From assembly GCA_009746045.1 (NCBI GenBank), contig RPFO01001748.1, positions 35,312 to 99,311 on the forward strand: a stretch of 64,000 nucleotides of DNA, read 5' to 3'. The notes below the pieces were generated by a model. It searched no databases and was not told the origin of the DNA. It saw only the letters and a list, made by a program, of their open reading frames with translations. Made by a program: the position numbers and the translations under genes. Source of the stretch: Mesostigma viride. Lineage: Eukaryota; Streptophyta; Mesostigmatophyceae; Mesostigmatales; Mesostigmataceae. Of this stretch, positions 1 through 64,000 are shown piece by piece; the stretch's first letter is position 1, and each line of letters starts with the position of its first letter.

Positions 1-1604
1 CCTTGTGGAAGGCTTGCCGCGAGGCTGGTGTGAGGCCATGTGTGAGTCGCGCGCAGTGTTCTGCCTTGCTATTTTCGCAGGCGATGCGCTTGCGATCTTG
101 TGCTGTAGCATGGCCCGCGCTATGTGGATTCTCCAGCTCTTCAGCCTTGCATCGTAGCGCTGCCCTACACAATATAGTTCTCCAGCTCTTCAGCCTTGCA
201 CTGCTCCAGTGCCCGCGCTATCCAGCTCTTTGTTTCCAGGGCTGTGTCATCACTGCACTAATGTCGTAGTGCGATCGAAGCATGACATGGTTGATCGCTT
301 CAAATCTTTTTCTCTAAACTTCACAGCTCTTTTCTCTGGGTCTATCATTTGTCCCTCATCCCACATGCCACTTGTTGCCCCCTTTACTCTCCCCCTTTGC
401 TCTCCGCCCCCCACCCCACCCCACCGTGCAGGTGTGGGCGTGGCGCATCGATTCCGTAACACCCTGGCCCTGGGTGGCAGGTACGTGCGCTGGCAGCAAA
501 CTAAAGTCACTGCCCTAATGGCTCGGTCCCTTTTAGGGGCGTATCTCTGCGCTACTAGATTATGCGCGGCCGAGTGGTAGCCCACGGACAAGGCGGACGT
601 TGCTGTTTACGGCATGCCCAGCAAGGGGGCAGCCAGAGCGAGCACCCGACATATGCCGTCCTGTGTGAATGGGATATGCGTCAGGCAGTTGCTCTGGTCG
701 CCCCCCTGCTCCATGCAGCACTCTAGTTCTGGCAAGCTTTTCCTTCCGTTTTCTGCCTCGCTCTAACTATTGCGTATGTTGGCCCCCCTGTTTCGGTGCA
801 ACACTCTGATATCTTCCTTTCTTGGCCCCCCTGCTCCCTGCAGCACGATAGTACTTGCGAGCTTCCCCTTCTGGCCGGAATGTCGCGCTGCGCTGTTGGG
901 GTACGTGCCAGCTCTTATGCTGGATACCTGCATTTCCTTGCGTGCTCTGGGTACCCGCATTTACTCGATCGGGCTCACATGCTCTTTCTTGGTGAATTGT
1001 TTCCTGCGTGCTGATGATCATATCTTGTGCCTTGGCATCAATTCTTGCGCAATATTCATCGCGTGTTATTGGCGCATTATTGCTTCCTCTTGGCTGGGCC
1101 CTGTGGCGGCTGTAAAATTGAATAGTTGCTTGTAACTGGCAGTGCCTGTTCTTGGCAGTGCCTGCTCTTGGCAGTGCAGTGCCTTGAATCTTATTCGGTG
1201 TTTTTTTTGTTGGACTGGGAGTAGCCTGTAGTCATGTGTGGTGTCTCCCTTCTTCGGAGTGGGGATGGTGAGCACAAGGGGTGCGTGCTCGGGACAACCC
1301 AAGTACCTCTAGTTCACTCCATGACGAACTAACGGGCTTATTCATAACGTTCTCTCCTACAACAACTCCTGGTAAGGAATATCAAAAACGCAGTGACGGG
1401 AACCGTTATCTATGTCCCCAGATAAGCCCCCGCGTATCCATTGGCTACCTGACACGTGTCGCCCTTGCCCTTCACGCTGACCTACATATTCGACACTGCT
1501 GCCCTAGTGCCAGCTGCCCCCGTGCCCTAGTGCCAGCTGGCCCCGTGCCATAGTTCTGGCACCAGCTGTGGCAGCCTCATGAGCATTCCGGTATTTTACA
1601 CAAG
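1..1604. other. Upstream region, probably 5' introns of the ENT gene
   Basis: No confident gene is visible here. Degenerate direct repeats occur at about 127-151 and 178-202 (shared core CTCCAGCTCTTCAGCC) and at about 700-755 and 826-885. A weak exon candidate lies at 432-480. It is bounded by GCAG and GTACGT and encodes a short basic stretch containing RFRNTLALGG, which resembles the loop after the second membrane helix of ENT transporters. It cannot be joined in phase to the next exon, so it is not included in the gene model. Confidence 0.3.
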
Positions 1605-4600
1605 CCGCCCTTGCCCACCACCGTGCCCGCTACTGCCCTGTGTGCGATTTGCGTTTGCGCCAGCTGCGGCGCGCTCATGGGTATGCTGAGCGGCATCTCG
1701 TTCGGGAGCAGCCACCAGTTGGTCCCCTTCTTCTCCGCACGGTGCTCGGTGAGTGGGGCCACGTGTTCCTTCTACTGTAATGTCCACGCGAAGCATTAAT
1801 ATCATCTTAAAGTCATCTTCAGCAGAGCCCCAATAGGGGAAACTGCGAAGCGCTAGATGCTACCGGTGACTGGAGTACACTGAAATCACTTACTCGTGAA
1901 AAAAACATCGGCACTGCGTAGTACTGTTGTATAGTCTAGCCGTCATCCAGAGGGCCAGTGATGGAGTATTTAGGAGGAACAGGCTGCATTATATGCCTGT
2001 TCCTGCTTGTGGCTTGTGAGCTCCCCCCCAAATCCACCTGTTTCTATCGTGGCAACCAACTCAAGGTGGCTGCTAATGAAGGCGACCTCTGTAATAGTGC
2101 CTTCATCATCACCAAGAACTAGGAAAAGCGACCCCCTTAAGACACACTGTCATTGGTAAGCTCCCATGGATGGTGAGAAGCGGGTCAAGGCTGGCATGCA
2201 ATGCTGGCATTCAGCGATCCACCCCTTCCTGCCCAATAAGCATGTACACTGCCTCCCTGGTCCCCTTGTATATCGCATGGAGATCCTCCTCTTCCCACGT
2301 GTTTGTGCCGGGCCGCAGGTCGCGCTGGAGATTGGTTTCGTGGCGTCGGCGCCGCTTATTCTGGCGACCACATGGTTCTTTGGCGTCACCTACAAGGCCA
2401 CCTGGCAGGGGCTCTTCGCGCTGTACGAGGTGAGGACGGCGCTCAATGCAAGCCGCTTGCCCAGGACAGCATCTAATGGATAACAATTAATCAATGCCCT
2501 ACTTAAAAGAAAGAAACGTGGCATGGTGCCATGTGCGCATGTAAGGGGTGATTGCAGCGTTATTGGCTGCAGCTGGCCAGTCATGCTTCGTTTGCATCTG
2601 GCAGCGTATCTTTCGCGCCACCTGGTGAAATTCGCCGCGTTCCCTCCCCCCCCCACAAACAGAGATAGCTCCCTTGCCATTGCCAATGTCTACATGGTCC
2701 ACAGCTCTTATCTCATCTTCAACCTTGGCACGTTGCCGCGATTGTCACCCACGTGTGCTCACATCCCAACTTGCATATTGCTACTAGCACTCTGCAAACC
2801 CTTCAACCCACCCATCCGACGCAGTTTGCCGTCTACCCGACCCCAAACTAAACCACACCAAACCAAACCGCACCGAACCAAACTGCCCTCACCCACCCAC
2901 TCACCCACCCATTCGACACATCTCTCCATGGCCGCATGGCGCCCCCTGCCCCCCCCACCGCGTGCCAGGTGGCGGCGGCGCTCTCCCTGGTAGGTCTCTC
3001 CAGCATGCTTGTGCTGATCGCCAGCGAGGAGTTCCACTACAACGTCACCTCCAAGTCCTACCGCAAGGAGCCGGTGGATCCCGCCGCCGCGTTTGGTGCC
3101 GTGGAGGGGCGCCGCCACAGCAGCATCAACTGCAGGCAAGCACACTCACGGCTCGCTTGGCGATGACGATGACACGTACTGCCCGACAAATGCAGGCTGT
3201 TGGTGGCAGCCACAGCCATCTTGCTTTCTTGGTGCATGCAAATGGTGGCAGTCACTGCCCTCTTGATCCAATCCGGTGGTGGCACCCATTGCCCTCTTGC
3301 TTCTTGCAATTCATGCATTTACTCACTGCCCCCTTGATTCGCGCAAGTGATGGCGGCCACGGCCCTGTTCATGCCGTCGATGGCACTCCCTGCCCCCTTG
3401 ATGCACGCAAATGATGCTGATGGATTACCCTCTCCAGTGTTGGGTGCACGGAGACCCTCTCCATTGGTGGACTGGCACATAGGGACGTCATTCCAAGCAG
3501 GCATCCAAAGTGGGTTAACAGACTGGAGGGGTTAAATGTTTGGCGAAGTCAAGGGTCTTGGTTACTAGTCACCATTAAGAGTCCTATCTCTAATGCTGCA
3601 TTAAAGTGTTGGTGTCGTTTATGCGAGGAACACCTGTTCCCAGGGCATCACCCCCACGCACAGACCACCAAGGCACCAACTCAACAATGCTTCGCCCACT
3701 CCCAATGCCCCCCCCCCCTTCTGAACCCCCCCTCACCCCCAGGTTGGCGTACCACCCGCACTCCCCCCGCACCAACGGCGCCGGGGGCCACGAGTGCAGC
3801 TCCCCCTGTGGGTCCCCCCATGGCGATCGGAGAAAGGGCGGGAGCAGCAGCCCTAGAGGGGTGGGTAGCGGCAGCCCTAGAGGGGGCGGGAGTGCCTCCC
3901 CCAAGAAAAACCGGACAAGTTCCCCCGGGCGCTGCTCCTCGCCGCGCGCAAACCGCGCCCTCAACCCGAGTGGGGGCGGCCACCCCCTCTCCCCCCCCAT
4001 GTCCCCGCTCTCGTGCGTCGACCGCATGTCGTACGGGCCAGGCTTTCGAGAGAGCTTTCTTGACATCGAACAGGCGGCAACGCGCAGCCCACGGAGGCAA
4101 AGCCGGCGCCGGTCCCGTGGCGGCCACGGCCACCGCACGCCCTCGCTCCTCCCTGTCTCCACGAGCCCCTCGGTCATGGTCGGTGAATACCTGGGGCTGG
4201 CGGAGGGGGGTGTCGACGAGCATGCGGTCTGGCCGCCGGCACAGGCAGCCAGGCTCCCCCCTGCAGGGTTTCAGACCGAGGGGGGGGGGATCATGTATGC
4301 GGCCGAGTCTAGCGGTTACCCTTCTGCCGCTGGTTATTCTCCTCCGGATGGATATGCTTCTCCTAGCGGGTACGGAGGCATGGGGAGGATGATGGAAGGG
4401 GAGTCGTGGGTGCCTGTACAAGAACATGGTGGGGAGGTCGCGGAGGGGAAGGGCATTTGGGACCACGGCAAGGAGGTCGGGCTTGAGGCTACATTCAAGG
4501 GGGGTGATGCGAGTGACCAGGCGCGATGGGGGGATGCAGGGTTGGATAATGGGGCGCGGGGGGGAAACAGAGGCAAGCGCGGCCGACAGGCGAATTCTGG

Positions 4601-7600
4601 TTCGGAAGACGGCGATCCTGCGTATGAGGCGGACACGGGCGAGGAAGGGCGTGGGGTGGATGGTCGGTTGGAGAGCTCGAGTGCCTCGTCGGGAGAGTCG
4701 CAGAGCGGTCTCGAGGACAGTGGCCTGAGCACGGACTACAGCGGGCTCAGCACGGATTGCAGCGGCTGCGAGAGCGGGAGCGGGAGCTTCCAGCGGGGGG
4801 GCGTGCTGTTCGGTGGCGCCGGCGGCCGGGTCGTATACACGCGGGAGGTTTTCCGGCGGGAGCTTGATCCGGACGGGAAGGGGGGGGACGCGCTGACTCC
4901 TATCGATGAGTACGCGCCGTCGTTGATGGCAGTGGCGATGGCAGGGCGACTGCGGGTGGGACCTGCCGAGCTCGGCACTAGCCTCGATGACCGTAATGTG
5001 GGGGCAAGCCAAGGGGGGGAGCGCGTGCTTGGGGGGGCTAATGGGGGGACCACGGGCAACGGTCAAGGGTTTCACATCCCCCAGGACCTTCCTTCCAGCA
5101 ACAGTAGCCATCTGTCTCCCTTGGCTTCATCGCTCCCGTCCACCCCGGAGCGAGTGCCCTTGCGTGGCGACAGCCAAATTCTGGCGCCCGCGCTCCCATT
5201 CCGGCCATCATTGCCCGAGCGGGCCGCGGGCCTGACATCAGCAGGCATGTCCCTGGATGCCATGTGCGATGGCGCCTGTGAGCTCTTGCTCAATGCGGGA
5301 GGCAAGCCCGCAGTGGTTGCCAGAAGCGACGCGGCATCCCCACTGCCGCCACACCCGCCCCCTCATAGGGTGAACCTGACCGTGGCCAATAACGTGTCCG
5401 ATGCCACCCAGGTGTCCGTTGGCCAGCAACTGGGCCAACAAGTGGGGCGAGAATTTTCCCCGACCGCAGCACTCGCCAGTAGGGGTGGGAACGAGGCACT
5501 CACCAATGGGGATGGGAGCGCGCCCACCAGCCCTGTGGCGGGCCCAGGGCCGGCCAGCCCACCCGGTGCCCCAGGGTCCCCCGACCACACCCACAGCCCG
5601 ACGGCGCTTATGCACAAGAAGTACCTTGTGATCCACGTGCCGCCAGCTGGCGCGCCCGCGGGCGTCACAGACGTCTGTGACTGCGGGAGCAGCCACGTGG
5701 GCAGCGTGTGCAGCAACCACGAGGGGTCGTTTCATGGGAGCGAGTGGGGGGGGCTGGGGCATGGGTACGAGGGGGGTCCGGTCACGGATGGGGGTGGGGG
5801 GATCACGGTGATGGGTGTCCCAGAGGAGTGGCGGCGCGCAATGGGAGCGCGTCGGTGGGCGGCGGGCGCGCACGTGTTGGGGGAGGACCCTTCGCTGCTC
5901 AAGTTTTTGGACGTGGTATGCGTTTGTGATTGGTAGGAGGTGGATTTGTAAGTGCTGTGTGTTGAACAACCTCCCTGTACATATGCATTCAAAAATGTAC
6001 ACGAGCCCTTTATATCAGATGATTATTAGCAATCTTTGTTGGATAAATGCTCCTCAAACTCCTGGACACGGTATCCGTTTGTGATGTATTTGTAGTAGTA
6101 ATAGATTAGCTGTGTGCATGTATGTATTCTGTGATGCAAACTGATAACTAAAACTCAACACGCACTGGTATGCTCACTGTTTCTGTACTTGGGCTTGGTA
6201 TATCAGATGAGTTGATAAGACGTGTATGTTGGATGAATTACCTGTTCATTGCATCATCCTTCTTGACGTGGTACGTGGCGATGATGCATATCGGAAGCAT
6301 CATTGTGTATATTATATACGTTAGCTAATCATCCTATGTTCTAGGTCCGGGCATGGTAAGCAACTGCGATGGCTCATGAATGTAAAAACGATTCTCTGCA
6401 TGAAATCCCTTACTGTTACGTCGCTTGCGTTGTGGCAGGGAGTTCAGAGCATGGAAGAGTTTGTTGTGTCGGGTAATGGGTGTTTGCTAGGGTGGTCTCA
6501 GATAATAGATATTTGCTAGTTTGCCACGTTGATGGGTGGTTGCCTGGCCCTCTGCCTTCAATCATGCTTGTTAATTAGTCATGTTTTTGATAGGCTGATG
6601 CTGTGCTTAGGTCCCATGTGCTTATTGGACAAACAATCACTTTTTCAAACCTACCATAGCAATAGCCATTTCTTTGGATCCTACCACAGTAATGACCATG
6701 TCTTTGAATCCTACCATAGTAATAGCCATGACTCTTAATCCTACCAATCGGTTTTCTCTGAATATAGTTTAATTAACGCATGCGGGAAAGATAGGGCCGC
6801 TATGCCTTGGCCTGCATGTGGAAGGCTGTCTGCGACATAAGCTGACTAATTCGATCTGTACAAAGGTTTTCATGTTTGCCTGAATTTTCCATGGATGACC
6901 CGGTTGTTTATAAGGGTCGGTGGCTATTAGTTAGTGGTCCGAGAAAATTAATTGTAGGTTTTATACAACTTGCTTGCAAAGATTCGTATTTGGTTGCACC
7001 AGCTGAGGTTAGCTGGGGACCTGTAGGGTCGGCTGGTTGCTTAACGAGTCTTTGACTGATTTGGGTTCTTTAGTGAGTCGTGATTACTTATTGTATAGTG
7101 GATGCGGACCGGCCCAAGGGGTCGATGGGCGAGTTTAATGTTTGTCAGTCTTGGGAACTTTGTACAACTACCTGTACGGTTAACGCACTTGCCTGGGGGT
7201 GCGTGGCCACGTTGTTTGTAGTGGCATTTTCAGCACTGTTCAGGCCGGCGTGTGACGCATGCCAGTGTTACTTAATTTAGGATGATGTCAGCTTGCGTGT
7301 CGGCGGACCATGCCTTAAGCAAGCTAGGCAGGCAATGATCCGCAATTGTTTCTTTCCCCTCCCTCCCATCCTGGAGGCTTCTTGCTTCCGCGTGCGGATT
7401 GAGAAACCTTTAGGCCACTGTTAATTGCTGCATTTGTGGCAGGGCTCCACTTATTGTATTCAATCAAATGCTGGTCTTCTTGGGAGCTTAGTGATCTTAT
7501 CAGCTATAAAATGGTCTTTGAATCCTACCATTAGCAATAACCATGCCTTTGAATCTTACCAAAGCAATAACCATGCCTTTGCATCCTATCAAAGCAAGGG

Positions 7601-10600
7601 CCTACATTGCTTGAAACCTTACTCTTTGCATAGTGAATCACAAGTTTGCCTTGCGGTCCATAGACCTTGGCCTTTGTGTATCCAGCTAGTGATTCGCCTT
7701 GCCAGTGCTTCCGCACACCTGCCTTTTGCATGCAATGCTTGCCGCTTGCTTTTTCGGGCATCTCCTCCATTCAGCCCTACAGGAAAGTCTACTTCTATTT
7801 GTACTCAAGCAAGTTCTACTTCTAGTCATAAGATGTACTTAAACTGATACCTGGCGAAAGTAGCTTAGTTCTTTGGTTGGGTTCAAGAAAATGATTTATG
7901 TGTGAGAGGTGTCAGAAATTTATTTGTAAGTTTTGTCAGACAGAAAAATATGGAATCGCCTTCTGGTGTGTTGTAATTGTGTACCTTCTCCGCGGGGCTG
8001 TTGCTGCCCGGCCCCACCACCGCTTGGTCCGTGCTGCACGCTTTGCATGAGCCTGCCCTCTGACCTCTTCTCCCTTTCGCCTCTTGTCCTCCTACCGCCT
8101 CTGGTCCCCTTCCAGCTCTTGCCTCCTTCCGCCTCTTGTCCCCCTTGCGCCTCTTGTCTCCTTCCGCCTCTTGTCCCCCTTCCGCCTCTTGTCCCCCTTC
8201 CGCCTCTTGTCCCCCTTCCGCCTCTTGTCCCCCTTCCGCCTCTTGTCCCCCTTCCGCCTCTTGTCCCCCTCCCGCCTCTTGTCCCCCTTCCGCCTCTTGT
8301 CCCCCTTCCGCCTCTTGTCTCCTTCCGCCTCTTGTCCCCCTTCCGCCTCTTGTCCCCCTTCCGCCTCTTGTCCCCCTCCCGCCTCTTGTCCCCTTCCGCC
8401 TCTTGCCCTGTGGGCTGACACCATCACCCGCCTCTTGTCCCCCTCCCGCCTCTTGTCCCCCTTCCGCCTCTTGTCCCCCTTCCGCCTCTTGTCTCCTTCC
8501 GCCTCTTGTCCCCCTTCCGCCTCTTGTCCCCCTTCCGCCTCTTGTCCCCCTCCCGCCTCTTGTCCCCTTCCGCCTCTTGCCCTGTGGGCTGACACCATCA
8601 CCCGTTGTTGCTGCCTCGGCCCATCCCGCAGGTGTGGCCTTGCGCGGGCGCGCTCTTCATGTCCATCCTCGCGTCCACCGTCGTCTACCAATTTTTTCTG
8701 TGAGTGTGGCATGCCCATACTGTTGGTTGTCTCTACCAACTGTCCCGTCAGCCTTTCGTTCCAATTATCCTGTGAGCGTGTCCTAGCTGTGCGTGTTTGT
8801 CCACCAACTTTTCCTGTGTGGGCGCTCTATACCCATGCATGTGATCTTACCTGTGCGTTTGCTCTACCTGTGAGTGTCTGTTGACCTAGTTGTCCTGTGA
8901 GCGCCATGACCGTGGGTGCAATGGTTTTTCCAGTCAATGACCTGGGTGGTTTCACCCTCCGATCATCAAATAGTAGTGTACTAGTATTATTCGGCATTCC
9001 ATGTCCAGCACCAAGATTGTCTCACTGCTAATTAAGGTATTGATGAAACATGTTCGTTTAAAGGTGCTTCATATAAAGGTGCTTCATCTTCATCTGCTTC
9101 ATCTTCTTATGCTTCATCCTCCTATGCTTGCTTCCCAAGGCGACCACCTCACCTGGTGGCTGGGTTCCAAAACTTTGACATCATAATCCAACCAGCCCTG
9201 GGCTATGTCTCGGGTATCATACGCTCGGGTTGCATAAGAGCATTTCTATTGTTGGCCCTGGCGTTGCTTTCCGTACACTTGTGTGTTGCCCCCTCTTTTC
9301 CTCTTTCTGGATGAGGGCATGAAGGATTTCCTGCAGATATGATGGTCACGCCTCTGCGCAAAAAAGTGAATTGAATAGAGATTGAAGGGAATTTTTCAAT
9401 CATGACGGGCATGTCGTTGAGCCCCCAGGGAGGGCTTCCTTTTTCTGTAACCTGTTGCTTCGCATGGCAAGGCAAGGCAAGGCGATGCTGGGTTGATCTT
9501 CCACTTAACCTGATGGGGCCACAACCGGCTCCTGGCACATCGCTCTTGCGTCCGCAGGTACATTCCGTCGCAGACGGGCAACCACAACCTGCCCCAAACT
9601 TTGTTCTACCTGAGAATGGTGCGTGCTTGGTTCTGCCTGCGTGGAGATGTCAAGATGCTGTTTTTCATTCTTGGACAGATGCTTTTTTGCTTCCCCTTCC
9701 TCACTGCTTTTCAAGGGTTGTTTGGGCACCAAGTGAGTGTGTCGACTTCACAGGCGGGCGTAGGATAGGTTTCTTATGTTCACCCGGTGGGCGGTAGTAT
9801 AAGCTGAAACAAGTACTTGGTTGAGCTTTTTGTGTGAAGATGTGCGGACGTCAGGAGCGTTGATTCAAGCAAGTGGTACACTATCTTGGAAGACCTTGCA
9901 TCCACCCTGGCAGCCAGCTGCCCGTAGCCCTCGGTTCGGTTCGGAATTGCATCCTCCCTGGCAGCCAGCTGCCCCTAGCCCTCCCCTCGCCCTCGGTTCG
10001 GTTGGGAATCCGCAGGGCAGGGCTTTGGGAGGGCGGAAAAATTTGTCGCCTGCTGAGCGGCGAAATGAGATCAACGATTTGCCCAATAACTCTGCAGCTT
10101 TTCCGTTCCCTATACACACCGGTGGGAGGAGGGTAAAGACTTGCAATCTCACGTATGGCTGGCTATTGGTGAAATAGATGTGATAGGGGAGATTGAACAC
10201 ACGGAGATGAGATAGGGGAGATTGAACACACGGAGATGAGGTAGGGGAGATTGAACACACGGAGATGAGGTAGGGGAGATTGAACACACGGAGATGAGAT
10301 AGGGGAGATTGAACACACGGAGATGAGGTAGGGGAGATTGAACACACGGAGATGAGGTAGGGGAGATTGAACACACGGAGATGAGGTAGGGGAGATTGAA
10401 CACACGGAGATGAGGTAGGGGAGATTGAACACATGGAGATGAGGTAGGGGAGATTGAACACACGGAGATGAGGTAGGGGAGATTGAACACACGGAGATGA
10501 GGTAGGGGAGATTGAACACATGGAGATGAGGTAGGGGAGATTGAACACATGGAGATGAGGTAGGGGAGATTGAACACACGGAGATGAGGTAGGGGAGATT

Positions 10601-13600
10601 GTAGGGGAGATTGAACACACGGAGATGAGGTAGGGGAGATTGAACACATGGAGATGAGGTAGGGGAGATTGAACACACGGAGATGAGGTAGGGGAGATTG
10701 AACACACGGAGATGAGGTAGGGGAGATTGAACACACGGAGATGAGGTAGGGGAGATTGAACACACGGAGATGAGGTAGGGGAGATTGAACACATGGAGAT
10801 GAGGTAGGGGAGATTGAACACACGGAGATGAGATAGGGGAGATTGAACACACGGAGATGAGGAAGGGGAGATTGAACACACGGAGATGAGATAGGGGAGA
10901 TTGAACACACGGAGATGAGGAAGGGGAGATTGAACACACGGAGATGAGGTAGGGGAGATTGAACACACGGAGATGTAATTGGGGAATCAAAACAGATAGG
11001 ATCACAACGGCGGTAGTCCTGTTGCGGCCAAGTGGAATGACCCTGTACTCCAACTGCTAGCCAGACACTCGCTGTCATCGCCCACTCCCCGAACACAGCA
11101 TGCCACGACCCCCCTGGGCCATGGTACGCCGTCAATGCGCTAAGGCTAGCATGATCATTTTTCCGAGGCCCGGGATGAGCGAGTTCTCAGGCGTAGCATG
11201 AGCAGATGTTAAGGCTACTTTAATAAGACTTGCGCATGTGCGCTTTTTGAGGCGAAATGTCTCCCGTGGCACTTCCTACTGCCTTCCTTACGCGAGGTGC
11301 CTGCCAACGCCTTGCGCTGACAGTCGCACCTTGCATGGCATGATGCGTGGACAATGTGTTCAGATCTCGGACCTGGCTGGCCGGCAGGTACCCTGGGCAC
11401 CCAGCCGCTTCAACCTGTCCATCAAGTCGCCCCTGGTGCTCTTCATCACCGCGTTGTTGCGCATCACCGCCATGCCCGCCGTCTTCTTCTACATCAAGGT
11501 GGGTGGTACACTGCAGCCCATAGTGACCCATGCCCATTCCATGCTGTCTTATACATCAAGGGGGGTGAGTTCGAGCCAGTTTATAGAATGCTCCTTGAGT
11601 AGTGTAATCAAAGGTAGTCGTGCATCATCTGTGGACCGGTGAGCATCACCGCCACGCCGGCCGTCTTCTTCTACATCAGGGGGGTGATGTGGAGGCATGG
11701 TGCCGGTGGAGTAGAACGTGGCTCTCCCATCGATGTGTCTGTCTGTGTGCGCTTTGGCGATGTACCCGTGAGCGTGCCTGTGCTCAGTCACTACTCATCG
11801 TCACTGCACATTTGTGCTCGCATGAGTCTGTCCATGGCGCGCGCTGGGCATATTTGCGTGGTGGTTGTCTCGGTGATGTGCCTACCTGCCTGTGTGTGCG
11901 TGCGTGCGTGCGTGTGTGCATGTGTGTGTGTGCGCGTGCGTGTGCGTGTGCGCGAGCGCATAGGCGTGGGCGTGGGCGTGGGCGTGGGTGTGGGTGCGTG
12001 CGGGCGGGCGGGCGGGCGGGCAAGCGGGCGGGCGGGCGGGCGGGCGGGCGGGTGGGCGGGCGGGCGGGCGGGCGGGCGGGCGGGCGGGCGGGCGAGCGAG
12101 CGAGCGCATATGTGTGTGTGCCTTCGGCTATGTATTCACGTGCTGGTTGTCGCAATGATCAATGTGCATGCATGGTGTGTTCGCGCATGTGTGTATATCT
12201 GTCCCTGGCGTTTGCGGGGCAAGCCATTTGCGCACTGTCTGTCTCAATTATATAATTGCTCTGCATGGTATTTGTCACCCTCGCGGCCACAGGGCAAGCT
12301 CCAGTTCTCCAGCGATGCGGAGGTGCTTATCTTCGTCTGCGGCTTCTGGTTCTTCTCGGGGTACATCAACACGCTGGTGAGCGCCACTATAGTGACCAGT
12401 GATTGCGCCTCTATAGTGACCAGTGATCGCGCCGCTAGTGAACAGTGATGACAATGTTTGTGGAACATCTGATGGGACACACAGGGTGTGCAGAGGAAAC
12501 CCCTCGCGATGGCATCCCTGCTCTTGAGTGGAACCGTGGTGGCAACGTGTGTGATGCAAGGGGATACTGTCTGTAGTATGACTGTGCTAGAAGGTAGGTA
12601 AACGTAAGTGTGAATGGTGATTGGTCACCGTTTCCGAGCAGGGGATAGGAGGGGAGGGGAGGGAAAAGGAGAAGATGGCATGGGCAAGGCAAAAAAGGAA
12701 TTATCGGGCAATGATTTGGTTGCACGAAGTCTACCATCTTTTATATAAAAGAGGCATGGGAGATAGCATGGCGCGCCAAGGCGGCCACCGCTGGACTTTT
12801 TGTGATAGGCTTGGACTGGACCTGTGCTTTCCTAGGAGGAACGGTGTTGAAAGGAAAATGATAGAGATATGTGGACATTGATGGAACACGATTGAGACGT
12901 ACTTGATAATTGCATTGATTGATATTAGTCGGAATTATTTAGCCAGGACCACATGCCACCAAACTTGTCCACCGACCACATAATGTGGATCCCGTGGTGG
13001 CTACATCGTGGCAAGGATAGACCAACGTAAGTTGCGTCTTCCTCTTATGCACAAAGGTGCACAATGTGTGAGTGCTCGGCAGGCTGGCACAAAGATTGCG
13101 TAGCTTATCTGAAATGTGCTGAGAATGCGTTACGCTAGCCAGATTCCGTTAACACTCTCTACTCGAGTAGTACGACTGAATAGTACGCCAGCTGTAGGTC
13201 GTAGGAACCTGGACGTACACGTCATTACATAATGTGCCGGTTCTCGTAGCTTCGGCACTAATATCTTGGTCATTCCGTGACCAAATCATGAGCCGTAACA
13301 TGACACGCGCTCGTTGCCCCAACACAGTATAATACTCTGCCGATATTAATTACGGCCAGAAACACGGCAGGCGGGTGCGATTAATAGGGATGCAACCCTA
13401 ATGCCTCCGTTTACAATGGATGGCCTAAATGAAATATATTAACGGCAGGCAGTTGGGCACACAGTGTGAAAGTCACCTGTGACAAACGGGCGCACGCCCG
13501 CGCAACCTCCTGATCTGTCTGTAATCTGGGGGCAGATGACCCACAAAGATAGGTGGCAGGTAGTCATGATGGATACCAACCCCAAACTTGTCAGTGGGGG

Positions 13601-14002
13601 GGACGCGTGTGACCAAATTCGGCAACCGTAGTGATTCGGGCTGTGGTGCCCGCAAGCCTGTTACTAGAAAGCTAGATAGGTAGATCCACCAATCCCAATT
13701 ATTTTCATCCCACTGAGGACTTATGCTCATGTGACGCAGTCTACGTGTCAATAAATAAATTAATTATGGGTTCTTGAATTTTCATAAAAATCTGCTTTGA
13801 TATCTTCTGATGATTGGTCACAATTACTTTTCCTTCTCTTCCTTCTGGCTCTTCACCTGGACAGGCATTCAAGCTGGCACCCTGCCTTGTGGTTAAGGAC
13901 TACCGCAATCGTGTGGGCGCCCTCATGACGGTCATTTTCCAAGTCGGCAGTTTCACAGGGCTCGTGATCGCTGCCCTCCTGCACCTGGCTCTGCTCCCCT
14001 GA
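1605..14002 (+). CDS. Equilibrative nucleoside transporter (ENT/SLC29 family), multi-exon, 5' end missing
   Basis: This is a membrane transporter predicted to carry nucleosides or related bases. The exons are 1605-1748, 2319-2429, 2969-3135, 3743-5915, 8632-8699, 9558-9732, 11364-11498, 12293-12376 and 13865-14002. All phases join without a stop, giving about 1064 residues ending in TGA. Family signs are the helix with GALMGMLSGISFGSS (exon 1), the start of the seventh helix VWPCAGALF, the motif DLAGRQ (the D-x-x-GR signature) followed by LLRITAMPAVF, then SGYINTL, and a last helix after RNRVGALMTVIFQVG. The introns are GT-AG except the third, which uses a GC donor at 3136. Exon 4 encodes about 720 Pro/Ser/Gly-rich residues in the large central loop, where relatives have well under 100. 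The exact start of exon 1 is uncertain (an acceptor at 1574 is also possible). The N-terminal three or so helices lie upstream or were missed. Family assignment is secure; substrate is unknown. Confidence 0.88.
3160..3440. repeat. Degenerate ~45-55 bp direct repeats in ENT intron 3
   Basis: Repeated variants of TGGTGGCAGYCACWGCCMTCTT alternate with variants ending in TGCATGCAAAT. Spacing and sequence are irregular, as expected of an old tandem array. The copies lie just after the GC donor of exon 3. Confidence 0.5.
5916..8094. other. Long ENT intron 4, AT-richer, with scattered repeats
   Basis: This is the first part of the 2.7-kb intron after the loop exon. Near its start are decayed copies of the exon end plus donor at 6048-6086 and about 6255-6285, within repeat units that begin TATATCAGATGA. 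A 30-31 bp family (core ATCCTACCATAGTAATAGCCATG) occurs at 6640-6745 and again at 7505-7600. No exon or RNA gene was recognised in the rest. Confidence 0.6.
8095..8604. repeat. 18-bp minisatellite in ENT intron 4
   Basis: About two dozen copies of CTTCCGCCTCTTGTCCCC occur with small length variants. A block of about 170 bp ending in the unrelated phrase GTGGGCTGACACCATCACC is present twice (ends near 8430 and 8602), so part of the array was duplicated as a unit. The unit is a multiple of three, so it stays open in all frames and produces meaningless long ORFs on both strands. The array ends about 30 bp before the acceptor of exon 5. Confidence 0.9.
10175..10976. repeat. 29-bp minisatellite in ENT intron 6
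   Basis: About 27 head-to-tail copies of a 29-bp unit contain GGGGAGATTGAACACACGG. Variants are C/T in ACACAYGG and GATGAGRTA/GATGAGGAA. One copy near 10600 is truncated. There are no spacers, so this is not a CRISPR. Because 29 is not a multiple of three and the unit lacks - strand stops, all three - strand frames are open for 300 or more codons. Confidence 0.95.
11530..11690 (+). repeat. Decaying intronic copies of the 3' end of ENT exon 7
   Basis: The end of the exon at 11460-11500 (including GTCTTCTTCTACATCAAG and the donor) reappears at 11530-11570 and more completely at 11643-11688. In the copies the reading frame or the donor is altered (CATCAGGGGGGTGA in the last). These are duplicated exon ends rather than functional exons. 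Confidence 0.8.
11885..12110. repeat. GTGC/GTGT and (CGGG)n low-complexity tract
   Basis: A run of TGCG/TGTG dinucleotide-like repeats (11885-11990) leads into about 110 bp of nearly pure GGGC tetranucleotides (11995-12105). The + strand is strongly G-rich and could fold into G-quadruplexes. It sits inside ENT intron 7. Confidence 0.85.
12765..12855 (+). mobile_element. LINE fragment (pre-3' coding end)
   Basis: This short stretch resembles the LINE at 34461-34540 (shared words GGACTTTTYGTGATAG and GACATGTGCT-like). It corresponds to the end of that element's ORF2. It is heavily decayed and lies in ENT intron 8. Confidence 0.6.
13475..13765 (+). mobile_element. 5'-truncated LINE 3' end
   Basis: This region matches the last 60 codons and 3' UTR of the LINE at 34545-34775. 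Shared landmarks are TCTGTAATMTGGRGGCAGATG, GTGATTCGGGC and the terminal block CACTGAGGACTTATGCTC, followed by an AATAAATAAATTAATTA tail. It lies about 100 bp before the last ENT exon. Confidence 0.75.
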
Positions 14003-14470
14003 TAGGATTGAAGATAAGTTAAACTACGTGACAGTGTTGATCTGTCCCTTGATGGGGGTAGCATAGAGCACGTTTCTCTAAGGGAAAGTGCCTCATTTTT
14101 AAATATTTGTCCTCCGTGACGGTCACACGGTGGTTATCAAGGATTGGTGTCAGACTCAGTACCTATGTACTACGCTCCCCCAGCTATTCCAAGCTTGGGG
14201 GCTGTCTTTCCCCGGCTGATGATTTGGGCATGACAGGAACTGTCATTGGTGCTGAACAAGGTGTTTGCTGCTGAGCATTTTGTCTGTAGTACCTTATGGC
14301 TTAGGAGCCCCTGTTTCATCCAAATTTTGAATGGTGTACATCAGCATATAGAGCAAATTTTGGATAGTAGAATCTTTGTACTGTGGTGTTCGATTGAGAG
14401 TTTTTTAATGAAATTAAATTATAACACGACTCCGTTGGAAGATCATTTAGCACAGATTCCTTGCTGGATG
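14003..14470. other. ENT 3' flank, nothing recognised
   Basis: This region follows the ENT stop codon. I see no second gene, no clear polyadenylation TGTAA motif and no repeat. Confidence 0.4.
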
Positions 14471-14551
14471 GGTGGAGGTGGGCGAAGCCGCATAATCGAA
14501 CTAAGCGAACTCTAAGCTATCTAGTCTAGAAGATCTAACTACGCTACTCAG

Positions 14552-14650
14552 CAAAGCGCCCCTTCCGCTTGGGGGGAGGGGGTTTGCCCACAGGGGCTGG
14601 CGTGTGAGCCTGGACAATCTTCTGCCACCTCTTCTTGTTCTGCATAGCAG
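14552..14650 (-). mobile_element. Remnant of a LINE-like C-terminus
   Basis: The - strand reads a basic peptide with KKRWQKIVQ, then PVGKPPPPKRKG and a stop. This parallels the extreme C-terminus of the LINE ORF2 at 34.6 kb (DRWQVVM followed by PKPVGAP). It is probably an old element of a related family. Confidence 0.4.
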
Positions 14651-14819
14651 TCCACAGTAGAGATGCACACACGTCACGGTAGAGACACACACGTCACGGT
14701 AGACACATCAGGTGGCCCCCCGCGGGCGCCCAGCTCAGCCTGGCCCGCACCTCCGCCGGCCTTACGTGGGCCGGGCCACGTCATGCTAGACGCCGCAAGG
14801 CCCGCACCTTCAAAGAACA

Positions 14820-15050
14820 GCTAGTAGATGACATGGGGGGGCTAGGCCTCTCCGTGATTTGGAACAAGATGATTAATTAATTAATTAATTTAATTTAATT
14901 TAATTAATTAATCAATAGACACGTGAACAAGATGATGGACAAGGCCAAGTGGGCTCAGGTCCTAGAGGACAAAAAAACCCCTCCCGTGGGGAAGCGCCCG
15001 CGTGTTTGCAAACGCGGGGAGCACGCTGGACAGGACTCCTAGGGTAGAGA
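14820..15050 (+). mobile_element. LINE C-terminal remnant split by a 51-bp insertion
   Basis: The + strand encodes LSVIWNKM and then, after an interruption, NKMMDKAKWAQVLEDKK and PPVGKRPRV before a stop. This is the pattern of a LINE ORF2 C-terminus. The interruption (14874-14924) is flanked by the 12-bp repeat GAACAAGATGAT and is described as its own feature. Confidence 0.55.
14874..14924 (-). mobile_element. 51-bp LINE 3'-tail insertion with 12-bp target duplication
   Basis: Read on the - strand, this is the last dozen bases of the LINE 3' end (ACGTGTCTATT) followed only by the TTAA-type tail. The copy of GAACAAGATGAT at 14862-14873 is repeated exactly at 14925-14936. That is the expected mark of target-primed reverse transcription aborted almost immediately. 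Confidence 0.85.
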
Positions 15051-15176
15051 GCTTAGAATAATAGCGATGGCTTGATGTTGTAGATAGATTAGACCGGTAG
15101 GATTGTGTGTCCCCATCCATCCATCCATCCGTCCATCGGGGTTAATGCTCCGTGCCTCCCCAACGGGAGCACGAGT

Positions 15177-17340
15177 CTAATTATTATTAGCAGTCCAAAG
15201 AAGAGAGAGGGAGTAAATGCCGTGTTCAAGCTGAGCGGGGACCACTAGGTCGGCCAGCAACATCTGGATGTAGTTCATGGCAGGTTTACCCAGCTTTCTA
15301 GGAATGTCCTTGGGGCCAGGCCAGGTCAGGATGTGCCGCCCTGGTTGGCCAAGCCGCTGGGGGCCGGCCAGACCAAGGGCGGTATCTACCTGACTGGTGC
15401 GAGCAAGATGTCCTACAAATGTTATCCTACGCTGCCTAATCTCGCCCGAAATGCGAGGCATACCCTAATACAAAGACTCTAAAGACCTATGTGTGGAAAA
15501 CCCTTCATTCACCTGCATCCTGTAAACCGTGCCGTCTAGCTTGGCGACCAGTGTGTCCGTGAGTGTCCATGCCTTGGCGCCATACGTAAGCACCGTGAGG
15601 ACGAGGACCTTGAAGAGCATGCGCTAATTGCGGTGCTCGCCCAGGCCCTTCGAGCGTCAGTAGGTGTTGAGCGAACGAAGCCTAGCCGAGGCCAGGCCGA
15701 TGCCAATGTCCACATCGCCGGCGGTGTCGGGAAGCATGCTCCCCAGCAGTTTGAAGCGATCACGGAACGGGACCTCCGTCCCGTCTAGCAGCAGCGGCAG
15801 GCGGCGGGCGACTGGAAGCCCCAATCACCATCGCCTCAGTTTTGACACTCATCTCCAACCCCACCGCCCGCGCCTCCCGAAGCCCAGACAGTCCAGCCAG
15901 GTCTGAATGTGCTCGGGGCGCGCGATGTGGGTGGTATCATCCGCATAAATCAGGTCGGACAGGCGGTAGCCAGCCGGGCCACCGCTGCCGTGTTCGCGCT
16001 CGTTAAGGATGTCCAAGCCGGGCTCGCACCCCTTAAGAGCAGTAAAGCGCGCACGTGCCCGGCGCATGACGTGATCTACGACAATAATGAACAGATATGG
16101 GGACAGGACACAACCTTGCCACACCCCGTGGTGAAGGGTGAATGGTGGGGTGGTGCCTTCCGCAGTCCGCACTAGTCACTACTGCCTGTGAGCCCTCATA
16201 CAGTCGACGAATGGCAGCAACAAACGCTGGTGGTACCCGATCCAGAGCTAGGATGGCCCAAAGAGCCTCCCAGAGGACCGTGTCAAAGGCCTTGATATAG
16301 TCAACCAAAATGAAGACCAGCGGCAAACCGCCAGGGAAAAGGCGACGCACCTCCTCCATCAACCGGCGCGCCACAAATACAGCCATGACAGTGTCACGAC
16401 CACGACGGAAACCCATCTGAGACTCACCCAGGTGTGGGTCCAGCGCGGCGCGGAGCCTGTGCAGCATCATGCGCATGAAGACCTTCAGCGCGGCGCTCTG
16501 GAGGCAGATACACCCCGATAGTTACCGGGGTCAGCAGCAGAGCCCTTCTTGTACAGCATGACGCGGATGGCCGTCTGCCACTCAGCACTGAGGCGGAGGC
16601 TCCTCAGAGAGCAGGACACAGTTGCAGAACGCCAGCAGAAGCTCCCTCACCGCCGGGTCAGGGGTCTTCAGCAGCTCAGCAGAAAGGTGGTCGGCACCGA
16701 CTGCCGCGTCGAACCGCAGGCAAGCAAGGGCGCCGTCCAATTCCTCCAAAGTGAAGGGGACATCAGTGGACGACGTCGTTGGTGGCAAGGCAGCCCTCCT
16801 TCAAGGCGGGGACTTGGTAGTCCGCGGTCGAGGTCGAGGGGGGCGCTGCCAGGCGGCGGGGGGGTCCGGCAACACCAAGGCGGGCGGCCGTCTCCGGGTG
16901 AAGCGGCGGGGGGGGGGGGCGCGAGCCCCACCTGTCAAGGAAACATTGTGGTCCAACCAGCGGTCAAGGCTGACCGGCGCCGTGCCGTCCCCCGTGTGCT
17001 CCACCGGGGTGCGCTGCCGCCGGCCGCCGAGCCGGTACGCCGAGGTGGTACCACATGTCCTTGCCCTGGTTGCGAGCTTGGCAGGCCTTGGCATCCGTGT
17101 TGCACTGGGCCGCCTCTGCGCCCTGAGCGTGTGCGTAGGCCTCCACAACTTAGGGCAGCCTTGAGCACCGGAGTTCAGCAGCGGGAATATTCCCCTGCGC
17201 CCCCGCGCCGGCCCCTACACCAGGGGCCGGTCCCGCCGACAATCCCGCGATGGATGTTCCACTTGGTGGTCCATTAAGGGGATTCACTACGAGGCTATCA
17301 GGTGGTGCGCCGGCAGTCGCCGAGGAATTCCCTCCCAAAC
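15177..17340 (-). pseudogene. Decayed LINE ORF2 (reverse transcriptase)
   Basis: Reverse-transcriptase motifs are readable in broken frames. They include a segment with FRRGRDTVMAVFVARRL and then VDYIKAFDTVLW (motif A) at 16476-16200, GVWQGCVLSPYLFIIVVDH and YADDTTHI (motifs B and C) at about 16130-15920, and a basal-domain piece with FVGHLARTSQVDT at 15440-15390. A further upstream piece with LDGALACLRFDAAVGADHLS lies at 16760-16670. Frameshifts separate all of them. No endonuclease domain is visible, so the copy is 5'-truncated or eroded. It ends in a short TTATTATTA tail at 15180. It is closely related to the LINE at 31.4 kb. Confidence 0.88.
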
Positions 17341-18690
17341 GTGGGTGTCACGGACGCGAGCTATGTCATCCGGGCGCCCACTATGCACAAGACCGGTGAC
17401 GTGCGCAAGGAATTTGTTTTCTACGCATTTTCGACAAAGGCTAGTGACCGGGGGGGGACACTAGCACTTGCAGCATAAGAGCGGACGAAAGTGTACGTGC
17501 ACGCGCGCCGGGCCAGGCACAGCTGGGCGCGCAGCACTGACTTGAGCGGACGGCAGCACAAGTGTGCAGCGTCGAGAGGATCATACGCGTGTTAGTGGAC
17601 AGCTGGAGCTGAAGCTGGACTGCTGGACTTCAACAGCGCCGAGGCTATTGACAGGCCAGGTGTCTTTGTGGTGTAGAATAGCGGGTCAACGTTATGAGGA
17701 CTGGACAGAAAATGGAAAAGGACAATTTGCGGTGCGGAGCCAGATCGCTGGAATGAATGCGAAATCGCTGGCAGCCCTACAAAGGGATTTCTTCTAGAAA
17801 GGAACGATTAGACGCAATGTTTGCTGGGCCACTCACACGCAAGGTGTGAGCGTGCAGATTGTCTGAAGGATATTATGCTTCGACCTTGCTGGACGTGACT
17901 CAATGTCGGACATTCCCAGGGACAGAAATGCCGGAGCCTCTAGGAGATGAGATCGGCAACAGGGTAGCAATTTAGATTTGTCGGGATGCCTTCCTGCTTT
18001 TGTTGGCATGTGTGGTAGAAAGCCAGGACGGCAACTGGAATGCGGTTTCTATTCGCATGGTTCAGGCAGCAAGATAGTTTTGGCATTCCTGGCTGGACTG
18101 ACAAGTGTGGCGTGTGTCATGCGTGTGGCATGACGAATGGTTTGGTTCATAGTCGAAGAGGACTCTCACGCAGCGTGTAGTCTCTTCGAGTCTCTCGTTA
18201 GTGGCCTTCGTGTTTCTCCCTTTCCTTGGGAGCAAGGCCGGTAGCATGTCATGGAGCGCTGCCTAACTGCGGGCTCGTGAGCATGGAGTGCATCGATATT
18301 GAGACTATCAACGTGTTGTAATTGTATTAACTTTCTCAATAAATTCCGCATGTGCGGCTTCATCATCAGACTGTGCAAAGTGTGTGTTTTGAAAGCATTA
18401 TTCTATAGCAGGGGAGGCAATAAGGTGGTTATCAGGCACGAGGGACAGTTCCTTGTCCTCGGCTGAGAGCCCTCCTTTCGTTACTCGAAGAGACTACCCG
18501 GTAGTCTGCTTCCTTCTGTTCGAAGCCAAGACGTTGGCTTTAGTGTTTATCAACCATCAGCAGTACAGGGAACGGCCTGGCTGACAGTTTGTAAAGGAAG
18601 TGTCTTGAGACAGATTTTAAGAAAATAGAACTAGCCAGAATTTGCTGGCTCTTGTCTTTTTCTGGCAGGCTAACCTAGGCTTGTTGGTTC
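17341..18690. other. Leader / presumed left flank of the Ty3 element
   Basis: No gene is recognised. A long terminal repeat is expected near here, but I find no matching sequence downstream of the element. A perfect 15-bp inverted repeat, GTAGTCTCTTCGAGT at 18177-18191 and its complement at 18483-18497, could be leader RNA structure. Confidence 0.35.
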
Positions 18691-18747
18691 TTGTTTTGCC
18701 CATCGGTCAGCTGGTGCATGCCACTGACGCGAGCGCAGACTCGAGCC

Positions 18748-20526
18748 ATGGCGGATGCAAATAGAGCAGATGCCGACACGTCCGCTCCGGGGTCGAATGG
18801 CGGGATTCCTCCCGCCGTACCCGCAGTGGGTGAGAGTCGCGACCAAGAAGCGCCGCTGAGTATGGTGGCGCTGTTCGCGCAGATGCAAGCGCAGATGCAG
18901 CAACAGTCGCAACAGTTGCAGCAGCAATTGGCGCTGCAGATGCGGGAAGTGACCGACAGATTGGTGGCCGTAGAGGGTCGTCATCTGCAGTCCACACCAT
19001 GGGACGGGCAGGCATCGATGCCGGGCCCCAGTGGTGTTGCCGCGGAGCCGAGGGAGCGGGACCAGCCGCCAACCTCAGGTAATGCGGCGGGAAGGGCTTC
19101 GATGGAACCGGGGGTTTTGGCTGGGTCGCTAACCCAACACGACTTGCTTGGTGAGGCGGATGGTCAGCCACGGGGCGAGTATACGCTGGCGCCCAGGCGC
19201 CTGCCTTTCGATCAAGCGCGAGACGGATTGCACGAGGAGAACGGGGCAGGGCTGGCGCGCGCGATGGACCCACACAGGGGTGCACCAGGACGCATGCTGC
19301 CAGGCGGGGCCTCAATTCCGTTTGGGCGAGGCGGTGGGGCGCTGACCGGCGGGTCGACTGCACGGTGGTCAAGTGTGCCAATCGGGCGCATTCCGCCCAT
19401 GGAGGACATAACCACGCCGCTGGCTTTCCGAGTACGGGAGGCAGCACGACCAAGCACGCTGGCGCAGGGACGCGCAGCTCAGCGACCGCCGGAGGATGCC
19501 GATGGGGTGCAGTACCCGCAAAGGGTGCGCCTCATACCGGAAGGCGCGAAGATGCCCACCCTACCACGGGTGGACATGCGCGAGAAGTTCTCCACAACCG
19601 GCAATCTGGCCACGCTGGCGCAGGCCTACAACGCGTACAAGTCATGGATTGATCTGCAATACATGACTACGCAAGGCGCTGTAATGCATGAGTTTGTGAT
19701 GAACAACATGCATTTTTTCTTTCACGGCCTTACGCTGAGGCGAGTGGCTAGGCTGGTGGAGCAGTGGAGAGAGGTCTCGCTGTACACGCGTCACACGGAC
19801 GTGTGGTTCGGCTTCGACGGGCGTGGCCAGCCCGACTATGACAACATCATGTATGGTGTCGACCCTGCCGAGGAACTGTGGGGCCTCCTTCGCCAGGAAT
19901 ACCCGGTGGAGACCATCAAGGCAGAGCGTGAGTGGCGCAGTTTCAAGATAGCCGAGGGTGAAACCCCGGAGCAATCTTACGAGCGCCTCATGGAGTTCGC
20001 CGGCGAAGTGGAGGACTGGTCCGAAAAGCTGGCGTGTCAGAAATGGCTGCAAGCGCTAGGCTCCAAGGAGATGGAGCTGCCCACGCCGCCCAACGGCCAG
20101 CCGTGGCGATTGCGGTCACTGTGCATTGAGGTCAGGGCCATGATGCGACGACACGCGCAAGGCCGGATCTCGGTAAGCACGGTGGTGGCCGAGCTGCAGG
20201 CCAAGGTCGACGCGCTGACCAAGGCCAAGTCGGGTGAGTCGTCTGCCACAAGACAAGCGCGCCCGCAAGGCGGCCACGGTGCTAGCAGGAACCAAGGGGG
20301 GTCTCGCAACGCCTCATCGCATGATGCAACCCAGGGTAACGCCGCTGGCGGCAACAAAGACGCTGCCGCCCCGACGCGAGCTGGGGGGGCACGTCCTCAC
20401 AGACGGGTACTAGGACGGATGCGCGCAAATCGGGCTGCTTCCTTTGCGACAAGGATGGGCACCTTAGTCGCGAGTGTCCAAGCCGCTGCACGAAGCCGCA
20501 TGGGGCAGACACGAAGTGGCACCTGA
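18748..20526 (+). CDS. Ty3 gag (capsid) protein
   Basis: This is the structural protein of the Ty3 element. The start at 18748 is preferred because of its CCATGG context; an in-frame ATG at 18691 also exists. A glutamine-rich coiled-coil-like segment (QMQQQSQQLQQQLALQMR) lies near residues 45-65 from this start. A proline-rich linker follows, then a capsid-like helical domain with AEREWRSFKIAEGETPEQS. The last 40 or so residues in this frame look non-native. The zinc knuckle that should end the protein (CFLCDKDGHLSREC, C-x2-C-x4-H-x4-C) is read in the -1 frame at 20440-20485, continuous with pol. The switch point is a run of seven G at 20383-20389. Confidence 0.85.
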   Translation: MADANRADADTSAPGSNGGIPPAVPAVGESRDQEAPLSMVALFAQMQAQMQQQSQQLQQQLALQMREVTDRLVAVEGRHLQSTPWDGQASMPGPSGVAAEPRERDQPPTSGNAAGRASMEPGVLAGSLTQHDLLGEADGQPRGEYTLAPRRLPFDQARDGLHEENGAGLARAMDPHRGAPGRMLPGGASIPFGRGGGALTGGSTARWSSVPIGRIPPMEDITTPLAFRVREAARPSTLAQGRAAQRPPEDADGVQYPQRVRLIPEGAKMPTLPRVDMREKFSTTGNLATLAQAYNAYKSWIDLQYMTTQGAVMHEFVMNNMHFFFHGLTLRRVARLVEQWREVSLYTRHTDVWFGFDGRGQPDYDNIMYGVDPAEELWGLLRQEYPVETIKAEREWRSFKIAEGETPEQSYERLMEFAGEVEDWSEKLACQKWLQALGSKEMELPTPPNGQPWRLRSLCIEVRAMMRRHAQGRISVSTVVAELQAKVDALTKAKSGESSATRQARPQGGHGASRNQGGSRNASSHDATQGNAAGGNKDAAAPTRAGGARPHRRVLGRMRANRAASFATRMGTLVASVQAAARSRMGQTRSGT

Positions 20527-23500
20527 TGAACAAGTGTCCAGCCGCGGGCATCAAGACGGTCCACTTCGCCGAGATGGCGGGCAAGACCGACTCGATGGAA
20601 GCCCAGGTGGCTGCCATCAAGCATGGTGAGGAGGCGACGGCGCCCCCCAACCAATTCGAGACGGTGTACCGGGAGGACCCATTCTGGGCGCCCATGCCGG
20701 GTGACGTCGAGATCAACGCTGCGGAGGCTACCAAAGGCAAGCAGGCACGCAGCCCGCTTTCTTTTCAGCAGGCACCCATGTTGCCTGCCGGGCAGTTGCC
20801 CGCGTCCTTTTCCATGCCGCTGGCTGGGGTGCAATCTGCTTTTGAGCATGCGAACCCTGCTGGGCTGGAGCAGCGTAGGCGATTGGCGCCTGTGTACCCA
20901 ATGCCGTTCATTGTGGACGTACCCATGTTTTCAGCACGGCAGGTGGTCGACACCTTCGGGCAGAAGGGGGTTGAGTGGCTGGGGTCGGTTGTGTCCGAGA
21001 TCCAGTTGTTCGCAGATGGGCATGATGTGCGCACCTTGCGCAATTCTGAGTCCGTCACCTACGGGCGCCAGCCGGTAGAAGCCGCAGTGCCCGTGGTGCA
21101 AGCGGGAGTGGTCAGCACAAGTAGCCAGCAGCGCACTAGTGCAGTCCCCCAGGTTCCCACGGTGGTTCCATACCCCAATGGTGAGCCGTCCATGGCGTTC
21201 CAAGCAGTTGGAGCCTGTGGAGATGTATGGAGCGACATGGTGACATGTCCGTTGGTTGGCGCAGTCAAGCTTGATAGCGGTGCTCAGCCGCTAGTCATCA
21301 GCACGGACTTGGCCACCATGCTGAACCTGACCTACGAGAACGGTGGCTTAGTGGAAAGCCCCGTGTCTGTGTCAGGTTGGCAGGGTCCGGCTAGTAAGCC
21401 GTACGCTATGACGGCGGTTAAAGTCAACGTGATTTTCAATCCGTTGCGCGCCTCTAGCATGACCACCGTGTCCGCGTATGCGCTGGTGGTCAACAAGTGT
21501 GGATATTCCGCACTACTCGGGGTGGATGTCCTTGCTCGCGCCATGGTTCAGGTGGACTATAGGGCGGAGGAGGCATCTTACATCCCTGATTGGGATGGGG
21601 CTGGCCTGAAGCGGGCCAGTGTGCCGGTCTCATGCTTCAGTTCTTCAGCCGGGGCTGCACGCCTCAACCCTTCCGCGGCTGCGGGCGTGGTGGAGGTCAG
21701 CATGGTGGAGGTACGGGCGGCGGGCTCATCGGCGTGGGACAAGCATCGGACGGTGCTGCCCCAGCCAACGGCGAGCATTGCCAAGATGCGCACGCAGTGG
21801 TCGCTGGATGCTGTGACGTCCACGCGGCAGCTGGCTATGCGCAAGCGGGTGACTGAAGCCGTCATCACCATTCCTCAGATGGCCAGCCATGGCCTCACTT
21901 TGCTGCAACCGGGTGTCTCGGAGGCCCAAGGTAATTTTTCTGCTGCAATCTTACCGCAGGCCCCTGATTTTGCCAAGGGTGCGGTAGTGTTGGAACTGTT
22001 TGCGGGGATCGGAGGGGGCATTGCAGGCTTTTTGGCCGCAGGCGGCGTGTGCCGTAAACTCATCGCGGTAGAGCCATCGCACAAGGCGCGTCAGGTGTAC
22101 TTCAGTCACTGTGGCGTGTTGTCGCGAGAGTATCCCGCGCAGTTTCCGCCATCAGCATGGCGTGACCCGTTTGGGGAATGTCCTCAAGATATCCGAGCCA
22201 TCGGTGAGGTGCAGGTGCAGCAGTTGTTGCGCAGGCATCATGCCATCGACTTGGTAATTGCGGGTTGGGAGTGCCAGGGCCTGAGCCAGGCAGGGCAAGG
22301 GCGGGGGCTAGCCGATCCGCGTAGCGCGCTGTTCTGGGAACTGTTGCGTGTGGTGGGACTGTTGCAGTCGCGTCAGCCCCATCCGCCTGCGTATCTGTTT
22401 GAGAACGTTGTGGCGGGTGACAGCCCACATCAGGCGGTGCGGGAGGACTGGGCTACAATCGTGGCACTCCTGGGGGAGCCCATCGTGTGTGACAACGCAG
22501 GGCTGGGTGGGCTCACGCATCGTTTGCGTGCCTATTGGACCAACGTGGCGTGTGCGACCGATGTGCAGGCGGTCTTGGGGGCCGTAGCAAGGCAGCATCC
22601 GAGTGTGTCTGCGGAGGTAGCATTGCCTTCCCACCTAGTCACGCAGAAGGTGGATAGCGAGGATCGCCCACCGTATGCACGCGTCAACCGGGTCGGGAGC
22701 CCCATGTGTGCACTGCCGACCCTGGTCAGTTACCAAGGGTCGACAGCATACCGTGATCGGGGTAAGGGTCTCGTTTGGGACACTACCACCGGTCTGTTGG
22801 TGCAGCCACCCGCAGAATTTCGTGAGGCCAGCATGGGTTTTCATGTCGGGGCCTCGGCGCTGCCGGGCGTGCTCGAGAGTGAGCGCTGGTCTTTGATAGG
22901 CCAGGCTATGTCGGTGTTGCAGGTCGGGTATGTGCTGCTTGCATCGGTTGCCGTGCGCCAGTCTGGGGGGGCGTCCCCAGCCAATCCGCCTCAGCAGGTT
23001 GAGGCGCGCGCAGCCAAACTGAAGCGCCCTGCAGCGACGGGGACTTCATCAGCATGGGGGTGGCGTCTGCGACAGGTGTGGACTATCATTCTCATGACCG
23101 CCCTGCTGACCAGCACCGTGCTGGCCGGCGAGCCCACGCTGCATCGGGTAATACACCGTGCGGCACGCGAGGCTCCGGCGGTGGGTGTCACACCAGGCGT
23201 GGCAGCCTTTTCCTTGTTCCACGACGATGCGGCTAGGGCGCCGCATCTTGAGGCACATGCGGTAGCTGTGGGTGATCCCGCGGATACGCACCCCTGGGCT
23301 ATTGGCGAACACCTTTCTGATGCGCAGCGCTCAGCCATGCTAAAGTGGCTAGGCACTGCAAGGGGGGCCTTCGCTTTCACAAGTGATGAACTGGGGTGTT
23401 TCAATGGTGGGACCATGCGTGTTCCATTGGACACTGACACTCCTTTGTTCCGACGCCAGCATCGCCTGAGTCAGGCCGAGTTGGATTTTGTAGCCGAGCA

Positions 23501-23927
23501 ATGCAAGGAGTTAGAGGATGCCGGTATCATCAGGCAATCTTCCTCCAGCTATGCCGCTGCCGTTGTCGTTGCGCCCAAGAAGGACGCTATCACCGGGGCA
23601 TGGACGGGTATGCGCATGGCCACCGATCTGCGGTTGCTGAATGCACACACACCCGTGGACCGTTACCCCATGCCACGTGTGGATGATGTCCTGGATAAGA
23701 TATCTCCTCATGTGAAGTTTGTGTCCTCGCTGGACCTGCGTAGCGGCTTTCATCAGATCGCAGTTGCGCCGGAGGATCAGCGGAAGCTTGCATTCTGGGG
23801 GGCGGCAATTTGTATGAGTGGGTGCGCATGCCCTTTGGGCACCGCAACGCTAGTGCTGTTTTCCAACGAGCTATGGACAAAGTGCTTGCAGGTCTTCCTT
23901 TCGCCGCTTGTTACATTGATGATGTAA
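20526..23927 (+). CDS. Ty3 pol part 1: protease, C5-DNA methyltransferase, start of reverse transcriptase
   Basis: The open frame actually extends upstream to about 20382 and includes the gag zinc knuckle. The aspartic protease shows KLDSGAQPLV with the catalytic Asp at residue 250, then LLGVDVLARAMVQVDY. The methyltransferase spans residues 480-810. It has motif I LELFAGIGGG, motif IV GWECQGLSQAG with the presumed catalytic Cys at residue 583, motif VI LFENVV, a motif VIII-like HRLRAYW and a motif X-like IGQAM. Residues 850-870 form a hydrophobic stretch (VWTIILMTALLTSTVLAG). Reverse transcriptase begins near residue 960 and reaches SLDLRSGFHQIAVAPEDQ. After KLAFWG the frame is lost at a G run, and the remaining tail to the stop is spurious. 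Confidence 0.9.
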   Translation: MNKCPAAGIKTVHFAEMAGKTDSMEAQVAAIKHGEEATAPPNQFETVYREDPFWAPMPGDVEINAAEATKGKQARSPLSFQQAPMLPAGQLPASFSMPLAGVQSAFEHANPAGLEQRRRLAPVYPMPFIVDVPMFSARQVVDTFGQKGVEWLGSVVSEIQLFADGHDVRTLRNSESVTYGRQPVEAAVPVVQAGVVSTSSQQRTSAVPQVPTVVPYPNGEPSMAFQAVGACGDVWSDMVTCPLVGAVKLDSGAQPLVISTDLATMLNLTYENGGLVESPVSVSGWQGPASKPYAMTAVKVNVIFNPLRASSMTTVSAYALVVNKCGYSALLGVDVLARAMVQVDYRAEEASYIPDWDGAGLKRASVPVSCFSSSAGAARLNPSAAAGVVEVSMVEVRAAGSSAWDKHRTVLPQPTASIAKMRTQWSLDAVTSTRQLAMRKRVTEAVITIPQMASHGLTLLQPGVSEAQGNFSAAILPQAPDFAKGAVVLELFAGIGGGIAGFLAAGGVCRKLIAVEPSHKARQVYFSHCGVLSREYPAQFPPSAWRDPFGECPQDIRAIGEVQVQQLLRRHHAIDLVIAGWECQGLSQAGQGRGLADPRSALFWELLRVVGLLQSRQPHPPAYLFENVVAGDSPHQAVREDWATIVALLGEPIVCDNAGLGGLTHRLRAYWTNVACATDVQAVLGAVARQHPSVSAEVALPSHLVTQKVDSEDRPPYARVNRVGSPMCALPTLVSYQGSTAYRDRGKGLVWDTTTGLLVQPPAEFREASMGFHVGASALPGVLESERWSLIGQAMSVLQVGYVLLASVAVRQSGGASPANPPQQVEARAAKLKRPAATGTSSAWGWRLRQVWTIILMTALLTSTVLAGEPTLHRVIHRAAREAPAVGVTPGVAAFSLFHDDAARAPHLEAHAVAVGDPADTHPWAIGEHLSDAQRSAMLKWLGTARGAFAFTSDELGCFNGGTMRVPLDTDTPLFRRQHRLSQAELDFVAEQCKELEDAGIIRQSSSSYAAAVVVAPKKDAITGAWTGMRMATDLRLLNAHTPVDRYPMPRVDDVLDKISPHVKFVSSLDLRSGFHQIAVAPEDQRKLAFWGAAICMSGCACPLGTATLVLFSNELWTKCLQVFLSPLVTLMM

Positions 23928-26599
23928 TCGTCTTTAGCGCGACATTTGAGGAGCACCTGGCGCACTTGGAGCAGGTTCGCTTGGCTCTCGAGGAGCATAA
24001 TATGCGGCTGCACCCTGAGAAGTGCAAGTTCGCCCAGCGGACCCTCTCATTCCTTGGTCATCAGATTGTGCCGGGTGGCCGGACGCCTGATGCCGCCAAG
24101 GTCGAATCCATTGTGCAGGCCGCCGTACCCACGGATGTCTCAGGGGTGCGGGCGTATTTGGGTTTGGCTGGCTATTACCGAGGTTACATTGAGAACTTCA
24201 GCAGCAAGGTGAAGCCCTTGACCGAGTTACTCAAGAAGGGGTGCGTGTGGGCGTGGGGTCCCGCACAGCAACGCGCCATCGAGACAATCAAGCAGGAGCT
24301 CACGTCGGCCCCGATTCTGCGCGCCCCTGACTATGCTTTGCCATTTGTGTTATATACCGACTGGTCCAAGGTAGGACTGGGTGCGGTCTTGGCGCAAAAG
24401 GATGGTGATGGGCGCGAGCACGTTATTGCTTATGCTAGTCGCAGCAACAACCCAGCGGAGAGCCGGTATTCTTCCTATGAGGGGGAGGCACTGGCTGTGG
24501 TGTGGGCCATCAAGCACTTTCGCCCGTATTTAGTTGGGCGCGTGTTTACTCTGGTGACAGACCACCAGCCGCTTCAGTGGCTAATGACCAACACCAACCT
24601 GACGGGTAAGCTCGCCCGATGGGCCATGATTATCCAGGAGTACCACATGACCATTGTGCATCGGGCCGGCAAGGACCATGTCAACGCCGATGTGCTATCC
24701 CGATACGCCATGCCTACCACTGTTGACCACACTGGAGCCCGGGCCATGGGTGCCGAGGGCTCGTCGGGTTCTGTGGTCTTTGTGAACGCTGCTGGGTATG
24801 CGGCCGACGATGAGGAGGAGGCGTGGTGGCGCAGTGTCGAGTACTCTGTGGCGGACTTCGGCATCAGCGACGACCCGGTGCGGCCGTCGCCATTCACGCC
24901 ATCCAAAGCTGTGTGCGCTATGGAAGAGGGTAGGTCTCTGTCCTTTGACATTGATCCTTCTCTGCAGCAGCTGATCGCTGTGCAGGCTCTCTTAGCGCGT
25001 AGCTCTCTTGCTGATTGCTACACCGCTGATATCTGGCTAGATGGTCGAGTTTTGGAGCAAGTGCAGGGTGCTGTCTTGACTCCTACTCCAGTCGATTGGA
25101 CTCCTGCTCAGAAGGCGACGGAGTTGAACAGGGTGCAGCACAGGGCTGCAACCTATGGTTGGGAAGATGGGGTTTTGTACAAGCTGTTGGGCAAGCGTAG
25201 GGTGGTCGTCCCACCGCCTGACAAGCGCGTTGCTATAGTGCAGGCGTACCACGAGCGGTATGGTCACTTGGGTGGCAATCGCACGCTCAGCCTCGTACGG
25301 ACCAGCTATTGGTGGAATAACATGCGACACACAGTGGCCCAGGTAGTGGCCAGCTGTGTCCCGTGTGCTCGAACCAAGGCTAACTTTAGCGCAGATCATG
25401 GTGCCAAGGAGCTGATGTCGCTTCCCATCAAGGGCTTGTTTTATCGCTGGCACGTCGATCTGTGCGGGCCGTTTCAGGAGAGCCCTGACGGCAACCTCTA
25501 TGTCATGGTATGCGTGGAGAGCTTTAGCAAATGGGTTGAGTTGATCCCCATTGCTGACAAGCATGCCGCTACCACAGCGAAGCATTTTGCAGACATCATC
25601 ACCAGGTTTGGGGCTCCCGCGGAGGTAGTCACGGACCAGGGTGGTGAGTTCAGGGGTGAGTTCCAGGAGTTGCTGGATGGATGTCTTATTGATCACCGTC
25701 GCACTTCTCGGGAGCATCCTCAGGCCAATGGTTTGGCTGAGAGATTGGTGCAGACCGTCAAGCAGGCGCTGCGCAAGTGGAGCCTGCAGGTGCCGGAGTC
25801 GGCCAGGTGGGATCGCGAGTTGGCATGGATTGCCATGGGTTATCGCATGTCTCCCCAGGAGTCTCTCGCTACCTTCTCCCCGTATTTCCTTCTGTTCGGG
25901 CGTAATCCTCTTTTGCCTACGGAGGCACAGGTTGCGCACCCCGAACCCATGGCCTTCGACAACGCTCAGCAATTTTTGGTTGAGGTGCTGGCCAGGGCAG
26001 AGACTTTTAAGAAGGTCATGCCCATCGCGATGAACAACTTGTTCATTGCTCAGCACAGGGACTCCCTGCGTTACGCTCAGCGCCGGGGGGGCGCATACAT
26101 GGCTCGCCAGCTGCGGTTTAGGCCAGGGCAGTATGTTTTCCTGCGCACTCAGCTGAAGCACACTTTGGATGTGGAGGCGGGGCCCACCATTTTGCGCATT
26201 GTGGCTATCAAACCATCGGGAGTGGCAATTTTGGAGGGCGCCGACGGGAGCCGTACGACAGACAACCTCAGCAATCTCAGTCCCTGCTCACTGCCCAATT
26301 TGGTCCACGACCTCCAACCGCACACATCTCGCCGAGTCAAGGACGCCCAGTGTCAGGTTTGTCACCGGGTCGATCAGGCGGAGTCCATGTTATTGTGTGA
26401 TCAGTGTAACTGTGGTTGGCACATGCAGTGCTTGCAGCCCGTGGTCACCAGCATTCCGGAGGGGGATTGGTTTTGTCCAGTGTGCACCGCTGCGCAGTTT
26501 ACCTCCCGCATCATCATGGGACAGGTCCTCGCCCACCCCACAGGGCATGCAGTTAAGGCAGGCACATCAGCTCAGCTCATTTGGGTTTTACCAAATTAA
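23810..26599 (+). CDS. Ty3 pol part 2: reverse transcriptase, RNase H, integrase, PHD finger
   Basis: This continues pol in the -1 frame from EWVRMPFGHRNASAVFQRAM. The polymerase box YIDD is at residues 35-38. RNase H shows LYTDWSKVGLGAVL and, later, TDHQPLQW. Integrase has the zinc-binding HERYGHLGGNRT with CVPCARTK, and a core with Asp in WHVDLCGPF, Asp in VVTDQGGEF and Glu in QANGLAERLVQ (the D,D-35-E set). After the integrase C-terminal region, residues 842-897 form a PHD finger: CQVC, LLCDQCNCGWHMQCL, then WFCPVC (C4HC3). Such a finger could tether integration to a histone tail; chromodomains play this role in other Ty3 elements. All catalytic residues expected in these domains are visible. 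Confidence 0.93.
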   Translation: MYEWVRMPFGHRNASAVFQRAMDKVLAGLPFAACYIDDVIVFSATFEEHLAHLEQVRLALEEHNMRLHPEKCKFAQRTLSFLGHQIVPGGRTPDAAKVESIVQAAVPTDVSGVRAYLGLAGYYRGYIENFSSKVKPLTELLKKGCVWAWGPAQQRAIETIKQELTSAPILRAPDYALPFVLYTDWSKVGLGAVLAQKDGDGREHVIAYASRSNNPAESRYSSYEGEALAVVWAIKHFRPYLVGRVFTLVTDHQPLQWLMTNTNLTGKLARWAMIIQEYHMTIVHRAGKDHVNADVLSRYAMPTTVDHTGARAMGAEGSSGSVVFVNAAGYAADDEEEAWWRSVEYSVADFGISDDPVRPSPFTPSKAVCAMEEGRSLSFDIDPSLQQLIAVQALLARSSLADCYTADIWLDGRVLEQVQGAVLTPTPVDWTPAQKATELNRVQHRAATYGWEDGVLYKLLGKRRVVVPPPDKRVAIVQAYHERYGHLGGNRTLSLVRTSYWWNNMRHTVAQVVASCVPCARTKANFSADHGAKELMSLPIKGLFYRWHVDLCGPFQESPDGNLYVMVCVESFSKWVELIPIADKHAATTAKHFADIITRFGAPAEVVTDQGGEFRGEFQELLDGCLIDHRRTSREHPQANGLAERLVQTVKQALRKWSLQVPESARWDRELAWIAMGYRMSPQESLATFSPYFLLFGRNPLLPTEAQVAHPEPMAFDNAQQFLVEVLARAETFKKVMPIAMNNLFIAQHRDSLRYAQRRGGAYMARQLRFRPGQYVFLRTQLKHTLDVEAGPTILRIVAIKPSGVAILEGADGSRTTDNLSNLSPCSLPNLVHDLQPHTSRRVKDAQCQVCHRVDQAESMLLCDQCNCGWHMQCLQPVVTSIPEGDWFCPVCTAAQFTSRIIMGQVLAHPTGHAVKAGTSAQLIWVLPN

Positions 26600-26885
26600 G
26601 CTGAGTGGCCAGCCGCCATGGTGGCGCCGGAGATTGTGGCACGCAGACGCGACATGGGGTTTGTGCCGGGGATGACCCCCTAGAGCCACGCTCACTACTC
26701 GGGCGTGAGTGATTTTGGGTAGCTCTGTCTTCCGCCTCTAGTGCTGCCACAAGGGAAGGGGCCGAGGCTCGAGAAGCGATGGGCCTCTTGTCGCCCTCGC
26801 TCAATACCATCAGCCATCGCGTGGTGGCTGGTCCGAAGTGTTACACAATGTGCCTCTAGTCTTGGCGGGATGATAAATTAATAAT

Positions 26886-26933
<48 letters not shown>

Positions 26934-28130
26934 CCAAACAGGTTACACAGACTGTGCTCTAACAAGGAGAATAGGGCATTTTCCTTGCCAGCCAGCAATG
27001 TACCTGGTTGTCCATGCGAATCCGCTGGAAGCGCAGTCCCTTGAACGAACGGTGCTGGAATAGATCCGTGGAAGCGTCCTCTCGGGCACTGTCACGCAAA
27101 CCGGGTCACGGGGACCGAGCACCAAAATACGTCAAAAGGACGTGAGATCCTGCAGCTTAATTGCCGGAGCTGACCGTATCCCAGATGTAGGGTGCGAGGC
27201 AATCGCCAAGACGCCAAATAATGCGTTAAAGTGTAACCCACAGAGCGTTTCTGTAAGCACGCAGTATAAGGAAATTCGTTTCCGGACGAATCCCTTAGGT
27301 CAACCGGACAAGGCCAGGTTGGTGCGTGCAGGAACTGCAATATGGGTAACTGGTATGGACAGTTAGGATTGTGAGGATCCGACCCCCACAATGTATTACT
27401 GCAAGCGGAATTAGTAAGGGTTCCGGCCCTTATATAATTCCGTCGATGATCGATCCGGATCAGATTACAGAGAAACACCGACGGGATAGAGGCCACTAGG
27501 AAACTTTCCTCCGAGTATGGCTATCTAAAATAGCGCCTTGATTATTGATACTGAATGCGAAAGACCTTTGACTTCCTATGCGTCACAGCGCACGATGGTG
27601 GCTTAAGAATACTTGTCACACTATACGAATAAGCTCAAACCCGGAAAACCGGTTTCGTATATTACAATGTTACCACATAGATTAAAACACTCAATACGGG
27701 AAGACTTACACCCAGTAGGCGAGGAATTCGCACTCGAGCCCACAGGAGAATTACACTCCAACCAGGCATGACGTCAGGTCCGCGGGGACGGGCTTCTCGA
27801 ACCGTCTAGAACACATTAAAGACCAGTACCGTACTAGGACCGGTACCGGGCTAGGACTCTCCTGAATAATATCCAAATGTCCGTAGGTACCATCATATAA
27901 CTTGTGTGCAGTGCCACTTGGCTGTCCCGTAACTCCCGTTCAGGCGCTAGGTCCGCCTACGGCGCAAAGGCCAAGTTCGTCAGCAAAACTTCTACACTTA
28001 CTTCCACACGGATTGCCTCGGCTGGGCAACTATACTCTGGCCTCGACACTGGCGCCAGATTACGGTGGGCGCCGATCGACCGGGACGCCCGGATAATTTT
28101 ACCACAAACGCCCGGATAATTTTACCACAA
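26600..28130. other. Non-coding stretch after the Ty3 element
   Basis: A (CA)n microsatellite lies at 26891-26931. The rest has no recognisable gene and no match to the left flank of the Ty3 element. At 28085-28130 a 23-bp phrase with GGATAATTTTACCACAAA is present twice in tandem, just where the LINE ORF1 remnant begins. Confidence 0.5.
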
Positions 28131-28154
28131 ATGGCATGTCGCATCCGCGCAACA

Positions 28155-30787
28155 TCAGACGCAGCTGCACACGCTTCCCCCCTTTACGTACCCGACGCGT
28201 GCCACCACAACCTGCTCGTGATTCCAAAGCTTGCTCCTCGCCGCCAGCTGTGCAGGGTTGTAGTCCTCGTCCATGCTGATGGGGGTGTCCTTGAGCAGGC
28301 GACGGGCTCCAATGACCCATTTCTTGTCATTCATGGTGGACATGGTGACAAAAAACAGGCCCAGTGGGCCTGGTAGGCGTATAGCCCTTTCAATTACCAC
28401 GCTGTGTCGCAGCTGCAGCACCCCCAGGAACGCTGGGCCCCGCAAGGCCTCGGTAAGCGCTTGTGCGGTGTCATGCTTGCCCACCTCAAAGTTCTTGAGG
28501 ACTATATTGCGTTGTCTGAGCTGTGCCACGCTCCGTGACAACACTGCAGCACTTGGCTGCCGTCTTAGCCGCTTGGGCTACGAGGGCGTCTAGAGGCTTG
28601 CCCGCCGTCACGTCCGCGAACGTGACCCGCTTGGGGGGGCCGGGGGTGGCCATGGCCGCCTTTAATTCCAACAATGTGGCTGGCGTTGCAGCAGAGGCAG
28701 CAGCTGTGGACTTGAGCTCACCTTGCACAGAGGTGAGGGACTGCTGCATGCCACGCAGCAGCTCAGCGGGGTCGGCTGCGCCGGCAGGGGTGTCGGCGTC
28801 GACTGCGGCGTCGGATGCGGCAGCGATGGTTGCCAGCGGGTTGCAGAGTTCAGGGCAGCATGTTAAGCGGCAGGAGGTGCGTTGCAGGTCGTCGTCCCAG
28901 TTCGGCGCCACTCAGACTGGCCGTCTGTCACAGCCGCGCCAGTCTTGGGATGGCGGATGATGTCGTCGGCGTCGTATCGGAATTTGAGGATTTGTTGCAC
29001 GTCGGTGAGCGGCATGGTGAAAAATGCCGGAAGGTCGGCCGGTTGCAGGCGCCGGGTGCATGCCGAGGCTTGTTTATTTGGTTAAAGCAGATGGTGCAGG
29101 CGGTGGGGTTGCAGGCGCTGTGTTAGCCTCGGCGTCCATGGAAGTGGCTTCCGTGGTGCGCGGCTTCTTGTGAGCGGCGGCGGTAGCGGTGTCGGCGACA
29201 GGCAGTGTTCAATTATACGGCGTATTCTACGGTATAATACGCGTTATACAAGGTCGAGCGTATAATTTTTATCCGACGTTTTATACGATTTGCGTATTTT
29301 TACGTATAATACGGCGAATAACACGTATGAGCGCGCGTATAATGGGGTTTTCGCGCTCATCCGAGGTCCGGCAGCCAAATTTTTCGGGCGGGAACCAAGG
29401 CGGGAAAGCAAGGGAACTTAGAAACACTACGGAAACCATCCACTTGTTGACATTTGGCGACCGTGAGACACAAGGATCTTACAAGCAAGCTACACTGTAG
29501 CATGGCAAGTTGGCAACCCTCCATGCTGTTTAGGTGCTCTGCCCTTGCCTCTCGGGCAGCCATGCACCGAATATTTAAGTCATACAGAAAACTGACTGGT
29601 ACGAGAGCATGGCCGCTTTACATTTTCAACTGAAATTTTGTAGGCATGATCCTTAGGTCTTGAAAAGCTTATATCCTTGGCCAGGCAACGTTCGGATGTG
29701 CGCAGATATGTCTCGACCTTCTACTAGCTGCTCGATGCGGCAACCTCGTTTCAGCAACCAGGTGGCGACCGTGCATGTGCTAACTGTTGATAGGCGGGAA
29801 ATGCCCCTACATTTGAACGCGGATAGATGTTTCACGTTATTCCTTACATTATTTATAAGCGACGACGGCCAGGAAAGGCTCGCAGCTACGTCCATCAGGT
29901 GGGCATGCTGGCTCCGTCAAGAAAGGTAATATGCAGTTTTGATCTGGTACGTGCTATCCTGTTCACGTGTTCATTGTACTGTATCAAGTTGTTGGGTGGA
30001 TTGTAAAATAGTCGTAGACCTGTAATGGAGGTTTTCTGCTTGTCTTTTGGTTGCTTTACTGCCTCTAGTACGCATTATTGGCTTGTGATGGTTGGGGAAT
30101 ACCACTACGATATGCAGATTTTGGACCATATTTGTCTGCTATTAGCTTATGCTTCATCGAAAGCAGTGACGTAGTGCTTGGCATTGTTTATAAATATGAT
30201 AAGCTTGATAACGCGATGTTTTTTCTTGCAAAAAAAACATCTCGAAACAAGTGGTTTTCTGGCCAGATCTAGCCACTATTTCTTGTTTTGCTCGCCAAAG
30301 TCAGCCTTCTTCTTGTGTGCTCCTCATGCATGCAAGAAACATGGAGATGCCCAGGACCTGCTTGCATGGAAGCATAGCCATCTTACTTCTTTTGCTTTTT
30401 TCATCTTTCCATTTCATTTGGCGTTGTTTTTTAGGGTATAATGCATAGGTAATCTAGCTCCTCGTGAACCCCGGTTTACACGTCCAGTGTTCCCAAGCAC
30501 TGCTGAGCAGTGGCAACCCATGTATCATGTGTAATTTAGTGTCAGAAACATGTGGACTGCTTGAAATGATATCAAAATGCATGAAACAACCCCAAAAACG
30601 ATGAAATCCAGTATTCGCGTATAATTTCGTATAATACCGTATTATACCGTATTATACATTATACGGACCCCGCGCGTATAACCGCGTATTGCGTATAATT
30701 GAACTCTGCGGCGGCAGGGCTGGCTCCCTCAAGAACGTTGTCGATGAAGCGGGTTTCCTGGGCGGGAGGTGTTGCTGTGGCCTCCAT
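28155..30787 (-). pseudogene. LINE ORF1 remnant, split by a hAT-like insertion
   Basis: Reading begins at ATG 30787 (MEATATPPAQETRF), is interrupted by the 29203-30708 insertion, and resumes leftwards. It passes through an alanine-rich stretch with LLRGMQQSLTSVQGELKS to a C-terminal part with RRLLKDTPISMDEDYNPAQ. That part parallels RKRLENTPFTVDDDLTLAQ in the ORF1 at 36.3 kb. This resembles LINE ORF1 nucleic-acid-binding proteins, in which an arginine-rich helix precedes T-P-hydrophobic-DD. At least one frameshift (around 28500) separates the two pieces. No ORF2 follows to the left, so it is 3'-incomplete or ORF1-only. Confidence 0.7.
29203..30708. mobile_element. Non-autonomous hAT-like element, about 1.5 kb
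   Basis: The ends are inverted: CAGTGTTCAATTATACG at the left, and CAGAGTTCAATTATACG when the right end is read on the - strand. CAGNG termini are typical of hAT transposons. Subterminal regions on both sides carry many TATAATACG/CGTATTATA words, plausible transposase sites. The interior is AT-rich and encodes no transposase. The flanks GCGACAGG and GCGGCAGG resemble an 8-bp target duplication but are offset by two bases and imperfect. It interrupts a LINE ORF1. Confidence 0.7.
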
Positions 30788-30789
30788 AT

Positions 30790-31130
30790 AGCTACGATTA
30801 AGATGACGCATGTTATGTCGGGGTCGCAGGCGTGCTAATCACGGGCGGAATACCGCCATATTGAGCCGAAAAAGATCGATATCTGCTGGGCCGATGCCGA
30901 TGTCGGCAGCGTACGAAATCGGAGGCTACTACTGCTGCAGGAAATTAGATCAGCGTGTTCGTCATCAAAAGGCGAGTCAAATGCAATGAACCCGACTAAA
31001 TTTCATGGCATAAGTGGAAAGTTATGAGCATTCTTGGCAGCCATAGCTCGGCATATTTTACCGCTCTCTAGGCTACTACTAGTTACATACTAGGCTAGGC
31101 ATGGATATGTGTTACCCACGCCGCATTGGG
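30790..31130. other. 5' flank of the minus-strand LINE ORF1
   Basis: This lies upstream of the ORF1 start at 30787 and is presumably that element's 5' UTR. I see no other gene or repeat. Confidence 0.35.
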
Positions 31131-31395
31131 CTCAGGCCAGGGCAGCCCCCTGGCATGTCTGTCATCTGGAGGCTGAGATGGTCCGCAAGGATAGGTGGCA
31201 GGTAGTCATGCAGGATACCACCCCCAAGTCAGTGGGGGCTCCGCATATGCACGACAAAGTATGGCATTCACAGTGATTCGGGCCGCGGTGCCCACAACCC
31301 CATAACTAGGTCTTAGGTGGCTAGCTCCCTCCATCCCACCCCATCCCACTCGACTGAGGACTGTACTGAGGACTTATGCTCACCCCCACCCCCAT
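31130..31395 (+). mobile_element. 5'-truncated LINE tail
   Basis: This matches the C-terminal codons and 3' UTR of the LINE at 34545-34835 (GGTCCGCAAGGATAGGTGGC, GTGATTCGGGCCGCGGTGCC, GAGGACTTATGCTCA). It stops exactly where the next LINE's 5' part begins, without its TTAA tail. Confidence 0.75.
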
Positions 31396-34300
31396 CACCA
31401 CCCTGCTCCATCTCCGCCCCCACCCCCGCCTGCACCCCCCTTTTCGGTCAACGCGCGCCCTTGGTCATCGCCACCTTCAACGCCCGCACGCTCCAGCCCG
31501 ACGCTGACCGCTGTCACTGCCTGCGCAGTGACGACTGTCAGACTGTGCCATCGAGTCTCCAATCTTATTGGTTTCTGCATCGACAATAATATCGCCATCC
31601 TGGGAATCCAAGAACACAGGCGCACTGCATCGGCCATGCAGCGGATCAACTGCCCTTGCTGCTGACGACATCGACGGCTGGCGGTTCTACTACGGAGGCG
31701 GCGACGGCACCGGGAACGGGGGCGTCGGTCTCCTCTGCTCCCCGCTCGCCGTACGCCACATGGGCGAACCCCAGCTGGTCAACGCTCGGCTCCTTGTGGC
31801 CACTTTTCATTCGATGGAGGGCCACTCGACCTACGCCCTGACGGTGGGCGTCGGTTACGCACCCCACTCCGGCCACCCAGAACAAGATAGCAAGGACTTC
31901 TTTGCTTCGCTGGAGAACCTGGCGAACGGCATCCCTGGTCGCAACTACCTCGCTCTGCTGCTGGACGCCAACGCCATGCTACCACCGGGTACTGGAGGAT
32001 GTCAGCACGGCCCCAACGGTACGGTCTCTAATGCCAACACTGAACTTTTTGCTGATTTGCTTACGACATGCGATTTGGTCACTGCCAACACCCGCTTTCC
32101 ACATAGTCCAGATGCTTTGGTCACACACACCTCGCCAACTGGCACTGAACGCTGCATCGACTATGTTGTAATGCGCAAGCGTCATCAAGGATCTGTACTA
32201 GCTGCTCGCTCGCATGTGATCCCCCTGGTGCGCTCCGATCATCGCATCGTCACCACCCGCATCCGCCTGCGATTCCCCCCGCCCTTAATTCGTAAGCACG
32301 TGGCACCACCTGATTTGCGCACACTTCAGTTGCTTGAGAAATCTGACGACGCTCTCGCCTGGAGGACTTCCCTGAAAAACAAGCCCACAAGCGCGCGGCA
32401 GAGGCGTTCGTCGACGCGCTGGACATCCCGGCCAGCCACTGACCCCCAGCTGTTCGCTGCCGGCCCGGCATCGGCCCTTCGGCACCTCGCTGACAAGCTG
32501 CCCGCGGCCGGGGCCCTGCTGCCCCCCCGCCGCCCGCCCCGCTTCACCACTGAGCCTGCACCGGCTCCCCGCCGTCATCCAGGCCTGGCAAGCCCTGCGC
32601 GACAACAGCGAACCCGCCCGCTACGCCCGCCTCAAAGCCGATTACCACTCGGCCATCCGGCAGGTGACCAAGGAGCAGGAGGACCTTCATGTCCGCGAGT
32701 ACTTCGCCCACCTCAAGGACCAGCACGGCAAGTACGCCTGGACCCGCCTGCGTCACGCCCAACGGCCCGCCGGCGCCGGGCGCGCAGCCCGGGCGCCGCG
32801 GACGCTCTCTGGCTCACCGCAGCAGCAGCTCGACCAGTGGTATTCCTCCCAGTCCCGGCTGCTCGGCGCCCCCCCGCCGCCTCCGCCGCTTGGCCCTCTG
32901 CATGGCGGCCGCACGCCTCAGTGGCAGTAGCGCCTGCGGACGTCCCTGCGCCGCCCACGCCGCCCGCCGCTGAGCAGGACTACACGTACCCAGCCCTGAC
33001 GGAACCCCTGGCCGACCCCAACGAGCTACCGCCGTTCACCGGCGAGCTCGAGCTGAGCACCGCCGCCAAGCAACTCCGCTTCTACGCCGCCGTTGGACCT
33101 GACCAGCTCCCAGCCCCGGTGATTAAGCTGGCGGCGCTCACGGGGTTCCTGCTTGATGTCTGCAACCGGATCCTGCTTGCCGACGCGCCGCCGATTCCTG
33201 AGTGGCAGCACAGCTACCGTAAAGGTTCCCCTGACGACCCCACCAACTACAGAGGAGTCTGCATCCAGAGCGCCGCACTCAAGTTGTTCATGCGCATGAT
33301 CCTCAACCGCCTTCGTTCTGCTCTCGACTGTCACCTTGGGGAAAGTCAAATGGGCTTCCGTCCTGGGCGCAACACCGTCATGGCCATCTTCATCGCGCGT
33401 CGCCTCTTCGAGGAAATCGCTCTCCTGCAACCTGGTGAGTTTCCCGCCATCCTGATCTTCGTCGACTTCATCAAGGCTTTTGATTCTGTCCTCTGGGACG
33501 CTTTATGGGCTGTACTTGCTCGCGCTCGCGTCCCCACTCCCCTGATTACCGTCATCCGCACGCTGTATGAGGGGTCGACCACTTCGGTGCGCACTCAACA
33601 CGGCATTACCCCGCCATGCCCACTGCAGACCGGCGTCTGGCAGGGTTGCGTCCTGTCGCCGTACCTGTTTATTATTGTAGTGGATTATGTTATGCGCCAG
33701 GCACGTGCTCGCTTTGCTAGCATTGCAGGCCGTGCCCCTGGCCTAGCGATCACGAACGAGCTTGGAGAAGGGGGGCCGACTAACAAGCAGAATTTACTAG
33801 CTGACCTCATTTATGCCGACGACATCACGCTCATCGAGAAGCCGGAGTCTGCCCAACTTTGGCTGGACCGCCTGGCGCTCGAGGCTCGGGCGGTTGGTCT
33901 ACTAGAAATCGGCCTCAAAACGGAGGCCCTGGCCCTCGGCATGGCAGGGCCCCCACCCACACTCCGCCTCTTAGACGACACCGAGGTCCCCTACCCTCCT
34001 TCAGGCCGCTTCAAGCTGCTCGGCAGTTGGCTTCCCGACTGCGAGGACAACATGACGACACGGATCGGCATGGCGTGGGCGCACCTCCATGACCACCGCC
34101 GCTGGTGGAGCAACCCCGCCCTACCCCGGATCGTCAAGCGTGACCTCTTCAAGGTCGTCATTCTGACGATCCTGACCTACGGCGCCGAGACGTGGACACT
34201 GACGCAGGAGCTGGAGCAACGACTCGACGGCGCCGTCACCAAGATGCTGCGCAAGGCCCTTAACATCCCCTTTGGTTTGCACATTAGTAATGAGGATTTG

Positions 34301-34777
34301 TACGCTGATTTGCCCTATGTTTCCCACATTATTAGGCACAGGCGCCTGGGCCTAGCCGGGCACCTGGCCCGCACAGATCAGGTAGATACATCAGATAGAC
34401 TAGCTGGCACCAAGCCCGCCCAGCCTGGGCGATATGTCCTCACCTGGCGTGCCCCCGGCCGCGCGCGGCAGGGCCGCCACCCGTGGACTTTTCGTGATAG
34501 ACTCGGCATGGACATGTGCTACACTAGACGTGACGGGCTCACACCCGGGCAGCCTCCTGGTTTGTCTGTAATATGGAGGCAGATGGTGCGCAAGGATAGA
34601 TGGCAAGTAGTGATGAAGGAGACCACCCCCAAGCCTGTGGGGGCTCCGCGTGTGACCAAGTATGGCATTCATAGCGATTCGGGCCGCGGTGCCCACACCC
34701 CTGTAATTAGGACCTAGATAGCTTACACCATCCATTCCATATATCGCAGTCACGTGTCTATTAATTAATTAATTAAT
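31396..34777 (+). mobile_element. LINE (non-LTR retrotransposon) with endonuclease and reverse transcriptase
   Basis: The element carries an apurinic-type (EEP) endonuclease followed by reverse transcriptase. It ends in CACGTGTCT and a TTAA-repeat tail at 34762-34778. Its 3' UTR block (GAGGACTTATGCTCACGTG) marks related truncated copies at 13.7, 31.4 and 34.8 kb. Its 5' ORF1 is not present immediately upstream. Confidence 0.88.
31568..34717 (+). pseudogene. LINE ORF2: endonuclease - reverse transcriptase, with frame damage
   Basis: The endonuclease N-terminus is read in other frames upstream (VIATFNARTL at about 31461-31490, LGIQEHRRTA at about 31600). In this frame, residues 35-235 complete the endonuclease, including LLLDANAM, GTERCIDYV and the catalytic-site motif SDHR at residues 223-226. 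Residues 275-460 look out of frame; a charged segment with KEQEDLHVREYFAHLK is read in another frame at 32664. Reverse transcriptase is intact from about residue 560: FRPGRNTVMAIFIARR, FVDFIKAFDSVLW, GVWQGCVLSPYLFIIVVD, and YADD at residues 749-752. The basal region ends with IRHRRLGLAGHLART. The polymerase looks preserved, but the whole copy probably is not active. Confidence 0.85.
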
Positions 34778-34907
34778 CCATTCCATCCCATATTCCCCTC
34801 CCACTGAGGACTTATGCTCACGTGACGCAGTCACGTGTCTATTAATTAATTAATTAATGCTCACGTAACGCTGTTACGAGTCAATTTTAATTAATTAATT
34901 AATTAAT
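34778..34907 (+). mobile_element. Stacked LINE 3' tails
   Basis: Directly after the full LINE come a roughly 80-bp copy of its 3' end, with its own TTAA tail (34840-34858), and a third, variant end (CACGTAACGCTGTTACGAG) with another TTAA tail (34888-34907). Each repeats the order 3' end then tail in the same orientation. Confidence 0.75.
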
Positions 34908-36942
34908 AGCTGGTTCAATAGGCAGAGACAGCACTGTTCAACCAGAGGAGCCCCACTAATAAACAACAATTGATCAATAAACATGTAACTGCGTCACGTG
35001 GGTGCCAATACAGTGTAAAGGAGCCTTCAACCCCTATATACACAACGAGGGAGGGCGCCCTAGCTCCTCTCACTGCCACAAGTGGGCATGCCACGAAGCG
35101 CTCTCTCCACGGCATGGTGCCGGGGCGCAACACTGTGGGTCCAGCCTCAAATACGTCTGCAGCTCCGGCTGCAGCTTCGCCCTCAGGTCCAGCAGGCAGC
35201 AGTGACACTAGTCGCGCACTGGTGGTCGCCCAGCACCCTCCCGGGCTTCATGCCTCGCCTTCAGCCTCGCCTGAGCCCAAACGCAGCCGCCCAACCGAAC
35301 CTAGCTGGTCTGAGTACGACTTTGACGTTGACGAGTTATTTTCCACCTTCGACGTCAACAGACCCGGCTATTTCGACAGGGCACCCATCCGGATCCTGGA
35401 GCTTTTGTTTTATGGGTCGTATTCCTCCCTTTTCGACCTGTGCCAGCGCCTCCAACGCCATAAATGCTTCCGCAGCCAGTCTGACGGCCAGTTCCAGCCC
35501 CGTGCACCTGACCTGTCTGGCTGGACGCGACCGCGCCTTCAGCTTGCCGCCCTCTTTTCCATCCTTCAGCGCAGTGCCATTGACGTCTGGCGCCCCATCC
35601 CCCTGACCGAATCCACCCTCCTCCTCCACCTCAACGAAGCCCTCTCACAGCACGTGACGCCCCTAGCTGCAGATGTGGCAGCTGTGAGTCGCACGCTGGC
35701 TGCTGAGCTCCCCACCATCCCCACCGCCACCGCCACCCTCCTCGCCTCCCCCCCCCCCCCCCCTCCGCCTCCACCGCCTCCATCACCGCCCAGCTCCGCG
35801 ACATCGACCAGCGTCTTAAGGACAATGCCATCGCTATCGAGGTCCTGCAGAACACCGCAGGCCTCACCGCCCAGGCGGTGAAGGACATTGCCGCCAAGCC
35901 AGCCCCTGCTGGCCTGGCCGGCGATGCTCCTCCCATCACGACCTGGGCGGACATGCTTAAGCAACATACCACCTCCACCACCTCCGCCGTCGCAGCCCAG
36001 CTCCAACGGCAGACGCTTGACCTCCGCGAGGAGGCCGAGCTCGCCAAGCGCAGCCTCAACGCCATACTCAAGAACTTCGACATGGAGGAAGGTGAGAATT
36101 CCGAGAAGCTTGCACATGCGTTTGAGAGCAAAATCCTTGCACCCGTGGGCCTTCTTGGTGAGATTAAGCTGACCGCCCACCGCCTCCCCCGCGCGCGGGG
36201 TAAGGCAGGGGCGCCTCCGCTTCTTCTCATCTTTGAGAGCCCAGCGGACAAGATTTCGTTTCTCAGACGCCGCAAGCGGCTCGAGAACACTCCCTTCACC
36301 GTGGACGACGACTTGACCCTGGCGCAGCAACAACGGCGACGGGAGCTATGGCCGACCTACCTCCAGCTCCGGCAGACCAAGGCGGGCCAGCCGGTGTACT
36401 GGAAGGGGGCGGCCATCTACGTCGGCCACAAGCCCTGGCACGCGACCCCCTCGACCACCGCGGCCCCAGCGACTCCAGAAGCCCCAGCCTAGGGGAATAC
36501 AGCAGCAGTAGTGTAGAATAGTTAGACAGTGGCCTTGTACATGCCCGCCTACTACAGGCACTATACCAGCTGAGGCCTAGCCTTTTTAGTCATGTACATG
36601 TGTGCCTATGATGAGCCACCCTCCAGATGATGCCTAGCTTTACTTAATTATGCCGTGCCCATGCAGGGAGTCACTCTCTGCTGAGAAGCGATGCCCTAGC
36701 TCTTGTATAGCTATGCTGATCTTCCCCACCTATGACGGGCTCCCCTTAGCTGGGTGTTGCCCTAGACTCTGGGTGGTGCAGGTGCCCTAGTGCACCTAGA
36801 GCAAGTGTTGTTTACATTCCCACCCTTGCAGGAAGTAGCTTATAATGTATTATAGGCCATATGCCCCTTCTCTGGGCTATGTGCTACAGATACTCCCAAC
36901 GGAGTTATGTTCCTAATTAATTAATTAATTAATTAACACTGT
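34908..36942 (+). mobile_element. ORF1-only LINE-like element
   Basis: An ORF1 of about 460 codons is followed by about 420 bp of 3' UTR and a tail of five to six ATTA repeats at 36915-36940, with no ORF2 between. The 3' UTR differs from that of the neighbouring LINE. The layout is that of a half-LINE that would depend on another element's reverse transcriptase. Confidence 0.65.
35114..36492 (+). CDS. LINE ORF1 protein, frame changed at a C homopolymer
   Basis: The first part (from ATG 35114) has a low-complexity N-terminus and a conserved-looking block with WSEYDFDVDELFSTFDVNR and FDLCQRLQRHKCF. A run of 16 C at 35748-35763 breaks the frame. The -1 frame then continues through a coiled-coil-like region (LRDIDQRLKDNAIAIEVLQ and LQRQTLDLREEAELAKRSL). 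The C-terminal domain follows (PLLLIFESPADKISFL, RKRLENTPFTVDDDLTL) and ends at TAG. This matches LINE ORF1 architecture: a trimerising coil followed by a nucleic-acid-binding fold. The break may be a sequencing error. Confidence 0.72.
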
Positions 36943-37163
36943 GAGTGCAATACAACCATGCAATACCATAGGTAGGCTGACACATAGCTTATGCTATACG
37001 AAAGGTATGCTCAAGATGTCGACTAAAGCGCAAGCTAATGGCCACAAGGAGCCCCATAGCAGTGGGATCTTGCACGGGACAGTTAAGCTCACTGACTCTG
37101 CAACCAGTTTATGGATCACTTACTCTGATCAAATGTGCAGGTTTTCCCACTGACACTGCTAGA
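36943..37163. other. DUS 3' flank
   Basis: This lies between the LINE-like tail and the DUS stop codon. It should hold the DUS 3' UTR; no polyadenylation signal is evident. Confidence 0.4.
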
Positions 37164-40100
37164 CTACTCAGCCTCTTCCTCCTTGGCAGCAGCTGACGCA
37201 TCTGGCGGCCCAGGTGGCTCTTCGAGGGTTTCTTCTGAAAAGACATGGCGTGTCCGCTCCCATACCTCTGTCACCGTCTGCAACGTCAGTCCGAAATACG
37301 GGCAAGACACCAACCCACGAAGCAAGCACTGCCTAGAATTTAGATTGAAGATGGATACAATGACTGATCGCAAGTTAGCACGCTGAGCACAGGGCGAGGA
37401 AAAAGAACAGGGATGAAATGGGGCTCAGAAACGAAAGGGATGGAAGTGGGCCGCCTAGCAGCATGGGAATATGTCCACAAACTTAAGCACCTATGCACAT
37501 TAAAAAAATACATTATTAGAGACCCATGAAAAGCTTCTCGGGCTAGTTTGCCCTCTCAGCTCTGGCAAAACCGGAGGTAAAAGAGTTGGCAGGCGCGTGG
37601 GAGCTGTGCCCGGTGGGCAGATCAATGGGGGGTTGGGAAGGGAGGGGAAGTAGGGGCAAGGATGGGGAATGGGTGGATGCATAGGACACAATGGTTAAGG
37701 ATGAATGAGAACATCGGCTATACAAGGGGCATATGATTGGATATATAGGAGACGTGGCAGGAGATGCTAATGGGTGGGTGCAAAGGCAGGCCAGTATGGA
37801 TGACAAAATGTCATGGTTGCCAGTCCATTTATGAATAACTTTAAGCACACAGGTGGGCGGCTGAGGCAGCTGGGTTTGCCTGTGTTTGTGATAGCCACCT
37901 CTCAGACAGAAACCGACGCTTAGCTATGTAGAAAATAAAACTATTGCTGGCACAGGTTTTGCTATTGTTGTTACTCTTGCTAGAGTGCTTCACGTGGGTG
38001 ACCCCAAACATGCTAAAACCTGCTTCACTAGGAGATCTCCTCGTTACAAGCCTAGGATCGTTTACTTAATCAAAATGGATCGTTTACTTAATCAAAATGA
38101 CGCTTCGCGAGGGTGGCCCCTGGGTCGCTTTCCATTAGTACCACAACAATACTCTCTAGGCTATGGCATTATCTAGGCTATGGCATCGGTTACTACGTTG
38201 CTCTCATTATTGTGACTGCTGCGACAACAATAACAGATTGGTGCTCTCCTTGCCTCGATACTTTCTATTAATTGAAAACTTCAGCCCACCTCGGCGTCGC
38301 GCAGCACCTTATCCATCTCGCGCTTCCACATGCGCGCGCCCGCTTTACCGTGGAACAACCCAAGCAGCGGCTGGGACGGAGGGGTGGGGTGAATGGCAAC
38401 GGCACGGTGATGGCAGTTGATGTTGGCAAGTGGGCGGTGATGTCCGTTGATGTTGGCAAGGGTTGGTTGCGACCGCCAAGAAGGGACATGTGCAAGGCAC
38501 TTGGCAGCGGAATGGGCAAGACTTGAGGCAGTGATGCCACGTCAGCAAGTCTCTCCTGTAAGATTAAAACCCAACCTCCTCGCGATTACGACCGAAACTA
38601 TAACTAATGATTTTTTAGAAAATAGCTATAAAAATGGCTATGTTGCGAACGTATAGGCTTGCGTAGGCACACAATATGAGAAATGAGCAAATGTGAATAC
38701 GTTGGGCGATATAAAGAGTGAGCACATGTGAATAGGTAGGGCAACATAAAGAATAAGCTCAGTGAATGCGCTGGGCAATATGAAGCACGAGGCACACACA
38801 AAGGGTAGCAGGGCAGGGCATAGCTGGCCACAGCAGGACTGTAGGTTCACCAGGGAGGGAGGCTGTTCCGCTCATAGACATAGCCCAAGAACAAGGGCTC
38901 AGATGCGTGGCCGCAACCCCTACAACTAGCTTGATCAGTATCCAAGAGGGCGTACGCGTGGGCTGCATCGGCTGGGTGGAATGGCTAGGGGAGTGAGAGG
39001 GACAGTGACCATGGAAGGGGGGTGCAGAAGGAAAGAATGGCCCAACGGACTAAGGGGGAATCAATCCGCAGCAAAATGGCTCTCTCGACCGGTACATACC
39101 GTAAGAGTTGTGCTGCCAAGCAAAATAACACGAAACATGATTAGCTGCATGGCCCGGACAGTGGGCCCAACTACACCTTAAATACCAATGTCAATAGACC
39201 CTACAACAACTTGGGTGGATGCTATCATCACGTTGACCCCATAACAACTTGATTAGACCCCGGTTAAAGCCATATCACCTAGTGTAAAACCAAATCACCT
39301 ACAACTATTTTAAAACCAAAGTGCGGGCACCTACTTTAGCGAGTGCGCGGACCGTGGGCCGAAACTGCCCGTAACGCCCCACTGTGGCGTCCCCATATTC
39401 GCAGTACTCTTCAACCACCTGGCAACCACAGACGTGATAATTGGTACATGGGTCTAGAATCCAAGAACATGAATCAGCAGATCCACGGATGTTGGATCCA
39501 AGGCTTTGAAGATCCAACCGAAAAAACAAAAATCCAAGGACCTCATGCCAGCAGATGAAACTATCCATTGGATATGAAACCCACCAGATGCATGCGAGGC
39601 CACAGCGCAGACAATACGAGAAGGTGAAGGCACCATATGCGAGGGCGCATGAAGGGCCAAAAGGGAACAGACAGGCATCTACTTTCACTGGTAGTGATAG
39701 CAGTAATGGGATGGCGCAGCTTGGGAGCAAACGGGACTGCTCCTGGTCAGACCATGCTGCTCTCAAGGCACCGCGAAGAGTGGCCTTAGACCCGAAGTAG
39801 CCCTGGAGTGACATTCTACGGATGGCAATTGCCAGTACGGCCATGATCCCTCCCCCTCCCCCTCCCCCCTCCCCCCTCCCCCCTCCCCCCTCCCCTCCCC
39901 CCTCCCCCCCCTCCCCTCCCCCCTCCCCCCTCCCCTCCCCCTCCCCCCTCCCCAATCCCGCTCCCCTGCTCCCCTGCTCCCCCTACTCCCCCTACTCCCC
40001 TACTCCCCTACTCCCTACTCCCCCTACTCCCCGTACTCCCCCTACTCCCCCTACTCCCCCTACTCCCCCTACTCCCCTACTGCCCCTACTCCCCCTACTC

Positions 40101-43100
40101 CCCCTACTCCCCCTACTCCCCTACTGCCCCTACTCCCCTTTCCCCCGTAGGCTTCGCGAGGGCAACCACTTCACGCCCCCCTAGGAAGACCATTGCCAAG
40201 CATGCACATTCCCATGCGCTTCAAGATGCACGTGCAACCCTGCACACCGGCCAGACAGACATAGACAGCGCCTGTGGCCCACGCCACTGAGCTCTTGAAG
40301 GGAAAGGTGCCGATTAACATGGCACACAAGCCACACCGCGCACGCACCGGTCTTCTACGGCCCCACCACGCACGCACCTGTCTTCTACTGCTCGCTGGAT
40401 TGGGTTCACCGTACAGCAGTCGGTCGCAGTCGGCCAGGGCATCCCAGGGACTGGGCTCGATGCATCCCCGCCAGCCATGCAGGGGAGATTTACAGAGTAA
40501 TTCACATCCATATTTTTCACAGGGAACCACGATGCACAGATAAACCGCACCCAACTTGTTATGGCCAATTTACATAACCCGGTCAACAGACGCCACCAAA
40601 AGTAGCTGCTAGTAACGGCTGATACTCGCGAATTACCATGGACAGACCCACAGAAACGGTCCTGATGGGCAAACCACACAAATGGGCAAGGCCCCTTAAG
40701 TACAGCACACCAAGAAGAACGTCTATACATACTTGGGCGGGAAAAAATGCCGCAGCTGCCCTGATTATGGCGACCTACATTGCTGTATTCCCACAAACCA
40801 AGTCGCTAGATCCTATTACCGGCATCCAGTGCATTCTAGTACATGCAAGTACATCATATTATATATATAGTAGTACCTTATACATCCTATTACAAAGTCG
40901 GGGGCCAGGGGGGCAAGCTTCCCAGGCTGCGGTACCCCGGATGACGCAACTGCCCAGAGCCCATTCTTCTAAGACTGCTGTTGGGCCCTACGGCCCCTGC
41001 CTATTGGGTTAAGAAAAAAGACAGCAGTGACATTTTTGAATGCTAGAGCCTTGGGTAGGCACAAGGCCTTGCGTTGGGCAGGCTATACTAGTACCATTAC
41101 GTACGGAAAGCCATTCGATAGGCCACTGGCCAACCGCAGGGTCGGATACAGCGCTTCCATCAGACACCGGTCCCCATGGCTTTACCAGTCGATTAGGTAT
41201 TGCAGCCATTATGGGTGGGGTATCCCTGCGATCATGGGCGGGGTAACCCTATACGATCAGTAGGTGGGTTTCTCATAGACACCACAAGGAGCTGATTTTA
41301 TTGGCAAGACCAGCAGGCAACCGCAGGTTGTGGTGGCCAGTGACGGCATTTAAACCCTACAATCCAGTGCATACAGTGTGCTTGGTTTCGGGTAACACGC
41401 CAGACACCTCATGTTTATTACGATGTAGTGAAATAGTGAAATAACACGCCAGCGCTAAGTCTAGACTGTCAGCTGTATGACACACAAAAGTGGGACGGCA
41501 GCATAATCCCCTAAGCTGCCCGTCCCACATCTCCATTCTGGCCCCTCGGGCCGTAGTAGACACAAGGAGGGGCACAACCCAGGCGCCTGGAGCGGGTGCG
41601 GGTCGGGTCACAGTAAATGCCTCTGGAAGTGGGCGCGCCCGTGCGCCGGATCCCAGGAATGCGCCAGGGCCCAAAGGCGCGGGGTAGGTCGAGGAGCAGG
41701 GCCCGGTGGAGCCCCACGTAGCGCTGCACCGAGTCAGCCGCGCGCCAACGGCCGCGCCGCTGGATGTCCGCTGCTGGGACGTTGCTCAGGGCGTCGTGGG
41801 TGGCCCCCCCATGCCGCAGCGAGTGCAGCGTGAACTTGCCAGGGACCTGGAGCTGGGTCCAGACACTGATCCACTGGGAGCGCGCCTGCGCATACGTGAG
41901 CACCCCAAAGACCAGCGCCCCCAGGGCCTTGCCGCGACACAGCGCGGACAGGAGGCCCAGCGAGAGGGGGTCCTCCACGAGGACGTGCTGGGTGCCAACT
42001 TGGGCCGTATTGGGGTCCCGGAGCAGGAGTGGCCCCAGGCTACGCGCCGGCCCCAGGCGGGGATCCCCTGGAAACGCCACGTCACCCACGCGCAGGCCCA
42101 AGGCCTCGCTAGTGCGCAGGTACTGCTGGAAAGCCACCAGCACCAGCGCAGCCATGGCGGTCTGACGGCGAGCCAGTAGCAGGACAGCCACGAGGTAACA
42201 CAGCCGCCAAGGGACCGGGGGGGGGGCTCTGACAGGGGACCAGCCGACCCCAGCCGCGCAGCATGTGTTCAGCCGTACGCCACGCATCGACCACCGAGGG
42301 CTGGTACAGGCGGAGCCCCTGCTTCGCCTGCTGACAAAGAGTCCGCCCCCTGCCCCCACCACTCTCGTACACCGCAAAGATCCACTCGAAGAACAGCGCC
42401 TCGGCCTCGGTGGGGTCGTGCTCCCCGGGCGGGAGCCACGCCGAGAAGGCGGACACGGCGCGGTGGTAGCGGGGCAGGGTGGAGCGGGGGTGGACCGTGC
42501 CCTCCAAGAGCCGGTGTCGGGCGTTGGGCGGTCGCGGCCCCGGGGTGGCCTCCAAATCGCGATCGGAGGTGAGGTCCCGGCGCCAGCCACCCGCCACCGG
42601 GGCAGCGCGCGCCCGGCTGGGTTCCATCCGCAGGGTTACTCGAGGTACGCACCCACACCCAATGGGATCGGGTGTCCGCCGCCAAGGACAGGGCCACCAC
42701 GCGCCGGGCCACTTGAGCCGGTAGGAAGAGGACCGGCCACGGACCATGCAGCCGAGGACCGCGCTGGAGTCCACCATGCGCACCACGCGCGTCCCGCGGA
42801 CTGCGAGGGAGCGACATGACCACTCAAAACCCTGGGCAGCCACGCGCGCCTCCTTGACGTTAATGTGCTCCCGCGGGTTGCCCCAACGGTAGGACACAGC
42901 TGTCAGCCACGGCGCGGAGGCGATCACCCGGTGTCTGCCTTCGTCAGCCGCTCCACGGTCCAGGGCGTATCCGGGGTCCCCAGCGCCACCGTCGCCCACC
43001 CATGCGCCTCCCAGCTCAGGGCCAAGGACTGCACCTGAGCAGCCGGTGGGTCGGCATACATGATCCCGGCCCCCTCCGTACTGGCGTCCGTCACCACCAC

Positions 43101-46100
43101 CCGCCCCGAGAGGGGGGCCGCCCGCGGGGCCCGTAGGAAGGGCGCCGTGGCGACAACCGCCGTGAGCTCCTCACGCACGCTTTGCCACAGCTGCCAGCGG
43201 CGGCGCCGCGCGTACCAGTCCCACGGGTCTGCCCGCATGGCCTGCAGCAAACGGTACGTCGCCCCCCAGAGGGAGAGCAGCGGCCAGCAGAGCACTTGGA
43301 TCCACACCCACTTGCTGACCAGGGACTCGAGTTCCCGCTGGTAGGTGAACCCGCGCCGCAAGATGGCCTAGGTAGCGGCAACGACCCCAGCCAGCCACTC
43401 CAAGGTCGGGACAATGCTCCCGTCGCGCCGCTGCACGACACCCAAGCCCACCACGTCCCGCTGGTCGGGGCTTGCCGGCATCACCTTGCTCGCTTTCTGC
43501 GGCAGCCCCGCCGCCGCATAGGCCGCAGCGGCCCGCGCTAGCTGCAGGTTGACACCCGTCGCCGTCGCACAGTGGGAAACGTGCAGGTCGTCGATGGTGA
43601 TGGCATGGAGACCCTCCTCGTCATGAGGCGGGTCGAAGATGGCGGCAGGGGCCAAGGCGTTGGCCGGGTCCTCCTCCCAAAGGAGGCGCACCGTCTGGCC
43701 CAGGGGCCCCTGGTCCACCACCAGCAGTAGCTGGGCCATGTTGATGCTGACGCCCCGATGGGGGTCTAATGCCCCGGACCGGTACAGCACCGCCATGTGA
43801 ATCACCTGGGCGACCACCACGGCGTGCTTGTTGCCAATTGGCCAGCAGCGCATCCACGGCCACACCCGCCGGGCGGGCCCGGGCAGCCCGACATCCCGGG
43901 AGTCCACGGCCGGCCAAGCGCAGTACTTGCGCAGCAAGTTGGGGAGCCGCTGGCGGTTGCAGTAGCCCTCGAGGTCGGAGGTGCCCCTGAACATTGAGCA
44001 CCCAGCCCGCACCCACAACTCGGCTATCACCCCAAGATGGGGAAGGAGGGCTGCGGGGGGGTCGACTAGGAGCCACGTGCCAGGCCGGTTGTCCACGATG
44101 AGCCGCATGGAGCCATCCGTCTTCTTGCCCCCCGCCACCCCATTTACTGCTGGGGGCGGCTGCTCGTTAAAAAACCCCACGACCGCGGCCTCCAGGGCTC
44201 GCAGCAATAGCTTGATGTACTCCGCAGGGGCGCACCCCTGGGCGGCCCGGAACCGTACCCGCCGTGGGTCAGCAGTCGCACCAGCGTCTCCTCGCTGGCA
44301 TACACGGCCGCCACCGAGGGCGGCAACAACCCTGGCACGTCCACGGTACCCCCCTCCCCCGGCGCGGGGAACGCTACCTTGTCTGCCTGGATTGTTGTGA
44401 AAGGTCCACTTGTGTTGTAGTCATCCCTGACTGGGGCCGGGCCAGCTGCCGCTACAGCAGGCAGCTGGCGGCAATAGGCCCGGCAAGTTTTTAAGATCTC
44501 CTGTAGAGCCGCCTCCTGGACCGGCCCCGTCGCCCGGGCCGGCAGGTTGAGCGGGGTGTCGGCCGCCGCCACCACACTAGTTTAGGGCCCGCACCGCCGC
44601 ACAGGCGGCGTCCCAACCAGTGTGTCTAGTAAGGGTGTTTGGCATGTGTCAGTCGGCTGACACGCCACGGTTGGCGGCGCGTCAGCCCATATCAGTTAGG
44701 GGCAGGTCCCAGGGGCCCCCTATAGGGCGGATTACCCTCAAGGGCCCCTAAGGAGGCAGAATTACTGGGGAAGGGGGGGTGGGGCAGTCAAATTTCCAGG
44801 GGCAGGTGCAAGATGGGACAGGGACAGGGTGACAAGAGGTTTCAAGGGTGAAGGGGCAAGGCAGGTATCACAAGATTGGATGTTGAACATGCTCCATTGT
44901 AAAGAAAACTGGCCTAATCAAGCTTGCAAAAACAAAACGAGAGAAAACGTTCATATAAGAATGTTTAAATGTCACAGATTTCGGAACGGTCATTCCAATA
45001 TAACTTACAAGTGGTCACCAAAAAGCTTTATTGGTTACCCTAAGGGCTTTACAAAATGAGCTTGAAATCTACATGGTTAATGATTGGTACTTGATGAAAA
45101 AAGCTCAAGGAATCACTAGCATGTCTGGATGTGCAAAAAACAAGAACCCTTTGCTACAAATAACACAAACTGTCTAGCCCTCATCCATCGTTGTGAAGGT
45201 AGGTACTAGTGCTGACTGAACCTCCCGGGGCTTTTGCCTCTAGTCTCACTAGCCTCACAATTGGTCGCCCTTTTCCTCTTGTTCCACATATCCAGCTCCT
45301 TGACCGCCTGGGTTACATCGACAAGATCGGGACTACTTGATCATGCCCTGTCGGCGGTTTGTCTCTTGAAATATTACGATATCGCCCTAGATTTAAGCCT
45401 TTTTAACAATCCGCCTACAGTCCACGCCATGCCACGCTCTTGTTGTGCGTAATCCTCGCGGACGACTTGAGAAACCAGGTAATGTAAGGCAAAAAGACGT
45501 TGCCTATCATAGTAATGTAGCACGTGACTTACTACAGTGTAGCTGGCGACGAAAGGTACTTCCTACCGCCTCAGCAGCCTAAATCGATGCAACGCCCCAC
45601 TTGCAAACTAGAAGAAAACTTCCGAAAAAGGAGCCTGTATTGAAACGTATCAAACGTAAGTTTAGAGCATCTTGGCTTTGAAGGTAATCAAGGAATCCGC
45701 TTGTGACCGTCGCTGCCGTAGCCACCTCGTGGACTATGCTGCTGGCTGCACGAAATATACATTATTTTGTCTCTCGTTGGCAACCAGGCAGATTTTGGCA
45801 ATTTTTTGGCATGCACGTGCAACGAATTTTCTAGAGATTCGGATACACTAGTCAAGTACGATTCGGTTTGGTGGGCTAATATATAAATTGTGAACGGAGA
45901 AGTATCTATAAGGTCCAGGCCCGGCGCGGCGACTAGCAGGTCCCGGCCCGTGCGCGTCAGAAGATTGACGGACACCCTAAATTTACGCGTCAGTTGCCTG
46001 ACGCGTGGCCCAAATTTACGCGTCAGACGGCTGACGCGCGGGGTGAAATTCCTGACGCGTCAGAGCTTGACGCATCAGCGGCTGACGCCTGCGTCCCGTT

Positions 46101-49100
46101 ACTAGACACACTGGTCCCAACCGCGGAGGGTCGTGGCCGCCCGCTGACGACGCCGGGCAGACCCCAGAGCGCACCACCGGCGCTTTGCCAAGTCAACTGG
46201 CAGAGGCAGCGGAAGCACATGTTGTCTTTTGAGATTTGGTCTAGATACGCCCCTAGCGCCTAGAGGCCAAACAGGCCTCACCGGCACGCCAAGTGGAGCC
46301 ACAGGCTGCGGGGGGGTTCCAGATTTCACCAACGAATCCCGACTAAGCCCTGACGTGCCCATCAGAGTGCGCCCCGTCGTGCCACGTCCCACACAAGCAT
46401 GTTCAGAAGAACGATTCAAACGGTCCCCAGCAGAGGGGGTGGGGCCAGATGCACCGTGCTGATTCAGCAGATTCTGGGGAAGCCCTAGCGTGCCCACTAG
46501 AGTGCGCCTCCCCAGATCTCCTACCCCTAGGAGATTCGGCAACAGATTTGGCAGAATCTCACTTACTCTGTCTTTAGCCCCTTGCCCTTCTCCAGGCGGT
46601 TGGAGAGCTCGGCTGCCTTAATGGCGCTCTGCACGGCCGGATGCCACAGCAGATTCGCATCCTCTTGCAGGGGTAGCATCGCTAATGCTGCCCCCTTGAA
46701 CCCTTGCATGGTGTTGGCCAGCGTGATCGCCGTCAGAATTTTCATCAGGTAATCGGGGGCCGCCATGTGCTAAACCGCATCGTCCCCCATGTCCCACGGC
46801 AGCCAGCCTAACTCCGTAATCAGAGTGTCCAGCGTGAAGGCGATCTGGTGGGCCAGGAGCTTGCGCACCTCGGCCCCCTGACCTGTCTAGGTCGGCTTGG
46901 TGGCCAGCAGCCAGCCCCTGATGCTCCCCCCCGCCACAGACTCCGCAGACCGCAGAGCGCTCGGCAGCAGGGGCTGCCCCGCTCCGCACTCCACATTCAA
47001 CTCATTCACCGGGGTGGCGTGGGAGGGCAGCTCCACGCCCGGCGTGCGAGTCTGTCGACCCCCTTGTGCAGCTATGGCTTGGTCGCTGGTGAGCAGGCCG
47101 CTCATAACCAAGCGGCCCATTGCTAAAGCCAGAGCGTCGCCATCTTCCTTTGGCTGCTGCCGGCCGCAGTGGTTTGAACGCGCCGCCTGAGGGGGCTGGC
47201 GGCCTGCCCTGTCGCCAGATCTCCCCGCTCCCCCACCCGCCAAAAACTGGTCGACGCGTGGGCCCACCCCGGAGCTCACGCGACGATTGTTCCCAGACTC
47301 CTCTCGGACTTCGTGCCGGGGCTCCTCCTCGTAAAATTCCTCCTCGCCGGTGTCCATTAAGGCATCCCGCAGCATGGCAGCAAGGCAGTCTGCATGGTCT
47401 CGCTGGGCAGGGGCTCGACATAAAATCCACGTCGCCTCAGGCATTTCTCGAGGTTGTCGAGCCGGCGACCATCTGGTAGCGCCAGGATGCGCTCCGCCTA
47501 GCAAGGGCCGCCCCCCAACAAGGCCCTCGCCCTGAGAGCGATGTCTTTTAGTGAGCCATCCATGGGGACCACACGCATTCAATTTAGCCACTCCCCTTCC
47601 GATGGCCTCACCGCCACCCCTGTGTGTCCACCAAGTCTACTACATCCTGAAAGACCTCCGCATCGGCCATTGGTAGGTTGTTCTATTGACGCCGTTATTA
47701 CCTAGACATATACCGCGTCACGAGTTTCGAGTCAAGAAAACGGGTAGGCTCACCGCCATCCCCCTCCCCCTTTATAGAAAAACCTACCCAGCAAGGGGGA
47801 GGGGGGTGACCTGTGCCAGAAATATATTTTTTCAAATGTTTTCTAAAATCTAGCGGCAAGTACCCTGACCGTAATGCACCATGTAGCACAAGATAATACG
47901 AGCGTTAGCTCACAGAGTCCTAAGATCGACACGCACGCAACAGCAGGGGTCGCAGTGGCCACTAGTGGCCTTGAAATCCCTTAGAACACCAGGCACACGC
48001 CGCATACCGATGCGCACCAGGCTCTACATCTTAAAAAGAACAGCAGGTACACACCGGTTGTAGGCCGCCCTGCCCAGCATGACCCCGTGCACGCCGCGCG
48101 CCAGTATCCCTTGCGCCTGCAGAAACAGCAGGTGAGAACGTAGGCAGGTGAGAACGCGTGCATATTTTTGTTTTGTTACGTTAATAATCTTATTTCAGAC
48201 CGATGGCACACAGTTGCGTTGTTGAAAGGTGGCGTGGGAGCGGGGCAGAGTGAGATGAACCAAGGATGGCGTTGTCTAATACTCAACAGTTCAATGTAGT
48301 CCAGTATAGTATCAACCGTGTTTAAAGAGCATAGTACAGTACGCTACATTCAATGTAGTCCAGTATCGTGATCATAGCCTACGGTGAAGCAATGACCCCC
48401 TAGAGGTCCCCTTTTCAATATCGAAGATTAGAACACATGGGAACCAGGTCCCAGGGACCCCCCTGCATGCCCAAAACCCAAGCTCCGCGTATATGTTTAT
48501 ATTATCAACAAAACCACATATGATGCTCATGGCTTGATTGTGCTGTATGACCTCCTAGACGAAGCACACGACCAGCAACCGAACGAATACATACCGTAGT
48601 GGCTGAAATCACATTGCGAATAAATCTTTTCGAATGACCCCCCGAAAAGTGCTAAAATAATACTTCAATTTACCCCGTAAAGTATGAAAACCGGGAGGCG
48701 CTACCTGTTTCTGGCTGCAGGCCGCGGCGCAGCTAGATGAAGTGGAGCGCCGCGCTTGCCGCGCCGCGCCGCGTTGCGCCAGATTGAGAACCCGTTCAAG
48801 TAGCAGTGTGTAGCACTGATTAGGGGCCCTATTAGCACTGATTAGGGCCTTATGTCATACTGGTACTCACTTAATTGTCAGATAGGAACTGCGCTTGGTG
48901 GGTAATTAATGTACTTGATAGGTTAGAATCCAAGTCAGACACTGAACTAGGTGCCCTAATACAAACAAGCTCCCGGGCTCGAAGTTTACCTAACCCGGGC
49001 TGAACTTTCCCCGCAAAGTGTCAAAACCATGCAGAAAAACCATCGAAAAATTATTTATTCGCAATGTGATTTCAGCCACTACGGTAGCCAAAGCTTAGCA

Positions 49101-51450
49101 GTGTAGAACGGACGACCTGCTTCTGAAAAGCATCTGATTGGTCGGATGAATAATGTCTCAAACTCATACTCTCTACAGCCTTTACTCCGTGCCAGTGTGC
49201 CCAGAGCGACATGCCACCCCCATCGCATGGCTCCTCTTTGGCGGACGGGCCATTCATCTCCTAGAAAGACACGGTTCCAAACTAGTAACACGGTTCCATA
49301 ATACTAGTAACACGGTTCCTGAATAATAACACGGATCCTCAAATCTGCACCATCCATAACCCACACTAGGCACTTGGCAGCCATCCATAGTCCACACTAG
49401 GCGATTGGCGGCAATCCATAGCCCACACTAGGCACTTGGCAGCCATCCATAGTCCACACTAGGCGATTGGCAGCCATCCATAGCCCACACTAGGCACTTG
49501 GCAGCCATCCATAGCCCACACTAGGCACTTGGCAGCCATCCATAGTCCACACTCGGCACTTGGCAGCCATCCATAGCCCACACTAGGCGATTGGCAGCCA
49601 TTCATAGCCCACACTAGGCACTTGGCAGCCATCCATAGTCCACACTCGGCACTTGGCAGCCATCCATAGCCCACACTAGGCACTTGGCAGCCATCCATAG
49701 CCCACACTAGGCACTTGGCAGCCATCCATAGCCCACACTAGGCACTTGGCAGCTCTACTAGAAGAAGGGGAATGTCCATAGCTATATTAAAAAAGCACAA
49801 ACAGCACTTTGTGACACATGCATAGCGTTAGTATGCAGGCTTCCAATGGGGTATTGCAGACACCCACTACGCCCTACAATATGCATGCGCAAAAAACGCG
49901 AGCAACCCCTTCCAGTGTGAAATCCAAACAGACCGAAGGGCCGATATTAGGGATGGCTATTTGCTTGGGGTAACAGGTGTGGCTATTTGCTTGGGATAAC
50001 GGCGGTGGCTATTTGCTTGGGGTAATTCGCTTGGGATAACGGTGGTGGCTGTTTGCTTGGGGTAACATAAGTGGCTATTTGCTTGGGATAACGGCGGTGG
50101 CTGTTTGCTTGGGGTAACAGGGGTGGCTATTCGCTTGGGATAACGGTGGTGGCTGTTAGCTTGGGGTAACAGGGGTGGCTATTCGCTTGGGATAACGGTG
50201 GTCGCTGTTTGCTTAGTAGAGCAGTGACGAGAGCCGACAGAGAGGCCAGTCCATGGATCCGTTGGTGACCAGCATGTCTACGGAACCAGGGGGACCCCAG
50301 GGACCCAGGGCACATCGACGCAGCCCGTCGTGAAACCTAATTTCACTGCCTCCCGTAACGGTTCACTTCCTTTATGGGTATAGACCTGGGCAGAGACCGT
50401 GCTGTGTTGCCTTCCATGACAACGAATGGTGCCTTACCAAATGATGCCCAGGGAGCGCTCCAAACCATGACGCACCCCTACTCCTACATTATATATACTA
50501 CACAAGGACGAGGGGGAATACGACACAGTGATGCGCATCGTGGACCAAAGTAGCTCCATTCTTGGAAAGGTGAGCGGTACCGCCCACACGTGAAGGACGC
50601 AAGCCTTACATCATGCTCGTGTAGAGGGCACGCGGGTCTCACCTCATGCACATTGCCTAGGATACAGAGCATTGTATATATAGTGCCTAGCACACAGGGT
50701 GTTCAGGGCTCACGCCATGTGTGGCAGATGGAAGCCTCACCTCATGGCAGCCAGCCACCATCCCGTTGAGCGTGAACTGGAGGTGCGGGAAGTCTTGGAG
50801 GAGCACGTAGACAATGTCGTGCCTGGGGGCCCGAAAACGAAAGGAGCCACCCCCACCCGACGAGCAATCCCGAGTGCCCAGGGAATTCCGACGTGGAGGG
50901 TAGACGAGGACAAGCAAATGAAAACAACAAAAATAGAATGGCAAATGAGGACAAAGAAAATAAATAAATAAATAAAACAATAAATTGGGACAGGAAAATG
51001 AGGGGGTAAGCAAATGGGTGGAATAAATGCTCACGCTTCCGTGCGTGCGCCTACGGCCAGGACAAGACCTTCATTGTAACAGTCCCCGCCCATTGCAGAG
51101 AGGGCACTTGAGACAGACGGGTGTCGACCTTAGAACCGCCCTCTCCATACCAGCAACAAGGACTCAAACGATGACACCAAACAAGCAATTTCCACGAAAT
51201 GTCCTACCAGAGTCGGATCGAATGCCTACCGGAGCGGCGGGATGGTCCGGTTTCGGTCGGGTGTAACACTCCACACAAGTGTAGTAGTATCGTTTCCCGT
51301 GTTTGCATCGCTCATGTGTTGTGGCTGCCTACCGGAGCGGCGGGATGGTCCGGTTTTGGTGGGGGTTGAGGCCCCCCAGGATGGCCTTGCGTGCGTGGAT
51401 GATGAAGTGGCGTACGCCAGAGCGTGTGGACACCACGCGGATGAAGTTGC
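37164..51450 (-). CDS. dusA: tRNA-dihydrouridine synthase, DusA type, seven 3' exons
   Basis: This FMN enzyme reduces specific uridines of tRNA to dihydrouridine. The exons, in gene order, are 51450-51333, 50822-50741, 48116-48055, 40450-40378, 39418-39335, 38370-38290 and 37277-37164. All have GT-AG borders and matching phases, giving about 203 residues ending in TAG. The protein follows bacterial DusA closely: FIIHARKAILGGL, then NRTIPPLR, DFPHLQFTLNG, GVMLGRAAYNRPW, SRRQVVEEY and LLGLFHGKAGARMW. A short acidic tail (AAAKEEEAE) is extra. The exons with the N-terminus and catalytic cysteine must lie beyond the satellite at 51.6-64 kb. The introns hold a DIRS-like element, a hAT-like element, a MITE and minisatellites. 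All exons read cleanly, so I think the gene is live, though RNA evidence is needed to be sure. Confidence 0.9.
37278..39334. other. DUS introns 5 and 6, nothing recognised apart from exon 38290-38370
   Basis: Apart from the 81-bp DUS exon there are only short direct repeats, for example GTTGATGTTGGCAAG twice at 38415-38462 and TTTACTTAATCAAAATG twice at 38060-38100. No transposon or RNA gene was identified. Confidence 0.45.
39838..40150. repeat. CCCCCT / CTACTCCCC low-complexity tract
   Basis: About 120 bp of CCCCTCC-type repeats turn into about 190 bp of CTACTCCCC repeats, in the DUS intron between exons 40378-40450 and 39335-39418. It is pyrimidine-only on the + strand (purine-only on the transcribed RNA of DUS) and could form triplex DNA. 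Confidence 0.85.
40451..41500. other. DUS intron segment, nothing recognised
   Basis: No exon or known element is visible. Two imperfect direct repeats around 41210-41245 share ATCATGGGCGGGGTA/ATTATGGGTGGGGTA. The 3' border of the DIRS-like element probably falls in the right half. Confidence 0.35.
41511..42600 (-). pseudogene. Tyrosine recombinase of the DIRS-like element
   Basis: This integrates the element by strand exchange through a covalent tyrosine link. The N-terminal part (PRYHRAVSAFSAWLPPGE, LFFEWIFAVYESG) is read in the frame of the preceding RNase H. At a run of ten or more G near 42221-42231 the frame changes, and the rest follows: YLRTSEALGLRVGDV (first catalytic Arg), HSLRHGGATHDAL (H-x-x-R, at 41811-41835) and SVQRYVGLH (nucleophile Tyr, about 41725). 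All four hallmark residues are present, so only the frame break argues against function. Confidence 0.82.
42600..43361 (-). pseudogene. RNase H region of the DIRS-like element
   Basis: The motif VVTDASTEGAGIMY (catalytic Asp) at about 43110-43070 is followed, after a frame change near 42930, by NPREHINVKEARVA and VRMVDSSAVLG. This spacing is the Asp-Glu-Asp pattern of retroelement RNase H. It follows the reverse transcriptase in the same frame after a TAG stop at 43368. Confidence 0.75.
43368..44260 (-). pseudogene. Divergent reverse transcriptase of the DIRS-like element
   Basis: A fingers-like opening (KKTDGSMRLIVDNRPGTW) is followed by SDLEGYCNRQRLP in place of the usual D-x-x-x-x-F/Y motif A, then PIGNKHAVVVAQVIHMAV. 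The polymerase box reads ITIDDLHV, where most reverse transcriptases have an aromatic residue and YxDD. GLPQKASKVMPA and GLGVVQRRDG resemble the later palm motifs. It ends at an in-frame TAG, after which the frame continues. The assignment rests on order and weak motifs. Confidence 0.65.
44264..44575 (-). pseudogene. DIRS-like element, linker upstream of reverse transcriptase
   Basis: A conserved-looking segment with YASEETLVRLLTHGGYG leads into the reverse transcriptase after a frameshift near 44255. The hAT-like element is inserted about 40 bp upstream of its first methionine. Confidence 0.5.
44618..46113. mobile_element. Non-autonomous hAT-like element, 1496 bp, perfect 8-bp target duplication
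   Basis: The termini are perfect inverted repeats, CAGTGTGTCTAGTAA at 44618-44632 and its complement at 46099-46113. The octamer GTCCCAAC flanks both sides (44610-44617 and 46114-46121). CAGTG ends with an 8-bp duplication define a hAT insertion. Subterminal regions are rich in TGACGCG/CGCGTCA words, eight or more at the right end (45950-46095) and fewer at the left (44650-44690). No transposase is encoded. The insertion splits the DIRS-like element. Confidence 0.93.
46563..47591 (-). pseudogene. gag-like region of the DIRS-like element
   Basis: One frame runs from 47591 through a Gly/Arg-rich N-terminus, LAMGRLVMSGLLTSDQAIA and VNELNVECGAG. It crosses two in-frame TAG codons (near 46886 and 46773) and ends with YLMKILTAITLANTMQGFKG and a stop at 46563. 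The helical C-terminal part resembles the pre-capsid region of DIRS/Ngaro gag proteins by position only. A cysteine pair (MCFRCLCQ) at about 46215 may be the remains of its zinc-binding tail. Confidence 0.55.
47600..48054. other. DUS intron segment with a hairpin
   Basis: No gene. At about 47745-47815 a C-rich stretch (CCCCCTCCCCCTTTATAG) faces its G-rich complement (AAGGGGGAGGGGGGTGACC), giving an imperfect hairpin of about 20 bp per arm. Confidence 0.4.
48594..49084. mobile_element. 491-bp MITE with TA flanks
   Basis: The ends are long inverted repeats of about 35 bp. The left end starts CCGTAGTGGCTGAAATCACA and the right end is its complement. TA lies immediately outside both ends, as left by Tc1/mariner-type transposases. 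There is no coding capacity. It lies in the DUS intron between exons 50741-50822 and 48055-48116. Confidence 0.85.
49345..49755. repeat. 31-bp minisatellite in a DUS intron
   Basis: About 13 copies of a 31-bp unit contain TTGGCAGCCATCCATAG followed by YCCACACTMGG. Two sub-types, GCACTTGG and GCGATTGG, alternate irregularly. There are no spacers. Confidence 0.92.
49955..50215. repeat. 26-bp minisatellite in a DUS intron
   Basis: About ten copies of a unit built on TGGCTRTTTGCTTGGGRTAAC occur. They mostly alternate GGGATAACGG and GGGGTAACAG types, so the effective repeat is a 52-bp dimer. One copy near 50010 is shortened. Confidence 0.88.
51228..51260 (-). repeat. Intronic copy of a DUS exon end and its donor
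   Basis: The last bases of the exon ending at 51333, together with its donor and the next bases, are repeated about 103 bp further into the intron. On the + strand both copies read CCGGAGCGGCGGGATGGTCC. Both retain GTAGGC as a potential 5' splice site. Confidence 0.85.
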
Positions 51451-51610
51451 CTGCAAGAACAGGTGGGGTGTGGGGGGGAGGAGGATTGTGGGAAATGCCA
51501 AGAGCACAGTGCTTGACCGTCAATAATAGGCGCAGCTTCAGAATTGAAGTAAAGATTTCGAAGTGTATGGGCGTGGCAATGTTGCATCCGCAAGGATGGG
51601 TCGGATGGAG

Positions 51611-54600
51611 AACCAGTACACCAGTACACCAGTACACCAATACACCAATACACCAGCACACAAGCACACCAGCACACCAGCACACCAGCACACCAGTACA
51701 CCAGCACACCAGCACACCAGCACACCAGCACACCAGCACACCAGCACACCAGCACACCAGCACACCAGCACACCAGTACACCAGCACACCAGTACACCAG
51801 TACACCAGTACACCAGTACACCAGTACACCAGTACACCAGTACACCAGTACACCAGTACACCAGTACACCAGTACACCAGTACACCAGTACACCAGTACA
51901 CCAGTACACCAGTACACCAGTACACCAGTACACCCACAAGTACACCAGCACACCAGCACACCAGCACACCAGCACACCAGTACACCAGCACACCAGCACA
52001 CCAGTACACCAGTACACCACTACACCAGTACACCAGTACACGGACACCAGCATACCAGTACACCAGTACACCAGTACACCAGTACACCCACCAGTACACC
52101 AGCACACCAGTACACCAGTACACCAGTACACCAGTACACCAGTACACCCACCAGTACACCAGCACACCAGGACACCAGTACACCAGTCCACCAGTACACC
52201 AGTACACCAGCACACCAACACACCAGTACACCAGTACACCAGTACACCAGTACACCAGTACACCAGTACACCAGTACACCAGCACACCAGTACACCAGTA
52301 CACCAGTACACCAGTACACCAGTACACCAGCACACCAGTACACCAGTCCACCAGCACACCAACACACCAGTACACCAGCACACCAGTACACCAGTACACC
52401 AGTCCACCAGTACACCAGTCCACCAGTACACCAGTCCACCAGTCCACCAGTCCACCAGTACACCAGTCCACCAGTCCACCAGTACACCAGTACACCCACC
52501 AGTACACCAGCACACCAGTACACCAGTACACCAGTACACCAGTACACCCACCAGTACACCAGTACACCAGTACACCAGTACACCCACCAGTACACCCACC
52601 AGCACACCAGTACACCAGTACACCAGCACACCAGTACACCAGCACACCAGTACACCAGTACACCAGTGCACCAGTACACCAGTACACCAGTACACCAGCA
52701 CACCAGTACACCAGCACACCAGTACACCAGCACACCAGTACACCAGTACACCAGTACACCAGCACACCAGTACACCAGTACACCAGTACACCAGTACACC
52801 AGCACACCAGCACACCAGTACACCAGTACACCAGTACACCAGTACACCAGTACACCAGTACACCAGTACACCAGTACACCAGTACACCAGTACACCAGTA
52901 CACCAGTACACCAGCACACAAGTACACCAGTACACCAGTACACCAGCACACCAGTACACCAGTACACCAGTACACCAGTACACCAGTCCACCAGTCCACC
53001 AGTCCACCAGTCCACCAGTACACCAGTACACCAGTACACCAGCACACCTGTACACCAGTACACCAGTACACCAGCACACCAGCACACCAGTACACCAGTA
53101 CACCAGTACACCAGCACACCAGTACACCACTACACCAGTACACCCACCAGTACACCAGCACACCTGTACACCAGTACACCAGTACACCAGCACACCAGTA
53201 CACCAGCACACCAGTACACCAGGACACCAACACACCAGCACACCAGTACACCAGTACACCCACCAGTACACCAGCACACCAGCACACCAACACACCAGTA
53301 CACCAGCACACCAGTACACCAGTACACAAGTACACCAGTACACCAGTACACCAGTACACCAGTACACCAGCACACCAGTACACCAGCACACCAGTACACC
53401 AGCACACCAGTACACCAGTACACCAGTACACCAGCACACCAGTACACCAGTACACCAGTACACCAGTACACCAGTACACCAGTACACCAGCACACCAGTA
53501 CACCAGTACACCAGTACACCAGTACACCAGTACACCAGTACACCAGTACACCAGTACACCAGCACACCAGTACACCAGTACACCAGTCCACCAGTCCACC
53601 AGTCCACCAGTCCACCAGTCCACCAGTCCACCAGTACACCAGTACACCAGCACACCAGCACACCAGCACACCAGTACACCAGTACACCAGTACACCAGTA
53701 CACCAGTACACCAGTACACCAGTACACCAGCACACCAGTACACCAGTACACCAGTACACCAGTACACCAGCACACCAGTACACCAGTACACCAGCACACC
53801 AGTACACCAGTACACCAGCACACCAGTACACCAGCACACCAGTACACCAGTACACCAGCACACAAGTACACCAGTACACCAGTACACCAGCACACCAGTA
53901 CACCAGTACACCAGTACACCAGTACACCAGTACACCAGTCCACCAGTCCACCAGTCCACCAGTCCACCAGTCCACCATTACACCAGTACACCAGTACACC
54001 AGTACACCAGTACACCAGTACACCAGTACACCAGTACACCAGTACACCAGCACACCAGTACACCAGTACACCAGTACACCAGTACACCAGTACACCAGTA
54101 CAGCAGTACACCAGCACACCAGTACACCAGTACACCAGTACACCAGTACACCAGTACACCAGTACACCAGTACACCAGTACACCAGTACACCAGTACACC
54201 AGTACACCAGTACACCAGTACACCAGTACACCAGTACACCAGTACACCAGCACACCAGTACACCAGTACACCAGTCCACCAGTCCACCAGTCCACCAGTC
54301 CACCAGTCCACCAGTCCACCAGTACACCAGTACACCAGCACACCAGCACACCAGCACACCAGTACACCAGTACACCAGTACACCAGTACACCAGCACACC
54401 AGCACACCAGTACACCAGTACACCAGTACACCAGCACACCAGTACACCAGTACACCAGTACACCAGCACACCAGTACACCAGTACACCAGTACACCAGTA
54501 CACCAGTACACCAGCACACCAGTACACCAGTACACCAGTACACCAGTACACCAGTACACCAGTACACCAGTACACCAGTACACCAGTACACCAGTACACC

Positions 54601-57600
54601 AGTACACCAGCACACCAGTACACCAGTACACCAGTCCACCAGTCCACCAGTCCACCAGTCCACCAGTCCACCAGTCCACCAGTCCACCAGTCCACCAGCA
54701 CACCAGTACACCAGCACACCAGCACACCAGCACACCAGTACACCAGTACACCAGTACACCAGTACACCAGTACACCAGTACACCAGTACACCAGTACACC
54801 AGTACACCAGTACACCAGTACACCAGTACACCAGCACACCAGTACACCAGTACACCAGTACACCAGTCCACCAGTCCACCAGTCCACCAGTCCACCAGTC
54901 CACCAGTCCACCAGTACACCAGCACACTAGCACACCAGTACACCAGCACACCAGTACACCAGTACACCAGTACACCAGTACACCAGCACACCAGTACACC
55001 AGTACACCAGTACACCAGTACACCAGTACACCAGTACACCAGTACACCAGTACACCAGCACACCAGTACACCAGTACACCAGTACACCAGTACACCAGTA
55101 CACCAGTACACCAGTACACCAGTACACCAGTACACCAGCACACCAGCACACCAGTACACCAGTACACCAGTACACCAGTACACCAGTACACCAGTACACC
55201 AGTACACCAGCACACCAGCACACCAGTACACCAGTACACCAGTACACCAGCACACTAGCACACAGACACCAGTACACCAGTACACCAGTACACCAGCACA
55301 CCAGCACACCAGCACACCAGTACACCAGTACACCAGTACACCAGTACACCAGTACACCAGTACACCAGTACACCAGTACACCAGTACACCAGTACACCAG
55401 TACACCAGTACACCAGTACACCAGTACACCAGTACACCCACCAGTACACCAGGACACCAGCACACCAGTACACCAGTACACCAGCACACCAGTACACCAG
55501 CACACCAGTACACCAGTACACCAGCACACCAGCACACCAGTACACCAGTACACCAGTACACCAGCACACCAGTACACCAGCACACCAGTACACCAGTACA
55601 CCAGCACACCAGTACACCAGCACACCAGTACACCAGTACACCAGTACACCAGTACACCAGTACACCAGTACACCAGTACACCAGTACACCAGTACACCAG
55701 TACACCAGCACACCAGTACACCAGTACACCAGTACACCAGTACACCAGTACACCCAGCAGTACACCAGTACACCAGTACACCAGTACACCAGTACACCAG
55801 TACACCAGCACACCAGCACACCATTACACCAGCACACCAGTACACCAGTACACCAGCACACCAGCACACCATTACACCAGTACACCAGTACACCAGCACA
55901 CCAGCACACCAGTACACCAGCACACCAGTACACCAGTACACCAGCACACCAGCACACCATTACACCAGTACACCAGTACACCAGCACACCAGCACACCAG
56001 CACACCAGTCCACCAGTACACCAGTACACCAGTACACCAGTACACCAGCACACCAGCACACCAGTACACGAGTACACCAGTACACCCAGCAGTACACCAG
56101 TACACCAGTACACCAGTACACCAGCACACCAGCACACCAGTACACGAGTACACCGGTACACCAGTACACCAGTACACCAGCACACCAGTACACCAGTACA
56201 CCAGTACACCAGTACACCAGTACACCAGTACACCAGTACACCAGTACACCAGTACACCAGTACACCAGTACACCAGTACACCAGTACACCAGTACACCAG
56301 TACACCAGCACACCAGTACACCAGTACACCAGTACACCAGTACACCAGCACACCAGTACACCAGTACACCAGTACACCAGTACACCAGTACACCCAGCAG
56401 TACACCAGTACACCAGTACACCAGTACACCAGTACACCAGTACACCAGCACACCAGCACACCACCACACCAGTACACCAGTACACCAGTACACCAGTACA
56501 CCAGCACACCAGTACACCAGTACACCAGTACACCAGTACACCAGTACACCCAGCAGTACACCAGTACACCAGTACACCAGTACACCAGTACACCAGTACA
56601 CCAGCACACCAGCACACCAGCACACCAGTACACCAGTACACCAGTACACCAGTACACCAGTCCACCAGTACACCAGTACACCCAGCAGTACACCAGTACA
56701 CCAGTACACCAGTACACCAGTACACCAGTACACCAGTACACCAGTACACCAGTACACCAGTACACCAGCACACCAGTACACCAGTACACCAGTACACCAG
56801 TACACCCAGCAGTACACCAGTACACCAGTACACCAGCACACCAGTACACCAGTACACCAGTACACCAGTACACCAGTACACCAGTACACCAGTACACCAG
56901 CACACCAGCACACCAGTACACCAGTACACCCAGCAGTACACCAGTACACCAGTACACCAGTACACCAGTACACCAGTACACCAGCACACCAGCACACCAC
57001 CACACCAGTACACCAGTACACCAGTACACCAGTACACCAGCACACCAGTACACCAGTACACCAGTACACCAGTACACCAGTACACCCAGCAGTACACCAG
57101 TACACCAGTACACCAGTACACCAGTACACCAGTACACCAGCACACCAGCACACCAGCACACCAGTACACCAGCACACCAGTACACCAGTACACCAGTACA
57201 CCAGTACACCAGTACACCCAGCAGTACACCAGTACACCAGTACACCAGTACACCAGTACACCAGCACACCAGTACACCAGCACACCAGTACACCAGTACA
57301 CCAGCACACCATTACACCAGTACACCAGTACACCAGTACACCAGTACACCAGTACACCAGTACACCCACCAGTACACCAGCACACCAGTACACCAGTACA
57401 CCAGTACACCAGTACACGAGTACACCAGCACACCAGTACACCAGTACACCAGCACACCATTACACCAGTACACCAGTACACCAGTACACCAGTACACCAG
57501 TACACCAGTACACCAGCACACCAGTACACCAGTACACCAGTACACCAGTACACCAGCACACCAGTACACCAGCACACCAGTACACCAGTACACCAGTACA

Positions 57601-60600
57601 CCAGTACACCAGCACACCAGTACACCAGTACACCAGTACACCAGTACACCAGCACACCAGTACACCAGTACACCAGTACACCAGTACACCAGTACACCAG
57701 TACACCAGTACACCAGCACACCAGCACACCAGCACACCAGTACACCAGCACACCAGTACACCAGTACACCACTACACCAGCACACCAGTACACCAGCACA
57801 CCATTACACCAGTCCACCAGTCACCAAGTACACCAGCACACTAGTACACCACCAGTACACCAGTACACCCAGCAGTACACCAGTACACCAGTACACCAGT
57901 ACACCAGTACACCAGTACACCAGTACACCAGTACACCAGTACACCAGTACACCACTACACCAGCACACCAGTACACCAGCACACCATTACACCAGTACAC
58001 CAGTCCACCAGTACACCAGCACACTAGTACACCCACCAGTACACCAGTACACCCAGCAGTACACGAGTACACCAGTACACCAGTACACCAGTACACCAGT
58101 ACACCAGTACACCAGTACACCAGCACACCAGCACACCAGCACACCAGTACACCAGTACACCAGTACACCAGTACACCCACCAGCACACCAGTACACCAGT
58201 ACACCAGTACACCAGTACACCAGTCCACCAGTACACCAGTACACCAGCACACCAGTACACCAGCACACCAGTACACCAGTACACCAGTACACCAGTACAC
58301 CCAGCAGTACACGAGTACACGAGTACACCAGTACACCAGTACACCAGTACACCAGTACACCAGTACACCAGTACACCAGCACACCAGTACACCAGTACAC
58401 CAGTACACCAGTACACCAGTACACCCAGCAGTACACCAGTACACCAGTACACCAGCACACCATTACACCAGTACACCAGTCCACCAGTACACCAGCACAC
58501 CAGTACACCAGTACACCAGTACACCAGCACACCAGTACACCAGTACACCAGTACACCAGTACACCAGCACACCAGTCCACCAGCACACCAGCACACCATT
58601 ACACCAGTACACCAGTACACCAGTACACCAGCACACCAGTCCACCAGCACACCAGCACACCATTACACCAGTACACCAGTCCACCAGTACACCAGCACAC
58701 TAGTACACTCACCAGTACACCAGTACACCCAGCAGTACACGAGTACACCAGTACACCAGTACACCAGTACACCAGTACACCAGCACACTAGTACACCCAC
58801 CAGTACACCAGTACACCCAGCAGTACACGAGTACACCAGTACACCAGTACACCAGTACACCAGCACACCAGTACACCAGTACACCAGTACACCAGCACAC
58901 CAGTACACCCACCAGTACACCAGTCCACCAGTACACCAGTACACCAGTACACCAGCACACCCAGCAGTACACGAGTACACCAGTACACCAGTACACCAGT
59001 ACACCAGTACACCAGTACACCAGTACACCAGCACACCAGCACACCAGTACACCAGTACACCAGTACACCAGTACACCAGTCCACCAGTCCACCAGTCCAC
59101 CAGTCCACCAGTCCACCAGTCCACCAGTCCACCAGTCCACCAGCACACCAGTACACCAGCACACCAGCACACCAGCACACCAGTACACCAGTACACCAGT
59201 ACACCAGTACACCAGTACACCAGTACACCAGTACACCAGTACACCAGTACACCAGTACACCAGTACACCAGTACACCAGCACACCAGTACACCAGTACAC
59301 CAGTACACCAGTCCACCAGTCCACCAGTCCACCAGTCCACCAGTCCACCAGTCCACCAGTACACCAGCACACTAGCACACCAGTACACCAGCACACCAGT
59401 ACACCAGTACACCAGTACACCAGTACACCAGCACACCAGTACACCAGTACACCAGTACACCAGTACACCAGTACACCAGTACACCAGTACACCAGTACAC
59501 CAGCACACCAGTACACCAGTACACCAGTACACCAGTACACCAGTACACCAGTACACCAGTACACCAGTACACCAGTACACCAGCACACCAGCACACCAGT
59601 ACACCAGTACACCAGTACACCAGCTACACCAGTACACCAGTACACCAGTACACCAGCACACCAGCACACCAGTACACCAGTACACCAGTACACCAGCACA
59701 CTAGCACACAGACACCAGTACACCAGTACACCAGTACACCAGCACACCAGCACACCAGCACACCAGTACACCAGTACACCAGTACACCAGTACACCAGTA
59801 CACCAGTACACCAGTACACCAGTACACCAGTACACCAGTACACCAGTACACCAGTACACCAGTACACCAGTACACCAGTACACCCACCAGTACACCAGGA
59901 CACCAGCACACCAGTACACCAGTACACCAGCACACCAGTACACCAGCACACCAGTACACCAGTACACCAGCACACCAGCACACCAGTACACCAGTACACC
60001 AGTACACCAGCACACCAGTACACCAGCACACCAGTACACCAGTACACCAGCACACCAGTACACCAGCACACCAGTACACCAGTACACCAGTACACCAGTA
60101 CACCAGTACACCAGTACACCAGTACACCAGTACACCAGTACACCAGTACACCAGCACACCAGTACACCAGTACACCAGTACACCAGTACACCAGTACACC
60201 AGCAGTACACCAGTACACCAGTACACCAGTACACCAGTACACCAGTACACCAGCACACCAGCACACCATTACACCAGCACACCAGTACACCAGTACACCA
60301 GCACACCAGCACACCATTACACCAGTACACCAGTACACCAGCACACCAGCACACCAGTACACCAGCACACCAGTACACCAGTACACCAGCACACCAGCAC
60401 ACCATTACACCAGTACACCAGTACACCAGCACACCAGCACACCAGCACACCAGTCCACCAGTACACCAGTACACCAGTACACCAGTACACCAGCACACCA
60501 GCACACCAGTACACGAGTACACCAGTACACCCAGCAGTACACCAGTACACCAGTACACCAGTACACCAGCACACCAGCACACCAGTACACGAGTACACCG

Positions 60601-63600
60601 GTACACCAGTACACCAGTACACCAGCACACCAGTACACCAGTACACCAGTACACCAGTACACCAGTACACCAGTACACCAGTACACCAGTACACCAGTAC
60701 ACCAGTACACCAGTACACCAGTACACCAGTACACCAGTACACCAGTACACCAGCACACCAGTACACCAGTACACCAGTACACCAGTACACCAGCACACCA
60801 GTACACCAGTACACCAGTACACCAGTACACCAGTACACCCAGCAGTACACCAGTACACCAGTACACCAGTACACCAGTACACCAGTACACCAGCACACCA
60901 GCACACCACCAGTACACCAGTACACCAGTACACCAGTACACCAGCACACCAGCACACCAGTACACCAGTACACCAGTACACCAGTACACCCAGCAGTACA
61001 CCAGTACACCAGTACACCAGTACACCAGTACACCAGTACACCAGCACACCAGCACACCAGCACACCAGTACACCAGTACACCAGTACACCAGTACACCAG
61101 TCCACCAGTACACCAGTACACCCAGCAGTACACCAGTACACCAGTACACCAGTACACCAGTACACCAGTACACCAGTACACCAGTACACCAGTACACCAG
61201 TACACCAGCACACCAGTACACCAGTACACCAGTACACCAGTACACCAGCAGTACACCAGTACACCAGTACACCAGCACACCAGTACACCAGTACACCAGT
61301 ACACCAGTACACCAGTACACCAGTACACCAGTACACCAGCACACCAGCACACCAGTACACCAGTACACCAGCAGTACACCAGTACACCAGTACACCAGTA
61401 CACCAGTACACCAGTACACCAGCACACCAGCACACCACCACACCAGTACACCAGTACACCAGTACACCAGTACACCAGCACACCAGTACACCAGTACACC
61501 AGTACACCAGTACACCAGTACCCAGCAGTACACCAGTACACCAGTACACCAGTACACAGTACACCAGTACACCAGCACACCAGCACACCAGCACACCAGT
61601 ACACCAGCACACCAGTACACCAGTACACCAGTACACCAGTACACCAGTACACCCAGCAGTACACCAGTACACCAGTACACCAGTACACCAGTACACCAGC
61701 ACACCAGTACACCAGCACACCAGTACACCAGTACACCAGCACACCATTAACCAGTACACCAGTACACCAGTACACCAGTACACCAGTACACCAGTACACC
61801 CACCAGTACACCAGACACCAGTACACCAGTACACCAGTACACCAGTACACGAGTACACCAGCACACCAGTACACCAGTACACCAGCACACCATTACACCA
61901 GTACACCAGTACACCAGTACACCAGTACACCAGTACACCAGTACACCAGCACACCAGTACACCAGTACACCAGTACACCAGTACACCAGCACACCAGTAC
62001 ACCAGCACACCAGTACACCAGTACACCAGTACACCAGTACACCAGCACACCAGTACACCAGTACACCAGTACACCAGTACACCAGCACACCAGTACACCA
62101 GTACACCAGTACACCAGTACACCAGTACACCAGTACACCAGTACACCAGCACACCAGCACACCAGCACACCAGTACACCAGCACACCAGTACACCAGTAC
62201 ACCACTACACCAGCACACCAGTACACCAGCACACCATTACACCAGTCCACCAGTCACCAAGTACACCAGCACACTAGTACACCCACCAGTACACCAGTAC
62301 ACCCAGCAGTACACCAGTACACCAGTACACCAGTACACCAGTACACCAGTACACCAGTACACCAGTACACCAGTACACCAGTACACCACTACACCAGCAC
62401 ACCAGTACACCAGCACACCATTACACCAGTACACCAGTCCACCAGTACACCAGCACACTAGTACACCCACCAGTACACCAGTACACCCAGCAGTACACGA
62501 GTACACCAGTACACCAGTACACCAGTACACCAGTACACCAGTACACCAGTACACCAGCACACCAGCACACCAGCACACCAGTACACCAGTACACCAGTAC
62601 ACCAGTACACCCACCAGCACACCAGTACACCAGTACACCAGTACACCAGTACACCAGTCCACCAGTACACCAGTACACCAGCACACCAGTACACCAGCAC
62701 ACCAGTACACCAGTACACCAGTACACCAGTACACCCAGCAGTACACGAGTACACGAGTACACCAGTTACACCAGTACACCAGTACACCAGTACACCCACC
62801 AGTACACCAGTACACCAGCACACCAGTACACCAGTACACCAGATACACCAGTACACCAGTACACCAGCAGTACACCAGTACACCAGTACACCAGCACACC
62901 AGTACACCAGTACACCAGTCACAAACACCAGTACACCAGTACACCAGTACACCAGTACACCAGTACACCAGCACACCAGTACACCAGTACACCAGTACAC
63001 CAGTACACCAGCACACCAGTCCACCAGCACACCAGCACACCATTACACCAGTACACCAGTACACCAGTACACCAGCACACCAGTCACCAGTACACCAGTA
63101 CACACACCATTACACCAGTACACCAGTACACCAGTACACCAGCACACTAGTACACCACCAGTACACCAGTACACCCAGCAGTACACGAGTACACCAGTAC
63201 ACCAGTACACCAGTACACCAGTACACCAGTACACCAGTACACCCAGTACACCAGTACACCAGTACACCCAGCAGTACACCAGTACACCAGTACACCAGTA
63301 CACCAGTACACCAGCACACCAGTACACCAGTACACCAGTACACCAGCACACCAGTACACCAAGTACACCAGTACACCAGCACACCAGCACACCAGTACAC
63401 CAGCACACCAGTACACCAGTACACCAGTACACCAGTACACCAGTACACCAGTACACCAGTACACCAGTACACCAGCACACCAGCACACCAGTACACCAGT
63501 ACACCAGTACACCAGCACACCAGCACACCAGTCCACCAGCACACCAGCACACCAGTACACAAGTACACCAGTACACCAGCACACCAGTACACCCACCAGT

Positions 63601-64000
63601 ACACCAGTCCACCAGCACACCAGTACACCAGTACACCAGCACACCTAGCAGTACACCAGTACACCAGTACACCAGTACACCAGTACACCAGTACACCAGT
63701 ACACCAGTACACCAGCACACCAGCACACCAGTACACCAGTACACCAGTACACCAGTACACCAGCCAACACACCAGTACACCAGTACACCAGTACACCAGT
63801 ACACCAGTACACCAGTACACCAGTACACCAGCACACCATTACACCAGTACACCAGTACACCAGTACACCAGCACACAGTACACCAGTACACCAGTACACC
63901 AGTACACCCCAGCACACCACCAGTACACCAGTACACCAGTTACCCCACCCAAGTTACACCAGTACACCAACACCACTAGTACAAACCCACCAGTACACCA
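51611..64000. repeat. 10-bp satellite (CACCAGTACA family), at least 12.4 kb
   Basis: This is a near-continuous array of CACCAGTACA, with CACCAGCACA and CACCAGTCCA as the main variants and rare interruptions such as CACCCAGCAG, CACCCACCAG and CACGAG. It runs off the window. Because the unit has no stop in any frame on either strand, very long ORFs arise on both strands and are not genes. The region holds nested order: clusters of 4-8 GTCCACCA units recur about every 230-360 bp near 53-55 kb, and a block of about 3.7 kb is repeated once about 4.44 kb away. It separates the DUS exons in this window from their missing 5' exons. Confidence 0.97.

Follow-up and report, generated by a model that had tools for sequence, protein, structure and literature searches.

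Retrotransposons of the DIRS/PAT type have the order A1-ORF-B1-A2-B2, a circular intermediate and a tyrosine recombinase, and they are not known to give target duplications. Tf1-type elements have a primer site complementary to their own RNA and chromoviruses have a reader domain at the integrase C-terminus; both integrate at LTR ends, with chromodomains and no known methyltransferase. In LTR elements and retroviruses joined cDNA is generally considered a dead-end product, and integration from a circle junction, once proposed for retroviruses, was later dropped. REM1 of Chlamydomonas reinhardtii was reportedly described by Perez-Alegre et al. in 2005 as a Ty3/Gypsy element with a PHD finger, and we know of no methyltransferase in it. 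PMC2774666 gives REM1 a chromodomain in a reversed frame. The closest described system is KnitGypsy-Dnmt3 of the streptophyte Klebsormidium nitens, a DNMT-bearing Gypsy element (de Mendoza et al., 2018; PMC5890265).

The window, by which we mean the whole stretch of 64,000 nucleotides analysed here, contains at 17342-26658 a Ty3-type element with its flanking duplications, as judged from open frames, Pfam and a PDB search. Gag is one frame and is followed by pol, a separate frame to which the CCHC knuckle belongs; the order within pol is protease, C5-methyltransferase, reverse transcriptase (RT), RNase H, integrase and PHD finger. The initial annotation had placed the element at 18691..26599. 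The element itself is real, but its ends are 17346 and 26654, with the 4-bp duplication TGGG on either side, and 26599 is not a natural pol stop, as the window copy lacks a segment of about 80 bp (X). This segment is present in all ten other copies fetched end to end and holds the polypurine tract as well as, in copies with an intact frame, the stop of pol. The features are as follows.

17342..17345, no strand: left target-site duplication TGGG, identical to the 4 bases after the right end
17346..18483, plus strand: repeat A (A1), beginning TGTCACGG; a second A follows B1 in other copies (blastn against 10 further copies)
18177..18191, plus strand: predicted self-primer and 5' end of the RNA, a 15-nt exact complement of the primer site (0/1000 shuffles reach 15 nt)
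18483..18497, plus strand: putative self-priming primer-binding site, end of A1; a short partner family and a second family have other sequences in the same role
18718..20526, plus strand: gag, open frame with ATG at 18718
20383..20389, plus strand: candidate recoding site, a G7 run where gag and pol overlap, in 11/11 copies
20436..20477, plus strand: CCHC zinc knuckle, encoded in the pol frame before its first ATG
20526..23927, plus strand: first part of the pol frame in the window copy (protease, methyltransferase, RT N-terminus), from open frame and Pfam
21273..21533, plus strand: retropepsin-like protease (DSGA at 21273, LLGVD at 21513), identified from its motifs, no Pfam match
21984..22916, plus strand: C5-cytosine methyltransferase domain, motifs I-X (PF00145, 2.8e-11; nearest PDB entry 4onj, 4.3e-5)
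23304..24300, plus strand: reverse transcriptase, frame-shifted in the window copy (frames overlap at 23810-23927); end approximate
24329..24709, plus strand: RNase H (PF17917, 8e-39); ends approximate
25211..26290, plus strand: integrase, H2C2 zinc domain (PF17921, 9.6e-17) and rve core (PF00665, 3.3e-11); C-terminal end approximate
26351..26485, plus strand: PHD finger, C4HC3 (PF00628, 4.3e-9; PDB BAZ2B, 3.9e-16)
26513..26654, plus strand: repeat B, ending GCGACA; in other copies directly after the polypurine tract, which is missing here (copy comparison)
26655..26658, no strand: right target-site duplication TGGG

The order protease-RT-RNase H-integrase with Ty3-type sequences is that of Ty3/Gypsy (Metaviridae), the protease being assigned by motif only, and Ty3 Gag-Pol in the PDB was matched at 1.3e-63. 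The two identical bounding LTRs of Metaviridae are not present: integrated copies read A1-U-B1.A2-B2 or A1-U-B. Pfam gave no match to a tyrosine recombinase in the three frames of the element, which has an rve integrase instead; at the integrase C-terminus the only Pfam matches at E <= 0.01 were of PHD type, with no chromodomain. An Rfam search of the window gave no match.

The initial annotation had read a C5-methyltransferase in frame between retropepsin and RT and a C4HC3 PHD finger after the integrase, and the profile searches confirm both. The methyltransferase shows motifs I, IV, VI, VIII and X in canonical order. Its PDB ranking begins with 4onj, a DRM, and continues with HaeIII/HhaI, DRM2 (0.0013) and DNMT3B (0.012); NCBIfam and PHROGs gave generic C5-methyltransferase matches confined to its first ~160 residues. 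Motif IV, usually PCQ in C5-methyltransferases, is ECQ in the element and in the second family, the cysteine being kept and the proline replaced by glutamate, and the activity of the enzyme is uncertain for this reason; motifs VI and VIII are present. A single-sequence structure prediction of the domain had a mean pLDDT of 35 and was discarded. No relatives of the methyltransferase or of the RT-integrase part were confirmed in the IMG/VR and GTDB genomes. We note that the host genome contains many other C5-methyltransferase frames.

The element is young and very numerous in its green-algal host genome. The rbcL of the host scores best against PDB 1gk8, the Chlamydomonas reinhardtii protein, which makes a chlorophyte likely. 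Among 555 candidates in the genome, 106 protein matches were scored; every one shows ~100% identity over 390 amino acids, and 39 of them have the unbroken 2074-residue frame. The initial annotation had named loss of either domain in other copies as counter-evidence, but further copies retain both: the methyltransferase is covered by 22/22 scored DNA matches, in a search whose methyltransferase query would miss deletion derivatives without that domain, and the PHD finger is unchanged in 10/11 copies, the remaining copy having a 1-base gap. Across 11 copies the methyltransferase has no changes in 1170 nt, which makes dN/dS between copies impossible, and we therefore used the second, anciently diverged family. 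In the one copy examined, methyltransferase and PHD finger are both kept, and these two domains, polypurine tract, B1.GC.A2 and B2 are arranged alike; no left end could be located in the sequence fetched for it. Between the families pN/pS is 0.315 (0.263-0.367) for the methyltransferase, 0.254 (0.206-0.314) for the integrase, 0.17-0.18 for RT and 0.51 for the linkers, values meaningful only as ratios between domains since pS is near saturation. Constraint on the methyltransferase is clear, close to that on the integrase though weaker than that on RT, and the neutral evolution relative to RT that had been named as counter-evidence is not seen.

The initial interpretation is partly supported. 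Its further proposals, that the element may methylate its own DNA and that the PHD finger may steer integration, are tentative, given the atypical motif IV and a PHD specificity judged by sequence likeness. Both domains could instead be directed at the host or at competitors, in an antiviral or rival-blocking role; PMC6338049 proposes antiviral use of retrotransposon methylases, and the many other methyltransferase frames of the host would suit such a role. That the PHD finger sits at the C-terminus of the integrase, and that both domains are conserved beside RT, would fit functions within the element's own cycle, and we consider action on host or competitors quite unlikely. Listings from searches of the open-access literature showed no chlorophyte Ty3 element pairing a DNMT with a PHD finger. 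Each half has a precedent: for one there is REM1, with a chromodomain and reportedly a PHD finger. For the other there is the Gypsy element with Dnmt3 in Klebsormidium, as described in PMC5890265.

The most unusual feature is the repeat structure, which lies beyond the limits given in the initial annotation and was missed there. Flanking LTRs are absent and the repeats are split as A1-U-PPT-B1.GC.A2-B2. The TGTC...GACA ends are bounded by 4-bp target duplications at 17/17 distinct testable sites of the element family, and 4-bp duplications were found at 10/10 checked sites of the partner family. A conventional LTR element that integrates by its LTR ends, with the repeats split by later recombination, tandem insertion or assembly error, would agree with the Ty3-like protein order and with the fact that some loci are tandem or contain N runs. 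However, at each of the 27 distinct sites that could be tested in the two families the duplications lie beside the A and B ends and not beside LTR ends. Both ends can be read in 18 element copies, and LTR ends bound none of them; the split-repeat arrangement is also found again in a family whose synonymous sites are saturated. We regard this explanation as extremely improbable.

The joined-end motif occurs 469 times, compared with 32 for a reversed control, and the GC spacer is found in 95 of 100 listed matches. Five of the 16 listed A/B joints of the element family differ from the modal joint. In the partner family 30/31 tallied joints start one base or two after the G7 tract, and the A end lies at the primer-site boundary in 23/31 and elsewhere in 8/31. 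The self-complementary primer site is 15 nt long in the element and in the partner family (0/1000 shuffles each) and 17 nt in the second family (without shuffle control). The letters of these sites are unrelated, and yet in three families the site is complementary to the element's 5' region, the Tf1-like pattern of self-priming, as read from the DNA with a predicted RNA 5' end. One insertion, C133, is a mixed dimer joined exactly at LTR-type ends, reading A'-int'-B'.GC.A'-B.GC.A-U-X-B.GC.A-B' with GGGG on either side.

These observations bear on a DIRS/PAT-type cycle in Ty3 dress, in which the whole A1-U-B1-A2-B2 unit would be copied from one RNA, A2-B2 would be inherited, the inner B1-A2 joint would template the missing ends and a DDE integrase would replace the tyrosine recombinase. 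The repeat order is that of DIRS/PAT, as PMC5890265 says of KnitGypsy-Dnmt3, and A1 and A2 carry variants inherited separately: one run has G8 in A1 (19/19) and G7 in A2 (19/19), and the two differ at further sites common to several insertions. Assembly noise was rejected as the source of the G8/G7 difference because the split follows position in every case. Against such a cycle, the joint varies between insertions, it is flanked by a polypurine tract and a self-priming site that a DIRS model does not need, and C133 is joined precisely at LTR-type ends. We consider a cycle of this kind unlikely.

In our view, the probable interpretation of the data as a whole is a Ty3-type lineage in which a methyltransferase, putatively DNMT3/DRM-like, and a PHD finger are standing parts of pol and which integrates from end-joined cDNA. 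End-joined linear LTR cDNA, opened by the integrase at a palindrome, would fit the polypurine tract, the self-complementary primer site and the varying A/B joints. The element RNA would prime itself as in Tf1, giving a linear cDNA with an LTR of B.GC.A, bounded by the polypurine tract and primer site. Its ends would be joined to give 2-LTR circles or mixed dimers, and recombination could give 1-LTR circles instead. The DDE integrase would then cut the palindrome GACA-GC-TGTC inside the LTR, producing both TG...CA ends from one site, and insertion with a 4-bp duplication would follow. The PHD finger, by sequence likeness of the type that binds unmethylated H3K4, may tether the complex to chromatin, a role comparable to that of chromodomains in chromoviruses, and the methyltransferase would methylate new element DNA. 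The insertions suggest joined DNA circles in place of the usual linear copies, and linear concatemers fit them almost as well. That the normal substrate is an end-joined cDNA circle, cut by the integrase at an att-like GACA-GC-TGTC and linked to silent chromatin by the methyltransferase and the H3K4me0-type PHD finger, we judge an even call. A textbook LTR cycle would equalise A1 and A2, and the differences between them count against this model.

KnitGypsy-Dnmt3 resembles the present element in a Gypsy Pol polyprotein that embeds a C5-methyltransferase, in purifying selection on that enzyme and in repeats 'the same as that of a DIRS retrotransposon', according to the section on it in PMC5890265. 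In contrast, the term PHD is absent from the main text of that paper, and the section discusses no target duplications, self-priming, joined cDNA ends or inner palindrome; the comparison is by description only. REM1 shares with our element a green-algal Ty3/Gypsy framework with chromatin-reader modules, but its reader is in a reversed frame according to PMC2774666, whereas the PHD finger of our element follows the integrase in the same frame. Elements of the DIRS/PAT type share the split-repeat order and, on our interpretation, the circular intermediate, and differ from the DDE integrase and 4-bp duplications seen here at every testable site. With Tf1-type elements and chromoviruses the common features are the self-complementary primer site and the reader domain at the integrase C-terminus; here, however, the reader is a PHD finger and not a chromodomain, a methyltransferase is present and the LTR ends are not the insertion ends.

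With the second family in view, DNA methyltransferases carried by retrotransposons seem to be more than an isolated case. Two long-separated families keep the methyltransferase constrained beside a histone reader, so that self-directed epigenetic marking can be tested directly. Integration from joined cDNA is suggested by what the insertions leave behind, namely split repeats, exact duplications, joints particular to the insertion and a mixed dimer. If the end-joined circle is indeed the substrate, this would be a natural case of circle-junction integration and would account for the 'DIRS-like' repeats in Klebsormidium as well. Programs that rely on paired LTRs would overlook or misannotate split-repeat elements of this kind; within the window, an LTR search found none, because the repeats are split and the window copy is the short form.

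The pol of the window copy is broken inside RT, and at base level the frame shift falls in a mononucleotide run. Broken pol frames might be a sign of trans-mobilised lineages, as several open-frame lengths recur among the pol copies; given the position of the shift, recurrent slippage or assembly error is equally likely.

Three long open frames cover 18691–26599 of the window copy, the interval that the initial annotation assigned to a Ty3 element. The coding frames do fill this span, but the element's terminal repeats A (from 17346) and B (to 26654) reach beyond it. Pfam domains occur in the order C5-methyltransferase, reverse transcriptase (RT), RNase H, integrase zinc domain, integrase core and PHD finger, and a PDB search matches the RT–integrase part to Ty3 Gag-Pol (1.3e-63). 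Together with protease motifs (DSGA and LLGVD) read by eye upstream of the methyltransferase, this places the methyltransferase between retropepsin and RT and the PHD finger after the integrase, as had been proposed.

Features of the element
17346–18483: repeat A, starting TGTCACGG (comparison of copies)
within pol: C5-methyltransferase (PF00145, 2.8e-11)
after the integrase: PHD finger (Pfam, 4.3e-9)
26513–26654: repeat B, ending GCGACA (comparison of copies)

The gag frame differs from that of pol. Recoding, not re-initiation, is the likely route to pol expression because a G7 run lies within the gag/pol overlap in 11/11 copies and the CCHC knuckle is already encoded in the pol frame. In the window copy pol is interrupted inside RT, and the approximately 80 bp before B (X) that hold pol's stop and the polypurine tract are missing. 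At C58:51138 and C623:143732 the methyltransferase lies inside a 3371-aa or 2671-aa open frame, exceeding pol alone; these are perhaps gag and pol fused in one frame.

A DNA search of the host assembly (440 Mb, 2243 contigs) with 19000–26000 gave 22 scored matches among 579 candidates, 99–100% identical and all spanning the methyltransferase. The methyltransferase protein query, which is blind to copies without this domain, gave 106 scored matches among 555 candidates, each reported as 100% identical; by manual count 39 of the 106 lie in a 2074-aa open frame, and intact copies therefore exist. Across 11 fetched copies (the window copy included) there are no changes in the 1170 nt of the methyltransferase, and the PHD finger is identical in ten, the remaining copy having one 1-base gap. 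Retention of both domains in further copies, which the initial annotation had left to be checked, is thus borne out. The element family is very young. For rbcL of the host assembly the best-scoring PDB entry is 1gk8 (1053 bits), from Chlamydomonas reinhardtii.

No LTR pair was found within the window. Long copies have the arrangement A1-U-X-B1-GC-A2-B2, in which U is the internal part with gag and pol, the numerals denote first and second repeat copies and GC is a 2-bp spacer. Short copies, A1-U-(X)-B, are C2133, C224 at 5.36 Mb and the window copy, itself without X. Ends were inspected in 24 copies, six of which were left out as having an end that is N or absent from the fetched piece (C1469, C887, C1413b, C113, C1468a and C1413 at 2.5 Mb). 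The 18 copies with both ends represent 17 distinct sites (one is common to C629 and C2145), and in all (18/18 copies, 17/17 sites) perfect 4-bp duplications flank A1 and the final B: CCCC, GCCA, TGGG, CGGG, GAGC, GGCT, TGGG (window), CAAG, AACC, GGGG (mixed dimer), CATG, CCCA, CCCT, TAGT, TTCT, TGGG and TCTG.

A1 ends in a 15-nt stretch that is the perfect complement of 18177–18191 within A (0/1000 shuffles reach that length), an arrangement like that of Tf1-type self-priming elements, where the primer site is complementary to the element's own sequence. A polypurine tract, GAGGGGGGG|AAT, directly precedes B. Given these two signals, the LTR in cDNA terms is therefore B.GC.A, and the A2|B2 joint is thus an LTR end meeting an LTR start. 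Among 16 such joints (C2145 and C629 counted as one site), 11 have the modal form CTTTCTTT|AATC and five deviate: that of C1413a has one additional base, that of C2111 is one base shorter, A2 of C1804 ends at 18177 and that of C1469b at 18258, and C1468b carries an approximately 90-bp insert ending with the reverse complement of the start of B' of a short partner family. In C1804, the end of A2 coincides with the opening base of the self-complementary stretch, which would suit an RNA 5' end.

Integration of joined cDNA is the simplest account of the split repeats, the primer sites, and the partner and second families described below. Self-primed reverse transcription would yield a linear cDNA with B.GC.A as LTR, and its ends would become joined. 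Integrase would recognize the GACA-GC-TGTC palindrome inside the LTR, make two staggered cuts there to leave TG...CA ends and insert the opened molecule with a 4-bp duplication. The long form would arise from a 2-LTR circle, the short form from a 1-LTR circle and the copy C133 from a mixed dimer; as the substrate, linear concatemers would do almost as well as circles. What resists the joined-cDNA cycle is the G run at 17450, which is G8 in 19/19 A1 but G7 in 19/19 A2, as a normal LTR cycle should make the copies alike. Either the RNA would span the whole of A1, with a further template switch to B, or one copy would be altered in each cycle. Further A1/A2 differences occur at 17359/17418 (C1513 and C1978) and 17618 (C1413a, C1468b and C1469). 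Tandem head-to-tail copies with a common B.GC.A joint, the expectation from dimer circles, are present at C1546, C1524, C1602 and C1629; C2145 is also tandem, as judged by spacing only.

In C133 the element is fused to a member of the partner family, whose 1.4-kb unit is too small for pol and whose sequence gave no blastn match to A or U. The letters of the two are unrelated, but the rules are alike: split repeats, self-priming, GC spacer and 4-bp duplication. The partner family has TGTCACG...GCGACA ends, a GC spacer, a G7 tract and a 15-nt self-complementary primer site of its own. The order in C133, GGGG|A'-int'-B'.GC.A'-B.GC.A-U-X-B.GC.A-B'|GGGG (primes denote partner pieces), is exactly as expected from two linear cDNAs joined in one circle that was opened at one B'.GC.A' site. 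Scoring 40 of 976 candidates gave at least 116 matches for the partner family. Its 4-bp duplication is found in 10/10 copies picked for end checks; C535 is ambiguous, lying within a TCCA repeat. In the 31 copies for which both A'2 and B'2 were found (single-piece copies excluded), B'2 starts with the first or second base following the G7 tract in 30 copies, and in 23 the end of A'2 coincides with the primer-site boundary; from the coordinates, three have filler of 13, 28 and 582 bp between them. Genome-wide, GCGACA-NN-TGTCACG occurs 469 times versus 32 for the reversed control, and NN is GC in 95 of the 100 occurrences listed of the 469.

A PF00145 profile search of the host genome gave 127 matches, with 123 of the 415 candidates scored, including a set of equal score (44.1 bits; six in 1642-aa frames) that constitutes the second family. 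The one copy read (C777) codes for gag, methyltransferase, RT, RNase H, integrase and PHD finger in unchanged order, with 67% identity to the window copy over 310 codons of the methyltransferase, 88% in RNase H and, by reading, all eight PHD ligands. Downstream follow a G8 tract, B1, GCGACA-GC-TGTCGCG, A2 (1131 bp) and B2; there is a 17-nt self-complementary candidate primer site, and a left end was absent from the piece of sequence retrieved. Synonymous change relative to the window copy is close to saturation, and the split between the families is therefore old. With pS thus near saturation, pN/pS between families is 0.315 (0.263–0.367) in the methyltransferase, 0.254 (0.206–0.314) in integrase, 0.17–0.18 in RT and 0.107 in RNase H, and two linkers stand at 0.51. 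The methyltransferase is almost as constrained as integrase, less so than RT and far more so than filler, which speaks against its evolving neutrally relative to RT, a possibility raised in the initial annotation. The PF00145 table also holds many further C5-methyltransferase frames of approximately 256–390 aa, with equal-scoring sets (364, 325, 313 and 309 aa), that score far above the retrotransposon enzyme and are possibly viral or bacterial-type.

The nearest PDB match of the methyltransferase is 4onj (4.3e-5), a plant DRM, followed by HaeIII/HhaI, DRM2 (0.0013) and DNMT3B (0.012); unlike DRM, with its rearranged motif order, the element's enzyme has no such rearrangement. In both DNMT-bearing families the catalytic Cys is retained and the preceding Pro is replaced by Glu. 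We regard the enzyme as probably active. The PHD finger is closest in the PDB to those of BAZ2B, KDM5/Lid, BAZ2A, CHD4 and ATXR5, mostly readers of unmethylated H3K4, and, given its position at the C-terminus of the integrase, it may serve as a tether. DNMT3 couples an H3K4me0 reader to methylation, a pairing that the element's domains resemble; unlike in DNMT3, they stand either side of RT and probably end on separate processed proteins.

A PHD finger is also present in REM1. KnitGypsy-Dnmt3 is described, in part of PMC5890265, as having Gypsy domains and DIRS-like repeats, and the term PHD is absent from the main text of that paper. Passages of PMC12344493 report DNMT3 in retrotransposons of streptophytes and dinoflagellates, as well as a chlorophyte DNMT clade, with no mention there of a chlorophyte retrotransposon. 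A passage of PMC6338049 includes green algae when listing, in general terms, retrotransposons that carry methylases, and chromodomains of green-algal elements are discussed in part of PMC3350952, from which the term PHD is absent. In the literature searched, mostly without subscription journals, no description was found of the methyltransferase–PHD pairing or of a Ty3-type integrase integrating joined cDNA.

Elsewhere in the window, an 8-bp satellite, ACCAGTAC, fills 51612–63940 (12 kb, approximately 1565 units); it is almost CpG-free and extends almost to the contig end. Fragments resembling non-LTR reverse transcriptase lie at 15849–16476 (minus strand) and 33258–33718; a relative with 69% identity occurs on the opposite strand.
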